Below are positions 1 through 64,000 of a DNA stretch of 64,000 nucleotides, piece after piece. The notes below the pieces were generated by a model that worked only from the letters and a program-made list of their open reading frames with translations, was not told the origin of the DNA and searched no databases. Both the position numbers and the translations under genes were made by a program. Every line of letters begins with the position of its first letter. The first letter of the stretch is position 1. The stretch is from Hemileia vastatrix (taxonomy: Eukaryota; Basidiomycota; Pucciniomycetes; Pucciniales; Zaghouaniaceae), in assembly GCA_030280995.1 (NCBI GenBank), contig JASXTE010000001.1, forward strand, positions 31,739,700 through 31,803,699, read 5' to 3'.

Positions 1-309
1 AAGAGCAAATCAAGAGCTATGAAATTCATTGATTGATGTAGCTTATCACAATTTGAGAGTGAGGAAGGAATGACTCTTATATGGTAGAAAAATGAAGATG
101 ATGCACAATGTAAAGAGATATGAAGTGTTATGCTGCAGAGTGCTGCATATGAATGGGATGATGCTGACAAATCAGTGAAATGGGACATTATGGTGAAATC
201 AATACTTTTGGTTGAGAAAGTGCAGATTTGAGTGAAATAAGTGACTTATTTCATTTTGAAATCCACCAGTGTTGGGGCTAAAGTGTGTTTCAGAAATCAT
301 CACTTAAAT

Positions 310-729
310 AGGGGGTATCAATGTTCAGGGATCCGCAATTAGGGATCAGGAATTTTTTTTTCCTGGGATCAGACATTATTAATTGTGGAAGATTCTTATC
401 CACAATAATGCATTATCCTGCCTCTTATACCCCAATTTCCATTCCTAATTCCTGATCCCAAACTCATCACATCCATGAGGCATATCCAGAGAGTAGTCCA
501 AGATGTGGTTATGGCAGAAAGTTGTGCAACATGTGGTTATGACAGAAAGTTGTCCAAGATGTGGTTATGAAAAATTGAGTAGAAAGATGTCGGATAAGAG
601 CTGAACATTGACACGTAAAGTGTCTAATAACCCAATTATTAGCAAAAATAATTGCAGAAGATAATTGGGGTATAAGGATTTTTTTCAGCAATTAATTTAA
701 TTGTGGATCCCTGAACATTGATACCCCCT
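310..729. mobile_element. MITE with GGGGGTATCAATGTTCAGGG inverted termini
   Basis: The left end reads AGGGGGTATCAATGTTCAGG and the right end is its inverse (ending ACATTGATACCCCCT), extending through a GGATCC-containing arm. The element is 420 bp and has no credible ORF. AAT flanks it on both sides (307-309 and 730-732), consistent with the 3-bp duplication of PIF/Harbinger-type elements. The terminal GGGGGT resembles the ends of the complete Harbinger copy, so it may be mobilised by a relative of that transposase; this is inference. Confidence 0.8.
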
Positions 730-735
730 AATAAT

Positions 736-937
736 AAGGGGTATCAATGTTAAAAAACTGAAAATATTTAAAATTTATTTTGAAGCACAAAAATAAAGTA
801 ACAAACTTGAGTTTAATAATACATATAAAGGTGTTTTGGGGGGATAGATATGACATATATGAGGAAATAGTAATTACTGATTTGGTAGAAAAAAGAGGTA
901 TTTTGAAATGGCATATTTCTAACATTGATACCCCCTA
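736..937. mobile_element. Second, shorter MITE of the GGGGTATCAATGTTA family
   Basis: The left end GGGGTATCAATGTTA at 738 and the right end TAACATTGATACCCC at 920-934 are inverse. The element is about 200 bp, AT-rich and noncoding. It abuts the preceding MITE with only AATAAT between them, so one probably inserted into the target duplication of the other. The exact ends are uncertain by 1-2 bases. Confidence 0.7.
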
Positions 938-971
938 AATAAGTGCAGATTTGCCAGAACTGACACCCCCT

Positions 972-1702
972 ATTTAGTACAACAAGGGGAATAAATTTGA
1001 ATTTCATCATAATACAAATGACTTCTTCTTCTTCACAGTCCAAATCAATTTCACTAGTCTCCCGATTAGGGGGTAGGTATGCCATCTTGTGCCCCCAAAA
1101 CATCTTTTTACTGAGAATTAATGTCATGCTTGTGGCTTTCTTTTTGTGCTGTGAAATACCTTTTAAATAATTACAAATTTCTAACTTTGATACCCCCCTA
1201 TTACGTTCACCATTCATATCAGGAATCAGAGTCTGAAATTCACACCAATAAGGTGAAAATGACTCTTATCATCATATACAGGGTAAAAAATAGAAATCAA
1301 ATGAAATAAATAAGTGTATAGTCAGTCATCAGGAGGTTACACTTGTAATGAAAAAAAAAAAAGCAAAAATTCTTTGAATCCTAATATGCATTACTAGTTG
1401 ATAGTAGTTATTACAGAATTCTTACAAGCAAATAGATTCCTTTGTAGATGGATAAAGTTAGACTGATTTCAGGATATATTATTACATTTAATTTTTTTTA
1501 CCAGCTTGAAAAAGTTTGGATATAGCTCTACACTTGATTACTTAGTGGCTCACTTTTGCTAAATTGTCCATACATGATTAACAAGAAAAAAGAAGAACAG
1601 AGCTTAGCAATATAAATCTGTTTGTTTTCCTTCTGTTTTAAACTTAACAATATGCCTGCGAATTTTTATAGACAATCTATCTATTTTTTTGGCATTGGTA
1701 TT
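972..1702. other. AT-rich intergenic DNA with an orphan MITE end
   Basis: No gene is seen. At 1181-1202 there is a third right terminus of the GATACCCCCC type (TTTCTAACTTTGATACCCCC), and the sequence before it weakly resembles the 736-937 MITE, so this is probably a diverged relative without a clear left end. The remainder is unassigned flank downstream of the 3' end of the minus-strand gene at 1703. Confidence 0.5.
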
Positions 1703-4322
1703 TCAAGTTTTGGAAGATGCTGTTTTCGAAGCCACCCTTAATCTGGGACTACGTCGAGCAACAATAGTTGGAGTAACACTTCTCCCCTTGGCTTTTCGTC
1801 TCTCCTCTAATCCGCATTTCTCATCGGGTGGATGATCTGATGTAGCTGTAGTTCCGATGTTTTCAATACTAACTTGTTTAGGAATGGGCTTTGAATCTTC
1901 TGGTTCGGTTTTAATAGTATTAAATTCATTGCTTGATGAAACGGCAGTTTGTCTTATCCGGGGTGTCTTGGTTTGTTTTGTGTGGGGGAGAGACTGTGGT
2001 AAATTTAATGGAAGAGTTTGTGAAGATAGACTGTTTGTTGGTGATTCAATCTTGACTTTAACCTTGCTCATAGTAGCCTTTGATTCCTGAATCTGAGGTT
2101 CGCTGGGGACCACTGTAAGGATTGAAGAATTATCTGGATCATTAACCTCATCAGTGGAGTCATGAGATAAAAAGTTGAGCGATTCCGGACATGACAACAA
2201 TGCCGACACAGGGCTAGAACCCTTTTTATCTCCTTTCTTAGTTTGAGACAATTTACGCCTTAACGATTTCACTGGAGATTTATTTGAAGACCTCACTCGA
2301 TCGCTATATTGTTCTAGCAGAGTTATTGCACGACTTACATCTGTCTCGATAGGATTTTGAGAGAATTGTTGGTGACTTTTATGCAACTTGGAGCAAAACG
2401 CTTTAGAATCTAATTTTTCAGAACCAATTTGAGCAGCTACCCACGCAAGCAGGCGTCCCAAGCGGTTGTCTTCAGAATTATTTATACAAGCATCGCGTAG
2501 ATCTGTTTCTAAATCTTGTTGTTCAGTTTTGGTTGTTTCTCCCTCAGAAAGAATGAATAATTGAAGGGCACGGATGAGAAAAGTTGAAGAGGCAGTCCGG
2601 GGCAGCTTTTGAAGACGACAAGCTAGTAAGCGATGGATACTTTGTGAATCTTTTCGGTTAGACTTAGCATGTGCGAGACAAAGCTCCGTTAAAGATTCCA
2701 GATTCTCGTCAGTCGAGCCAAAGGATGGGAAAAGTGATGAAAGGTATCGTGCAAAATGACAGCAGCGTGCCAAGTAGATACTTATAAATACTAACGCCAA
2801 TGTGATTGTTATATAATTGTGCAGGCTTATAAAACTCGGTAACATGGTAATTTGACTCTGAGAATAAGAAAGAGACAAGGGCGAATCATGTATGCCCACT
2901 GGAAGGCTCATATCAGGAGAGATGCAGGGACCAGCGGCCAAGTCCGATAAGTCAGAAGACATATCAGAAAGAACTTCTTTGACATCAGAAGAGTCCAAAG
3001 GATCCATTTTCTCTATGATAGAAGCCTCAGATGGCCCGATTGAATCCATAACAGGGGAATCAAAGAGGAGAGATGGTTCAACTATTGCAGAATCAGAAGC
3101 CTGAGATTGCTGCAAAGGGGGGAAGTCGAGATTTTCCAAGCTGTGTGGTACAGAAGATAATAAATCCAAAGAGGGTTTGTCACTCATTTGGTCATCATCC
3201 AAAGGGGGCTTTTTATTCGCTTGGTACTCATCCAAAGAGGGCTTGCCATTCATTTGGTACTCATCCAGAGAGGGAGAAGATTCCAAAGGACCCAATTCAT
3301 ATAAACTTGAGGTATCTGCAGTGTTTAATTCCAAGAAGTCATGGGAACCTGGTGCAGGCGAAATAGAAAGCAATGATGGCTCATATGATGTGGTTGTAGG
3401 ATCTTCGAGGGGTTGTGAAAGCGGCAAGGGAAATTGATTGACCGGGATGGGCGATGCATTATTTTCAATTTCAAAATTTGTTTCAAGGATAGCATTCCAA
3501 ATGATACCAACTAAAGTGAGAAAAATGGAAAAGCCTAAGATGATTTCAACTATTATGAAACTAGACCATGATTGCTTGTGGGGTGTTGGATCGAAAGTAC
3601 CACGAGGCGAATGGCTACCACCATTGGATTGAGAAGAAGGTTGAAGCACGGTGGGATGTGTTGGAGTTGGATCAGGTGGATCGAAAGAAGAGGATACCTT
3701 TTCGGGAAAAGCTTCAGGTAATACTTGCGGAATGATATATGATTTTGAGAGGTCGGCCGAAGCATCTAAATTAAGTGGATCAACACGCGAAATATGGCGA
3801 GGCACAACCTGAGAGGCAGAATCGTCTGGACCAAGTTCTGAAGCTCCAGTGATATTGAAATCAGACGGGGGAGACTAGGGGAAGATACAGGTGAAATGAA
3901 ATTATGAGGCACTGTCAGTAACAAGATACACTAAGAGCTAAGTGGTATGAGTAGCTAACTGTTTGCGGGGCTAAATCACTACTGTCGTTGGTGACATTAG
4001 CTAGCCAAGAGTTGAACTTGTGGTGCTCTGCGGATAATTGGGGGGTAAAAGAGCGTTCTAAAAGAGAATCCTCCAGACTAGGGCTATAATGATGTTGTCG
4101 CAAAGAGGTAGGCTTGCAAAATGGATCGTCGGTCAAAGAAGAGCTGGTGACATTATGTTTTTCCAAAGAAATCCTGGACCAAGAAGCGTCCGAGATAGAG
4201 CGGCGATGATTGGTGGGGGCGATGGGAGAAATGAAGGGTGATCGTTGAGCAACGCTGCGCAAGAGACTGGGTGGAGGAGTACTTGAAAGAGTGGAGAACG
4301 GTGGATGGAGTAAGGTTGGCAT
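1703..4322 (-). CDS. Hypothetical Ser/Pro-rich membrane protein, two exons
   Basis: I do not recognise the family. The model joins exon 4322-3960 to exon 3874-1703 over an 85-bp intron (3959-3875, GT...TAG). The join keeps phase 0 and links two frames that end and begin only at the splice sites, giving about 844 residues from the ATG at 4322. The order is a Ser/Pro-rich N terminus, a hydrophobic segment near residues 227-251, four imperfect PSLDEYQ-like repeats (about 323-358), a second hydrophobic segment (about 475-492), a helical region, and a basic C terminus containing RRSPRLR. Two membrane spans with long polar flanks suggest an internal-membrane protein, but no function is assigned. 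The frame stays open upstream into the tRNA-like gene at 4481, so the start could be elsewhere or an upstream exon may exist. Confidence 0.7.
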
Positions 4323-4480
4323 TCCTTGCTCCAGTGGATGAATAGAGCCAGACTGGATGTCCAAGGTATCATGGGAATGGCTGGGGTGCTGTTGAGCTGG
4401 ACGAGTGGCTTGACCAGTCAATAAGAGTGGATCAGGAAAGTTGAAGTCGATGGACGGACTATTAAGGAGGAAAAGGATAG

Positions 4481-4552
4481 TGTCCCCTACAGGAGTCGAA
4501 CCTGTGACCACTTATGACATGTTAGTTGCTCTAACCACTGAGCTAAGGAAAC
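4481..4552 (-). tRNA. tRNA-like gene, copy 1 (identity uncertain)
   Basis: The 72-nt cloverleaf has a 7-bp acceptor stem (two G-U pairs), D arm GCTC/GAGC, T arm ACAGG-TTCGACT-CCTGT, and good internal promoter boxes: A box TAGCTCAGTGG and B box GGTTCGACTCC. A TTTT terminator follows at about 4475. The anticodon arm is odd: the canonical register gives stem ACTAA/TAAGT with an A-A mismatch, A instead of the near-universal U33, and anticodon TGT (Thr). A shifted register would place CAT after a T. It may be a pseudo-tRNA or a tRNA relic. It is co-oriented with and just upstream of the membrane-protein gene. Confidence 0.65.
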
Positions 4553-4675
4553 CAGTGCGAGGTGTACCCACAACACCCCCCCGTGCACCGAGCTGACTAG
4601 GCAACTACCTTACCGCAGCCTGGGGATTAGCCAGATAACGCTGGGCCCATAACCTATTAAGGAGGAAAAGGATAG

Positions 4676-4747
4676 TGTCCCCTACAGGAGTCGAACCTGT
4701 GACCACTTATGACATGTTAGTTGCTCTAACCACTGAGCTAAGGAAAC
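4676..4747 (-). tRNA. tRNA-like gene, copy 2 (identical to copy 1)
   Basis: Same 72-nt sequence, internal promoter boxes, terminator and anticodon-arm anomalies as copy 1, 195 bp away. The identity suggests a recent local duplication. It lies between the divergent promoters of the membrane-protein gene and the PPR-like gene. Confidence 0.65.
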
Positions 4748-4771
4748 CAGTGCGAGGTGTACCCACAACAC

Positions 4772-5055
4772 GGACGCGACATTTTGATTTTGCGACTCGC
4801 GAAGGGTAGACGAGGTGGTTGTATGCGCGTTCTTGAGTGGGTCGGCAGTGGGGATTTTCAGACTTTGGTGATACTGTCACAACATGCAGACAAGCTGAAT
4901 CTTATCAGCGACCCAACCCCAACTTTAACTCAGTTTATGTGGGGCATATCCGACACGTGAAAAGGATAATAATTAGTAAAAGATTAATCGTCAAGGTTAA
5001 ACACAATATCATATCCAGCTGAAGTTACTGGTCGGATGACTCTAACACTGGACTA
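4772..5055. other. Intergenic region between divergent genes
   Basis: About 280 bp, GC-richer than the rest of the window. I see no gene or clear promoter element. It presumably carries 5' flank of the plus-strand gene at 5056. Confidence 0.4.
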
Positions 5056-7579
5056 GTGCAGTCTTCTGAGCTCTTCTTCATGAGCCGTCTCTGGCTCCAT
5101 TCTTGCCTTAAGTCGCCCTTCATTCCCTTCCGTCTTCCGGCTCAGTGGCTGCATCTTTCCTTCTTTTCGTCTTCTTCCCCTCACTCTGTTTCCTTCAATT
5201 TTTCGCAAGTGCGCATGTATTTCTTTTTTTTCCACTTTTTTCACTCTTTCTATCCTAGTAATCTTTTGACCCTCCCCCCTCCCAACTTTTCAATCTTTAT
5301 CATAGTCATCTCCTCTTCCCTCGTTCTATGATTGGCATTCCTCTCATCCTCTCCACACTCTTTATAAATCTATTCATGATGGAAACTTTGCTCGTTCTAT
5401 TGAACTTCTTTCTCTTCTTCCACCCTACATCAAAACTCGCATCCCGCCACAAACCTTCATCCATCTATTTCATCTCGCCATAGCTCCACTCTGCCTTTCA
5501 CCTCACGACATCAACTCTTCCAGTCCTCGAAATGATTATTCTGCTACTCATGCAAGGCTTTTGACCGTAGAAAATCTCATGCTTTCGTTTGGCGTTGCTC
5601 TCTCCGATGCTCAGCATTTGCTCATCTTGGACATCGCCATTCAAGATGCTATCAATCAAATGGACTCTCTAAATCGACCATCAGAACAACAGGAAGATAC
5701 CCTTTTGAATACACTTGAACAATCGTTGCTCTGTCGCATGCATCAAGTATCGTCTCTGAAAAACGTCCCCAACCCTCCTGCTCAGCAACTTGCATTAGCA
5801 ATTCCTTACCATATCCTGGGGCTCTTCGCCAGTCTCTTAACTCAACACCATTCCCAATGTAGACCTCTCAAAATGATGCGAAAGCTGTACTATGCTTACC
5901 TACTAGCTCGACCTTCCTCAATTCCCTCCACCTCGCCATTTCCCAATCAAGTTGGCATTACCACAGGAGAGGATATTATTTTAATTTTATCCAACAAGTC
6001 TCGTCATCGAATTGTTGCTCTCCAGCTTGCTACTCGAATGGTTTCAATGGGTCGTCTTTATCCGAATTCCGCTTTGATCAGAAAACTTTTGCGTCGAATA
6101 TACATGTCCTCGCAAGAGTGGGGTGATGCTTGCTCCCTGGTTCAATCGACTCAATCTACTCCAGCGAAAGTATGGCTTGAAGGTTTAATGGCCACTGTCA
6201 AAGCTCAGGATGGCTATTCTGATGCTGCGCTTGACTTTCTGTCTCAGGCCAACTCAAGCACACATTTTATACCAGAAAATAAAAGGACACATTCTATTAA
6301 TTTTTATAGGACCTCAATTGATCCTAGTTTTGCCCTGTCCACGGTGCTTTCATTACTTCAGCCAAGCAAGTGCTCTACTACTACAATTCAAACTGCTGTT
6401 GATTTTCGATTGTCTCTTATCCGAATTGGTTTGATGGTTCCCCTCGAAATAGACAACTTAATTCTCAATTCACTTTGTCATCATGCTCAACATATCCAAT
6501 CTTCAACCAAACGTCATTGTTTCCTAAATGATACACTCCTCTCTTTGTTCCCTTCTCAAAAAGTCAAACATGATGTTGCTTTAACGTCTATTTCCAATCA
6601 TCCTGGAAAGTCTCTTCACTCATTTCGCTTACTCAAAATATTGCTCAACTGGCATGAATGGAGTCTTGCTCTCCTGGTGTTTCAATCCATGTGTCGGCAT
6701 GGCTATATTGTCAGCCTGAAAGCGTTACCGCATTATCTGATATTCAAGTTACTTTCTCATGCTCTTCTCACTGACACAGCACTTGCCATTGAACTTTACC
6801 GTCATCTAACCAACATTGGTATGGCTGGTTGTGAACGATTAAAATCTTTGATGAGGAATCGTGCGGCTTTTAGTCGAGACTTTTTATTGGCAATTCAAGT
6901 TTTGAAATTATCTCGAGAAACTGAACCTAATGAATTCTCGTCTGAGCTGACGAAAATGTTCAAGGTGTTTACATACCAGCCTCCTACTATGAGAAGAGTC
7001 ATTAGCTCTTTACAGCTATTTGAACGATGTCGCCGGCTTTGGGGTACCGAGCTGAACATGTCTATATGGCATTGTCTTCTTGATCAAATTAACAAAGCTT
7101 CTCCAAAATGTCTCCCGCCTCTTAGGTTTTGGATTTTGCATCTTAAAGATACTCTCAATGGAATCACATCTACCTCATCTGTTGAAGACATGTCATGTCA
7201 CTCTCATTCAGAAATGATCTCCCGTTTTGATGAATTATTTGCTATTAGCTCACAGTTTCCATGTGAAGTTCAGAGAATAGCGACTGACGAACCAATAGTT
7301 TCATTTGATCGCCTCATTCGCTCAGCTCTGTCTCGTAGTGATTTACCTAACGCCGTAGATATTTGTTCACGCGCAATTGAAATTGATCTCCCCATTCGTG
7401 CTCCAGTTATGGCCCAAGTTCTAGCTGGTTTGCTCGAAAATGGTCAAGTTGAAAAACTTGAAAAACTTAATCAATCGTGGAGAGGCATGATTTGGCGGTT
7501 TAGGAAATCTAGAGTGGGTGATGATGTTTTAGTTGTAGATGTTATGAAGCAGGCGCAGAAGTGCAAACAGACGCATTAA
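5056..7579 (+). CDS. Probable mitochondrial helical-repeat (PPR-like) protein, two exons
   Basis: The model joins 5056-5208 to 5306-7579 over a 97-bp intron (GTGCGC...CATAG) in phase 0. The second exon is open upstream to its acceptor but has no ATG before about residue 140, which supports the intron. The product is 808 residues, or 800 from the second ATG (5080). The N terminus after MSRLWLHSCLK is rich in Ser, Phe, Arg and Pro without acidic residues, like a mitochondrial presequence. The rest is almost all alpha-helical in character, with paired-helix units such as the one around DTALAIELYRHLTNIGMAG. Pentatricopeptide-type organelle RNA factors are the closest match I can name; the repeats are too degenerate to be certain. 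Codon use and lack of repeats mark it as a genuine host gene. Confidence 0.65.
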
Positions 7580-7913
7580 GTGAAACCTTTAGTGGGTAAG
7601 AAATCTTCTACCCTGTTAAAATTTGTTCCTGTTTTCTGTCCTATATGACACTGCATATTTTTCTCAACATGCTTATAATTCTGCTTAAATATCCTTGTGC
7701 CTGTTTTTTTTAAAAAAACAATACCATTGTCCTGAAGTCAATCATGCAGTATACATTAATATATACCTAATTAGCCATCTTGCAGTTACTAAAATATAAG
7801 AAACGAGTTCCACTCATATTCATATTTCTCATCCCTTGTAACAAAATTAAAGAGCAAAGTGTCATCTCACAATATTAAGACTGAAACCAAACTTTTTGAC
7901 ACATGACCTCAAT

Positions 7914-7950
<37 letters not shown>

Positions 7951-8332
7951 AATTGGGGTAAGTAAATCTGGTTTGATGGAGAGATGCAGTTGTAAAGAAA
8001 TGAAATGAAGGTTACTTAATGATGCTTCTTGAGAAGAACAAAGTGCATGTGGGTTTGTTACACGAAAACAAACATAAACTGGGTGTCAAATTAGGTTGAG
8101 TAATAGATGAACTTTTATGTATATCCATACACCACATATGAGTTTTATCATAGTTAGAAAAAAAAAAAAAATTAAATTAGTAAATGTTGCATGATGTTAA
8201 AAAATTAGGCTGATTTACATGGTTCCACAGTCACACAAATTAGTATTCATTTTGCCTTTGCTGATTGGTACTAAATATTAAATCCTGCAGTTGTGCAACA
8301 TTGACTCTTTACGTCTTGTGCTTCCTTGCTCT
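7580..8332. other. AT-rich intergenic DNA with a long poly-T tract
   Basis: No gene is seen. A run of about 30 T at 7918-7948 is flanked by the inverted pair CCTCAATT and AATTGGGG. The 3' processing signals of the gene ending at 7579 should lie in the first few hundred bases but are not distinctive. Confidence 0.4.
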
Positions 8333-8337
8333 ACTTT

Positions 8338-8496
8338 TGTCAACCAGGCTACTAGACTTACCCAGTAAATAATTAATTATTTACTAGAGTAGAGCTAGAC
8401 CTTTACCTCTCAATTTATTAGTTATACTTACTTTGTAAATTACTTGTAATATTTTAACTACTTAATAAGTAAAATTAAGTAAATATATAATTAAAG
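8338..8496 (+). repeat. Partial family A LTR (5' 160 bp)
   Basis: It aligns with the first 160 bp of the 3' LTR of this element (19631-19790), including the CTACTAGACTTACC segment and CCTTTACCTCTMAATTTATTAG. Similarity stops near 8497. Bases 8497-8683 are unlike any LTR in the window. Confidence 0.7.
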
Positions 8497-8683
8497 GCAG
8501 GTTATACATCCACAACCTATTTTTGATAAAGATACAACCTACAATACAATTTCTTTTTTTGTTTGACACCAAATGAAATCATGTACTTACTACTAATCAC
8601 ATATTATATCATATGCAATAATACATACACTTGTTCAAACCCTGTGAAGGTATTGTTCTTTGCTTGCTCTCACTTTCACTCTT

Positions 8684-9442
8684 TGTCAGCCAGGAAGCTA
8701 GACTTACCCAGTAAAATAATTAATTATTTACTGGGATGAAGCCACACCTTTTTTATTTCTTATTTTATTATTAATTATAGTATATTTACTTTAAAATTAC
8801 TTGTAATAAATTAACTAATTACAATAAGTAGATCTAGTAAATATTTAAAATTAATATTAATGTCCTTTACATTTTTTATTACCTAACACCATGCTCAATG
8901 ACAGGTTAAATGAAATAAAAATTAATACTAAAATAAAATAAATAAAAAAATTCAAATTATTTATTTAAAAGTAACATTTACAGAACCTTTGAAATAAATC
9001 AAATAATTTGACATATACAGTAAATACATTATATTAATACACTCTTTATAGAACAACTTTAATATTTGCAATATTTTATTCTGGAAGTCTCTTTTTCTCT
9101 CATACTCCTGTATGTAGGATTTTTTAGCTCCATGCTTTCTCTCCCATTGGCCTCTATAAGGCCTCACATTTTGGTTGTTTTAAAGCATCTTTTAATTACA
9201 CACCAATTTATTTAATTACCAAAAACAATACCTTTATTACTACTACTTATTGCTTTAGTACTTACATCTGCATAATTCCAACCCATCTAAGTATAATAAT
9301 AATTATAATCTTACCTTTTAATTGAGTAATAAAACATAAATATAATCCTCTATGTACTTTTACTTTGAGATCCTTGAATATCCACCTATCACTGCCATCA
9401 GAACTCCGTTAAAATCTTCTAGACCAATTGGACCCCTTGACA
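8684..9442 (+). repeat. Family A LTR, full length (759 bp)
   Basis: It runs from TGTCAGCCAGG to ACCCCTTGACA, with inverted TGTCA/TGACA ends. It has the AT palindrome near its start and a TATA-type core at 9155-9160 inside GGCCTCTATAAGGCC. It is more like the solo LTR at 24114 than the 3' LTR of the element. No matching 5-bp flanks were found, so it may be the functional 5' LTR acquired by recombination rather than a separate solo insertion. Confidence 0.75.
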
Positions 9443-10294
9443 GTTGGTAGACTTTCTGAATCATTTTTGACACACCAATAACTTGATTCTGGCAACTGTG
9501 AGACCATTGACTACAAGGACCAATAAGGACTGGTGGATGACTAAAAACAACAAACATCATCAGGCATGTGACTTACTTTTTTTGCCACAACTGGGAATCA
9601 AACCTCGCTCCAAATCTAAGGTTTATATATTGGCAACTGTCATATATGTTTGTGGTGACTATACTGGTTACTATCTGTGGGTCTCACTTTTCATATTTCA
9701 TAGTTTACGTATATCTTTTTTACTCAGCAATCTGTAGTGGCATTAATTTGCTCACATTACAGGGGAAGGTGCCTGGTAAATAATAATTTTTTTTCCTAGT
9801 TGACCAAGATAGAACTATTTTGCTCTTAGTCCTAGAAGTAATATAAATTAAATTAATTATATTATATATATTTCTTTTAATTATTTCATTTGACCTTTTG
9901 TCCTGATAATTAAAATATTATATTATTGTTTCAGTTGACAAATTGTCATGGCAGTAAAATAATAAATATGTAAAATTAATTGAATTAATTATATTAAATT
10001 ATTTCAGTTGACATTAAGTCCAGATTATTATTTTTTTCAGTTGACTCTTAGTCCTGATAATTATCAACATATATATTAGTAATTAATTGAGAATTGTGTT
10101 AATTATTCCAGTTGACTCTGTGTCCTGATAATTAATAAATTATTTTATTATTTCAGTTGATTTATTTTAAATCCTGGTAATAAAATATAGATATCTTAAC
10201 TTAATAAATAAAAGATGTGATTATTATTTCAGTTTATTTTTTGTCCTGATAAACATAATATTTTCATTATTCCAGTAAATTAAATAATCCTAAT
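9443..10294 (+). other. Untranslated leader of element A1
   Basis: Noncoding and AT-rich. It contains several copies of a CAGTTGAC...TTAGTCCTGATAAT unit (for example around 9796, 9885, 10028 and 10105) that also occur in the leader of the 50.4-58.6 kb element. The leader resumes at 13521 after the Harbinger insertion. No convincing tRNA-complementary primer site follows the LTR. Confidence 0.6.
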
Positions 10295-10570
10295 AGGGGG
10301 TGTCAGTTCTGGCAAATCCGCACTTAAATTAAGTGCGGATTTCAAACCAAATCAGCACTTACAAATCAGCACTTAAATTTTGCAAAAAAGTCACTTATTT
10401 CAAAAAAGGGTGTCAGTTATGACCTCAAATCAGCACTTTTTTCCCGTTTTTTTTCACAACCACATTTTGGCCACAAAACATCCCTTCCTTTCTTACCCCA
10501 TCCCTGTCACATGTGACACACTGACCTTCCTCGCTACCTACCCATCAATCCTCGGCACACACCCCTTCCT

Positions 10571-11575
10571 GACATTTTCAATATTTTGACCAGGCATGTT
10601 TACATTCTTTTTTACTTATTTCTTCTACTTTTTAATCTTTTTTCTTGTTATGTGCCAGTTTCATAATGCCTCCCAGACATTCCAAATCTCAAAAGGTAAC
10701 TCAAAAATCTGCTTTGTCACAAAAGTCTCCTCGTAAAGCAAGGATTACATATAAAAAAAATCAGTGACTTTTTCTATTACTTACAACTGTTTTTACAGAA
10801 TTGAAAACTATGTTTCAGCTAATATTTTATGGAAGTGAAATCTGTTCTTTGCCCGAAGAACAGAGTTCATCCTCCTATTTTCACATTCTGTTTGCACCAA
10901 TCTCCAACATTTTCAATATTTTGACCAGGCATGTTTACATTCTTTTTTACTTATTTCTTCTACTTTTTAATCTTTTTTCTTGTTATGTGCCAGTTTCATA
11001 ATGCCTCCCAGACATTCCAAATCTCAAAGGGTAACTCAAAAATCTGCTTTGTCACAAAAGTCTCCTCGTAAAGCAACGATTACATATAAAAAAAATCAGT
11101 GACTTTTTCTATTACTTACAACTGTTTTTACAGAATTGAAAACTATTTTTCAGCTAATATTTTATGTAAGTGAACTCTGTTCTTCGCCCGAAGAACAGAG
11201 TTCATCCTCCTATTTTCACATTCTGTTTGCACCAATCTCCAACATTTTCAATATTTTGACCAGGCATGTTTACATTCTTTTTTACTTATTTCTTCTACTT
11301 TTTAATCTTTTTTCTTGTTATGTGCCAGTTTCATAATGCCTCCCAGACATTCCAAATCTCAAAGGGTAACTCAAAAATCTGCTTCGTCACAAAAGTCTCC
11401 TCGTAAAGCAAGGATTACATATAAAAAAAATCAGTGACTTTTTCTATTACTTACAACTGTTTTTACAGAATTGAAAACTATGTTTCAGCTAATATTTTAT
11501 GGAAGTGAACTCTGTTCTTCGCCCGAAGAACAGAGTTCATCCTCCTATTTTCACACTCTGTTTGCACCAATCTCC
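10571..11575 (+). repeat. 335-bp tandem triplication inside the Harbinger element
   Basis: Three units with period 335 bp begin near 10571, 10906 and 11241 and differ at only a few positions. Each contains ATTTTGACCAGGCATG, a short basic ORF starting ATGCCTCCCAGACATTCC, and a GTAACT...TTTTTACAG span that looks like an intron. The truncated relative at 58.8 kb has only one incomplete unit, so the expansion is specific to this copy. Confidence 0.85.
10666..10767 (+). CDS. Short basic ORF, repeated at 11001-11102 and 11336-11437
   Basis: The ORF encodes 33 residues starting MPPRHSKSQ and rich in Lys, Arg, Gln and Ser. The other two copies differ by one or two residues. AAAGGTAACT within the ORF could be a splice donor paired with the TTTTTACAG about 125 bp downstream. 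Harbinger elements usually carry a second gene for a Myb/SANT-like DNA-binding protein; this could be its first exon, but the rest of such a protein is not visible. Translation is uncertain. Confidence 0.25.
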   Translation: MPPRHSKSQKVTQKSALSQKSPRKARITYKKNQ

Positions 11576-11952
11576 ATCCCTTTCAATTCTATCAACACAT
11601 GCTTGTCTTCCCTCCCCATGCCTTTCGCTATCCTCACAGCCCCATTGTATGCCATCCTCTTTTGATCCCCATTTCACCCCTCTCAACCTCTCCCAGACCC
11701 TTTTCTTCATTTAAATTGCCTCGGAACCCTTAATCTTCGCTTCCAACTCTTTCCCAACCTTTGAGTGACTGAAAAAATATGCGTTTGCTGAAAATATGCG
11801 ATTTCATGTTGAGTTGATGAAAGAAAACACAGAGAGAAAAAAAAATAAGACTTTAACAGCAAATTCAAAAACCAAAAAAATATGCAAAAAAATTTACCAT
11901 TCTCAGTGAATAATACATGCAAATTGATAATTTGAAGAGAAAGAGAAAAAAA

Positions 11953-13212
11953 TTAAAATTGCATTGAGAAATGTTGGAGTGTTATTGGAAGGATTTTCGC
12001 CCTTATACTAGTTGATTGAGAAATAGAAGTGTTGGATATAGTCAGAGGTGAATCAACTTGTTCATCTTCATACAGCTCTAACCATTGATCTTTGAGGTCA
12101 GCAAGTAGGTTATGAAGTATAGTGCAACACAGAATCCGGTTGATCACCGCCTCCATTTCAGATTTATTTCTAAGAGGACTTCTTAATTCCCTTAAACTAG
12201 AAAAACGGCCTTTCAAGATTCCAATAGAATGTTCAATACGGACTCTTGACTTTGCCAAATGATTGTTGAATTTGGCATTTTGACTGTCTTCTGAAGCTGC
12301 TCCCCGAAAAGCAGGAAGTACATACTTTCCATTCACATAAGCAGAATCTGCAAGAAGATACTGATTTTCATCAAAGAATTTTTCAGGTTCATTTGAAATA
12401 TGCATTCTTTGGAAGACGTAGGAGTCATGACATGAGCCAGGATAGCCAGCAAAGAATGATATAAATTTTTTGTTTACGTCACATATAAGCTGAACATTAA
12501 TTGAATATCTATAAAGAAGATATATTTGTTTGTGTTAGTTTCAAGGAGGATGAAAGGAGTTAAAAATAATCTACCTCTTTTTACGGTCAAAGTAATTGTT
12601 TCCACCTTGAGCAGGTTTCTGGCTCAAAGGAATAGTAGTACCATCAACAAAACCAATACATCCTGGAAAGCCCTCTGCTTGCATAACCTGAGATGATTCA
12701 AGTCGCTCTTCTTTTGTTGGCCAGGTGAGAAGTTGAGATTCCAAGGAGTTGATGGCAGTGATACATTGTTTGGTATAAGTGTTAACTGAACCATACCCTA
12801 AATCAAAGACATTTTCTAAACGTTTCAAAGCGGCTCCATTACCATTTGAACCCAAACGACATAGTGTGATGGCCAATTGAATTGAAGGATGTCGTTGTTC
12901 TTTTTGAGGATTATTGTGAAATATGGGATGATCCTGAATAAGCTCAAGCAATTTAAGGAAACATTCCTGAGAAGTCCTGAACAGCTGTCTAAAACTGGGT
13001 GTAGATAGGTTAAGAAGTGTTTGGATGGTGTACTTGGGGGTATGAAGTACTTGAGGCTTTCTGGGAAGAAGGTAACGTTTCCTGGCCATTTTTGATAAAA
13101 CGACAAAATCTTCTTCTAGATCAGAATCGGAATCAGAGTCCAAGAGCAGTTCAAGCGCCATGAAAGTCATTGCTTTATGTAATTTATCACGATTTGAAAG
13201 TGAGGAAGGCAT
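11953..13212 (-). CDS. Harbinger (DDE) transposase, two exons
   Basis: The model is exon 13212-12575, a 66-bp intron (12574-12509, GTAGAT...TATAG), and exon 12508-11953, giving 397 residues with phase preserved. It has an acidic N terminus (LLLDSDSDSDLEEDF), a helical DNA-binding part, then the DDE nuclease: first Asp in GFVDGTTIPL, GSCHDSYVF, second Asp in LLADSAYVNGKY, and Glu in RVRIEHSIGILKGRF. This is the HARBI1/DDE_Tnp_4 type that cuts and pastes the element by its termini. The frame is intact. The first exon's 5' part is what remains at 1-309. Confidence 0.85.
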
Positions 13213-13636
13213 GACTCTTATATGATATGATATGAAGATGTAAGTGATGTACGATGTTTTGAGTTATGAAGTGTTATTCTGCGGAGTGCTGCGTATGAAT
13301 GGGATGATGCTGACAAATCAGTGAAATGGGACTTGATGGTGAAATCAGCACTTTTGGTTGAGAAAGTGCGGATTTGAGTGAAATAAGTGACTTATTTCTT
13401 TTTGAAATCCACCAGTATTGGGGCTAGTGTGTTTTGGAAATCCGCACTTATTTAAGTGCGGATTTGGTCAAATTTAAGTGCGGATTTGTAAGTGCGGATT
13501 TGCCAGAACTGACACCCCCTAATAATTGATTATATACTTGAAATATTTTTTTTCTCTAATTTTTCTTGCAACAAAGTAAGAGAACAACTGATTAGATTTT
13601 AATATTTCTTTCTCTCAGTTCAGGCTATCTGCAACA

Positions 13637-16541
13637 ATGACTGATCAAAGTGCTTCTGCTGCCCCTAATGAGGAACTAGACTTAATTGATTATGATGAGA
13701 CTTCTGATGTGGAAATGCAAGAAATAGAAATAAAAGTGGAAAACTTCTCTGAAACACCCAGAAGAGCTTCCAAAAGGATTCAAGATAAAAAAGACTCCCT
13801 TGAAGCAGCAAGTCAGCAACCTCTCCACTCACATCAAGGAGTTGAGGGCAGAGAATCTCAAACTAAGATCAAAAGCAGACATTTTCGAAGAAAAGGTAAT
13901 AAACATAGAATCCTTTCTTCAAGAGAAGAGGAAACCTCATCCTGAAACAAAAGCCCTTCAACAACTGGCTCCTCAACAACCATAAAAGATGGATGTTTCA
14001 AAATGGCAATGGGAGTAGCTAAACACCCAGTGGGACTACCTCCAGTCCAAAAACAACAACAGCAAGCACCTCAGGTAGGTCCTTCCAGGCCCCATCAGTT
14101 CAACCCAACACCTCCTCACCCCTATCAAGGAGGAAGAAAGAGGAAGAACAATCAAATTCAATTTTTGCCAAAACCATGGTAAGCCCCCCTATTGAATCCC
14201 AAGTACCCTTTCTTGTCGCTGATTCAATTCCTTCAGGTAATTCTGGAAGAGGAGATAATACCTTGAGACCAGTAGAGGCTGACTGTAGTATGCAGATTGC
14301 GAGATATTCTAATGTATCTAATCCTTTTATATTGATTGTTACTTCAATAATGAATCCTGATATGGCTATTACTGATGAGACACTTGATCCTGAATTTAAT
14401 GAGAATCTGGAAAATTATTCTGCTTCCTTATTAAGAAATACTCCAGATGTAGCTACCATTAATGATGAATATTTGAGAGATATTATTGCTAAACAAAATA
14501 ATATAATGAACAAAATGAAAATGACTCAAAAATTCAATAGTTTTTTAACCAAAAAGGGTTATCAATCAGTGAGAAGTGAATTACAGAGAGTTTCTGATTA
14601 TTTGTTTAAGTACAAAGTTACTCATGAGAAGAAAGTTTCCTTGTGGAAAAATATGAAGAATGATTTGTCTAAGTTGAAAGACACGGTGTCTATCTGTTTC
14701 CAGGAGCTAGAGGGACATAAGTTGAACTTAAAGAGATTAAGTGACCATGATTCATCTTTGAAAAATAAGAACCAATTATCTTTTGCAACCATCAATGAAA
14801 CTTTATCTAGTATTCCAAGATTGAAGACTAGGCTAACTACCATTGAAGAGAAATTGAATTCATCGCTACATGACAAAAGGTTTTCTGAAATTCCTTTGAA
14901 AGAACCTGTTGCACAGGATACTCCAATTGTACCTGTCCCTAGTTCATCTAAAGTAAAATTAGTGCCAGAAATGTCTGTAGATATTACTGAGTTTCCATCA
15001 AAAACTGATGATGTACCTTGCTCATCTACAGAAGGATTAAAAAATGAGATTACTGTAAAATCGGAGAAGTTACGGCTCCTTCTCACTCGAAAACAAGCTT
15101 GTAATAAGGAGACTACTTCAAATCAAAAGAATTGGATGAAACTTGACCAGTATCAAACATTTGATGGTGACTCTTCCTCTGATTGGCAACAGTTCATTTG
15201 CAGGATTGATAATCTAAAAAATTCTTACAAACTACTAATGAGTAAATTTTGTCACAATTAATTTCTTTATTTACAAATATAGCACTAATGTGGTATGAAT
15301 CTGTTCTCTTGGATAAAAATGACTACTCATGTGAAGATTGGAAAAAATTGATTAAAGCACAATTTGGTGGCTCCAAGTTCAGAATGGCTCAACAAAGGCA
15401 GTATGAGGAAACTAGATATAGCTCTTCCACTGATAAAACTATTGAGTTCTTAATGAAATTTGTAAAAATCTTGAGGGTAATGGACCCAAATATGGTTTTT
15501 GAGTTATGGAAGGACAGGATCCTCTATAATTTACCTATGTCTCTAAGAAACTTAATAGTTGCTAGGACTGAGTTCTCCAGAGAAGCTTCTTCTTTCATTA
15601 ATACTTGCAATGAGCTCCTTCTAAACAACAAGTATGATGCCATAAGATTCATTCCTATGACCCCTTTGGAGAAATCCTCCAATTACCAACAGAAACCTCT
15701 GGAAAAGGTTGGTAAACCTTCTGCCCCTGTTGCACCAAAAAAGTATGCAAAAAACACTTGCTTCAAGTGCAAAAAGCCTTGGCATAAAGGCCATTTTTGT
15801 GACAAGAGGATAAATCTTGTTGAAAAAACTGAGGAGAAGGCTAATGACACAATAGAACTGGATGATACTTCGAGTGATTGTGCCAGCAATATTTCATATG
15901 AATCTCAACAAGAGAACTTGATGCTGCAAGAAGATATTCATTATTTAAATACTATTGATATTGATAATAATGATTTATCTACAGTTGAGGATGCTGAGAT
16001 CATAAGGAACATTGAGGATAGCTCAATTGTAATTGCCCCTCTCAAAGCACCAGTCTTGATCAATGGAACCAGCATGGAAGTTGTTCTGGATTCTGGAGCT
16101 GGAGGAAGTGTAGTATCTGAAAAAGCACTTGCTTCAGTGGACCAGGATTATAAATCAAAACTTATGCCTATCATTTCTGACAATTGGAGAGGTTATGGCT
16201 TTGTTTTGTCCCCCATTGGTAAATACAAGGCCATAGTATTTTTTAAATATAACCATAGTTTTTTAAGAGCTATTTGTGAATTTTTTGTCATGAAAAATGA
16301 TAATTTAAGCAGTTGGTTTATCATAGGAAATGTCATTTTAACCAAATATGGCATAAAATTAGATCCTTCAAACCAATGCTTCACAATGGGGATAAATGGG
16401 AAGAGAAAATTTAAGTTTTCCTCCACCAAAAAATTATTAAAACCAGAATTGAACACATGTAATTCTGTGGCTCAATATAAAGGAAGATCTACAAAAGAAA
16501 TGCATGCCCTTATGTCTGAAATTGACAATTCCTCTTTTTGA
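13637..16541 (+). pseudogene. gag-protease part of element A1 polyprotein, frameshifted
   Basis: The gag start MTDQSASAAPNEELDL runs in one frame to about 13790, then shifts into a coiled-coil stretch (SNLSTHIKELRAENLKL), stops at 13985, resumes at 14176 and shifts again near 15245. From 15249 it is open through a retrotransposon capsid domain (ALMWYESVLLDKNDY), a zinc knuckle (CFKCKKPWHKGHFC, about 15761-15802) and an aspartic protease with DSGAGGSVVSE (about 16091). It ends at a TGA after DNSSF. Homologous frames in the other family A copies show where each shift occurred. Confidence 0.8.
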
Positions 16542-19500
16542 GAACAACTTTCTGGTGAGGATAAAGATTCCATCATTAACTTGATAAAGTCTTTTCCTAT
16601 GGCCTTTGCTCATGGGTCACATGAACTGGGATTAGTTAAAGAAGAAATGAAACTCTCATTGTCTTGTCCATTAACTGATATACCACCTAGTTTAAAGAAG
16701 AAGCCTTATCCTGCTTCTCCCACAAAGAGAAAAGATATTGAAGACAATATCTCTACCCTTTTAAAAATAAATATTATTGAAAAGGTAGTTGAAACACCTA
16801 TATATTGTGTTATCTCACCTGTCCTAATTTCTTATGAGAAAGATAAAGCCAGGTTATGTGGTGATTATAGAGCATTAAACACTTATACTGTTAATGATAT
16901 CTATCCTTTACCCAGAATTAGCTCTATACATTCTACCTTACAAGGTGCTAAATATATCAGCTGTTTAGATGGTAATAAAGGATATCACCAAGTACCTGTT
17001 GAGAAGAATTCTCAGAATTTTCTGATGATTGCTACTCATATGGGTATTTATAAGTATGTTAGGATGCCATTTGGCCCTAAAAATGCCCCTTCAGTTTTTC
17101 AAAAAGTCATGGATAACACATTACATCAGGAGATAATTGAAGGATGGCTGATGGTTTATAATGATGATATCATTATATTCTCAAAAACTTTTGAGGACCA
17201 TCTCGACCACCTGTGTAAAGTGTTCCAAAAAATGGATTAGATAAATATGACACTTGCTTTGAAGAAATGTAAATTTGGTTTCCATTATTTAAAAGTTCTT
17301 GGTCATGTTGTTTCAGGTTTGCAGATATGTGTTGACCAGAACAAAGTGGTAGCCATACAACAGGTGAAAGCTCCTACCACAGTTAGAGATCTCCAGAGTT
17401 TTTTAGGAATGTGTGGATACTATAGATTGTAAATTAAAAATTATCAGTTCATAGCATTATACCTTACCCAATTAACTAGAAAAGAAGTTACTTTTGTCTG
17501 AAAAAGTGTAAGACAAAGAGCTTTTGACACCATGAAACATTGTTTGATGTCAGCACCAATTCTTACTTTTCCAGACTTTAATCAATCATTTGTTTAATAC
17601 ACTGATGCTAGTTTTATTGGTCTTGGTGCTGCTCTCCATCAAAAACAAGTGATGAATGATAGAGTATCAGAAGTAGTAATTTGTTATATTTCAAGAACAT
17701 TTAGAAATAGTGAATTGAAATATGGTGCCACTCAGCTGGAGTGTTTAGAAGTAGTGTGGCCTATAATAAAGCTACATTATTATCTGGATGACCAGAAATT
17801 TGAACTTGTTACTGACTGCAGTGCAGTTAAATCCCTCTTAAACTTGAAAACACCTTACAGACATATGTTTTAATGGCAGTTAGCTGTTCAAGAATACAGA
17901 GGGAGGATGACAATAATTCATAGGGCTGGTATTTTTCACTCAAATGTGGATATTTTATCAAGGTTACCTTTTCCAAATAATGACTCAAATCCTGCATATG
18001 TCCCTGAAGATGAAATAGTTTGCATTCATGGGATATATGTGGTTGATATGGAGGAAGAGCTAATAAAGCTTATTCTGAATTCATATGATAAAAACAATGA
18101 CTTAAAAAAGTTATGTACTATATTAAATGATCCAAAGAATGCTTCAATACAATCATTAATTAAAATCCTCCCACCAAAGTACCAGAAGGCTTTGGAAAAA
18201 GGTAAATTTTCAATTGATGAAGGCTAGCTCTATTATAGAAGAAAGTTGAGTAATGTTATTTTTATTATTCCTTCTATGAAAGAGATCATATTGAAAATTT
18301 GTAATGATGACATATTGGCTGGACATTTTGATCTTGAGAAAACAATTGTCAGAATTAAAAACACTGCTTAGTGGGTTAATATGTCTGAAGACACCAAACT
18401 ATATGTTGAATCCTGTGATTCTTGCCAGAAATCAAAATGATTTACTGGAAAAATAGCTGGATTAATGCATTATATTGAAGCTCCTGATGCACCATGGAAA
18501 AGAATAAACATGGAATTTGTAACAGGATTACCAATTTCTGGGAAAGACAGTTATAACTCTTACTGGGTTATTGTGGACAGATTCACAAAAATGTATAAAT
18601 ATATCCCTACTCACAAGGATCTTTCCAATAAAGAATTAACTTTTTTGTGGTGGTCTCATATGTTTAATACTGCTAGTTTTCAAAAGGCCATAATCTCTGA
18701 CAGATACCCTAAATTTACTTTCAAATTTTGGATGTCTCTGATGGATTTTTGTGGTTGTGATCTGAAGCTTTCTACTGCCCATCACACTCAGACTGATGGA
18801 TTGGAAGAAAGAATGATTCAGACTTTAGAGGACATGATAAGAAGGTATTGTGCCTTTGGCCTTGAGTACAAAGACAACCAAAGATTCACTCATGATTGGG
18901 TTACCTTACTTCCTGGGTTGGAATTTGCTTATAATAGCACTGATCATTTTGTTACTCAAAAAAAGCCTTTTGAGATCTGGCTTGGATATGTTCCAAATAA
19001 TCCTGCCCAAATTCTCAATAATAAAATACCTAAATTGAATTTAAATACTGGTGTAAAATCTTTTCTTCAAATACAACAACTTTTCAGAAGTCTTGCATAA
19101 ACATGTATTGAAAAATATTTTGAATATGAAAAGAAGAGGTGGACAAATACCATAAAGAATGAACCTTTAAGAAGGGTGATGAAGTACTTATTTCTACAGC
19201 GCACTTCATTTTTCAAGGTAATAACAAATTGAAAGACCCATTTGTAGGTCCATTTGTTGTCAGAAGAATGGTTGGTGGTAATGCAGTTAAAGTTATGCTG
19301 TACTCTCCATATGACAGGAAACATCCTGTTTTTCAAATATCTCTTTTTAAACCTTACACATCCAGTAGTGATTTATTCCTAAAAATAAGGGGAAGACAAA
19401 AAAAGACCCCTAAAGAGATCACTCATACAGAAAAAATTGATATGCTTCTAAATGAAAGAATTATCACTGCTGAAAAAGGTACTGAATACTTATTGAGATT

Positions 19501-19590
19501 CAAGAATAAATCTTCTGAATATGATTCTTAGATATCTGGGAAAGAGATATCTAACATTTCTGCTCTACTTTAGAAATATAAAAAGAAAAA
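16542..19590 (+). pseudogene. Pol of element A1: RT, RNase H, integrase, chromodomain, many stops
   Basis: This continues the frame of the protease. RT motifs are RLCGDYRALN, SCLDGNKGYHQ and MPFGPKNAPSVFQK, with the catalytic box changed to YNDD (YIDD in the 55-kb copy). RNase H starts near 17560. Integrase has an HHCC finger around 18300-18430 and a DDE core (NMEFVTGLP, ISDRYPKF, DGLEERMIQTLED), then GPF (DPFVGPFVVRRM) and a chromodomain-like C terminus (about 19434-19590). In-frame stops occur near 17238, 17430, 17500, 17596, 17871, 18225, 18370, 18438, 19098, 19530 and 19572, so it is nonfunctional. Confidence 0.8.
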
Positions 19591-19619
19591 ATCATAGCAT
19601 TTTGTTTTTTGTTTTTTTG

Positions 19620-19630
19620 CAGTGAGGGAG
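19620..19630 (+). promoter_or_regulatory. Polypurine tract before 3' LTR of A1
   Basis: CAGTGAGGGAG lies immediately before TGTCAGCC. The same GTGAGGGAG precedes the LTR at 58400. It is the expected plus-strand primer for reverse transcription. Confidence 0.75.
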
Positions 19631-20370
19631 TGTCAGCCAGGCTACTAGACTTACCAATTACATAATTAATCACTTAGTTGAATAGAGTTACACCTTTACC
19701 TCTAAATTTATTAGTTATGCTTTCTTTACAAGTTAATTACAATATTTTAACTAATTAATTAGTAAAATTAAGTAAATACATAAATTAAATGTTCCCTTAA
19801 TTTTTGTTCCTTGACAGAATCCTCATTAAAGCTGAAAGAGAGACTAAAGAATAAAAATACTAAAAATTAAAATTAATTTTTTTATTATACATTTACATAC
19901 AAATATGAATTAAGCAAATCAAATAATTTTTATTAAAATTAACATATACAGATGAATACTGTATATTAGATCATTCTCTCTGGAATAATCTTTAAAACTG
20001 AAATGTCAATTTTGTGGGTTTGGTCTCACTGTGGTTTTTATGTATGTAGACTTGTGGTTCCATATTTTCTCTTTCTTTTCCCTATATAAGGCCCTTCATT
20101 ATGGCTCTTTCAATTCATTCCATTCTTACTTACCAATCAATTGTTATATACACAATTAATGTAATTAATATTATTACCACTCTTAGTATTTACAATTTAT
20201 TATTTTTAGGAACTTCAATGTAATAATAATAATAACTATTTACCTTATATTTTAGTAATAAAATATAAAGAAATAAATACGTACCAAAGTCTTGAAATCA
20301 TGAGTTTCCTTCACCCTTATTGCTATTGCACTGCTGGAAATACCTTCTAGACTAAAATCACCCCTTGAAA
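19631..20370 (+). repeat. 3' LTR of element A1 (740 bp)
   Basis: It starts TGTCAGCCAGGCTACTAGAC and ends CCCCTTGAAA, a decayed form of CCCCTTGACA. A TATA-type core (TATATAAGG, 20093-20101) is followed by the AT-rich 3' third. ACTTT follows directly. Confidence 0.8.
20093..20101 (+). promoter_or_regulatory. LTR TATA box
   Basis: TATATAAGG in CCCTATATAAGGCCC. The same short inverted GCCT/AGGC flank around a TATA core is present at 9155, 24609 and 51154 (TATAAAAGG), so it is the conserved LTR core promoter. Confidence 0.6.
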
Positions 20371-20700
20371 ACTTTCATGTAATATGTACTCTTCCTATGT
20401 AATGCAACTTATACAAACTGAGAAAATGAGAAAGGAATATTTTATATAAAATCATAATTTGACATTTTCTTGAATAAGTTAAAATTTTAAGCTTGAGCAA
20501 GTTAATGTTTTAAATAGAACAAAAAGGAAGAAAGAAAAGAGAGAAAGATGAAAATACATATGGAAAGAAGGGACCAAAGTAGAAAAGAGCAATTTTTTGA
20601 GGTTTAGTGGAGAAAAATAAGAAAAGATAAATGAAGAAAAAACAAGAGAAAAAGAAGTGAAAAGAAAAATGGTTCAAAAGATTATGTGTATTATTTTACT
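20371..20700. other. A-rich flank before the microsatellite
   Basis: About 330 bp of purine-rich DNA (AAGAAAAGAG-like) with no ORF or recognisable element. Confidence 0.4.
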
Positions 20701-20868
20701 ATTATATTTTTATTTTTATTTTTATTTGTATTTTTTTATTTATTTTTATTTTTATTTTTATTTTTATTTTTATTTTTATTTTTATTTTTATTTTTATTTT
20801 TATTTTTATTTTTATTTTTATTTTTATTTTTATTTTTATTTTTATTTTTATTTTTATTTTTATTTTTA

Positions 20869-20899
<31 letters not shown>

Positions 20900-21234
20900 T
20901 TTATTTTTATTTTTATTTTTATTTTTATTTTTATTTTTATTTTTATTTTTATTTTTATTTTTATTTTTATTTTTATTTTTATTTTTATTTTTATTTTTAT
21001 TTTTATTTTTATTTTTATTTTTATTTTTATTTTTATTTTTATTTTTATTTTTATTTTTATTTTTATTTTTATTTTTATTTTTTATTTTTATTTTTATTTT
21101 TATTTTTATTATTATTATTATTATTATTTTTATTTTTATTTTTATTTTTATTTTTATTTTTATTTTTATTTTTATTTTTATTTTTATTTTTATTTTTATT
21201 TTTATTTTTATTTTTATTTTTATTTTTATTTTTA

Positions 21235-21266
<32 letters not shown>

Positions 21267-22160
21267 TTTATTTTTATTTTTCACCACACAATATGGGGGG
21301 CGGACTTGCTAGCAAGTCCGCAACCTTGGACCCAAACTCACCATAGATTGAACACACATTGAGCTATTGATAAAGGAACCATACAATCAGGGATGAACAC
21401 CACTCAGCAGAACAGTTTTAGGTGGGTGTTCAAGTAGAGTTCAGTATGGGTTCAGTCTGAGTTCAGTCTGAGTTCCATCTTAGTTCCATCTGAGTTCAGG
21501 TTGAGGACTTGCTAGCAAGGCCACCCCCTATATTGCGTAGTGTTTATTTTTATTTTTATTTTTATTTTTATTTTTATTTTTATTTTTATTTTTATTTTTA
21601 TTTTTATTTTTATTTTTATTTTTATTTTTATTTTTATTTTTATTTTTATTTTTATTTTTATTTTTATTTTTATTTTTATTTTTATTTTTATTTTTATTTT
21701 TATTTTTATTTTTATTTTTATTTTTATTTTTATTTTTATTTTTATTTTTATTTTTATTTTTATTTTTATTTTTATTTTTATTTTTATTTTTATTTTTATT
21801 TTTATTTTTATTTTTATTTTTATTTTTATTTTTATTTTTATTTTTATTTTTATTTTTATTTTTATTTTTATTTTTATTTTTATTTTTATTTTTATTTTTA
21901 TTTTTATTTTTATTTTTATTTTTATTTTTATTTTTATTTTTATTTTTATTTTTATTTTTATTTTTATTTTTATTTTTATTTTTATTTTTATTTTTATTTT
22001 TATTTTTTATTTTTATTTTTATTTTTATTTTTATTTTTATTTTTATTTTTATTTTTATTTTTATTTTTATTTTTATTTTTATTTTTATTTTTATTTTTAT
22101 TTTTATTTTTATTTTTATTTTTATTTTTATTTTTATTTTTATTTTTATTTTTATTTTAAT
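20701..22160. repeat. Very long ATTTTT microsatellite with ATT blocks
   Basis: Almost pure (ATTTTT)n fills 20706-21281 and 21543-22157, about 1.2 kb in total, with rare phase slips (for example 20895, 21080 and 22006) and two short (ATT)n blocks at 21108-21127 and 21240-21266. A MITE divides it. The YFYF/FIFI reading frames across it are artefacts. Confidence 0.97.
21282..21542. mobile_element. CACTA-type MITE, copy 1 (261 bp)
   Basis: The ends are CACCACACAATATGGGGG and, inverted, CACTACGCAATATAGGGG, each followed inward by the palindrome GGACTTGCTAGCAAG(TCC). The interior has several GAGTTCAGTCT-like repeats and no ORF. TTT flanks both sides, compatible with the 3-bp duplication of CACTA (EnSpm) elements, but the TTT-rich target makes this copy uninformative alone. 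Copy 2 at 28916 settles the ends. Confidence 0.88.
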
Positions 22161-23300
22161 TTAATTTTTTATGTTAGTTTAAATTTTATATAAAAGAAAA
22201 CAAAGCAAATAATATGAAAATGAAAGGGAAAAGAGTAAAAATAGAAAAAATATAGTAATGGAGATAAATGAAAAAATGATAGAAAAGAGCTTTAAGGTTT
22301 TGGCTTAGTGGAATACCAAGAATGAAAATTTTTGACAATTTTGTTGAATTAGATAGTTTGATATCATGTTCCATGATGTGCGACATCAGTATTTACAGAG
22401 GATAAGGTAAGAATTTAAGTAATTGAATGAGCTATAATAGATATAAGTTAAATCTATAAGGAGATTTAATAGGATTTTATACTTTATTTTATAATAAAGT
22501 AACTCTCCCATTGAACAGTTGTAAATTGAACTTATTTCATTTATCAATTTAATTATAAATTATGTATAGAATAAATAGAAATTTAATAATAAAGTAACTC
22601 TTTGATTGAACAGTTGTAAATTGAAATTATTTTATTTTTTAATTTAATTATAAATCATGTATTGAAAATATAGAATAGGGGTTTGAAATTAAATTAGTTA
22701 TATAAAATCTATTAAAATAGGATTATTCTCAACAACTACAATGAACACCTTTTGTACTAAATAATACATTGCGGGAAAAAATGTGTCACATTTGTGTTAT
22801 GGGTGGCTATTTCTTGCATTCAAAAAGGAAATGATATCTTGTTATGAAACATGACATCTGATCTTGCACATGTCACACATGTGCTTATAGGGGTGTTTAA
22901 TTGAGTTATGGGGTGTGTGTGTGATGTATGTACTGCAAGACAGTTGTGTTATTTTAGTTCATGTAACATGTGCATGAAATGGGCTCACATACTTTGTCAT
23001 GTTTTATTACAGGAGATTATCACCCAAAATAGAAATATAACACAGCTTCACCAGCAGTGATAATTACAATGTGAATTTGTTAAAGTTAAAACAGTTTATT
23101 GATAAATACAATAATAAAATTAAAGTGAAATAAGAGTAAATAAATTGAAATTAAACAAAGTTAAATAAATTCATTTGAAGAGACAATTTGAAGATTGTAA
23201 AGATTAATAGATTGAAATGAATATAAATAAGATTTAATAAAAATAATTAAAAATAAATATTTTATTAAACCAAGAGTTAAAGTCAAAGTTTTAGTAAAGA
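22161..23300. other. AT-rich DNA without genes
   Basis: Nothing coding is seen. It includes a 95-bp tandem pair (22491-22680) and a TG-rich stretch around 22860-22930. It may be internal LTR sequence of an unidentified element whose end is at 23726. Confidence 0.4.
22491..22680. repeat. 95-bp tandem duplication
   Basis: The units at 22491-22585 and 22586-22680 share ATAATAAAGTAACTCT, TTGAACAGTTGTAAATTGAA and AATTTAATTATAAAT, with moderate divergence. Confidence 0.75.
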
Positions 23301-23726
23301 AATGATTTGTTAAATTTATTTAAACCCTTAAAGTCTCAGAGAAAAACCAAAGCTCTCTCTTTATTTCCCTGGCCCTTCCTCTGCTTGACTTCAAGCAAGG
23401 TCTGAGCTCCAGTAAATACAGCGAACTTAGTTCTACAACTTTGCTGAAATTTTATTCATTTTTAACTCAATTAATGAAATAAAAATAATAAAATGTTAAT
23501 TTTAATGAATAGTAATTGAATTAACAGAATTAAATCAATTTTTAAGAAGCAATCTAAATACGTATAATAGTTAAATGATTTAGATACATATTAATTTATA
23601 TTACTTAAAGAGTTTAAAATACTAATTTTACATTTTTTTAATAATTTTAATAATTAAGTAAAAAATTATTGAGTAAAAAATTTAATCAGGCCAGTTTACA
23701 TATCTTAAATAATTTACTGGATGACA
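23301..23726 (-). repeat. Probable LTR end of an unclassified Ty3 element, minus orientation
   Basis: The segment ends TTTACTGGATGACA at 23726, which on the minus strand reads TGTCATCCAGTAAA, like the family A LTR start. It is followed by a purine-tract complement and a chromodomain pol end in the expected order. The far end of this LTR was not located. Confidence 0.45.
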
Positions 23727-23994
23727 ATTCCTCAACCTGAAAAAAAAATAAAAAAATGTTAACATTTTTTCTTATATTTTTTCAATAGAATGTTTAATTT
23801 GGAGATTTATTTTTCAGGGATCACCAATCAAATTCAGTAGATTCACCTTTATATCTTAATAGATACTCAGTTCTCCTTTTGCTAGTAAGATTTTTTTTTC
23901 ATTAAGAATTTTATTCATTTCAGCCTTTTCATTTATTTTCAATTGTTTAAATTTTGGTCTTCCCCTTCTTTTAAGAAATAAATCAGGGTAATAT
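23727..23994 (-). pseudogene. Fragment of Ty3 pol C terminus
   Basis: On the minus strand this resembles the end of family A pol: the RGRPK-type segment before the chromodomain (around 23958-23980), and the chromodomain leading to the purine tract. It is diverged from the other copies, has no start, and is cut at about 23995 by family A LTR sequence. Confidence 0.6.
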
Positions 23995-25557
23995 CTAATA
24001 GTCTAGAAGGTTTTACAGCAGTCCAAAGAGTGGTGAAGGTGGATACCTCAAGGATTTCAAAATAGGTACGTAAATATTATCTTTGTGATTAATTACTCAA
24101 GTAAGAGGCATAGTGTCAGCCAGGCTACTAGACTTACCCAGTGAAATAATTAATTATTTACTGGATGAAGCCGCACCTTATCATTTTAATTATTTAATTA
24201 TAAATTAGTTACATTAAAATTCCTTATAATAAATTAACTAATTACAGAATGATAAAATTAAATAAATAATTAAAATTAAATATAAAATTGTCCCTTTTAT
24301 TTTTTCTCTATCACCGTGCTCATTTGACAGGTTGGAAGAAATAAAGATTTATATTAAAAAATTGATTTTAAATTAAAATAAGATTAAATATATACAAAAA
24401 CTCAAATTTCTTATTTAGAATTGACTTCTACAGTAAATATTAAATAAATTGATGTATTTCTGACATACTCTGTAAATACATCTTTTTGATGCCTTCTTTT
24501 TAGAACAACTTTATTATTTGAAAATACTCCTTCTGGAATTTTCTTTTTCTCTCTCTCTCATACTACTGTTTTCAGAATTTGATTGCCGTGCTTTGTCCCT
24601 CCTTTGCCTATATAAGGCCTCTCTTTTGGTTGTTTTTGATTCATTCCTTTTTACCAACTTACTTTATTATCACAACTACAATATAACACTTATCTCTTAC
24701 ATCTTATATCTTTAGTATTTACAAGAACGTAATTCTAATCTATAACTTATATTGATATTTTAAATTTACCTCTAATCATTGAGTAAAGTCATTTTTGATT
24801 GAGAAATACGTACCAAATTATTGAGAGTCCAATTAAATCCTTAATATCTTCATACAAACTCCGTACCAAATCTTCTAGACCAAAAGGGGACCTTGACACA
24901 TAGATATATTATTATTATTACTTATAAGATTTAGATTTATGCAAATATAAGTACTAAAGCAGGAATAGTAGTAATAAAAATGATTTTGATTTTATATAAT
25001 AAAAATGTAAGTAGTAATGAATGAATAAAAACTGCAAAAATGGAAGGCCTTATATAGGCAGAAATGAGAGAAACCACAGGGTTAAAAAATCAACATACAG
25101 GATTGTGAGAGGAAGAAAATTTCAAAATAAAATATTGCATAAAATAAGAGTGTTTTATAAAGAATGTGTCAATAAAATGTATTTAATGTATATATCAAAT
25201 TATTTTATTTATTTTAAAGTTTCTGTAAATGTCTCTTAAAATAAAATAATTTGAATTAAATTTTTAGTATTAATATAATTTTAAATCTTTAAATAGAATC
25301 ATTTGAATTTAAAATTTAGTGTTAATATATTTTTTTATTCCACTTTTAGCTTTTCATGAGGATGCTGTTAGGAAATAAAATATGAGGGACAATAATTTTA
25401 AATATTTACTTAATTTACTTATTTTGATTAACTATTTTGTTACAAGTAAATTATAAAGTAAATATAATATAATTAATAAAATATGAGTTAATGGTGTGAA
25501 TTCATCCCTGTAAATAATTGATTAATTTACTGGGTAAGTCTAGTAACCTGGCTGACA
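23995..25557 (-). repeat. Family A LTR, minus orientation, split by a solo LTR
   Basis: Bases 23995-24113 (GTCTAGAAGG... to ...GAGGCATAG) and 24904-25557 (ending CCTGGCTGACA) are the two halves of one reversed LTR. The sequence between is a solo LTR of the same family. The LTR belongs to the minus-strand pol copy that follows at 25558. Confidence 0.75.
24114..24898 (+). repeat. Solo family A LTR with perfect 5-bp target duplication
   Basis: TGTCAGCCAGG...GGACCTTGACA, 785 bp, flanked by CATAG at 24109-24113 and 24899-24903. It has the AT palindrome near the start and the TATA core TATATAAGG at 24609. It shows that family A duplicates 5 bp at integration and fixes the LTR ends used for the other copies. 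Confidence 0.93.
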
Positions 25558-28500
25558 TTACATCACTCTAAAAAATAATAAAAAAATATTATGATTTTTT
25601 CTTTTAATATTTATTTTGTAGAGAAGGAAGGTTAGATATCTCTTTCCCAGGTATCCAAGAATCATATCAAGAAGATTTATTCTTGAATCTCAATAAGTAT
25701 TTAGTACCTTTTTCAGCAGTGATTATTCTGTCATTTAGAATCTTTTCAATTTCTGCTATCTCAGTGATTTCAATAGGGGTCTTCTTTGGACTTCCCCTCC
25801 TATTGGGAAATAAATCACTGTTGGATGTGTGGGATTTCAGAAGAGATATTGGAAAAACAGGATGTTTTCAGTTATATGGAGAGTACAGGATAACTTCAAC
25901 TGCATTATCACCAACCATTCTTCTGACAACAAATGGACCTACTAATGGGTCTTTTAATTTGTTATTACCTTGTTAATTGAAGTGGACTGTATAAATCAGT
26001 ACTGCATCACCCTTTTAAAAAAGTGTGTTCTTTATTTAATTTGTCCCACCTCTTCTTCTGATATTCAAAAGATTTTGAATACATTTTTGAGCATGAATTC
26101 TGCAAAGTTGTTGCATTTGAAGAAAATATTTTACACCAGGATGTAAATCCAATTTAGGTACTTTATTATTGAGAATTTGGGCAGGAGCATTTTGAACATA
26201 TCCAAGCCAGATCTCAAAAGGATTTTTCTGAGTAACAGAATGAACAGTGCTATTATAAGCAAATTCCAAAAACAGGAAGCAAGGCAACCCAATCATGAGT
26301 AAATCTATCATTGTTTTTGTAATCAAGGCCAAAGGCACAATACCTTCTTATCATGTCCTCCAAAGTCTGAATCATTCTTTCAGCCAATCCATCAGTCTGG
26401 GGGTGATGGGAAGTAGAAAGATTCAGATAACAACCACAAAAATCAATAAGAGAAATCCAAAATTCAGAAGTAAATTTAGGGTCTCTGTCAGAGATTATGG
26501 CCTTTGGGAAGCCAGCAGTATTAAACATATGAGACCAACACAAGAAATCTAATTACTTAGTATAAAAATCTTTGTGAGAAGTAATGAATTTAAACATTTT
26601 TTTAAATCTGTTCACAATAACCCAGCAAGAGTTACAATTGTCTTTCCCAGCAATGGGTAGTCCTTTTAAAAAGTCCATGTTTATAATTTGCCTTGGTGCA
26701 TCAGGAGATTCAATATGTTGCATTAATCCAACTCTTTTCCCAGCTAATCTCATTAATTTCTGGCAAAAATGACAGGATTCAACATATAGTTTGGTGTCTT
26801 AAGACATATTAGCCCAGCAAGCAGTTTTCTTAATTCTAATCAATGCAATGTCAAGATAAAATGGTCCTGCCAATATGTCATCATGACAAATCTTCAATAT
26901 AATCTCTTTCATAGATGGAGGAATAACAATAAAATTAATCAACTTTCTTCTATAATAGAGGTAGCCTTCTTTGATTGAAAATTTAACTTTTTCCAAAGAA
27001 GTCTGGTACTTTAGTGGGAGGGTTTTGATTAATGCTTGTATTGAAGCATTCTTTGGATCATTTAATATAGTAAATAACTTTTTTAAGTCAGCGTCTTTAT
27101 AATATGAATCCAGAATAAGCTGTAATAGCTCTTCCTCCATATCAACCACATATATCCTATGAATGTGAACTATTTCATCCTCAGGAACATATGCAGGATT
27201 AGAGTCATCATTTCGTAAGGGTAACCTTGATAAAATATCCACATTTGAGTGAACAATACCAGACCTATGAATTATTATCATCCTCCTTCTGTATTCTTAA
27301 GCAGCTAGCTGCCATCTGAACATAAGTCTTTTAGGTTTTTTCAAGCTCAGGAGTGATTTAATGGGGAAAAAATTTTAAATTTTCTCTTCCCATTCATCCC
27401 CATTGTGAAGCATTGGTTTGAGGGATTCAATTTAATGCCATATTTGGTTAAAATTTCATTTCCCGCAATGAACCAACAACTTAAGTTATTATTTTTTATA
27501 ACTAAAATGTTGCACAGAGCTCATACAAAGCCATGGCTATATTTAAAAAATATTGTTACTTTGTATATAACAATGAGGGACAAAACTAAGACATAACCTC
27601 TCCAATTTTCAGAAATGATAGGCATAAGTTTTGACTTATAATACTGATCCACTGAAGCAAGTTCTTTTTCAGATACTAAATTTCCTCCAGCTCCAGAATC
27701 TAAAACAACCTCAATGTTCTTTTCATTGTTCAAGACTGGTGTCTTGAGAGGAGCAATAATTATTGAGCTGTCCTCAAGATTTCCTTTGATCTCAGCATCT
27801 TCTACTGTAGATAAATCATAAATCTCAATTGCCATAGTGTTTAAATAATGAAAATCTTCTTTCAGAATTAAAATTTCCTGGTGAGATTCATAAAAAATAT
27901 TGCTGGCACTATCACTTAAAGTATCATTCATTGAAACTGTGTCATCAGCATGCTCCTCTGTTTGTTCAACAATATTTATTTTCTTGTCACAAAAATGGCC
28001 TTTCTGCAAAGGCTTGCTGCATTTAAATCAAGTGTTTGTTGTAAAATTTTTTGGTGCAACAGGGGCAGAAGGTTTACCAACTTTTTCAGGAGGTTTCTGT
28101 TGGTAATTGGAGGTTTTCTCCATTGAAGATCTAGAAATGAACCTTCTAGAATCATACTTGTTATTTAAAAGGATCACATTAAAAGTATTTATAAAAGTAG
28201 AAGTTTCTCTTGAGAACTCAGTCCTAGAAACTGCTAAGTCCCTCAGAGACATAGGCAATTTATAGAGGTTCCTGTCCTTCCATAGTTCAAAGTCCATGTT
28301 TGGGTCAATTGCCCTCAGGATCATTACAAGTTTTGTTAGGAAGTCAACAGGTGTTTCTATAGAAGAGGAGCTATATATGGCTTCCTCATACTGCCTTTGC
28401 TGTGCTAACCTAGAATTGAAACCACCAAACTGTGCTTTAATTAATTTCTTCAAATCTTTGCAGTAGTAGTCAGTTTTATCTAAGAGAACAGATTCCTACC

Positions 28501-29379
28501 ATATTAGGGCAACATTGGAAAATAAAGAAATCAATTAAGACACAATTTTTTCATCTGGCAGTTTGTAAGAGCTCCTCAGGTTACCAATTCTGCAAATAAA
28601 TTTTTGCCAATCAAAGGAAGAATAATCATCAAATGTTGGGAATCGGCCAAGTTTTGGCCAATTCTTTTAATTTGAAGAAGTCTCCCTATTACAAGCTTGT
28701 TTTTTAGTGAAAAGAAGCTGTAACTTCTCTAACTTTGCAGTAATCTCATTGTTTAACCTTTCTGTAGATGAAAAAGGTGCATCATCAATTTTTGATAGAA
28801 ACTCAGTAAGATCTACAGGAATTTCTGGCATTAATCTTACTTTAGATGAACTAGGGACAGGTACAATTAGAGTATCCTGTCCAAAAGGTTCATTCAAAGA
28901 AATTTCAGAATACCTCACTACGCAATATAGGGGGTGGACTTGCTAGCAAGTCCTCAACCTGAACTCAGATGGAACTCAGATGGAACTCAGACTGAACTCA
29001 TACTGAACCCATACTGAACTCTACTTGAACACCCACCTAAAACTGTTCTGCTGAGTGGTGTTCATCCCTGATTGAATGGTTCCTTTATCAATAGCTCAAT
29101 GTGTGTTCAATCTATGGCGAGTTTGGGTCCAAGGTTGCGGACTTGCTAGCAAGTCCGCCCCCCATATTGTGTGGTGCCTTTGGTCATTTAACTATGAATT
29201 CAACTTCTTCTCAATGGCTGTTAGCCTAGTCTTAACTCTTGGAATACTGGATAATGTGTCATTGATAGTTGCAAAAGATAATTGGTTTTTATTTTGCAGA
29301 GATGAATAATGGTCACTTAGTCTCTTCAAGTTCAACTTATATCCATCTAGTTCCTGGAAACAGATAGAAACAGTATATT
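25558..29379 (-). pseudogene. Element A2: gag-pol remnant with RT deleted
   Basis: Reading leftward from 29379: gag coiled-coil, MITE insertion (28916-29176), gag capsid (28453-28028), zinc knuckle with stops, protease (DSGAGGNLVSE, about 27690), then at about 27370 a jump from the post-protease segment straight into the end of RNase H (KSLL, MFRWQL). The catalytic RT and most of RNase H are missing. Integrase (HHCC about 26900-26780; DDE with ISDRDPKF and DGLAERMIQ, about 26490-26380), GPF and chromodomain follow to 25620. Numerous stops and shifts are present. The 5' end of gag is cut at 29380 by the LTR of the next element. Confidence 0.78.
28916..29176. mobile_element. CACTA-type MITE, copy 2 (261 bp), inside gag of A2
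   Basis: The ends are CACTACGCAATATAGGGG and inverted CACCACACAATATGGGGG; same length as copy 1 and nearly identical, in the opposite orientation. It interrupts a gag reading frame, and CCT flanks both sides (28913-28915 and 29177-29179), giving a clean 3-bp duplication. Terminal CACTA plus 3-bp duplication fits the CACTA/EnSpm superfamily. Confidence 0.9.
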
Positions 29380-29382
29380 GGG

Positions 29383-30179
29383 AGCTCCTTTTAGTCTAGA
29401 AGATTTTTAGTGGAGGTTAACAGTGTTGGAAGGAGTATTTTGAAGGGTTTCAAAGGAAAGGTATGTATATCTTATCTTTTATGTTATTTTACTCAATTAA
29501 AAAAGGTAGAAATTTTTAAAATTATTATTATAATAAGTGATTTAGAATTACGTAGAAGAAAATACTAAAACCAATAACTAGTAGTAATAAATATTTGTTG
29601 TAATGATATTTAAATAAAGTAAGTAACGAATGAATAAAACAGCACAAAAGGGAAGGCCTTTTATAGGAAAAAGGAGAAAGAGACCACACGGAGCTAAAAC
29701 CTACATACAGGAGTGTGAGAGAAAAACATTTCCAAAAATAAGAAATTGCAAATATCAAAAGTGTGCTATAAGGATGCATCAATAAAATAATTTTTACTAT
29801 ATATCAAATTATTTGATATACTTTAGAGTTCACTTTCAAAGGTCACACTTAGTATAAAATAATTTGAATTAAATTTTGTTTTAATAGAATTTTAAACTTT
29901 TAAATAAAGAAATTTGAATTCTTAAAATTTAGTATTAATATATTTTTATTTCTCTTCCAATCTGTTATAAAGCACAGTATTAGGGAATAAAAATATGAGG
30001 GATATTATTATTAATATTAAATATTTACTAAATTTACTTATTGTAATTAGTTATTATATTGCAAGTAATAATAAAGTAAATATAATATAATTAATAATAT
30101 TATAAGAAATAAAAGGTGTGGCTTCATCCCAGTAAATAATTAATTATTTTACTGGGTAAGTCTAGTAGCCTGGCTGACA
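29383..30179 (-). repeat. Family A LTR, minus orientation (3' LTR of element A3)
   Basis: It ends CTAGTAGCCTGGCTGACA at 30179 (reverse of the LTR start). Its other end, CCTTTTAGTCTAGAAG near 29390, has lost the terminal TGTCAAGG. It includes the near-palindromic AGTAAATAATTAATTATTTTACT (two arms around 30131-30155) and the TATA region. CTCCCTTACTCT next to it is the purine-tract complement. Confidence 0.75.
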
Positions 30180-33100
30180 CTCCCTTACTCTAAAAAAACA
30201 TTTAAAAAAATTCTATGATTTTTCCTTTTATATTTCTTTAGCAGAGTAGAAAGATAAGATATCTCCTTCCCAGGTATCCAAGAATCATATTCAGAAAATT
30301 TATTCTTGAATCTCAATAAGTATTATGTGCCTTTTTCAGCAGTAAATATTCTGTCATTTAGAATCTTATCAATTTCTGCTGTTTGAGTGAATTCATTAGG
30401 GGTTTTCTTTGGTCTTCCCCTCCTTTTGGGAAATTAATCAATATTTTATGTGTAAGGTTTCAAAAGAGATATTGGAAAAACAGGATGTTTTTTTGTCATA
30501 TGGAGCATACAAGATAACTTCAACTGCATTATCACCAACCATTCTTCTGACAACAAATGGACCTACCAATGGGTCTTTCAATTTGTTATTACCTTGTAAA
30601 TTGAAGTGGACTGTAGAAATCAGTACTTCATCACCCTATTTAAAAGTGTATTCTTTATGGGATTCTTTCCATCTCTTCTTCACATATTCAAAAGATTTTT
30701 CAATACATTTTTTAGCATGACTTCTGCAAAGTTATTTCATTTGAAGAAAAGATTTTACACCAGAATGTAAATCCAATTTAGGTATTTTATTATTTAGAAT
30801 TTGGGAAGGAGTATTTGGAACATATACAAGCAGAGCTCAAAAGGCTTTTTCTGAGTAACAGAATGAACAGTACTATTATAAGAAAATTCCAAACCAAGAA
30901 GTAAGGTAACCCAATCATGAAAAAATGTGACATTTTAATTGTACTCAAGGCCAAAGGCGCAATACCTTCTTATCATGTCCTCCACAGTCTGAATCATTCT
31001 TTCAGCTAATCCATCAGTATGGGGGTGATGGGCAGTAGAAAGTTTCAGATCACAGACACAGACATCCATCAGAGACATCCAGAATTCAGAAGTAAATTAA
31101 AGGTCTCTATCAGATATTATGGCTTAAGAAATTCTGAAGTATTAAACATATTAGACCACCACATGAAAGCTAATTCCTTAGTGGAAACATCCTTGTGAGT
31201 AGGAATAAATTTAAACATTTTTGTGAATCTTTCAGCAATAACCCAACAAGAGTCATAACTGTATTTCCCAGCAATGGGTAATCCTGTTACAAAATCCATG
31301 TTTTTTATCTGCCATGGTTCATCAGGAGGTTCAGTATGTTGCATTAATCCAGCTCTTTTACCAGTCAATCTTTTTGATTTTTGGCAAGAATCACAGGATT
31401 CAACATATAGTTTGGTGTCTTCAGACATATTAACCCACCATGCAGTGTTCTTAATTCTGATCATTGTTTTTTCAAGATCAAAATGTCCAGATAATATGTC
31501 ATCATGACAAATTTTCAAAATGATTTCTTTCATAGAAGGAGGAATAACCATAACATTACTCAACTTTCTTGTATAATATAGATATCCTTCATCAATTGAA
31601 AATTTACCTTTTTCCAAAGCCTTCTGGTACTTTTGTGGAAGGGTTATAATTAATGCTTGTATTGAAGCGTTCTTTGTATCATTTATTATGGTACATAACT
31701 TTTTTAAGTCAGTTTCCTTATCATATGGATCCAGAATAAGCTGTAATAGCTCTTCCTCTAAATCAACCACATATATTCCATGAATATGAACTATCTCATC
31801 TTCAGGAACATATGCAGGATTTGAGTCATTATTTGGAAAAGGTAACCTTGATAACATATCTACATTTGAGTAAACAATACCAGACCTATGAATTATTGTC
31901 GTCCCCCCTCTGTATTCTTGAACAGCTAGCTGCCATCTGAACATATGTCTGTTAGGTGTTCTAAAATTTAAGAGGGATTTAACTACACTGCATTCAGTTA
32001 CAAGTACAAATCTCTGATCATCCAGATAATAATGTAGCTTCTCTAGAGCCCAAACTACTTCTAAACACTCTAGTTGAGTGGCACCATATTTCAATTCACT
32101 ATTTCACAAGGTTCTTGAAATATAAAAAATTACTACTTTTGATACTTTATTATTTATCACTTGTTTTTGATTGAGGGAAGCACCAAGACCAATAAAACTG
32201 GCATCAGTGTAAAAAACAAGTGGTTGATTAAAGTCAGGTAAAGCAAGAATCAGTGCTGATATCAAACAATGTTTCATAGTGTCGAAATCTCTTTGTCTTT
32301 CACTATTACAGACAAATGCAACATCTTTCCTAGTCAATTGGGTAAGGGGTAATGCTATGACTTGGTAATTTTTAATATACTGTCTATAGTATCCACACAT
32401 TCCCAAAAAACTCTGGAGCTCTCTAACTGTAGTAGGAGACTTCACAGGTTGTATGGCTGCCACTTTGTTTTGGTCAACACATATCTTTAAACCTGAGACA
32501 AGATGACAAAGCACTTTTAAGGAATGAAAACCAAATTTGCATTTATTCAAAGCAAGTGTCATATTTATCTCATCCATCTTATGAAACACTTTAAACAGGT
32601 GTTTAAGATAGTCCTCAAATGTTTTAGAGAATATGATGATATCATCAATATAAACCATCAGCCATCCTTCAATTATTTCTTAATGGAATGTGTTATCCAT
32701 AACTTTTTGAAAAACTGAAGGGGAATTTTTAGGGCCAAATGGAATCCTAACATACTTATAAATACCCATATGAGTAGCAATAATCAGAAAATTCTCAGAA
32801 TTCTTCTCAACAGGTACCTGGTGATATCTCTTGTTACCATCCAAACAGCTGATATATTTAGCACCTTGTAGGTTAGCATGTATAGATCTAATTCTGGCTA
32901 AAGGATTGATATCATCAACAGCATAACTGTTCAATTCTCTAAAATCACCACATAGCCTGGATTTATCTTTCTCATAAGAAATTAGGACAGGAGAGATAAC
33001 ACAATGTTTAGTGTTTCAACTACCTTTTCAATAATATTAATTTTTAAAAAGGTAGAGATTTGTCTTCAATATCATTTCTCTTTTTGGGAGAAGAAGGATA

Positions 33101-33937
33101 AGGCTTATTATTTAAACATGGTGGTATTTCTTTTAATGGCAAGATAATGAAATTTTCATTTCTTCCTTCACAAATCCTAATTCATGTGACCCATGAGCAA
33201 AGGCCATAGGAAAAGATTTTACCAATTTAATGATGAAATCTTTATACTCACCAGAAAATTGTTCTACAAAAAAAGAATTGTCAATTTCAGACACAAGGGC
33301 AGGAATTTCTTTTGTATATCTTCCTTTATATTGAACTACACAATGACATGTGTTCAATCTTGGTGTTAGTAATTTTTTGGCGGAGGAAATTTTAATTTTT
33401 TTTTTCCCATTCATCCCCATTGTGAAGCATTGGTTTGAAGGATCCAATTTTATGCCATATTTGGTTGAAATTTCATTTCACACAATGAACCAACTACTTA
33501 ATTTGTCATTTTTCATAACAAAAAAATCACATATAGCTCTTACAAAACCATGGTTATATTTGAAAAATACTGTAGCTTTTTATTTACCAATAGGGGACAA
33601 AACAGAGCCAATACCTCTCCAATTCTCAGAAATGAAAGGCATATGTCTTGATTTATAATCTTGGTCCACTGAAGCAAGTGCTTTTTCAGATACTACACTT
33701 CCTCCAGCTCCAGAATCTAAGAGAACCTCAATGTTATTTCCATTGATCAAGACTGGTGCCTTAAGAGGGGCAAGAATAATTGAGCTGTCGTCAAGGTTTT
33801 TTATAATCTCAGCATCCTCCACTGTAGATAAATTATTATTCTCAATATTAATAATATTTAAAGAATGAATATCCTCTTACAGCATTAAAATTTCATGGTG
33901 AGATTCATATGAAATATTGCTGGCACAATCACTTAAT
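30180..33937 (-). pseudogene. Element A3: pol and protease, decayed
   Basis: Going leftward from 33937: acidic linker, protease (LLDSGAGGSVVSE, about 33730), post-protease segment, RT in pieces (ISCLDGNKRYHQ, MVYIDDIIIFSK at about 32650, so YIDD is retained), RNase H (YTDASFIGLGASL, about 32210), a long open stretch 32094-31117 covering the end of RNase H, the HHCC finger and the start of the integrase core, then a broken DDE core, GPF and chromodomain to about 30245. Stops and frameshifts occur between these pieces. It joins the next protease fragment abruptly at 33938. Confidence 0.78.
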
Positions 33938-34210
33938 TTCAGATACTACACTTTGTCCAGCTCCAAAATCTAAAACAACCTCAATGTTCTTTTCATTGTT
34001 CAAGACTGGTGTCTTGGGAGGAGAAATAATTATTGAGCTTTCCTGAATATTACTTATTATCTCAGCATCTTCTGCTGTAGATAAATCATAAATCTCAATT
34101 GCCATAGTATTCAAATAATGAAACTCTTCTTTCAGAATTAAAATTTCCTGGTGAGATTCATAAAAAATATTGCTGGCAATATCACTTGAAGTATCATTCA
34201 CTGCAACTGT
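33938..34210 (-). pseudogene. Second protease/linker fragment of a family A element
   Basis: Encodes NDTSSDIASNIFYESHQEI to DFGAGQSVVSE on the minus strand, duplicating the region already present at about 33700-33930 but closer in sequence to element A2 than to A3. The catalytic triplet is DFG instead of DSG. It is the left flank of the family C insertion; its gag continues at 46431. Confidence 0.75.
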
Positions 34211-35366
34211 TGTGGTAGCCTAAAGTTTAGTATGGCACCTAAATATGTAAATGGAGTTATTACGGCATGCAAGATTGGTGTTATTATTTTTTTAAAAAGG
34301 GTTTTATTTAATTTATTGGAGTTTTAAATATGAAGAAATTGGTCACGAGCAAATGCCTACACGAAAACAATTTATTTTGCGGAGAAAACTTATTTTTACG
34401 GTCTGAAAAATTTATAAGTATTAAGTCGAGTCACTCAAGAACCTTGGGAAATTTTTCCAGAATTTTTACTATTTTTCTTATATTTTTAAATGAATTTTAA
34501 AGTTTTATAGAAATATTTACGTTTTTCAAAAATTACTTAACTTTGATGAATTTTCACGGGATAATTAGAGCTGCGCAGACTACGAAAATTAGTTTGGTAG
34601 GTAAAGGGGAAGTAGCTCTATTATGTGTAATTTTTCTAGATTTTTTATCATGGTTTTAAGGTTCTAAATTGAGTGCGGAAGTCCGGACGGACTCCGTTTC
34701 GACTCCGTACGGACTCCGTACGGACTCCGCTTTGACTCCGTACGGACTCCGTACGGACTCCGTACGGGCTCCGGATTGACTCTGGAAGAGCTCTGGAGGG
34801 GAAAACTTAGGCACGTGACTAGGAATACTTAAGCGACTCTCAAACTCGAAATTGAGGGGGGGGGACACATCATACAGCTTAATCTTTAACCACTACAGTC
34901 TCATTTTTTATTACTCAACAAATTAAAATAACTTGTAATACCCTTATAACATTATTATTTTTACATAACATTTTAGAAATACAATTCAACAGTTTAAATA
35001 ACACTTCATACAGGGTTTCTTTAGAAAGGTCTTCATCTCTGGGACTTGTTTATTGCTGTCTCATAAAAATTCAAAATATTATAAAAACATAAAAGTCAAT
35101 CTTTTCAGATCTTTCACTGGTACACCTTAATTGTTGTTATCAGTATTTCTTTATCAACAGCCACTTTCTTTAAATCTCAATAAGCGTTAAATATTTTAGA
35201 GTTTCATTATTTTTTATTAATCCGATCCAAGTAGATTGGTTAGCTTAGTGATTTAGAACACCTACTTTGTTATTTTTATTGGAAGGACGGGGTTTTCAGC
35301 TAAATCCACATATCTCCTCCGGATTCTGCTTACAGCAAGGCGACTGTAAGAGTTTACCTTACCATA
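34211..35366 (+). repeat. 5' LTR, family C
   Basis: Begins TGTGGTAGCC and ends TTACCAT(A). It includes an 11-bp tandem array and a G run. No strong TATA box was recognised. Confidence 0.92.
34691..34774. repeat. 11-bp tandem array in family C LTR
   Basis: Seven units of ACTCCGTACGG (two degenerate: ACTCCGTTTCG and ACTCCGCTTTG) plus a partial GCTCCGG. Each full unit makes CCGTACGG, an 8-bp palindrome. An identical array is at 45750-45833. Confidence 0.92.
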
Positions 35367-35368
35367 GT

Positions 35369-35385
35369 TGGCGCCCAACGTGGGG
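35369..35385 (+). promoter_or_regulatory. Primer-binding site of family C
   Basis: TGGCGCCCAACGTGGGG, two or three bases after the LTR. TGGCGCC starts are typical of tRNA-3'-end complements used by Ty3-type elements. The same 17 bases occur in family D at 62420. Confidence 0.85.
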
Positions 35386-35436
35386 TTCGATTTCTCTAGC
35401 TTTCTTTAAAGACTTTCTGGGATCAAGAACGTTATT

Positions 35437-35500
35437 AGCCTGCAAGAGGCTTATTTTCTGGAACTCTAATTGGATTTTTGTTATTGGCCTGCAAGAGGCT
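35437..35500 (+). other. Two short hairpins in the family C leader
   Basis: AGCCT-GCAAG-AGGCT (35437-35451) and GCCT-GCAAG-AGGC (35487-35499). The 50-bp segment containing them is repeated (ATTAGCCTGCAAGAGGCTT and ATTGGCCTGCAAGAGGCTT). GCAAGAGG is shared with the pol hairpin motif, so they may be relatives. Confidence 0.6.
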
Positions 35501-35542
35501 TGTTATTTTATCGATTGTTAACGCTTTTCATTACTTATTGGG

Positions 35543-38152
35543 ATGTCTTCTTCTGCTGTTGCTTCTGGATCTTCTAACCCTATTACTCCCTCAGTTAGAA
35601 TTGTTTCTTGGGATGGCCCAAAGTTTGATGGGGAGGAGGTTAAATGGTTCATTAGCAGGTATGAAGCTGCTGCTGCTGTTGATGGTGCTTCCCATGTGGA
35701 TATGGTGAAGCAAGTTAGATTTTTTATTGCCGATAGGGAGGTGGAAAAAGAGGTTATTGCTATGCAGGCATTTAAGGACAAGGATTGGGTTAAGCTTTCT
35801 AAAGCTATGGTTGATAGATGGGGTGTTAGGTTTACTATGATGGACCTCAACAAAATTGTAGGTGACTGGCAAGCTAAAGGTGGTGTTTCTTCAATGGTGG
35901 ACTTCAAAAAACTTTGTGTTCAGTTTGATGAAGTGGTAGAATATCTTATTTTGGTGGATGAATTAGTGCATGAAAATCAAGCAAAAGATTTGTTTTGGTC
36001 AGCATGCAGTAGGGATATTCGAATGGACGTCTTGAAGGATCTCTCAAGAAAGAATTTAATGAAGGAACTGCCAAACGGTGAGCAGAAGTTACCGGCTCTG
36101 GAGGTTATTAAAGAGAACATCCAAGCCCATCTAAAGTTATTAGCGTTGGACAAGTATCAAGAGTCTTGCACTCAATATGTCAGTAAGGTTAGCGAAGTTT
36201 TGGCCGAGAACAACGATATTATGGTCAAAGCCCAGGAGGCCAAGAAGGCACAAATGGGTGTTCCTGCTGCTAAAGTTGAGGGCAATGTAGACAACAAGAT
36301 GGTCGATCACTTGGCCGATTTAACGAAACAGCTAAAGATATTTGTCCAAGAGACTCAAAAGGCCAGTAAGGCCCCAATCGCTTCCTCGTCAACATCGACT
36401 TCTTATCAGTCTAGAGGGTATGAACGTCGAAATTATAATGGCAATAACAACGGTAACCGCTTCCCAGGCAATGGGAGAAATGGTGGGAATGGTGGTAATG
36501 GATATAGAGGTGGCTACAATGAGCCAAAGGTGTGCTCCTATTGTAATAGGAGGGGTCATAGAGCAACAGTTTGTTTTGCTCTTGATAAGGATATGGATGC
36601 TGGGCGAGTTTTATTTGATGGTAAAGTTTATAAATTTCCTGACGGTTCGTTCATCAAGCCCAGTGATGGACAGTCTCCTTCTGATTTGGTCAGAAGAAGT
36701 TTAACGGCTGAAAGGAGAGCCAGATTTGAAGAGGTGACGGATGAAGATGTTAATGCCAAGAGTGGCAAAAATGGTAATGGTAATGGTGGTAAAGCTGACA
36801 AGGGCAAGGAGAAAGAGGTCAGTAAAGCCACATTTTCTACTTCTTTTGGTGGTTTAGAGCTGGCGACGGTTGCCCAGGTGGAGGGTAGCTGTATGGCTGG
36901 CGAATACGATGTTAATGCTGCTAGAAGAGCAGCTGCTACTAAGGCGAAAAGTAGCATTCAGAGCCAATTGAGGGCTAATCCTGGCAAGGCCAATAACAAA
37001 GTGAACCCTTACTCTAAGGACAAGAATTCTAGTGCTCAAACTGCCGCCAACAAATTGAACCCTTACTCTAAGGACGAATTATATAAAATGCAGAAGGGGA
37101 TTGCTGATATGGGGCCCCCTAGTTATGGCAAGTTTGATTTAAATGGTGAGCCTATGCCAGAGGACGATTCGGATTCTGAGGAGGACGTACCGTTGGCGTC
37201 TCTACCCAGACCAAGTTTTAGCGGTCCCATCCCAATGGAGGGTGTAAGAAGGACTAGCGATGGATCAGGATTAGTGCAAGAAGCTGGTGACGGAGTTAGG
37301 GTTATAGAAAGTGAAGATGTTATAATGGGGGGTGAAGATGGCTCGGTTGGACCTCAAGAGGTACCCAGGGCCAAGGTTGTTAAATCAAAGGTCCAGTATG
37401 AGCGGCCAGTAGTTTCTGGTCAAGCTAATGCGATGGACGCAGTTTTGAATAGGGTGAATCAACTGCAGATTCCCTTATCTTTGGGGGAGTTATTTACGAT
37501 TAGTCCGGCGCTTGCTGAAAAGCAAAAGAAGCATTTGACGAGGCGTCGGGTTTCCACTGGAGAGGTGGAATATATTTGTGAAAATGCTGAAAAGTTTGGG
37601 GAAGATGTAGATACACATTTTTCCGCTCCCCTGGGTTACCTGGTGGTAACTCTTAATGGTAAAGAAGTAAAGGCCTTGGTCGATTCAGGGTCTCAAATTA
37701 ATTTAATTTCATTGGAGCAAGCAACGAGTATAGGCTTGCCAATTAAAAGTGGAACTGGGGGAAACCTCAGAGGTATTGGAGGGCATGCAACAGAGCTAAT
37801 GGGTACTGCTGAGCATGTCAGGTTAGGCATTGGTGGATCTGTTGGTAAGGTTCACTTTTACGTGGCCAGAGGAGCAGTCAAAACTGTTCTTGGTGGTCCT
37901 TTTTTGATGGATTTTGAGGCCAGGATAGGGTATCAAGCTGGCATGGGGATTAGTTTGGAGATCACTGGTGAAGATATGCGGAGGTTACATATGCGGTTAG
38001 CACCTCCTGGAGATGAAGGTTGGGAAACACGGCCAGGGATTACTACTCTGTGCCAGTGTTGTGTTTGCACCAAGAAGCGGCATATTAAACGGACGGCTTC
38101 TGGTGAATTATGTTTGTTGGAAAGGGATGGATGCCCTCATTTTTTGGGGTAG
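35543..38152 (+). CDS. Gag-protease polyprotein of family C
   Basis: 869 residues, intact. The N-terminal half is a helical capsid region (starts MSSSAVASG; WDGPKFDGEEVKWF), homologous to the frameshifted gag at 62507. A Gly/Asn-rich linker leads to a classic zinc knuckle CSYCNRRGHRATVC (about residues 331-344, CX2CX4HX4C) that binds genomic RNA. After a charged, Ser-rich spacer comes a retropepsin-like protease with VDSGSQINLIS (catalytic Asp about residue 714) and a flap-like LGGPFLMDFEARIGY. The C terminus is Cys-rich (CQCCVCTKK). The stop TAG at 38150 lies directly behind a slippery heptamer that would pass ribosomes to pol. Start: the first ATG after the leader, matching the start in family D. 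Confidence 0.92.
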   Translation: MSSSAVASGSSNPITPSVRIVSWDGPKFDGEEVKWFISRYEAAAAVDGASHVDMVKQVRFFIADREVEKEVIAMQAFKDKDWVKLSKAMVDRWGVRFTMMDLNKIVGDWQAKGGVSSMVDFKKLCVQFDEVVEYLILVDELVHENQAKDLFWSACSRDIRMDVLKDLSRKNLMKELPNGEQKLPALEVIKENIQAHLKLLALDKYQESCTQYVSKVSEVLAENNDIMVKAQEAKKAQMGVPAAKVEGNVDNKMVDHLADLTKQLKIFVQETQKASKAPIASSSTSTSYQSRGYERRNYNGNNNGNRFPGNGRNGGNGGNGYRGGYNEPKVCSYCNRRGHRATVCFALDKDMDAGRVLFDGKVYKFPDGSFIKPSDGQSPSDLVRRSLTAERRARFEEVTDEDVNAKSGKNGNGNGGKADKGKEKEVSKATFSTSFGGLELATVAQVEGSCMAGEYDVNAARRAAATKAKSSIQSQLRANPGKANNKVNPYSKDKNSSAQTAANKLNPYSKDELYKMQKGIADMGPPSYGKFDLNGEPMPEDDSDSEEDVPLASLPRPSFSGPIPMEGVRRTSDGSGLVQEAGDGVRVIESEDVIMGGEDGSVGPQEVPRAKVVKSKVQYERPVVSGQANAMDAVLNRVNQLQIPLSLGELFTISPALAEKQKKHLTRRRVSTGEVEYICENAEKFGEDVDTHFSAPLGYLVVTLNGKEVKALVDSGSQINLISLEQATSIGLPIKSGTGGNLRGIGGHATELMGTAEHVRLGIGGSVGKVHFYVARGAVKTVLGGPFLMDFEARIGYQAGMGISLEITGEDMRRLHMRLAPPGDEGWETRPGITTLCQCCVCTKKRHIKRTASGELCLLERDGCPHFLG

Positions 38153-41100
38153 CAGGGGCTGATCGCTCTAATGTTGTAATCTCTCCTCAGGATGAGATCC
38201 CGGATTGCAATAGGTCAGCTCACTTGGAGATAATTCAAGTGGATTCTCAATTATTTTCTGTTAATATTACTCTGGAGTGCAAATACGTTATGGACTTTTC
38301 TATATGTTTATTGGATTTACCCGGTTTTTCTATTAAATTTAAAAATGGTGAAAAAGGCAAAATGGGCCAAATTAGGTTGGATAAAAATTGGAAGGGTATG
38401 TTTGATTACCTCCAGCAAGAGGTTAAACTGCAATTATCTCCTTCTATTCCGGACCTCCAGCAAGAGGTTAAACTGCAAAAATTACATCAAAACTCTATTA
38501 AAAATCTCAGTATAAGTAAAACACAAAAAAATAACTTATGTGAAAATGTTATTCGGGACCTCCAGCAAGAGGTTAAACTGCAATTATCTCCTTCTATTCC
38601 GGACCTCCAGCAAGAGGGTAAACTGCAATTAACTCGTCAAAACTCAATTAAAAATCTCAGTATAAGTAAAACACAAAAAAATAACTTATGTGAAAATGTT
38701 ATTCGGGACCTCCAGCAAGAGGTTAAACTGCAATTATCTCCTTCTATTCCGGACCTCCAGCAAGAGGGTAAACTGCAATTAACTCGTCAAAACTCAATAA
38801 AAAATCTCAGTATAATTAAAACACAAAAAAATAATTTTTGTGAAAATTCAATTCCGGTTCTCCAGCAAGAGGTTAAACTGCCAACTTTCTTTACGGGTGA
38901 TTTACTGTTGGATAAGGGAAGCAAAGGTGTTGGAAAATCTGTTTATAAATTAGACGAGGGAAAGGAGAAAAGGGTAAAATTTAAAAATGAAATAAAATAT
39001 TTTTCTAATTTTTCTTATTCCGATTCTGACGATGAAGAAGATTCATTTAATGAAAGTTTTAATGGCGATGTTTTACCTCAAGCTTATTTAGATGTGGACG
39101 CAGCTAAATATAAGAAAGTAGCAAATAAAGTTCGACCTATTAATGAACCGCTACCTGCTGAATTAAATCCACCTTTGAGAAGACCAAGGTTATCAAGAGA
39201 TCCTTATGAAAGTCCCTTGGTAAAGAATCCGCCTGAATTTTCTGAGACGTCAAGAATCACTTTTGAGAGACTGGGTGTTGTTAATTTTGGACCTGATGGT
39301 TGGTTGTCTGGAGAAGAGAAGAAGTTGTTGTTGGATGTGATGGTCAAGCGAGAGAAGGCCATTGCTTTTGTAGAAGAGGAGAGGGGTGTGTTGAAGCATT
39401 CCTATGGGGAGCCTTACAAGATTCCTGTGGTATGTCATGAACCGTGGCAGCAGAAACCGATTCCTATTCCGGCTGCATTGAAAGAAGCTTATATCGAAGT
39501 TGTCAGAGAACGGATACGCACTGGACTTTATGAGCAATCAACGTCAAGTTATTCTAGTCCAGTATTTTGTATCAAGAAACCAAATGGCAAGCTTAGAGTT
39601 GTTCATGATCTTAGGGAATTAAATAGGGTTACAATAAAGGATGCTGGGATACCACCTAGTGCTGAGGAGTTTGTTGAAGCGTTTGCAGGGAGAGTGTGTT
39701 ATGGTTTGGGAGATATTATGGGCGGATATGATGAGAGAGAGTTACATCCGGACTCAAGGCCTCTCACTACATTCGATACGCCACTTGGACGTTTACAGTT
39801 AACAAGATTACCTCAAGGAGCAACAAATTCGGTTGCAGTTTATCAAGCTCAGATGGCTTGGATCCTTCAAGATGAAATTCCACAATATGCTGGAATCTTT
39901 ATAGATGATGGAGGAATTAAGGGACCAACAACCGACTATGATAACCAGGTGTTGGAAGAGAATCCCGGGATACGCAAATTCATTTGGGAGTTTGCAATTA
40001 CTTTAGAAAGAATCTTGTTTCGAATTGAAGAGGCTGGTTTAACTATTTCAGGTTCAAAATTTTCATGTTGTGTGCCAGCCTTAGAAATATTAGGCCATGT
40101 GGTATGTAGAGAGGGTAGGATTATGTCCAAGAAGAAAGTTAACAAAATTCAGTCCTGGCCAAGACCCAAGAATACAACCGAAGTTAGAGGGTTTTTAGGC
40201 GTTTGCGTATATGTTAGAATGTTTATCAAGGACTTTTCTTCATTGGCAGCTCCATTGAGACGGTTAACGAGAAAGGATGCAGACTGGGAGTGGGATGAAG
40301 AGTGTGAGAAGGCGTTTGTGAAGTTGAAGGAGGTTGTAGGGAAGGATTTAGTCCTGCACAAGTTAGATTATGGAAAAGATGCTGGTAGAATTTATTTAGC
40401 AGTTGATTCAAGTCAGGTTGCAGCTGGGGCGGTTTTGTCTCAGATGGATAAAGCTGGTTACATCAGGCCAGTTAGGTATGAATCTGTAGTATTTACTGAG
40501 GTCGAATCAAGATATTCTCAACCAAAATTGGAATTATGTGGTGTGGCGAAAATACTGAAGAAACTTCAGCATATTTTGTGGGGGCAACATTTTGAGTTGC
40601 AAGTGGATGCGAAATCGTTAATCCAGATGATTAATTCCCCAAGTTTACCGAACGCACCCATGACGAGATGGGTAGCTTTTATTCAACATTTTTCATTTGA
40701 TTTAGTTCATAAGCCTGGCAAGACTTTTACTATGCCAGATGGTTTATCAAGGAGACCACCCACTGAAGAAGATTCAGACTCAGAAGAGTTTGATGAAGAT
40801 ATACCTACTATCAAAGCCAGCACTAAAGGAGCTGAAGACTTTCCATACCTCCCCTATGAGGTTAAACTGGCAGGACTATTGTGTTTAGATTATGATGATG
40901 ATGACCTCCACCAAGAGGATAAACTGGAAAATAGTTTTTATGTTAAAAGAGGTGTAGGAAAAGGTGTAGATAAATTCGGCAGAGAGGAGGTAGAAGAAGA
41001 TGTGGTGTATGTAGAGGAAAATGGATTGGTAGTGTGGGATAGTAGTAAATTAAGGAATGGTGTATATGTTGGAGAATTAGAGAACTTAAATAAAAAGGTG

Positions 41101-42585
41101 GATAAAGAGAAAGAGGTATTTTCAAATACGGTTTTCGAAGGATCCAAAGGTTCAGAAGAAAAACGTCGACATAGCTCGATTAAAGATTTAATTAGGGGTC
41201 AACGATTATTGGCTCATTCATGTGCAGGTGATATTGGTGATAGAGAAGTCCCTATTGATGTTATATTAATCGATTTTCAAGATGAAGTCTGGGGTCAGAC
41301 TGGTTTTTATTTTTTGTTAGTCAAATATTTGTTGACTTTAGAGAGGCCAGAAGATTGTGAAGACGATGAATGGGTGGCTATCAAGAGGAAGTCATCTACG
41401 TTTTACCTATCTGGTCGACGTTTAATGAGGAGAAGGTATCCAAATCCTCAAGTAGTTATAACTCAACAGAAGGGGCAAGAATTAGTTTTGAAATCACTGC
41501 ATGAAGATCTCGGGCATAGAGGCGTTGGAGAAACGTTTAGAAGAATTTCTGATCGATTTTGGTGGCCTGGCATGAAGATGGCTGTTAAACAGTGGGTTCA
41601 GTCATGCGAAGAATGTCAAAGACGAAGTTATTTAAGGCCAAAAGAACCTGGACGCGCGACCGGTGAATATACGCTCTTTGGAAGAGTTAGTTTAGATGCA
41701 GTTCATATAAAAGAGGGACGGTATAAATATTTAATTGTGGCCAGAGATGATTTATCTGGTTGGGTAGAGGCAGCGCCTCTTATTAATTTAACTGCCAAAA
41801 ATGTGGCAGAATTTTTTTTGAATAATTGGGTATATAGGTATGGGGTGAAGAAGTTGGTGACGGTAGATGGAGGTCCTGAATTTGGGACAGAGTTTAAAGA
41901 GGCCGTATTGAAAGTTGGATCAAAGGTTAGGGTAGCAACCCCATATTATCCTGAAGCTGAAGGCATGGTTGAAAGAGGTCATCAAGTTATCAAGGATGCT
42001 TTAGTTAAAATGTGTGGGACAAGTGCCGAAAAATGGAGGCACTATTTACCTTTAGTTTTATTTGCTGATCAAATCACTGCCAAAAGGACGACCAGATTTT
42101 CACCTTATGAACTTGTTTTTGGACAGAAAGCAGTTTTACCGGTTGATTTAGAAGCTGAATCATATCTTGGAGTTGACTGGGACATGGTCAAAACTACTGA
42201 AGAATTATTGTGTGCAAGAATGATGCAGCTAGAAAAGAAAGAAGAATATTTAGAAAAGGCATATTGGCGGATGATGAAGATCCGAAATCAATCAGTTAGA
42301 TATTGGGATGAGCGGTTGGCACATCGATTAAGGAAACCTTTGAACCCAGGTGATATGGTCCTGGTGTATAATAGGAGTTTGGAAAGTCAGTGGGGAAAAA
42401 TGTTTGCAGATAGGTGGAATGGACCGTATAAAATCAAGGAGCAAGTTTCCGGCGGTTCATATGTGCTAGAAGAGTTGGATGGAGTTGTATTGAAGAAGAG
42501 GGTAGCTGCCGATCAAGTGAAACGGTTCTATCCTAGAGGCACCAGGAGTGTCGAAGTCTTCCTCCGCAATGAGGATAAACTATGA
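38110..42585 (+). CDS. Pol polyprotein of family C (RT, RNase H, integrase)
   Basis: The 1491-codon open frame probably begins in vivo at the frameshift (about 38141), not at its ATG. An N-terminal linker with three 50-residue in-frame repeats (38409-38880) precedes RT: VFCIKKPNGKLRVVHDLREL, GRLQLTRLPQGATNS and the catalytic IFIDDGG at about 39893 (F/YxDD). RNase H spans about 40381-40755 (LAVDSSQVAAG; KLELCGV; LQVDAKS; MPDGLSRR). After an acidic linker with two more hairpin-motif copies comes integrase: HHCC finger (LHEDLGHRG...CEECQ), DDE core (LDAVH, VDGGPEFG, AEGMVERGH) and a GPY module (RWNGPYKI). It ends FLRNEDKL inside a hairpin motif. No stops or shifts; likely active. Confidence 0.92.
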   Translation: MFVGKGWMPSFFGVAGADRSNVVISPQDEIPDCNRSAHLEIIQVDSQLFSVNITLECKYVMDFSICLLDLPGFSIKFKNGEKGKMGQIRLDKNWKGMFDYLQQEVKLQLSPSIPDLQQEVKLQKLHQNSIKNLSISKTQKNNLCENVIRDLQQEVKLQLSPSIPDLQQEGKLQLTRQNSIKNLSISKTQKNNLCENVIRDLQQEVKLQLSPSIPDLQQEGKLQLTRQNSIKNLSIIKTQKNNFCENSIPVLQQEVKLPTFFTGDLLLDKGSKGVGKSVYKLDEGKEKRVKFKNEIKYFSNFSYSDSDDEEDSFNESFNGDVLPQAYLDVDAAKYKKVANKVRPINEPLPAELNPPLRRPRLSRDPYESPLVKNPPEFSETSRITFERLGVVNFGPDGWLSGEEKKLLLDVMVKREKAIAFVEEERGVLKHSYGEPYKIPVVCHEPWQQKPIPIPAALKEAYIEVVRERIRTGLYEQSTSSYSSPVFCIKKPNGKLRVVHDLRELNRVTIKDAGIPPSAEEFVEAFAGRVCYGLGDIMGGYDERELHPDSRPLTTFDTPLGRLQLTRLPQGATNSVAVYQAQMAWILQDEIPQYAGIFIDDGGIKGPTTDYDNQVLEENPGIRKFIWEFAITLERILFRIEEAGLTISGSKFSCCVPALEILGHVVCREGRIMSKKKVNKIQSWPRPKNTTEVRGFLGVCVYVRMFIKDFSSLAAPLRRLTRKDADWEWDEECEKAFVKLKEVVGKDLVLHKLDYGKDAGRIYLAVDSSQVAAGAVLSQMDKAGYIRPVRYESVVFTEVESRYSQPKLELCGVAKILKKLQHILWGQHFELQVDAKSLIQMINSPSLPNAPMTRWVAFIQHFSFDLVHKPGKTFTMPDGLSRRPPTEEDSDSEEFDEDIPTIKASTKGAEDFPYLPYEVKLAGLLCLDYDDDDLHQEDKLENSFYVKRGVGKGVDKFGREEVEEDVVYVEENGLVVWDSSKLRNGVYVGELENLNKKVDKEKEVFSNTVFEGSKGSEEKRRHSSIKDLIRGQRLLAHSCAGDIGDREVPIDVILIDFQDEVWGQTGFYFLLVKYLLTLERPEDCEDDEWVAIKRKSSTFYLSGRRLMRRRYPNPQVVITQQKGQELVLKSLHEDLGHRGVGETFRRISDRFWWPGMKMAVKQWVQSCEECQRRSYLRPKEPGRATGEYTLFGRVSLDAVHIKEGRYKYLIVARDDLSGWVEAAPLINLTAKNVAEFFLNNWVYRYGVKKLVTVDGGPEFGTEFKEAVLKVGSKVRVATPYYPEAEGMVERGHQVIKDALVKMCGTSAEKWRHYLPLVLFADQITAKRTTRFSPYELVFGQKAVLPVDLEAESYLGVDWDMVKTTEELLCARMMQLEKKEEYLEKAYWRMMKIRNQSVRYWDERLAHRLRKPLNPGDMVLVYNRSLESQWGKMFADRWNGPYKIKEQVSGGSYVLEELDGVVLKKRVAADQVKRFYPRGTRSVEVFLRNEDKL
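38140..38146 (+). promoter_or_regulatory. Candidate -1 ribosomal frameshift site
   Basis: T TTT TTG in the gag phase (CAT TTT TTG GGG TAG) is an X XXY YYZ heptamer, two codons before the gag stop. A -1 slip gives TTT TTT GGG GTA, continuing in the open pol frame as FFGVAGADRS. The two frames overlap only around here (38110-38152). No pol ATG with a plausible independent context is needed. Confidence 0.7.
38409..38880 (+). repeat. 150-bp in-frame tandem repeat in pol linker
   Basis: Hairpin pairs recur with exact 150-bp period: copies start at 38409, 38559, 38709 and 38859, each followed 45 bp later by a second hairpin (38454, 38604, 38754). The unit translates to DLQQEVKLQLSPSIP plus DLQQEGKLQLTRQ plus an NSIKNLSISKTQKNNLCENV-like spacer. 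Divergence between units is very low. Confidence 0.92.
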
Positions 42586-43499
42586 TATCAATGAAACTTT
42601 ATGGATACCTCCGCAATGAGGATAAACTATGACATTTATGAAAATTATACGGATTCATCCGCAACGAGGATAAACTATCTTCTTATTTTTATCAAAAATA
42701 CTTTACTATCGTTACACTTCCTATGGGCGACGAAACTATGATGAAACATAACGAAATACGAGAAAACCTTCATTGAAATTTTTCAAAAATTAAAATTCTT
42801 AAAATATGGGTGAAGATAGTGTTGGAAAATTTTTAAAAATTTATTGGAAGAAGTGTTCACAGGGGAACCTTCTTAATTTAATATTGGCAAGTGTGGGGGT
42901 AATTGATGGGCTGGCTGCTCTATACACAATTACCCCATAATGTTCGTTTCCAAAATTTTCCCTGTTTCTAGTTGAATCCTGGCTTTGTCTTTTAATTTTA
43001 GGAAGTCCACTAAGACTATAAACTGGAAAGAATCAAGAGACACCGCTCTCAACGCCGGATTCAAGATTTTTTTTATTTTTTTATTTTTATTTTTATTTTT
43101 TTTGTTTTTGATTTTTTATGTTAGATTGTGATTTCTTTTCTTTAATATATATTATGAATTAATGTAAAGGTGATGCTCACTGGTGGTCTCTAATCATTTT
43201 TATAAATTGGAGGGAGCCCACCCAGTGATCATCATTATAAAAATTATCTTCTAAAAACTTTCATTTATTTTCTTTTCTTTTCAATTACTCAAAATTGTGT
43301 AACCACATCAAGTTGCACTTGGATGTGGGTATGATGTCGAGGGTACGGCTCATCAAATGGCCGGGGGGCATCTTTTAAAATTTTATTTTGAAAAATTTTT
43401 TATTAATTTTTTTATCTTTCTTTTCACATTCATTTATCTTTCTTTAAAATTAAATTTTAAATTTTATTTCAAAACTATCTATTCTAAAATCTTTTATTT

Positions 43500-43502
<3 letters not shown>

Positions 43503-43538
<36 letters not shown>

Positions 43539-43547
43539 AAAATTAAA

Positions 43548-43578
<31 letters not shown>

Positions 43579-43690
43579 TAATAATAAAAATAAAAATAAA
43601 AATAAAATAAAAATAAAATAAATAATAAAAAAAAATAATAATAATAAAATAAAAAAAATTAAAAAAAAAATTAAAAAAAAAAAAAAATAA
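43503..43690. repeat. A-rich tract with AAAAAT repeats
   Basis: About 35 A at 43508-43536, then (AAAAAT)n and mixed A/T to 43690. Low-complexity DNA; replication or assembly length errors are likely here. Confidence 0.9.
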
Positions 43691-43837
43691 ATAAAAATAA
43701 TTAATTAAATCAAAATTATTATTATATTTCTTAGTTTTGTTTTTCAGTCTTCATTCTTTTTAGTTTTATTTATTTAGTTTAGACAGGAAACAGGGTCTAG
43801 GGGAACTCAATACCTATGGGATTTTACTTCAAGACAG

Positions 43838-44110
43838 CTGTTAGTCCTTCAAGACTTTAAACTGGCTACTGTTCAAGACGTTCTTTAAGGTTTTTTATAC
43901 ATATTTTGGATCTGTTAGTCCTCCAAGACTTTAAACTGGCTACTGTTCAAGACATTCTTTAAGGGTTTTTTTATACTAATTTTGGAGCTGTTAGTCCTCC
44001 AAGACTTTAAACTGGCTACTGTTCAAGACTTTCCTTAAGGGTTTTATACGAATTTTGGAGCTGTTAGTCCTCCAAGACTTTAAACTGGCTAATTTTCAAG
44101 ACTATCGTTA
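43838..44110 (+). repeat. Four tandem units of about 74 bp carrying the hairpin
   Basis: Units at 43838, 43912, 43988 and 44061 start CTGTTAGTCCTCCAAGAC and continue TTTAAACTGGCTACTGTTCAAGAC..., with spacing of 74, 76 and 73 bp. The spacer varies while the hairpin and its tail stay constant. Confidence 0.88.
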
Positions 44111-45258
44111 AAATTTTTTATTGGATTTGTTAGGTCCACCAAGACCTTAAACTGGACTATTATCAAGTGTTGGGTCCACCATGACCTTAAACTGAATTTC
44201 TTATCGATTAAATGTTTGGTCCACCATGACTTTAAACTGGTAGTTCATTCATTGTTTAGTCCACTATGACTTTAAACTGGAAAATTAATATCTGCAGGAT
44301 AATTCAACATTCATTGGACCACTATGGCCTTATACTGGATTACTTGTTGATCAAATGTTTGGTCCACTATGACATTAAACTGGATTATCAAATTTATTCA
44401 ATCTTTGGTCAAGCCTAGGCCTTACTTAGGAATATATCAAGATATTTATGCACTTAAACGATCTTTGGTCCACCAAGACCATAAACTGGCAATCGATTAT
44501 ATGTTTGGTCCACCAAGACTTTAAACTGGAATGTCAATCTTGTTTGGATAACTCAATTCAATCTTTTAATTTATCACTGTCCACTAAGACTTTAAACTGG
44601 TTAATCAATTATTTCTGGAATTGGGTGCTGATAAGCTTTAGGAGGTTAAAATTTTAGGTGGTAATGATGCTAAGGAAAGCATAATGGTTAATTAGGTGAA
44701 ATTTGTGGCGCTTTAACATGGTCTAAAGTTAATATTATTATTGGAAGCCTGGCAAAAGTATTTTATGGGTTTGCTGTATAGCAAAGTTTGAAAATTGTGA
44801 TGAAGGAATCAGAAGTTAGGATGGTAGTTGGATTTTAGGGAATGATTTTTTTAGTGCCTCATAGTTAGGCCATTTTTTTTTTGGTGTGAAGCTTGGAGGA
44901 CCTTATGGCGAGATTGGAATCATAGAATTCGGCTCAGTGGGGGGCCCTATGAGGTTGGAATCAGGAGTATTCGGCTCATAGGAAGATCCACTCTCTCAAT
45001 GCTGTGACAAGAAGGAAGACTGGTATATGGGAGTCTGAAGGGATTCAAACCTTGCTCTCAGTAGTGGAATCATCACAAGATTTATTTTATTTTATTTTAT
45101 GTTATATCAAGCCAGAGAAGAAAGAAAACATCATTTATGTTGAAAGTTTAAGAAGACCAGCTAAAACAAATTTATCAAATTATTTTATTAGAAAAGATAA
45201 TTCTTTTGGAATTGTTCAACCACTTATGCAAAGCTTTAAGAATGAGGACATTCTCGAT

Positions 45259-45269
45259 TGGAGGGAGGA
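45259..45269 (+). promoter_or_regulatory. Polypurine tract of family C
   Basis: GGAGGGAGGA directly before TGTGGTAG, the expected plus-strand primer. Confidence 0.8.
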
Positions 45270-46426
45270 TGTGGTAGCCTAAAGTTTAGTACGGCACCTA
45301 AATATGTAAATGGAGTTATTACGGCATGCAAGATTGGTGTTATTATTTTTTTAAAAAGGGTTTTATTTAATTTATTGGAGTTTTAAATATGAAGAAATTG
45401 GTCACGAGCAAATGCCTACACGAAAACAATTTATTTTGCGGAGAAAACTTATTTTTACGGTCTGAAAAATTTATAAGTATTAAGTCGAGTCACTCAAGAA
45501 CCTTGGGAAATTTTTCCAGAATTTTTACTATTTTTCTTATATTTTTAAATGAATTTTAAAGTTTTATAGAAATATTTACGTTTTTCAAAAATTACTTAAC
45601 TTTGATGAATTTTCACGGGATAATTAGAGCTGCGCAGACTACGAAAATTAGTTTGGTAGGTAAAGGGGAAGTAGCTCTATTATGTGTAATTTTTCTAGAT
45701 TTTTTATCATGGTTTTAAGGTTCTAAATTGAGTGCGGAAGTCCGGACGGACTCCGTTTCGACTCCGTACGGACTCCGTACGGACTCCGCTTTGACTCCGT
45801 ACGGACTCCGTACGGACTCCGTACGGGCTCCGGATTGACTCTGGAAGAGCTCTGGAGGGGAAAACTTAGGCACGTGACTAGGAATACTTAAGCGACTCTC
45901 AAACTCGAAATTGAGGGGGGGGGGACACATCATACAGCTTAATCTTTAACCACTACAGTCTCATTTTTTATTACTCAACAAATTAAAATAACTTGTAATA
46001 CCCTTATAACATTATTATTTTTACATAACATTTTAGAAATACAATTCAACAGTTTAAATAACACTTCATACAGGGTTTCTTTAGAAAGGTCTTCATCTCT
46101 GGGACTTGTTTATTGCTGTCTCATAAAAATTCAAAATATTATAAAAACATAAAAGTCAATCTTTTCAGATCTTTCACTGGTACACCTTAATTGTTGTTAT
46201 CAGTATTTCTTTATCAACAGCCACTTTCTTTAAATCTCAATAAGCGTTAAATATTTTAGAGTTTCATTATTTTTTATTAATCCGATCCAAGTAGATTGGT
46301 TAGCTTAGTGATTTAGAACACCTACTTTGTTATTTTTATTGGAAGGACGGGGTTTTCAGCTAAATCCACATATCTCCTCCGGATTCTGCTTACAGCAAGG
46401 CGACTGTAAGAGTTTACCTTACCATA
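45270..46426 (+). repeat. 3' LTR, family C
   Basis: Nearly identical to 34211-35366, including the 11-bp array at 45750-45833. It ends ACCAT(A) against the CTGT target copy. Confidence 0.92.
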
Positions 46427-46430
46427 CTGT

Positions 46431-48687
46431 GTCATCAGCATGTTCCTCTGTCTCTTCAACAAGATTTATCTTCTTTTCACAAACATGGCCTTTCTGCCAA
46501 GGCTTCCTGCATTTGAAGCAAGTGTTTATTGTATACTTTTTGGGTGCAACGGGGGAAGAAGGTTTACCAAAATTTTCCAGAGGTTTTTGCTGGTAATTGG
46601 AGGTATTCTCCAATGAAGTTTTATGAATGAATTTTCTAGCATCATACTAGTTGTTTAGAAGGATCTCATTACAAGTATAAATGAATGAAGAAGGTTCTCT
46701 ATAGAACTCAGTCCTAGCAACTATTAAGTCTCTCAGAGACATAGGTAATTTATAGAGGATCCTGTACTTCCATAACTCAAACTTGATATTTGGGTCCATT
46801 TCCCTCAAGACTTTCACAAGTTTCATCAGGAAATCAATAGTTTTTTCAGTAGAAAGCTATATCTAGTTTCTTCTTACTACCTATGTTGAGCTATCCTTAA
46901 CTTGGAACCACCAAATTGTGCTTTAATTAATTTCTTCCAATCTTCTCATGAATAGTCATTTTTATAAAGAGAACAGATTCATACCACATTAGCGCTACAT
47001 TGGTAAATAAAGAAATTAACTTTGACATAATTTTCTCATCTGGGAGTTTATAAGAGCTCTTTAAGTTATCAATCCTGCAAATAAACTGCTGCCAATCAGA
47101 GGAAGAGTCACCATCAAATTTTGGATACTGGTCAAGTTTTGGCCAATTATTTATTTGAAGTAGTCTCCTTATTAAAAGCTTGTTTCTGAGTGAGAAGAAT
47201 CTGTAACTTCTTCAATCAGGCAGTAATCTCATTGTTTAATCCTTCTGTAGGTGAACAATATGCATCATCAATTTTTGATAGAAACTCAGTAAGATAAACA
47301 GGCATTTCTGGCATTAATTTTACTTTAAATGAACTATGAACAGGTACAATTGGGTTATACTGCACAAAATGTTCTTTCAAAGAAATTTCAGAAAACTTTT
47401 GATCATGTAACAATGAATTCAATTTCTCTTCAATGGTTGATAACATAGTTTTCACTCTTGGAATACTAGATAAATTCTTGTTTATGGTTGCAAAATATAA
47501 TTGGTTCTTATTTTGCAAAGATGAATAATGGTCACTTAGTCTTTTTAAGTTCAACTTATGTCGCTCTAGTTTGTGGCAACAGATAGACACAGTGTCTTGT
47601 AACTTAGGCAAATAATTCTTGATATTTTTCCACAAAGCAACTTTATTATCATGAGCTTCTTTGTACTTATAAAAATCATCAGAAACTCTCTGTAATTAAC
47701 TTTTCACCCATTGGTAACCCTGTTCAGTTAACAAACTATTAAATATCTGAGTCAATTTCATGTTGTTCATTATATGATTTTGTTGAGCAATAATATCCTT
47801 CAAATATTCATCATTAATTTTAGCTACATCTGGAGTATTTCTCAATAGGGAAACAGAATAACTTTCCAGATTCTCATAAAACTCAGGATCAAGTGTCTCA
47901 TCAATAATAGCCATATCTGGATTTATCATTGAAGTAGCCATCAAAACCAAAGGATTAGATACATTAGAATTTTGAGCAATTTGTCTACTACTCTCAGCCT
48001 TTACTGATCTCAAAATCTAATCTGCTCTTCCAGTATTACCTGAAGGAACTGAATCAGTAACAAGAAGTGGTACTTGAGATTCAATAGAGGGGCTTACAAT
48101 GGCTTGGGTAAGAATTGAATGTGATTTTTTTCTTTTTCTTCCTCCTTGATAGGCGTGAGGAGGTGTGGGGTTGAACTGATTGGTTCTTGAAGGACCTGCC
48201 TGAGGTAATTGTTGTTGTTGTTGGGACAGATAATTTCACTGGGTGTTCAGCCAATCAAACTGTCACTTTGAGACTTCCACCTTTTCTTGTTTCTGGGGGT
48301 CCAATTGTGGAAGGGTTTTTTGGGGAGGAGGAGGTTTTCTTTTCTCTTTAAAGAAGGACTCTATTTTTCTTACCTTGTCTTCTAGAGAGTCTTTTTTTGA
48401 CCTCAGTTTGAGATTTTCTGACCTCAACTCCTTGATATGAGTGGAGAGATTTCTGACTTGCTGCTGCAAGGGCATCTTTTTTATCTTGAATCCTCTTGGA
48501 AGCTCTTCTGGTGGGTTGATTGACGGTTTTTGATCCTGAGCAGTTGTCTCCACTAATATCTCTATCTCCTAAATTTCCACATCCTGATTGGTCCAGTAAT
48601 TGATTTATTTCAGAAAGTTTTGTAGTCAAATGAGAACTTACAGAAGAAGCTTCATCATAATAAATTAAGTTCAGTTTCTCATTACAG
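46431..48687 (-). pseudogene. gag of the family A element disrupted by family C
   Basis: Leftward from 48687: the start of gag (NLIYYDEASS; the first about ten codons are missing), a coiled-coil region (SNLSTHIKELR-like, about 48470-48350), a Pro/Gln-rich segment, long helical gag (48013-47216), the capsid domain in broken frames (47100-46640) and the zinc-knuckle region CFKCRKPWQKGHVC (about 46530-46490). The sequence continues across the family C insertion to 34210. Several stops and shifts. The 5' end is replaced by a family D LTR. Confidence 0.78.
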
Positions 48688-49243
48688 TGTAGACAATCAT
48701 ATAAAACTAGCTATAGGCCTTGAGAAAAGGAGTTGGAGAAAAACCAGAGAGAAAATACCCTGTCCCTTTAGAAAAATAAAGTGAGATTTACATGCTACAG
48801 TAAATTGGTTCCTGTTTCTAAAGCCACTTTTCCAACACACTTGACTACCTGATCAGCCAAGAAAGTAGTCTCCAGACAGACTACCAAACCAAAGAACTGA
48901 AATGTAGACCAATGTCCACACCAGAGAAAGCAATGATACCTGATTTAGGTTGAATATCAAAACTAGAGACAGCAATAATACTTAATATAGCTTGCAAGAC
49001 TATACCATAGAAACCAGTTTCTTAGTTAAGTCAAATGAAGAACTCACCTTTCAATAAACACAGCCAATTGTGGCCAAAAACAGTGAAAACTGAGTGATGA
49101 ACAAGGATATCACCTCCAGATGGTTGTATGATAATTAAAGTTGCCCCAAACTGTCTTATTCACTATGTACACACAGACCACTATTTAAGAGCCCCTGCAC
49201 AACAACAAATTTGGTGTTTTTGAGCACCAAATTGCATAAAACC
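48688..49243 (-). repeat. Family D LTR fragment, minus orientation
   Basis: It starts TGTAGACAATC, the exact reverse of the family D LTR end (62405-62415), and tracks that LTR backward over about 550 bp (shared ATCATACAACCATC and GTGTACATAGTGAA segments in inverse). It stops where a family B LTR begins. The rest of the LTR is not present nearby. Confidence 0.85.
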
Positions 49244-50374
49244 TGTCAGCCAGGCTATACCAGGAGCCCAGTAAATTTTACGTCAAAAAACTGGAACTAA
49301 AAGAGAACATAAAAATATGCATATGATGTATATAAATTAATATTATATTGCATAATGAAATGATATAATTATTTTATTAAATAAATATAATAAGTATTAT
49401 ATTAATTTTATTATTATATAAATTATTTATACATTTAAATTTATCATGATATATATTCTATAAGTTATGGTGCATTTTTATATATTTAATAAATAAAAAT
49501 TAATAATTAATTAATTTCAAACATATATTATAAATTGTAAATGAAAATTTAGCTTATGATGTAATTAAATCAATTAATTAAAATTATATATTAAATAAGG
49601 CCATACATATCCTATTAAACAATAATATTGGGTGCTTTTTTGACCCTTAATTGTGTCAGTAAAGTTATTAAATAAATTATAACACTTATTTAATAAAATG
49701 GTATTAAAATTCTCACTTTAAATTAGAGATAGTATTAAATTAACTATTTGTTTCAATTAAACTAGTTATTGAATTAATTACATAGTTAAAACAATTAATT
49801 AAAATTGCTTTATACCAGATTGAATTAATTACATGGATTTTTGTGTGAAAATAATTCTATTTGTTTTAATAAAACCTTTACATCTCACTGTAATATCTGT
49901 TTTGGGTTATTTTAATCACTGTTCTTATGTTTCAGACTTACTTAGTTACTAATTATTTTAAAAAATTGTTTTGGGAACTTATGGTTTGAAAATTGGTTAC
50001 TTACTCACGGGTTTAGTTTATTGTTTCATGTTTTTCTCTCAATCTCTATGTTTTAATTCTATTCTTTTATATTCTTGTTTCATTTTATTACTATTTTGTA
50101 ATTACTCATTTGTGGTGCTTCAGAGGGTCCTTTGCCTATAAAAGGCTTTGGATAATCTCCTGTAGCTGCATCACTTATTATACACTCAACTCAAATACAA
50201 TTTTAAATATATTACATTTATTTTATTTTTATTAGAATTATAAGTCTAAATTTAAAAAGTAAATCAATTATCTAAGGTTGATATAAGTCTATTAATAATT
50301 ATAATTGTGAGCCCCGCACTGCTATATAAATTACAAGATTTAAATATTATAAATTGAACCTCACTGTTGTGTCA
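49244..50374 (+). repeat. Family B LTR (1131 bp), solo or relic
   Basis: TGTCAGCCAGGCTATACCAG ... TTGTGTCA. Only the first about 20 bases and the overall plan are shared with family A; the body is distinct. A TATA core is present in GCCTATAAAAGGC. No matching flanks were seen, and it is followed after 26 bp by a second LTR of the same family. Confidence 0.75.
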
Positions 50375-50400
50375 CTGATCAAATCTTGTCATAGCATTTC

Positions 50401-51384
50401 TGTCAGCCAGGCTATTCCAGGAGCCCAGTAAATGATATGTTAACTTATAGGACCTGAAAAAAGGCGTAAGAATTGTATTTAATGTATATAAATTAATATT
50501 GTATTGCATAATAAAATTATATAAGTATCTTATTACATATAAGTGTTATATTAATTTTATTGTTTATATAAATTTTTTATACATTTAAATTAAACATAAT
50601 ATATTTTATATTCTACAAATAATGGCACATTTTTATGTATATAATAATTATAAATTTATATTTAAATAATTAAAAACATATATTATAATTGTAAGTGTAA
50701 AATTGACTTATAATATAATTAAATTAATTATTTATATTTATATATTAAAATAACATTTTTTATAGTATTAAAAAATAAATAATGACGCTTCTTTTGACCC
50801 TTAATTGTGTCAGGAAAAAACTAATTAATACTAAATTGAAATTAATTACATATTTTGTTGCGTCAAAATATTTTTTGTTTCACTTAAAAATCCTTAAATC
50901 AGACTGTACCATCTGTTTTGAATTATTTTTCTCATAGTTCCTATGTTCCAGGCTTGTTTAGTTATTCACTATTTTTACTTACTGATTTGGGAATTAATTG
51001 TGGGAAAATTGGATTCTTAATTGGGGTTTTTAATTAATTGTTTCATATTTTTCTCTACATTGTTATGTTTCACTTATTCTTTTATATTCTTGTTTAATCC
51101 TATTATAATTCTTGTATTTACAAATATAGTGGCGCTTCAGAGGACCCATTGCCTATAAAAGGGCCTTAGATAATCCCCTGTAGCCTCATCACTTACTATA
51201 CACTCAAAAAATTTAATATACTTTTACATTACGTTTATATTCTTTTTATTAGTAATAAAATTCTAATTAAAATTCTATATGACAATTTAAAGGTTGCTTT
51301 AAGTCTGATAGTAATCACAGTGTCTGCCGCGCATAGCCCTTACTTGAAATAATATTATTATTAATAAAACCCAATTTTGTGTCA
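50401..51384 (+). repeat. 5' LTR, family B (984 bp)
   Basis: TGTCAGCCAGGCTATTCCAG ... ATTTTGTGTCA. TATA core TATAAAAGG at 51154-51162. Its first 150 bp match the 3' LTR at 58400 almost perfectly. Confidence 0.82.
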
Positions 51385-52197
51385 CCTCTCAAGTTACTCG
51401 TTGTTGCTTTCCTTTAAATAAACTAAATAAACCTTTATATTTTATTTCTTTTATTTTTCTCCTTGTCCTCCTCCATTTTTTCCCCCTTTCCTTACCTTCT
51501 TCTAGACAATTGACCGACAACTGGGGTCCTTTCCTAAACGACGACGACGATCAAGCCTGGAGACAAACGACAAACGCAAGGACCACCTAGCAAAAAAGAA
51601 ACTTTTGCCGCGACCATGTTTTGAACTTGGGTTCGATATATTAGGTTTATATTATTTTTATTCTTATATTATTTTGAAGTGATTTTTTGATCACTATAGT
51701 AAGTTCACCTTTGCACCTCTCACTCTTATTACTATATTTTTACTGCAATAACAGTGATTGTGGCTTAATTGATGATTCACTGAGTGTAAGTGTTCAATTA
51801 TTATAATTTTTTTTTTACCTAGTTGACTTTTATAGAGTGTTTAATTCCTCTTAGTCCTAGAAGAAATTAACATTATTATTAATAAAATTTGAATTATTAA
51901 ATTAATTTTTTATTATTATTAATTTTTTTTCATTTTGGTTGACTCAAATAGAACTTTCTACTTAGTCCCATATATTGCCATATTTAATTTTGGTAATTTA
52001 ATTGGTTGAATTAACTTAATTGTTTATTCCCAATTTAACTTTGCAATTCATTTTCTAAATTAATTTTTTATAAATATTACTTTATGTTAAAAATTTTTTT
52101 TATATAATTAAATTAATAAAAATTTTTTTTTATTTGGAGCAATTGTTAACTGACTTTTATTAATTTTTTTAAGAAGTTAATTAATTTTCCCACTATT
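51385..52197 (+). other. Leader of the family B element
   Basis: Noncoding. It contains a GC-richer patch (51510-51620, with ACGACGACGA) and the CTAGTTGACTTT...CTTAGTCCTAG units shared with the A1 leader. No clear tRNA primer site. Confidence 0.55.
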
Positions 52198-54677
52198 ATG
52201 TCCAACAATTTGGCTGAAAAAATGGATAACATGCAAGTGGATGAAATTGAAATTGATTATGATGCTGATACTGTGAGTTCTTCTAAAGTTGAACATAAAA
52301 AATCTTATGCTAACAAGAAAAATTCACATAATTCAGGATGTGGAAATGACAGGAGAAGTAAAAAAATCAAACCCCCTTCCCCCAGCTCAACAGATGGAAG
52401 TAAAACCTCCAGTACCTCAAGAAGGTCTTCCAAAAGGATTCAAAATAAAAAAGCTTCCTCTGCCCCAACAAATCAGCAATCTGTCCAGTCATATCAAAGA
52501 ACTGAAGACAGAAAACATGAAATACAAGGAAAAAGTAGACACCTTGTGGGATCAAGTTCAGGAACTCAGGAACCAAAATCAGGCCCAGGCCCCTCCTCAG
52601 TTGCCTCCCAATCAGCCTCAGTTTCAGGCTCAACCTTCACAGCCCCCTAGCTCCTTCACACAAAACCAAAGTACTATGGAAGTAGAGCAATGGAAATGGG
52701 ATTATCTAATGAGTCACTACCAGCAGAATATGCAACATCCTCCTCATCATCAGCCTGGCCAATCCAGAACACCCAATTTCCATCCTCCTCCTCATCCTTA
52801 CCAACCAAGCAGGAGAAAAAAGGCCCAAGCACAATCCCAAACTCAGTCTCATGAAACGTTTCCTCCTCTGCCATGTTAAGTAATTTAGTTGATAGTCACT
52901 TGGGTATGTTTTCTAATAAAACTTCTTCTGCAGGTAATATTATTGAACATGGTGAAAGAACAGTTAAACCTGTTAAGAGACAGCTTCCTGTAACTAGTAG
53001 CCCTATTGATGTAATTAGAAAATTGTCATTTGATGAACCTTTACATTTAACTTCTACTTCTTTGATTAATCCTTCTCTTGAAATTAAAAATGATTCTGTT
53101 CCCCCTGAAGTCTATACCTTAATTGAGAAAACTTCTGAGGAAATATTGAAAGATACCCTTGATTTTAATGTTGTGAAAGACAAACATTTGAGAGATGTGT
53201 TAATCAATGAAAATTATAGATTAAAAAATTTACACTTGCAATGTAAAGTGAGTTCTTCTGTACAGGATACAGATTATTTTAATATCAAAGAAACCTTGAA
53301 TATTGTTCTTAGTCAACAAAAACAAATAAGGAGTGACCATAGAGCTATCTCAGATAGAAATATCAATCTACATAAGACCTTGAGTGAATTGAAACCCCTT
53401 ATTGAAGAAAATTATTCATTAAAAAATGAAATAAAATCTCTACGAAATGAGTTTAAAAAGCTAAAGAATGATTTCCATGCACTAAGTGCCAAACACACAG
53501 TTTCTGAGGACAGAAATGTTCTATCTCTTGCAAAAGTAAATGACCAGATGTCTGAAATTCCAAGAATAAGAAAATATGTGTCTGACCTGCAGGAAAAATT
53601 CTCAACCTTAACCATCAATAATGAATTAAATGAGAATGCTGTCAATAAGCTTCATAAAAATAAAGGAAAAAAACCTGAGCAAAGTTCATCCTTTCTTCCT
53701 CATATTTCAACCACTAAACAAACTGACAATGAGTCTGTAAAATATTTTGCTACTAGCAAAAAATCTTGTGATGGTCATGCACCAGCTGTTTCTGTAAAAA
53801 TGAAATTTGTGAACACCTTGCTAAACTTCAGGAATTATTAATGATGAATAATTCAAACCAAAAAAAGGACCATCCCAGTAGTCAGAAAAATTGGCCTAAG
53901 TTAGACCAATATACTACCTTTGATGGTGATTCTTCCTCTGATTGGCAACACTTTATACAAAGAATTGATAATTTAAAGAGATCTTATAAACTACCTGATG
54001 AGGAAATTATTTCTAAGCTAATTTCTTTATTTTCCAATGTAGCCTTGATGTGGTATGAATCTGTTCTTTTAGATAACAATCATTATACATTGAATGATTG
54101 GAAATCCTTGATTGAGAATCAGTTTGGTGGTTCAAAATTCAGGTTAGCTCAGCAAAGACTGTATGAAAATACTAGATATGTATCCTCCTCTTTTGAAAAG
54201 CCCATTGTTTTTCTTATGAAAGTGACAAAAATCCTAAGAGCAATTGATCCAAAGATGGATTATGATATTTGGAGAGATAAAATCTTGTATAAATTACCAA
54301 ATTCTCTTAGAGATTTGATTGTGGCTAGAACTGAGCATGTAAGGAAAATTCTTCTTTCATTAATATCTGTAATGAGGTACTACTCAACCATAGATATGAA
54401 CCAAAGAATTACCTTGGTAAATCTTATAATGATCAGAATAAACCTTCTAGAAAGCTCCCAGAAAAATCTGGTAAACCCTCTGCCCCAGTTGCACCTAAAA
54501 AATATGCAACAAATACTTGTTATAAATGTAACAAACCGTGGCAGAAGGGTCATGTTTGTGACAAGAAAATTCATCTTGTTGAACAAAATGAAGACACTGA
54601 TGAAGTTGAACTTGATGTCAATAATTCTTCCAGTGACTGTGAAAGTAATATCTCCTATGAAAATGATTCTGTTATAA
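52198..54677 (+). pseudogene. gag of the family B element, frameshifted
   Basis: Starts MSNNLAEKMDNMQVDEIEID; frame changes occur near 52340, 52875, 53815 and 54344. It contains a coiled-coil stretch (ISNLSSHIKELKTENMKY), a Pro/Gln-rich segment to 52879, long helical gag (52873-53841), a capsid domain (ALMWYESVLLDNNHY) and a zinc knuckle CYKCNKPWQKGHVC (about 54521). The knuckle keeps CX2C and GHxC but has Gln where the classic His would be. Confidence 0.8.
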
Positions 54678-54685
54678 ATGTTTTA

Positions 54686-57600
54686 ATGTTGGAACAGGAT
54701 GTCCATTATTTAAATAATATATCTGAAGAATGTGTATTGGATTTATCTTCAGTAGAAAATGCTGAGATAATTAAAGATATTACTAACAATTCAATACCTA
54801 TATCCCCTTTGAAGGCACCTGTTATCATTAATGGTAAAAATGTTGATTTAGTTCTTGATTCTGGTGCTGGAAGAAGTGTAGTGTCTGAAAAAGCTTTAGC
54901 TTCAGTAGATAAGGGATATTTGAGTAAATTATTACCTATAACTTCTGAAAAATGAAGAGGGTATGGTTCTACCTTAATTCCTATTGGTAAATACAAAACC
55001 TCTGTATTCTTCAAATATAATGGTGGTTTTGTCAGAGCTATTTGTGAATTTGTTGTCATGAAAAATGATAATTTAAGCAATTGGTTTATTATGGGAAATG
55101 ATATTTTAACCATTTTTGGTGTGAAATTGGACCCAGCAAATAATTGCTTTACCTTAGGAATGAATGGCAAAAGGAAATTCAAAATTTCCTCTTCTAGAAA
55201 ACCTTCTGGGAATCTGTTGAAGTCTTGTAACTCAATAATCCAGTGTAAAGGCAGAACAACAACTGAAATGTATGATTTATTAAATGAAATAAATACTGCT
55301 TCTTTTGGTGATCAGTTGACTAGTGAAAAAAAGGATTCTATTATTGCCTCTATTACCTCTTTCCCTATGGCTTTTGCTCATGGTTCTCATGTCTTGGGAA
55401 TTGTTCAGGAAGAAATGAAAATTACCTTATCCTGTAATTTGAGTGATATTCCACCTACTCTTAAGAAAAAACCATATCCTGCTTCTCCATCAAAAAGAAA
55501 AGATATTGAAGATAATATTGCAACATTATTAAAAATGAATATCATTGAGAAAGTAGATGTCACCCCCAAATATTGTGTCATCTCCCCAGTCTTAATTTCT
55601 TATGAAAAAGATAAGGCTAGATTATGTGGAGATTACAGAGCTTTGAACACTTATACTGTTGATGATATCTATCCTTTACCCAGAATTAATTCAATACATG
55701 CTACCTTGCAAGGTGCAAAATTTATTAGTTGTCTGGATGGTAATAAAGGTTATCATCAAGTTCCAGTTGAGAAAAATTCTCAAAACTTTTTGCTTATTGC
55801 TACTCATATGGGAATATATAAGTATGTTAGGATGCCATTTGGCCCTAAAAATGCTCCTTCAGTTTTCCAGAAAGTCATGGATAACACTTTCCATCAAGAA
55901 ATTATTGAAGGTTGGCTCATGGTTTATATTGATGACATCATTGTTTTTTCTAAAACTTTTGATGAACATATGATTCACTTAAATAGAGTTTTCCGAAAAA
56001 TGGATGAAATCAATATGACCTTATCTTTAAAAAAGTGTAAATTTGGTTTTCAATCTTTGAAAGTCCTTGGCCATGTTGTGTCAGGCTTACAAATTTGTGT
56101 AGACCAAAACAAAGTTGCTGCCATTCAAAATGTGAAAGCACCAACTTCTGTAAGAGAAATCCAAAGTTTTTTGGGGATGTGTGGATATTATAGACAATAT
56201 ATTAAAAAGTATCAGGTCATAGCCTTGCCTCTTACAAAACTGACCAGAAAAGATATTGCCTTTCTCTGGAATAATGAATGTCAAAAAGCTTTTGATACAT
56301 TAAAAAGTTGCTTAATGACAGCCCCTATATTGGCTCTTCCAGATTTAAACAAGCCATTTGTCCTGTATACAGATGCTAGCTTTATTGGTCTGGGTGCTTC
56401 CCTTCACCAGAAACAAATTATTAATGATAAATCCTCAGAGGTTGTAATTTGTTATATTTCAAGAACCTTAAGAAATAGTGAATTGAAATATGGTGCCACT
56501 CAATTGGAGTGCTTAGCAGTTGTTTGGGATCTTGAGAAGCTTCATTACTATCTAGATGACCAAAGATTTGAGTTGGTAACTGACTGTAGTGCTGTGAAGT
56601 CCCTCTTAAACCTGAAGACACCTAACAGACATATTTTCAGGTGGCAACTTGCTGTTCAAGAATACAGAGGACGGATGACAATTATCCATAGGGCTGGAAA
56701 TGTTCAATCCAATGTTGATATGCTCTCCAGATTGCCTCTGCCAAATAATGACTCAAATCCTGCTTATGTACCTGAAGATGAGACTGTTCATATCCATGGT
56801 ATATTTGTAGTGGATATCAAAGAAGAGTTATTGCAATTAATACTGGATTCATATGATAAAGATTCTGATTTAAATAAATTGGTTACTATCTTAAATGATC
56901 CTAAGAATGCTTCAATTCAAGCATTAATAAAAACTCTTCCTGCAAAATATCAAAATGCTTTGAGTAAAGAAAGTTTTCTATTGAAGATGGTTATATATAT
57001 TATAGAAGAAAGCTTACTAATGTAATTGTAATTCCTCCTTCTATAAAAGAAACTATCCTCAAACTTTGTCATGATGACATATTAGCTGGTCATTTTTATC
57101 TTGAAAAAACATTGATTAGAATCAAACACACTGCATGGTGGGCTAATGTGTCTGAAGACACAAAATTATATGTTGAATCTTGTGATTCCTGTCAAAAACC
57201 TAAAAGGTTGACAGGTAAGAGAGCAGGGTTATTACAACATATTGAAGCACCTAATGCTCCCTGGCAAATCATTAATATGGATTTTGTCACTGGTATTCCT
57301 GTTGCAGGTAAAGACAGCTTTAACTCTTGTTGGGTAATAGTGGATATATTCACAAAAATGTGAAAATTTATTCCAACCCACAAAGATGTATCCACCAAAG
57401 AATTGGCTTTCTTATGGTGGTCTTACATGTTTAATATTATTGGTTTTCCAAAAGCCATTATCTCTGATAGGGACCTAAAATTCACTTCTGAGTTTTGGAC
57501 CTCTTTGATGGATATTTGTGGCTGTGAGTTAAAATTGTCTACAGCTCACCATCCTCAGACTGATGGTCTAGCTGAAAGAATGATTCAAACTCTGGAAGAT

Positions 57601-58389
57601 ATGATTAGAAGGTATTGTGCCTTTGGTTTAGAATATAAAGACAATGACAGATTTACTCATGATTGGGCCACTCTTTTGCCTGGTCTTGAATTTGCATATA
57701 ATAGCACTGTTCATTCTGTCACTGAGAAAAAGCCTTTTGAGCTTTGGTTAGGTTATGTCCCACATACTCCTGCTTAGATTCTCAATAGTAAATTACCTAA
57801 GTTGGAACTACACCCTGGTGTAAAATCTTTCATGCAAATGCAACAGCTATGCAGAAAACATTCTCAGAGCTGTATTGATAAAGCATTTGAATATGAAAAG
57901 AAAAGATGGGATAAATCCCATAAAGAATACACATTTAACAAGGGTGATGAAGTGTTGATCTCTACTGTCCATTTCAATTTACAAGGTAACCACAAATTAA
58001 AAGATCCTTTTGTGGGCCCATTTGTTGTTAAAAGAATGGTTGGTGATAATGCAGTGGAAGTTGTATTGTATTCTCCATATGATAGGAAACATCCTCTTTT
58101 TCCCATTTCTTTGCTTAAGCCTTATACTTCCAACAGTGACTTATTTCCCAAAAGAAGGGGAAGACCTAAGAAAAACCCTCAGGAAGTCACAGAAACAGCA
58201 GAAATTGATAAAATTCTCAATGATAGAATTATCACTTCTGAAAGAGGTATTGAATATTTATTGAGATATAAGAACAAATCATCTGAACATGATGCATGGA
58301 TACCTGGAAAGGAGATTTCAAATCTGCCTACTCTGTTGAAAAAATACAAAAAGAAAAATCTTAGCATTTTTTTTATTGTTTTTTTTTAG
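54686..58389 (+). pseudogene. Protease and pol of the family B element
   Basis: Protease LDSGAGRSVVSE (about 54855), then TGA at 54953 where homologues have Trp (RGYG follows). From 55058 a 655-codon frame covers the post-protease segment, RT (RLCGDYRALN, MVYIDDIIVFSK with intact YIDD, about 55920) and RNase H (LYTDASFIGLGASL). A 1-nt loss near 56966 breaks the frame before the integrase HHCC finger (KLCHDDILAGHF...CDSCQK). The DDE core (NMDFVTGIP, ISDRDLKF, DGLAERMIQ) is interrupted by TGA at 57361, and TAG at 57775 replaces Gln. GPF (DPFVGPFVVKRM) and the chromodomain (EIDKILNDRIITSERG...LLRYKNK) run to 58389. Confidence 0.85.
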
Positions 58390-58399
58390 AGTGAGGGAG
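58389..58399 (+). promoter_or_regulatory. Polypurine tract of the family B element
   Basis: AGAGTGAGGGAG directly before TGTCAGCC at 58400. Confidence 0.75.
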
Positions 58400-58552
58400 T
58401 GTCAGCCAGGCTATTCCAGGAGCCCAGTAAATGATATGTTAGCTTATAGGACCTGAAAGAGGGCGTAAGAATTGTATTTAATGTATATAAATTAATATTT
58501 TATTGCATAATAAAATTATATAAGTATCTTATTACATATAAGTGTTATATTA
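58400..58552 (+). repeat. Truncated 3' LTR, family B
   Basis: It matches the first 150 bp of the LTR at 50401 and stops at TTATAT where the AGGGGGTGTCAG terminus begins. Confidence 0.85.
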
Positions 58553-58890
58553 GGGGGTGTCAGTTCTTGCAAATCCGCACTTAACTTAAGTGCGGATTTC
58601 AAACCAAATCAGCACTTAAATTTTGCAAAAAAGTCACTTATTTCAAAAAAGGGTGTCAGTTATGACCACAAATCAGCACTTTTTTCCCGTTTTTTTTCAC
58701 AACCACATTTTGGCCACAAAACATCCCTTCCTTTCTTACCCTATCCCTGTCACATGTGACACACTGACCTTCCTCGCTACCTACTTATCAATCCTCGGCA
58801 AACACCCCTTCCTGACATTTTCAATATTTTGACCAGGCATGTTTACATTCTTTTTTACTTATTTCTTCTACTTCTTAATTTTTTTTCTAT
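58553..58890. mobile_element. Left arm of a Harbinger element, truncated
   Basis: It begins GGGGGTGTCAGTTCTTGCAA and follows 10296-10640 of the complete element closely (AAATCCGCACTTA arms, GTCACATGTGACACACTGACC, ATTTTGACCAGGCATG). Similarity stops at a second GGGTGTCAGTTCTGACC at 58891. No transposase or right end follows. Confidence 0.82.
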
Positions 58891-59796
58891 GGGTGTCAGT
58901 TCTGACCTCAAATCAGCACTTTTTTCGTGATTTTTTTTTCAAAACCACATGTTGGCCACATCATCCCTTTCTTTCCCATACCATTTTGTACTCTCCAAAT
59001 GTCCTCTTTGTGTACTTCATTCACTTGGGTTGGTATTTTGGTTTGTTGCATATTCATTTTTTTTTGGAATTTACAGTGAAATTTTTTTTTTTGGATGGCT
59101 CATTGGTTTTCTTTCACCAGCTCAACATGAAATCACATATTTTCTGAAATCGCATATTTTGTCAGTGATTTTTTTTTTCATTCAACCCTCATATCCTTTT
59201 CCTATTCTCCTCCAACATCCCTCAAACAATTTGGTTTCATTCATTTTGTCATCTCATCTCTCAAGGTAAGTCACTTTATTCTTTTTTTTTTGATTTTTTG
59301 ATTACTATTATAATTTTTTTTTGTTTTTTTCTGTTTATTTTATTTTTTGTAAGTGGTTATTTTGGATTTCAATGGTATAATTAACCTTTTTTTTCTCTCC
59401 CTCTTTACTTTCTTTTTTAGCTCCATCACCCTACTATTCATCCCTCCTTGGCATGGCCATTATCCCCCCTTTCCCTTATTTCACTTTTTTTTGGCTCCAT
59501 TTCATTGAAACACATACATTGCACATTCTTTATGCATTTCACTTACTCAATATTCAATTTCCCCACAATTCCAACATCAATATTTCTCACTTTATTTTTC
59601 CTACTTTTCAATCAAGGTAAGTTTCATCTCCTTTTTTTCATTCCTATATGATATCTCATTCCTTTTATGAAAAGTTCATACTTAAATATATGTATGACTC
59701 TTATCTGGATAACAGTGAACTTAAAAAACTCCTTTTGATCTCATCTTCATTAGCACTTTTCAAGTTTTTGTAAAATTTTGAAAATCAGACTCGGAA
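58891..59796. other. Second Harbinger-like terminus and T-rich noncoding DNA
   Basis: GGGTGTCAGTTCTGACCTCA (58892) and AAATCAGCACTTTTTTCGTG echo the sub-terminal part of the Harbinger arm. Afterwards the sequence is T-rich, with CTCAAGGTAAGT (59261) and CAATCAAGGTAAGT (59612) resembling splice donors and a T-rich TTTTTTAG acceptor (59421). It may be the 5' part of a transposon gene; no protein match. Confidence 0.4.
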
Positions 59797-60125
59797 TTAG
59801 GGTTAGGTTTATTCAAATCTAATGTTCTTTTTACTGAAGATTCTCCTGAAGGCTACCTTTCATTTCCCACAAACAGATTTGAATTTGATTCAGTGGTTGC
59901 TGAGATATTGACCGTTAAAGTTGAGCCTTTTTTTTCCCAATTTAAATTTTTATTTCATTTTTTATGTAACAAATTAGGGTTAGGTTTATTTAAATCACAT
60001 GTCATTTAACTGAAGATTCTACTAAAGCATATCTTTCATTTCCCTCAAACAGGTTTGAATTAGGTTCAGTGGTTGCTGAGATTTTGACCTTTGAAGTTGA
60101 GCCTTTTATCCAAATTTCACTTGTC
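59797..60125. repeat. 177-bp tandem duplication with TTAGGGTTAGG
   Basis: The units at 59797 and 59974 share TTAGGGTTAGGTTTATT, ACTGAAGATTCT, TTTCATTTCCC and TTCAGTGGTTGCTGAGAT, with about 80-85% similarity by eye. Confidence 0.82.
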
Positions 60126-60197
60126 TTATTTCACATTTTTATATTGCATATTTAGAGGATAAGGATTCTGAAACTCTTATATGATTATTATCTAGGC

Positions 60198-60755
60198 ATG
60201 TATCCGTTGCTCAAGAATATCACTAAAGCTCAAAAAGATGAAGATTTTTGCTTATGGGACACTCTACCTTCCTTTAACTCTTTTCTTGCTCTTTGACTCA
60301 AAAAGCACTGTAATAAAGCATTTGAAAAAAATCATGAACTTGCAACCAAAGTTGGAATACCAAATTAGTGTGACTCCGAATGGGAAGATATCAGCCACGA
60401 ATATCTTTTATTTTCTAATGTTATTATCACTCATTCTGGATTTCACAATAAAATTCACACCAATACCAAGGACACCAATTTTCTTACTTTTGGTATATTC
60501 TCATACATCAAACCGATTACTGGCCAACCAATACCATCTCCAGCTAAAATCAAATGACATGGTTTATATTTTCCAGACCACCGGTGCATCATTGATTTTG
60601 GTTTGGGAAATGGTATCATCGAAACTATTTGGAATTCTTCTAAGGATAATAATCAAATGACCAAAGCTCCTCCTGGTTTGGAATCCTGTCAAGATTTAAC
60701 ACATTTTGGTTGCTCATTTTAAATCAGTCATAAGTTGATTCACAGAATCAATAAG
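60198..60755 (+). pseudogene. Remnant of a TET/JBP-like 2OG-Fe(II) dioxygenase
   Basis: A single frame runs through with four in-frame stops (near 60294, 60367, 60556 and 60719). It resembles the C-terminal core of fungal Tet-like oxygenases: SGFHNKIHTNTKD, FGIFSYIKPITGQPIP, GLYFPDHRCIIDFGLGNGI and IWNSSKDNNQMTKAP. The family oxidises 5-methylcytosine (or thymine) using an HxD...H iron site. Here the HxD position reads HTN and the distal His position reads Gln, consistent with a dead copy. Such genes are often linked to transposons in basidiomycete genomes. I recalled the match without a search. Confidence 0.5.
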
Positions 60756-61395
60756 GTAATGAAAGAAGGTAAAGTTAATCAATTTAAAAAAACTTTATTT
60801 AGATCAAAAAAGTATGGGGATTAGAGTTGTCATCAAAAATTTTATATTTTTTTGTAAATTTTTAATAAATATTTTTTATGTATCAATTTCCTCAACAAAA
60901 TTATGGGCCAACGACCTTGTGTTGTATAAATGGTAATCATAATAACTTTTATTTGTTTCATGGGGTTCCTCTAGCCTATACCTGTGGAAAGTCCCAAACT
61001 TTTGTTTCTAGACTTGGTCTGCATTTTGGCTTGAGGGATTGTCATTACTTTAAACTAGGGAAATTGATATATATTAGATATTTATTTAATAATTTACGTA
61101 ATTATATTAAATTTAGATGACTTCCACCACTTACTTCAATAAAATGCAGGGGGGGGGTATTGCCAAATTTTCAAATCTGACATGTGAAATTGATGACTTA
61201 GAAAAATTTTGGTGATATCCACCCCTTGCTTCAATAAAATGCAGGGAAGAGTATTGCCAATTTTTTAAAACAGATATAGAATTTTTTTGACTTGTAAATA
61301 TTTTGTTGAAAATTTTTGACAATGTGGTCTTCCAACATTGGCAGTGGCCTTTTTTGTGTGATTTGGCGCTGATTGTGCATGTCTTAATTGACATC
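60756..61395. other. AT-rich spacer with a degenerate tandem pair
   Basis: No gene. At about 61121-61275 CTTCAATAAAATGCAGGG and TATTGCCAA occur twice, about 100 bp apart. The spacer ends at the family D LTR. Confidence 0.45.
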
Positions 61396-62415
61396 TGTTA
61401 AGGAATTTGGTATTTTTCTGGGTTTATTCCGTGTATATTGGGTCTGCGGGTATGTGGGTACTATCATTGGATAGCCCTGGTTTTTCTCTATATTTTATGT
61501 CTTGAAGACATTTTTCATATTCTGAGTTTTAAGGGGTCATTTCCTCATTTTTCATTTATAAAAGATTGCTGTTTAATTCTGTTTTTTGTGTTTTATGGGC
61601 TAACCTTAAGTCTTAGGGTTAAGTGCTTAGTACCATTGGATAGAGCTTATTTTTCTCTATATTTCATGTCACAATGTTGTTATAGTGAAATTCTGTGTTT
61701 TAAAGGTTTTAGTAGTTGTAGCTAATTTTTCTAAGTAGATTAGTGGTTTTTATTGGTTTTCTGGCTTCAGGGAGGCCGGGCGGCTTCAGGCGGCATCTCC
61801 GACGTCGGGCGGCCTGCCCGCCTCTGTTTTAGGAGGTTGGGGAGCGCTCCACGAGAGTTTTTTATGCAATTTGGCAGGTACAGGTGCCAGATTGGTGGGT
61901 GCGCATGGGCTCTTAGTTAGTGGTCTGTGTGTACATAGTGAAAAAGACAGTTTGGGGCAACCTTAATCATCATACAACCATCAGGAGGTGATATCATTGT
62001 TTCTCACTCAGTTTTCACTGTTTTCTGGCCACAATTGGCTGTGTTTGTTGCAAGTGAGTTCTTCATTTAACTTAACTTTGGCAACTGTTTTCTCTGTTAT
62101 AGTCTTGCAAGCTATAGCAAGTATTATTGCTGTCTCTGGTGTGGATTTGCAGCCTACATCAAGTATCTTTGCTGTCTCTTGTGTGGACTTTGTTCTACAT
62201 TTCAGTTCTTTGGTCTGGTAGTCTATCTGGTGACTACTTTCTTGGCTCATCAAGCAGTCAAGTGTGTTTAAAAGGGGCTTTAGCAAAACAGGAACCAACT
62301 TACTTTAGCAAGTAAATCTCACTCTATTTTTCTAAAGGGACAGGGGATTTTCTCTCTGGTTTTTCTCCAACTCCCTTGGTCAAGGCCTATAGCTAGTACT
62401 ATAGGATTGTCTACA
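61396..62415 (+). repeat. 5' LTR, family D (1020 bp)
   Basis: TGTTAAGGAATTTGG ... GATTGTCTACA. The right boundary is confirmed by the reversed copy at 48688, which starts exactly with TGTAGACAATC. It has a GC-rich patch near 61770-61850 (GGCGGCCTGCCCGCC). The left boundary is inferred from the TGT...ACA ends. Confidence 0.78.
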
Positions 62416-62419
62416 TTTC

Positions 62420-62436
62420 TGGCGCCCAACGTGGGG
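62420..62436 (+). promoter_or_regulatory. Primer-binding site of family D
   Basis: TGGCGCCCAACGTGGGG, identical to the family C site and four bases after the LTR. Confidence 0.85.
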
Positions 62437-62506
62437 TAGAACTAGCTAGTTCTTTGGAATCTCTGTTTTCTTTGGTTGGCTCTTTTTGGTGTTTTGGACT
62501 GGAGGA

Positions 62507-64000
62507 ATGGCTTCTGGTTCTGCTATTCCTGTGGTGACTGTCAGTGGGGGGGATGGTCCTCCTTCTGTGATGGTTAGGGAGTGTGTGAGGATTAAAACTT
62601 GGGATGGTACCAAGTTTAATGGGGAGGATGTCAAGTGGTTTCTAGAGAAGTATGAAACTGCTGCTGGAGTGGATGGTGCTTCCTACCTGGACATGGTGAA
62701 GCAGATTATCTTCTTCATTGGTGATAGGTCAGTGGAGAAGGAGATTGTGGCCATGTCTGGCTACAAGAAGAGGGATTGGAAATTGTTGTGTAGGGAAATG
62801 GTGACAGATGGGGTGTCAGGTTCACTATGGTGGATCTGAACAAGGTTGTCAGTGAATGGCAATCTTATGGTGGTGTTGGTAACTTACATAGTTACAGGAA
62901 GTTTCTGCTACAGTTTGATCCTGTGGTGGAATACTTGGTGGAAGTGGAGGAGCTGGCACATGAAAATGCTGCCAAAGATGTTTTTTGGTCTGCCCTGGCT
63001 AGAGATGTCAGGATGGATGTGTTGAAGGAGTTGTCAAGAAAGGAATTGATGAAGACTCTTTCTAATGGGGACCAGAAGTTGCCTGCCTTGGATAAGGTGA
63101 AGGAGGCTGTTGAGGCCCATTTGAAGTTATTGGCTGTGGACACCTATCAGGAGGGGTGTGCCAAGTATGTCAGAAAAGTCAGTGAGGCTTTGGCTGAAGA
63201 GGAATTTAGGGAGAAGAAGGAGGAGAAGGATTTGGTGCAGGTTCCCAAACAGGAGAGGGACCCAATGGTGGAGCAGTTGGCTGATCTGACAAAACAGCTG
63301 CACATTTTTGTCCAGGAGGCCAAGAAGGTTAATAAGGCACCTTCTCAGCCAAGAGATTTTGAAAGGAGGGCTGGTAGGAGTGATCCTTGGGTTTGCTCTT
63401 ATTGCAGTAGGAGGGGGCACAGGTCCAATGATTGTTGGGCACTGAACAGAGATGTGTCTGAAGGAAAAGTGGAGTTTGATGGCAGGGTTTTAAGTTCCCT
63501 GACGGTTCTTTTGTGAAGCCCAGTGAGGGGCAGGCTCCTGTTGATTTGGTCAGGAGAAGGGGTGGTCTCAATAAAGGGGGCCAAGGTTTGAGGAGATTCC
63601 TGATCAGGGGAAGTCTTCTGTTAAGGTAGATGAGGACGTCAAGGGAAAGGGGAAGGAGGTCAATAAGGTCTCTTTTTCTACTTCTTTTGGTGGTTTGGAG
63701 TTGTATTCTTGTGGTGGACAGTCAAGTGTTGAATGCTTGGCTGGTGTTTATGATGTGGAAGCAGGGAAGGTGGGTAGGCCTAAGAGCAGTTCTCAGGCCC
63801 AACCAAAGACAAACGCTTCAAAGGGTGATCCTAAGCTGAGTGCAGCTAGGAAGAGGTACAGCAAAGAGAAGCTGTACAATATGCAGAAGGGTATGGCTGA
63901 CATGGGCCCCCCTAGTTTTGGCACATTGGACATGAATGGTGAGCCAATGCCAATGGAGGTGGATTCTGACTCCAAGGAGGATGTCCCTTTGGCTTCATTG
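62507..64000 (+). pseudogene. gag of a family D element, frameshifted, runs off the window
   Basis: Starts MASGSAIPVVTV and aligns along its length with family C Gag (TWDGTKFNGEDVKWF; DVFWSALARDVRMDVLKE; ADLTKQLHIFVQEAKK). Single-base losses shift the frame near 62810 (before the RFTMVDLNKV-equivalent) and near 63495 (VYKFPDG-equivalent), and a further shift lies near 63590. The zinc knuckle CSYCSRRGHRSNDC (about 63396-63437) keeps CX2CX4HX4C. The frame is again parallel to family C at GPPSFGTLDMNGEPMP up to the window edge. Confidence 0.85.

Follow-up and report, generated by a model that had tools for sequence, protein, structure and literature searches.

Coremin-like hairpin units multiplied along a Ty3/gypsy retrotransposon of the rust fungus Hemileia vastatrix: a candidate exonuclease-stalling array

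Coremin, GUCCGAAGACGUUAAACUAC, is a viral RNA reported to stop the 5'-3' exoribonuclease Xrn1 and to slow scanning ribosomes (PMC10520033; PMC5869530). In these reports the element, or xrRNA_C, is found in beny-, cucumo-, hypo-, chryso- and other RNA viruses and consists of a 4-bp hairpin (hp1) with a YGAD tetraloop or YGNNAD hexaloop and a spacer of 8-10 nt, with a second hairpin (hp2) required right after the spacer. A survey described there places coremin-like motifs in fungal viruses, within coding sequences and across stop codons (PMC10520033; PMC5869530). For BNYVV, the hexaloops CGCAAU and CGAAAU are reported to be Xrn1-resistant in vitro, and hexaloops without G at position 2, CAGAAA among them, are reported to have failed (PMC10520033).

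Here, the window denotes a 64-kb stretch of H. vastatrix DNA analysed as a whole, and it contains a retrotransposon with LTRs, gag, protease, RT, RNase H and integrase in Ty3/gypsy order. The LTRs are 99.8% identical over 1157 bp (blastn of flanks, with coordinates derived from BLAST offsets). The element flanks, read by eye, show CTGT as a 4-bp target duplication; a scripted search of these flanks that demanded TG..CA ends returned none. The integrase zinc-binding domain scores 69.2 (cut-off 25.5), and the integrase core (rve) scores 30.1, below its cut-off of 32.6. A CCHC-like knuckle can be seen by eye in gag.

34211..35366 (+): 5' LTR of the Ty3/gypsy-type element; ends TGTGGTA...TACCATA
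35522..38152 (+): gag-protease reading frame, stop to stop, with aspartyl protease domains
38107..42585 (+): pol reading frame (RT, RNase H, integrase), in a different frame from gag, with a 46-nt overlap
45270..46426 (+): 3' LTR, from blastn of flanks

Along the sense strand of this element lie 26 hairpin units, 24 exact and two imperfect (42656-42677 and 44316-44337), in agreement with the roughly 26 counted in the initial annotation. The exact units are the 24 matches to the pattern STCCNNNAWGASNNTAAACTR in the window, all on the + strand and within 38410-44599; 100 dinucleotide shuffles of the window gave no match. Recounting the arms returned the earlier figures: ten CCTC/GAGG, six AGTC/GACT, three GGTC/GACC, three G-U versions (38859, 44218, 44507) and four single mismatches (42656, 44316, 44361, 44578). 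The tail had been given as WTAAACTGG throughout, but only TAAACT is constant; the remainder differs by place (NTAAACTGC in the protease-RT linker, ATAAACTAT at the pol stop), and the full 9-mer is present 14 times in the element, with one further occurrence in the window (8074). The placement at the pol end is likewise corrected: nine units lie well inside pol, and the last base of the tenth (42561-42582) directly precedes the TGA at 42583-42585. Of the 24 exact units, 14 are noncoding. The pattern scan found units absent from gag and the 5' region, and several copies are tandem duplicates with periods of 45, 47, 76 and 150 bp.

38409..38430 (+): unit 1, CCTC-CAGCAA-GAGG, TAAACTG; coding, peptide LQQEVKL; pattern and model R1
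38454..38475 (+): unit 2, CCTC/GAGG, coding; pattern and model R1
38559..38580 (+): unit 3, CCTC/GAGG, coding; pattern and model R1
38604..38625 (+): unit 4, CCTC/GAGG, coding; pattern and model R1
38709..38730 (+): unit 5, CCTC/GAGG, coding; pattern and model R1
38754..38775 (+): unit 6, CCTC/GAGG, coding; pattern and model R1
38859..38880 (+): unit 7, TCTC/GAGG (U-G), coding; pattern and model R1
40848..40869 (+): unit 8, CCTC-CCCTAT-GAGG, coding, RNase H-integrase linker, LPYEVKL; pattern and model R1
40905..40926 (+): unit 9, CCTC-CACCAA-GAGG, coding, LHQEDKL; pattern and model R1
42561..42582 (+): unit 10, CCTC-CGCAAT-GAGG-A-TAAACTA, published hexaloop form (YGNNAD); last pol codons, LRNEDKL then stop; pattern and model R1
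42608..42629 (+): unit 11, noncoding, CCTC-CGCAAT-GAGG-A-TAAACTA, again the published hexaloop form; pattern and model R1
42656..42677 (+): unit 12, imperfect, CATC/GAGG, loop CGCAAC; model R1, E=0.51
43004..43025 (+): unit 13, AGTC/GACT; directly 3' of a TTTTAG|G 3'-splice-like site; pattern and model R1
43843..43864 (+): unit 14, AGTC/GACT; opens the tail cluster; pattern and model R1
43917..43938 (+): unit 15, AGTC/GACT; pattern and model R1
43993..44014 (+): unit 16, AGTC/GACT; pattern and model R1
44066..44087 (+): unit 17, AGTC/GACT; pattern and model R1
44133..44154 (+): unit 18, GGTC/GACC; pattern and model R1
44173..44194 (+): unit 19, GGTC/GACC; pattern and model R1
44218..44239 (+): unit 20, GGTC/GACT (G-U); pattern and model R1
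44258..44279 (+): unit 21, AGTC/GACT; pattern and model R1
44316..44337 (+): unit 22, imperfect, GGAC/GGCC, TATACTG; read from the sequence, without R1 match
44361..44382 (+): unit 23, GGTC/GACA (one mismatch); pattern and model R1
44467..44488 (+): unit 24, GGTC/GACC; pattern and model R1
44507..44528 (+): unit 25, GGTC/GACT (G-U); pattern and model R1
44578..44599 (+): unit 26, TGTC/GACT (one mismatch); pattern and model R1

The units are a conserved, covarying, sense-strand hairpin with a spacer, held under constraint at the RNA level, and the conserved structure claimed in the initial annotation is thereby borne out. The fair test of pairing is a sample of 89 distinct units drawn without regard to the arms (arm-blind), in which chance matches remain; alignment A1, which also served for pair counts, was hand-picked towards paired units. 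In the arm-blind sample, pair 2 is Watson-Crick in 77 units (mean 38 and maximum 55 in 2000 shuffles) and pair 1 in 59 (maximum 49 in 2000 shuffles). With G-U included, standard pairs form at positions 1-4 in 66, 78, 81 and 77 of the 89 units and all four together in 53, while pair 1 is unpaired in 23. Variation is confined to pairs 1 and 2, with pair 1 occurring in the tail as neighbouring A-U, G-U and G-C forms, and the extended arm pair (-16,-1) showed no pairing. Across the genome, pair 2 is G-C in 65,048 matches and C-G in 24,208, with 185 and 238 mismatched. Loop frame and spacer are common to the arm types, and a fourth type, TGTC/GACA, occurs in the RNase H-integrase linker of a more distant family, which speaks against the three unrelated tandem repeats that had been named as a possible refutation. 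Substitutions affect 435 of 6127 positions of the hairpin core (7.1%), against 23.7% at the motif's free positions and 18.3% in the background downstream of pol, with alignments shorter than 150 bp or above 95% identity dropped.

A search of the whole genome had also been called for. In 747.6 Mb it yielded 130,660 matches to relaxed patterns, against 32 for reversed patterns, and these counts are not independent events because the copies are related. The genome patterns fix loop C1, A5 and D6; UAAACU is part of the window pattern. At the 13 loci with units, 151 of 151 units lie on one strand per locus.

While the initial annotation knew of no described family, the hairpin and spacer are, judged from sequence, a close match to hp1 and spacer of viral coremin. 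The rust units read N[G/C]UC-CNNNAW-GA[C/G]N-W-UAAACU[A/G], to be set beside GUCCGAAGACGUUAAACUAC, and share with it a 4-bp hairpin with conserved inner pairs, a pyrimidine-first loop ending A-D, the 6-nt loop variant, the UAAACU spacer in the same register and placement in 3' UTRs, in coding sequence and over stop codons. A YGAD or YGNNAD loop is present in two of the 24 exact window units and in 13,732 plus 3,286 of the 130,660 genome matches, position 2 being otherwise non-G; the 13,732 come from a pattern built after the published hexaloop (control, 2). CGCAAU is carried by the units at the pol stop (42561 and 42608) and CGAAAU is present in the genome listing. The loop CAGAAA, which failed in BNYVV, is the loop of natural units elsewhere (L015, 1929; L020, 3275). 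Of the coremin spacer, GUUAAACUAC, UAAACU is found in 24 of 24 exact units, being fixed by the pattern, and the next base is A in two and G in 22. The rust units differ from coremin in that 22 of the 24 exact window units combine a loop other than G at position 2 with UAAACUG, and in the C-G/G-C swap at arm pair 2.

The loop and spacer differences are coupled. Counted as loop nucleotide 2 and spacer nucleotide, the genome holds 13,732 G,A, 5,406 H,A, 3,286 G,G and 108,236 H,G combinations (odds ratio ~84), and 53 distinct fully paired units hold 6, 3, 4 and 40. That loop G and spacer A change together suggests a tertiary contact, and we infer that the loop CNNNAW probably touches the 3' single-stranded UAAACU spacer. 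In the more distant family (L071), five of six loops are YGNNAD and six of six units end AAACTA. The joint replacement of G-A by H-G makes a specific prediction about the structure of the coremin-like fold.

We call the units coremin-like rather than coremin because the required hp2 was not found above chance. After near-identical downstream flanks had been dropped (151 units to 77), the best adjacent downstream hairpin averaged -1.29 kcal/mol against -1.46 in shuffles, 25 of the 77 flanks beat their own shuffle mean, and no hp2 was clear by eye in the 21 distinct published-form units among the matches listed.

Searches elsewhere recovered little. Prokaryote contigs (257 Gb) gave 33 single motif matches, against ~60 estimated for random sequence of even composition, viral contigs gave three, and the tetraloop pattern gave one match. 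The published-form pattern matched viral contigs at least 120 times, and 79 of the 80 loci listed carry a single match and the other carries two, which we take as chance. Owing to its shortness, model R1 does not set a lone unit apart from a random match: the scores of prokaryotic and viral loci chosen by pattern (20.9-33.1 bits) overlap with those of the window units. Rfam at gathering score found two tRNAs in the whole window and no family in the element; a relaxed threshold added seven matches in the window tail and one in L014, all far below gathering and none credible. Among the best 120 of 738 homologues, an in-frame peptide trace of the published form appeared, from protein alone, only in P0014 (LCNEVKL, LRDEGKL) and P0015 (LRNERKL), which are also the only matches to the Puccinia coronata linker used as protein query; no relative of P0014 was confirmed in viral contigs. 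Among the papers listed, judged by title and abstract start, none dealt with Xrn1-resistant RNA or xrRNA in retrotransposons or transposable elements or with this motif in rust Ty3 elements, and the relevant coremin work was viral.

The tail that carries the units also holds three further structured RNA modules, aligned after near-identical copies had been dropped; the edges given were set by reading the sequence.

42847..42937 (+): module M2, two hairpins upstream of unit 13; RNAalifold z -9.9 (23 sequences)
43177..43228 (+): module M3, long hairpin TCACTGGTGG...CCCAGTGA; RNAalifold z -4.7 (11 sequences)
43303..43372 (+): module M4, hairpins CCACATCAAG... and GATGTC...GGCATC; RNAalifold z -3.2 (13 sequences)

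No pair of M3 shows two Watson-Crick types, and the outer stem of M4 was seen by eye only, being absent from the RNAalifold structure. M2 is followed by a hairpin unit (M1) in 33 of 34 copies, 32 times at 81-88 nt and once at 117, with a YAG at most 12 nt before M1 in 29 of the 33 pairs; these counts cover M2 copies that are closely preceded by a GGG(G)TRA stem and differ in their flanks. In a related tail (L014), an antisense reading frame (8351-9328, minus strand) has its 5' side ~100 nt from a unit cluster starting at 9432.

It is an evenly balanced call whether the units form an exonuclease-stalling array with a fold of the coremin kind, a role missing from the initial annotation's list. 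Retrotransposon RNA that has been decapped or cut would be entered by Xrn1 from its 5' side, and the enzyme would be stopped or slowed immediately 5' of one unit after another, in the protease-RT linker, the RNase H-integrase linker, at the pol end, after M2 and in the tail cluster. A ladder of 3'-coterminal RNAs with a structured tail (M2-M4) would survive, analogous to viral ncRNA3/sfRNA. Given that hp2 is missing, each unit alone may be a weak obstacle, the effect coming from many together. Both the stalling of Xrn1 and any benefit to the element are inferred by analogy; in yeast, xrn1-deletion cells are reported to contain more Ty3 RNA and less cDNA and to show less transposition. The fuller account, that elements captured or evolved the coremin fold and multiplied it to dozens per element and more than 100,000 per genome, the array turning RNA decay into a stable ladder of 3' noncoding RNA, we put forward tentatively, as somewhat more likely wrong than right.

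Two of the roles listed in the initial annotation, packaging and selfish spread, are retained here as rivals. As dispersed packaging or assembly signals, the hairpin and spacer would be bound by Gag or a host protein, many copies driving selective assembly. The numerous copies on a single strand along pol and tail, the knuckle in gag and the reported binding of coremin to BNYVV p14 in a yeast three-hybrid assay fit this role, but gag and the 5' region of the carrier are without copies and the coremin match would be a coincidence or a shared protein-binding fold; we consider it unlikely. The regular succession of M2, pyrimidine tract, YAG and first M1 resembles a 3' splice site and might constitute a splicing or processing cassette with the hairpin as exonic signal. 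Coding copies and most copies of the tail cluster have no preceding M2, however, and this role appears decidedly unlikely. Less likely again is a functionless micro-hairpin spread by template switching or slippage, its likeness due to recent copying: several copies are indeed tandem duplicates, but the core changes less than its neighbours and the motif's free positions, both arms change in concert, and the same places are filled in families whose pol C-terminus is 70-85% identical to that of the window and in the more distant one.

The DNA itself could be the target, as an operator array for, e.g., the antisense gene of related tails, which has its 5' end next to the cluster. Constant orientation and complementary arm changes are not required by a DNA-binding protein and the pol copies are far from the antisense gene, which makes an operator highly improbable. 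That the DNA likeness follows from a repeated peptide, L/V-x-x-E/D-x-K-L, in the Pol linkers is scarcely credible. All ten pol copies share one reading frame, a regularity partly explained because one other frame would read the spacer UAA; the codons at these units are CTC, GAG, AAA and CTG/CTA (P ~0.001 per site given the peptide), including leucine codons rare in the carrier pol. Given this codon choice and the 14 noncoding exact units, the peptide reading was rejected.

If a coremin-like fold works in retrotransposons, the stalling trick also serves genome-resident elements. More than 100,000 natural copies would provide variants enough for covariation to show the way in which so small an RNA blocks a processive enzyme, and, if the stalling array is real, the change of loop-G/spacer-A into loop-H/spacer-G would expose a tertiary contact left open by the published coremin work. 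It would also raise the question of whether stable 3' fragments influence RNA silencing or element spread in giant rust genomes.

Among known systems, the carrier shares its Gag-PR/RT-RH-IN order with Ty3/gypsy elements of rust fungi (Puccinia relatives), and its RT region is 60-72% identical to Puccinia-named proteins among the matches listed. The xrRNAs of flaviviruses and of tombus- and poleroviruses have the outcome proposed here, stalled 5'-3' decay and 3' fragments, and likewise repeat structures in the 3' tail, but are described as elaborate stem-loops with pseudoknots and tertiary contacts (PMC10520033; PMC5869530). From viral coremin the present case differs in its setting, an LTR retrotransposon with 26 units in one element. 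Exonuclease-stalling RNAs are known from RNA viruses; the likeness suggests that retrotransposons and RNA viruses may share one RNA-protecting trick.

The hairpin units are carried by an LTR element whose RT region has Puccinia proteins as its best named relatives (up to 72% identical), which makes a rust fungus the probable host. The element and its tail comprise the following features, in window coordinates unless a locus is named.

34211-46426: carrier LTR element, LTRs 99.8% identical
35522-38152: gag-protease frame
38107-42585: pol frame with RT, RNase H and integrase
2.7 kb: noncoding tail of the element
42847-42937: structured RNA M2 (in locus L014 at ~6550-6650, 6810-6905 and 9690-9790)
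43177-43228: structured RNA M3
43303-43372: structured RNA M4

Twenty-four exact units, each a hairpin with four-nucleotide arms and a six-nucleotide loop followed by a TAAACT spacer, lie within 38409-44599, all on the + strand, and shuffled windows contained none. The initial annotation had counted about 26 units, a number reached with two imperfect copies: R1, the covariance model of the unit that it had proposed to build, recovered the exact units and one of these copies (E up to 1) and otherwise matched nothing in the window, and the second, at 44316, was recognized by eye. An 11-bp repeat around TCCGTACGGA, a palindrome, is present in 8.4 copies in both LTRs (34682-34773, 45741-45832); Zn2Cys6 factors typically target CCG..CGG palindromes. 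Elsewhere in the window we noted a fragment resembling by eye the gag of the element (62794-63516; no Pfam match), which is probably a related copy continuing past the window end, two tRNA-Thr (TGT) genes of equal score, 195 bp apart on the minus strand (4480-4552, 4675-4747), and 1.46 kb of TATTTT-type repeats (~240 units, 20705-22162).

The units are conserved at the RNA level as hairpin plus spacer, and they occupy the same places across families. That the arms change together, as had been claimed from the window, is upheld by pattern counts over the 747.6-Mb assembly with reversed patterns as control: GTCCNNNANGACNWTAAACTG, with G-C at arm pair 2, occurs 65,048 times and CTCCNNNANGAGNWTAAACTG, with C-G, 24,208 times (reversed controls 0), against 185 matches for the mismatched G..G version (control 1) and 238 for C..C (control 0). 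Among the ~100 mismatched copies listed per type, the mismatches look like scattered single mutations. In a sample selected by loop (Y...AD) and spacer (TAAACT[AG]) and blind to arm sequence (164 instances from 25 sources, chance matches counted in), the 89 distinct units are Watson-Crick paired in 59, 77, 80 and 76 cases at pairs 1 to 4, compared to maxima of 49 and 55 at pairs 1 and 2 in 2000 shuffles; pair 1 is unpaired in 23 of the 89, and pairs 3 and 4 are near-invariant and uninformative. In 44 hand-picked units, 96.6% of cells are paired versus 28-47% with the partner slid. Ten 10-kb stretches taken at even steps along the contig holding the window (71.4 Mb) contained units in two cases (L021, L024), and an R1 search of the remaining eight found none.

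Downstream of pol, pairwise alignments show substitutions at 7.1% of core motif positions (435/6127), 23.7% of free motif positions (542/2291) and 18.3% elsewhere (18,367/100,542), a background that takes in LTR, flank and antisense frame wherever a locus has them; given overlapping comparisons and query units picked by similarity, this is a contrast rather than a significance test. The set comprised 12 loci, with the pol end of L020 extrapolated from a 25-residue match, plus L016, which was taken whole because its pol end could not be located. Codon choice at the pol units was compared with the rest of the same pol (leucine CTC 4.8%, CTG 5.6%, CTA 4.0%): for a fixed peptide L-x-x-E-x-K-L, the observed combination of codons has a probability of ~0.001 per site, over four sites with the 38.4-kb array counted as one. 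Across 13 loci, the 151 units with at most one mismatch all share one strand per locus; a pol match was obtained in 12 of these loci, each time on the strand of the units.

Tails with units also contain three structured RNAs, for which no Rfam match at gathering score was obtained within the window. M2 forms two hairpins in an alignment of 23 sequences (RNAalifold -26.0, column-shuffled mean -4.0, z -9.9), and its core has 8,335 exact genome matches (control 0). A unit follows in 33 of 34 filtered M2 copies, at 81-88 nt in 32 and 117 nt in one, and 29 of these 33 pairs have a YAG no more than 12 nt upstream of the unit; the pyrimidine tract and YAG that lie between M2 and the unit resemble a 3' splice site. 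M3 (z -4.7, 11 sequences) has no pair with two Watson-Crick types, and the outer stems of M4 (z -3.2, 13 sequences) vary by copy as judged by eye (GCATTG/CAATGC, GGTATC/GATACC, GATGTC/GGCATC). In L014 the tail also holds an antisense reading frame (8351-9328, minus strand), found likewise in L011, L013, L016, L018, L019, L020, L198, L201 and L202 and weakly in L015 and L021; its proteins are alike across loci (45-95% identity in pieces), share a Cys-rich segment, CX2CX6C, and have no Pfam match.

The unit had been thought to belong to no described family, a view that finds no support, as its hairpin and spacer closely match viral coremin, an Xrn1-stopping RNA motif given as GUCCGAAGACGUUAAACUAC (PMC10520033). 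As described there, coremin hairpin hp1 has 4 bp with a YGAD tetraloop or YGNNAD hexaloop, followed by a spacer of 8-10 nt and a required second hairpin, hp2, for which 2 bp can be enough; Xrn1 stalls one nucleotide before hp1, scanning ribosomes are slowed, and the motif occurs in fungal viruses, in coding sequences and across stop codons. The resemblance was first to the coremin of Beet necrotic yellow vein virus (BNYVV); in alignment, the unit reads N[G/C]UC-CNNNAW-GA[C/G]N-W-UAAACU[A/G]. Among the papers listed in literature searches, few of them from subscription journals, coremin appeared only in viruses and none dealt with Xrn1-resistant RNA in retrotransposons.

Two forms of the unit can be distinguished. 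One, the published form (YGNNAD loop, UAAACUA), is that of the copies at the pol stop, with loop CGCAAT; the other has a non-G base (H) at loop position 2 and UAAACUG. Genome counts for loop position 2 and the base after UAAACU are 13,732 (G,A), 5,406 (H,A), 3,286 (G,G) and 108,236 (H,G), an odds ratio of ~84 (reversed controls total 32); 53 distinct fully paired units divide into 6, 3, 4 and 40. Among the first ~100 H,A places listed, many copies are separated from G,A copies by a single G-to-A substitution at a CpG, suggestive of decay. In the L071 family (pol identity ~68-70%, 52% in one more variable piece), all six units end in AAACTA, four with the full TAAACTA, and five loops are YGNNAD; CCTC/GAGG arms occur at the pol end, and TGTC/GACA arms or a CGTC/GACA variant within the linker between RNase H and integrase. 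Since these units are mostly of the published form, the H/G form may have arisen from it, as the ancestral state, by a paired change, which would fit the proposal that loop and spacer of coremin touch (PMC10520033). In the Puccinia-type Pol homologues P0014 and P0015, the protease-RT linker repeats the peptide KVSPPNCAPLGQDA..SKTLPCAT and variants; P0014 also carries LCNEVKL and LRDEGKL, and P0015 LRNERKL, the peptides expected from published-form coremin.

By analogy with coremin, our favoured reading, at even odds, is that the array delays an exonuclease: Xrn1 would stall at the units, 3' fragments would result, and the element would benefit from them. A 55-nt region holding coremin is reported to suffice for stalling 5'-3' exoribonucleases in vitro, and ncRNA3 can be produced by yeast Xrn1 or plant XRN4 (PMC5869530). 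That Xrn1 matters to elements of this kind is shown by Ty3, for which xrn1 deletion in yeast is reported to raise Ty3 RNA and Gag3 and to lower cDNA and transposition (PMC4589538). The units may instead act as protein-binding RNA, as the viral suppressor p14 is reported to be bound by coremin RNA (PMC13431473).

For three reasons we stop short of assigning the units to coremin. Hp2 is not seen above chance, as 77 non-redundant downstream flanks average -1.29 kcal/mol versus -1.46 for shuffles. In the BNYVV context, the tested hexaloops that lack G as second base (CAGAAA, CAAGAA, CAAAGA, CCGAAA) are reported not to be Xrn1-resistant (PMC10520033), and CAGAAA is the loop of two natural units (L015 1929, L020 3275). 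R1 by itself is unable to separate a unit from chance; ten viral or prokaryotic loci picked by pattern scored 20.9-33.1 bits. Neighbouring units up to 80 nt apart have a median spacing of 40 nt. If the array works as an exonuclease block, it would do so by a coremin-like action with different loop chemistry, or with a neighbouring unit or a partner replacing hp2.
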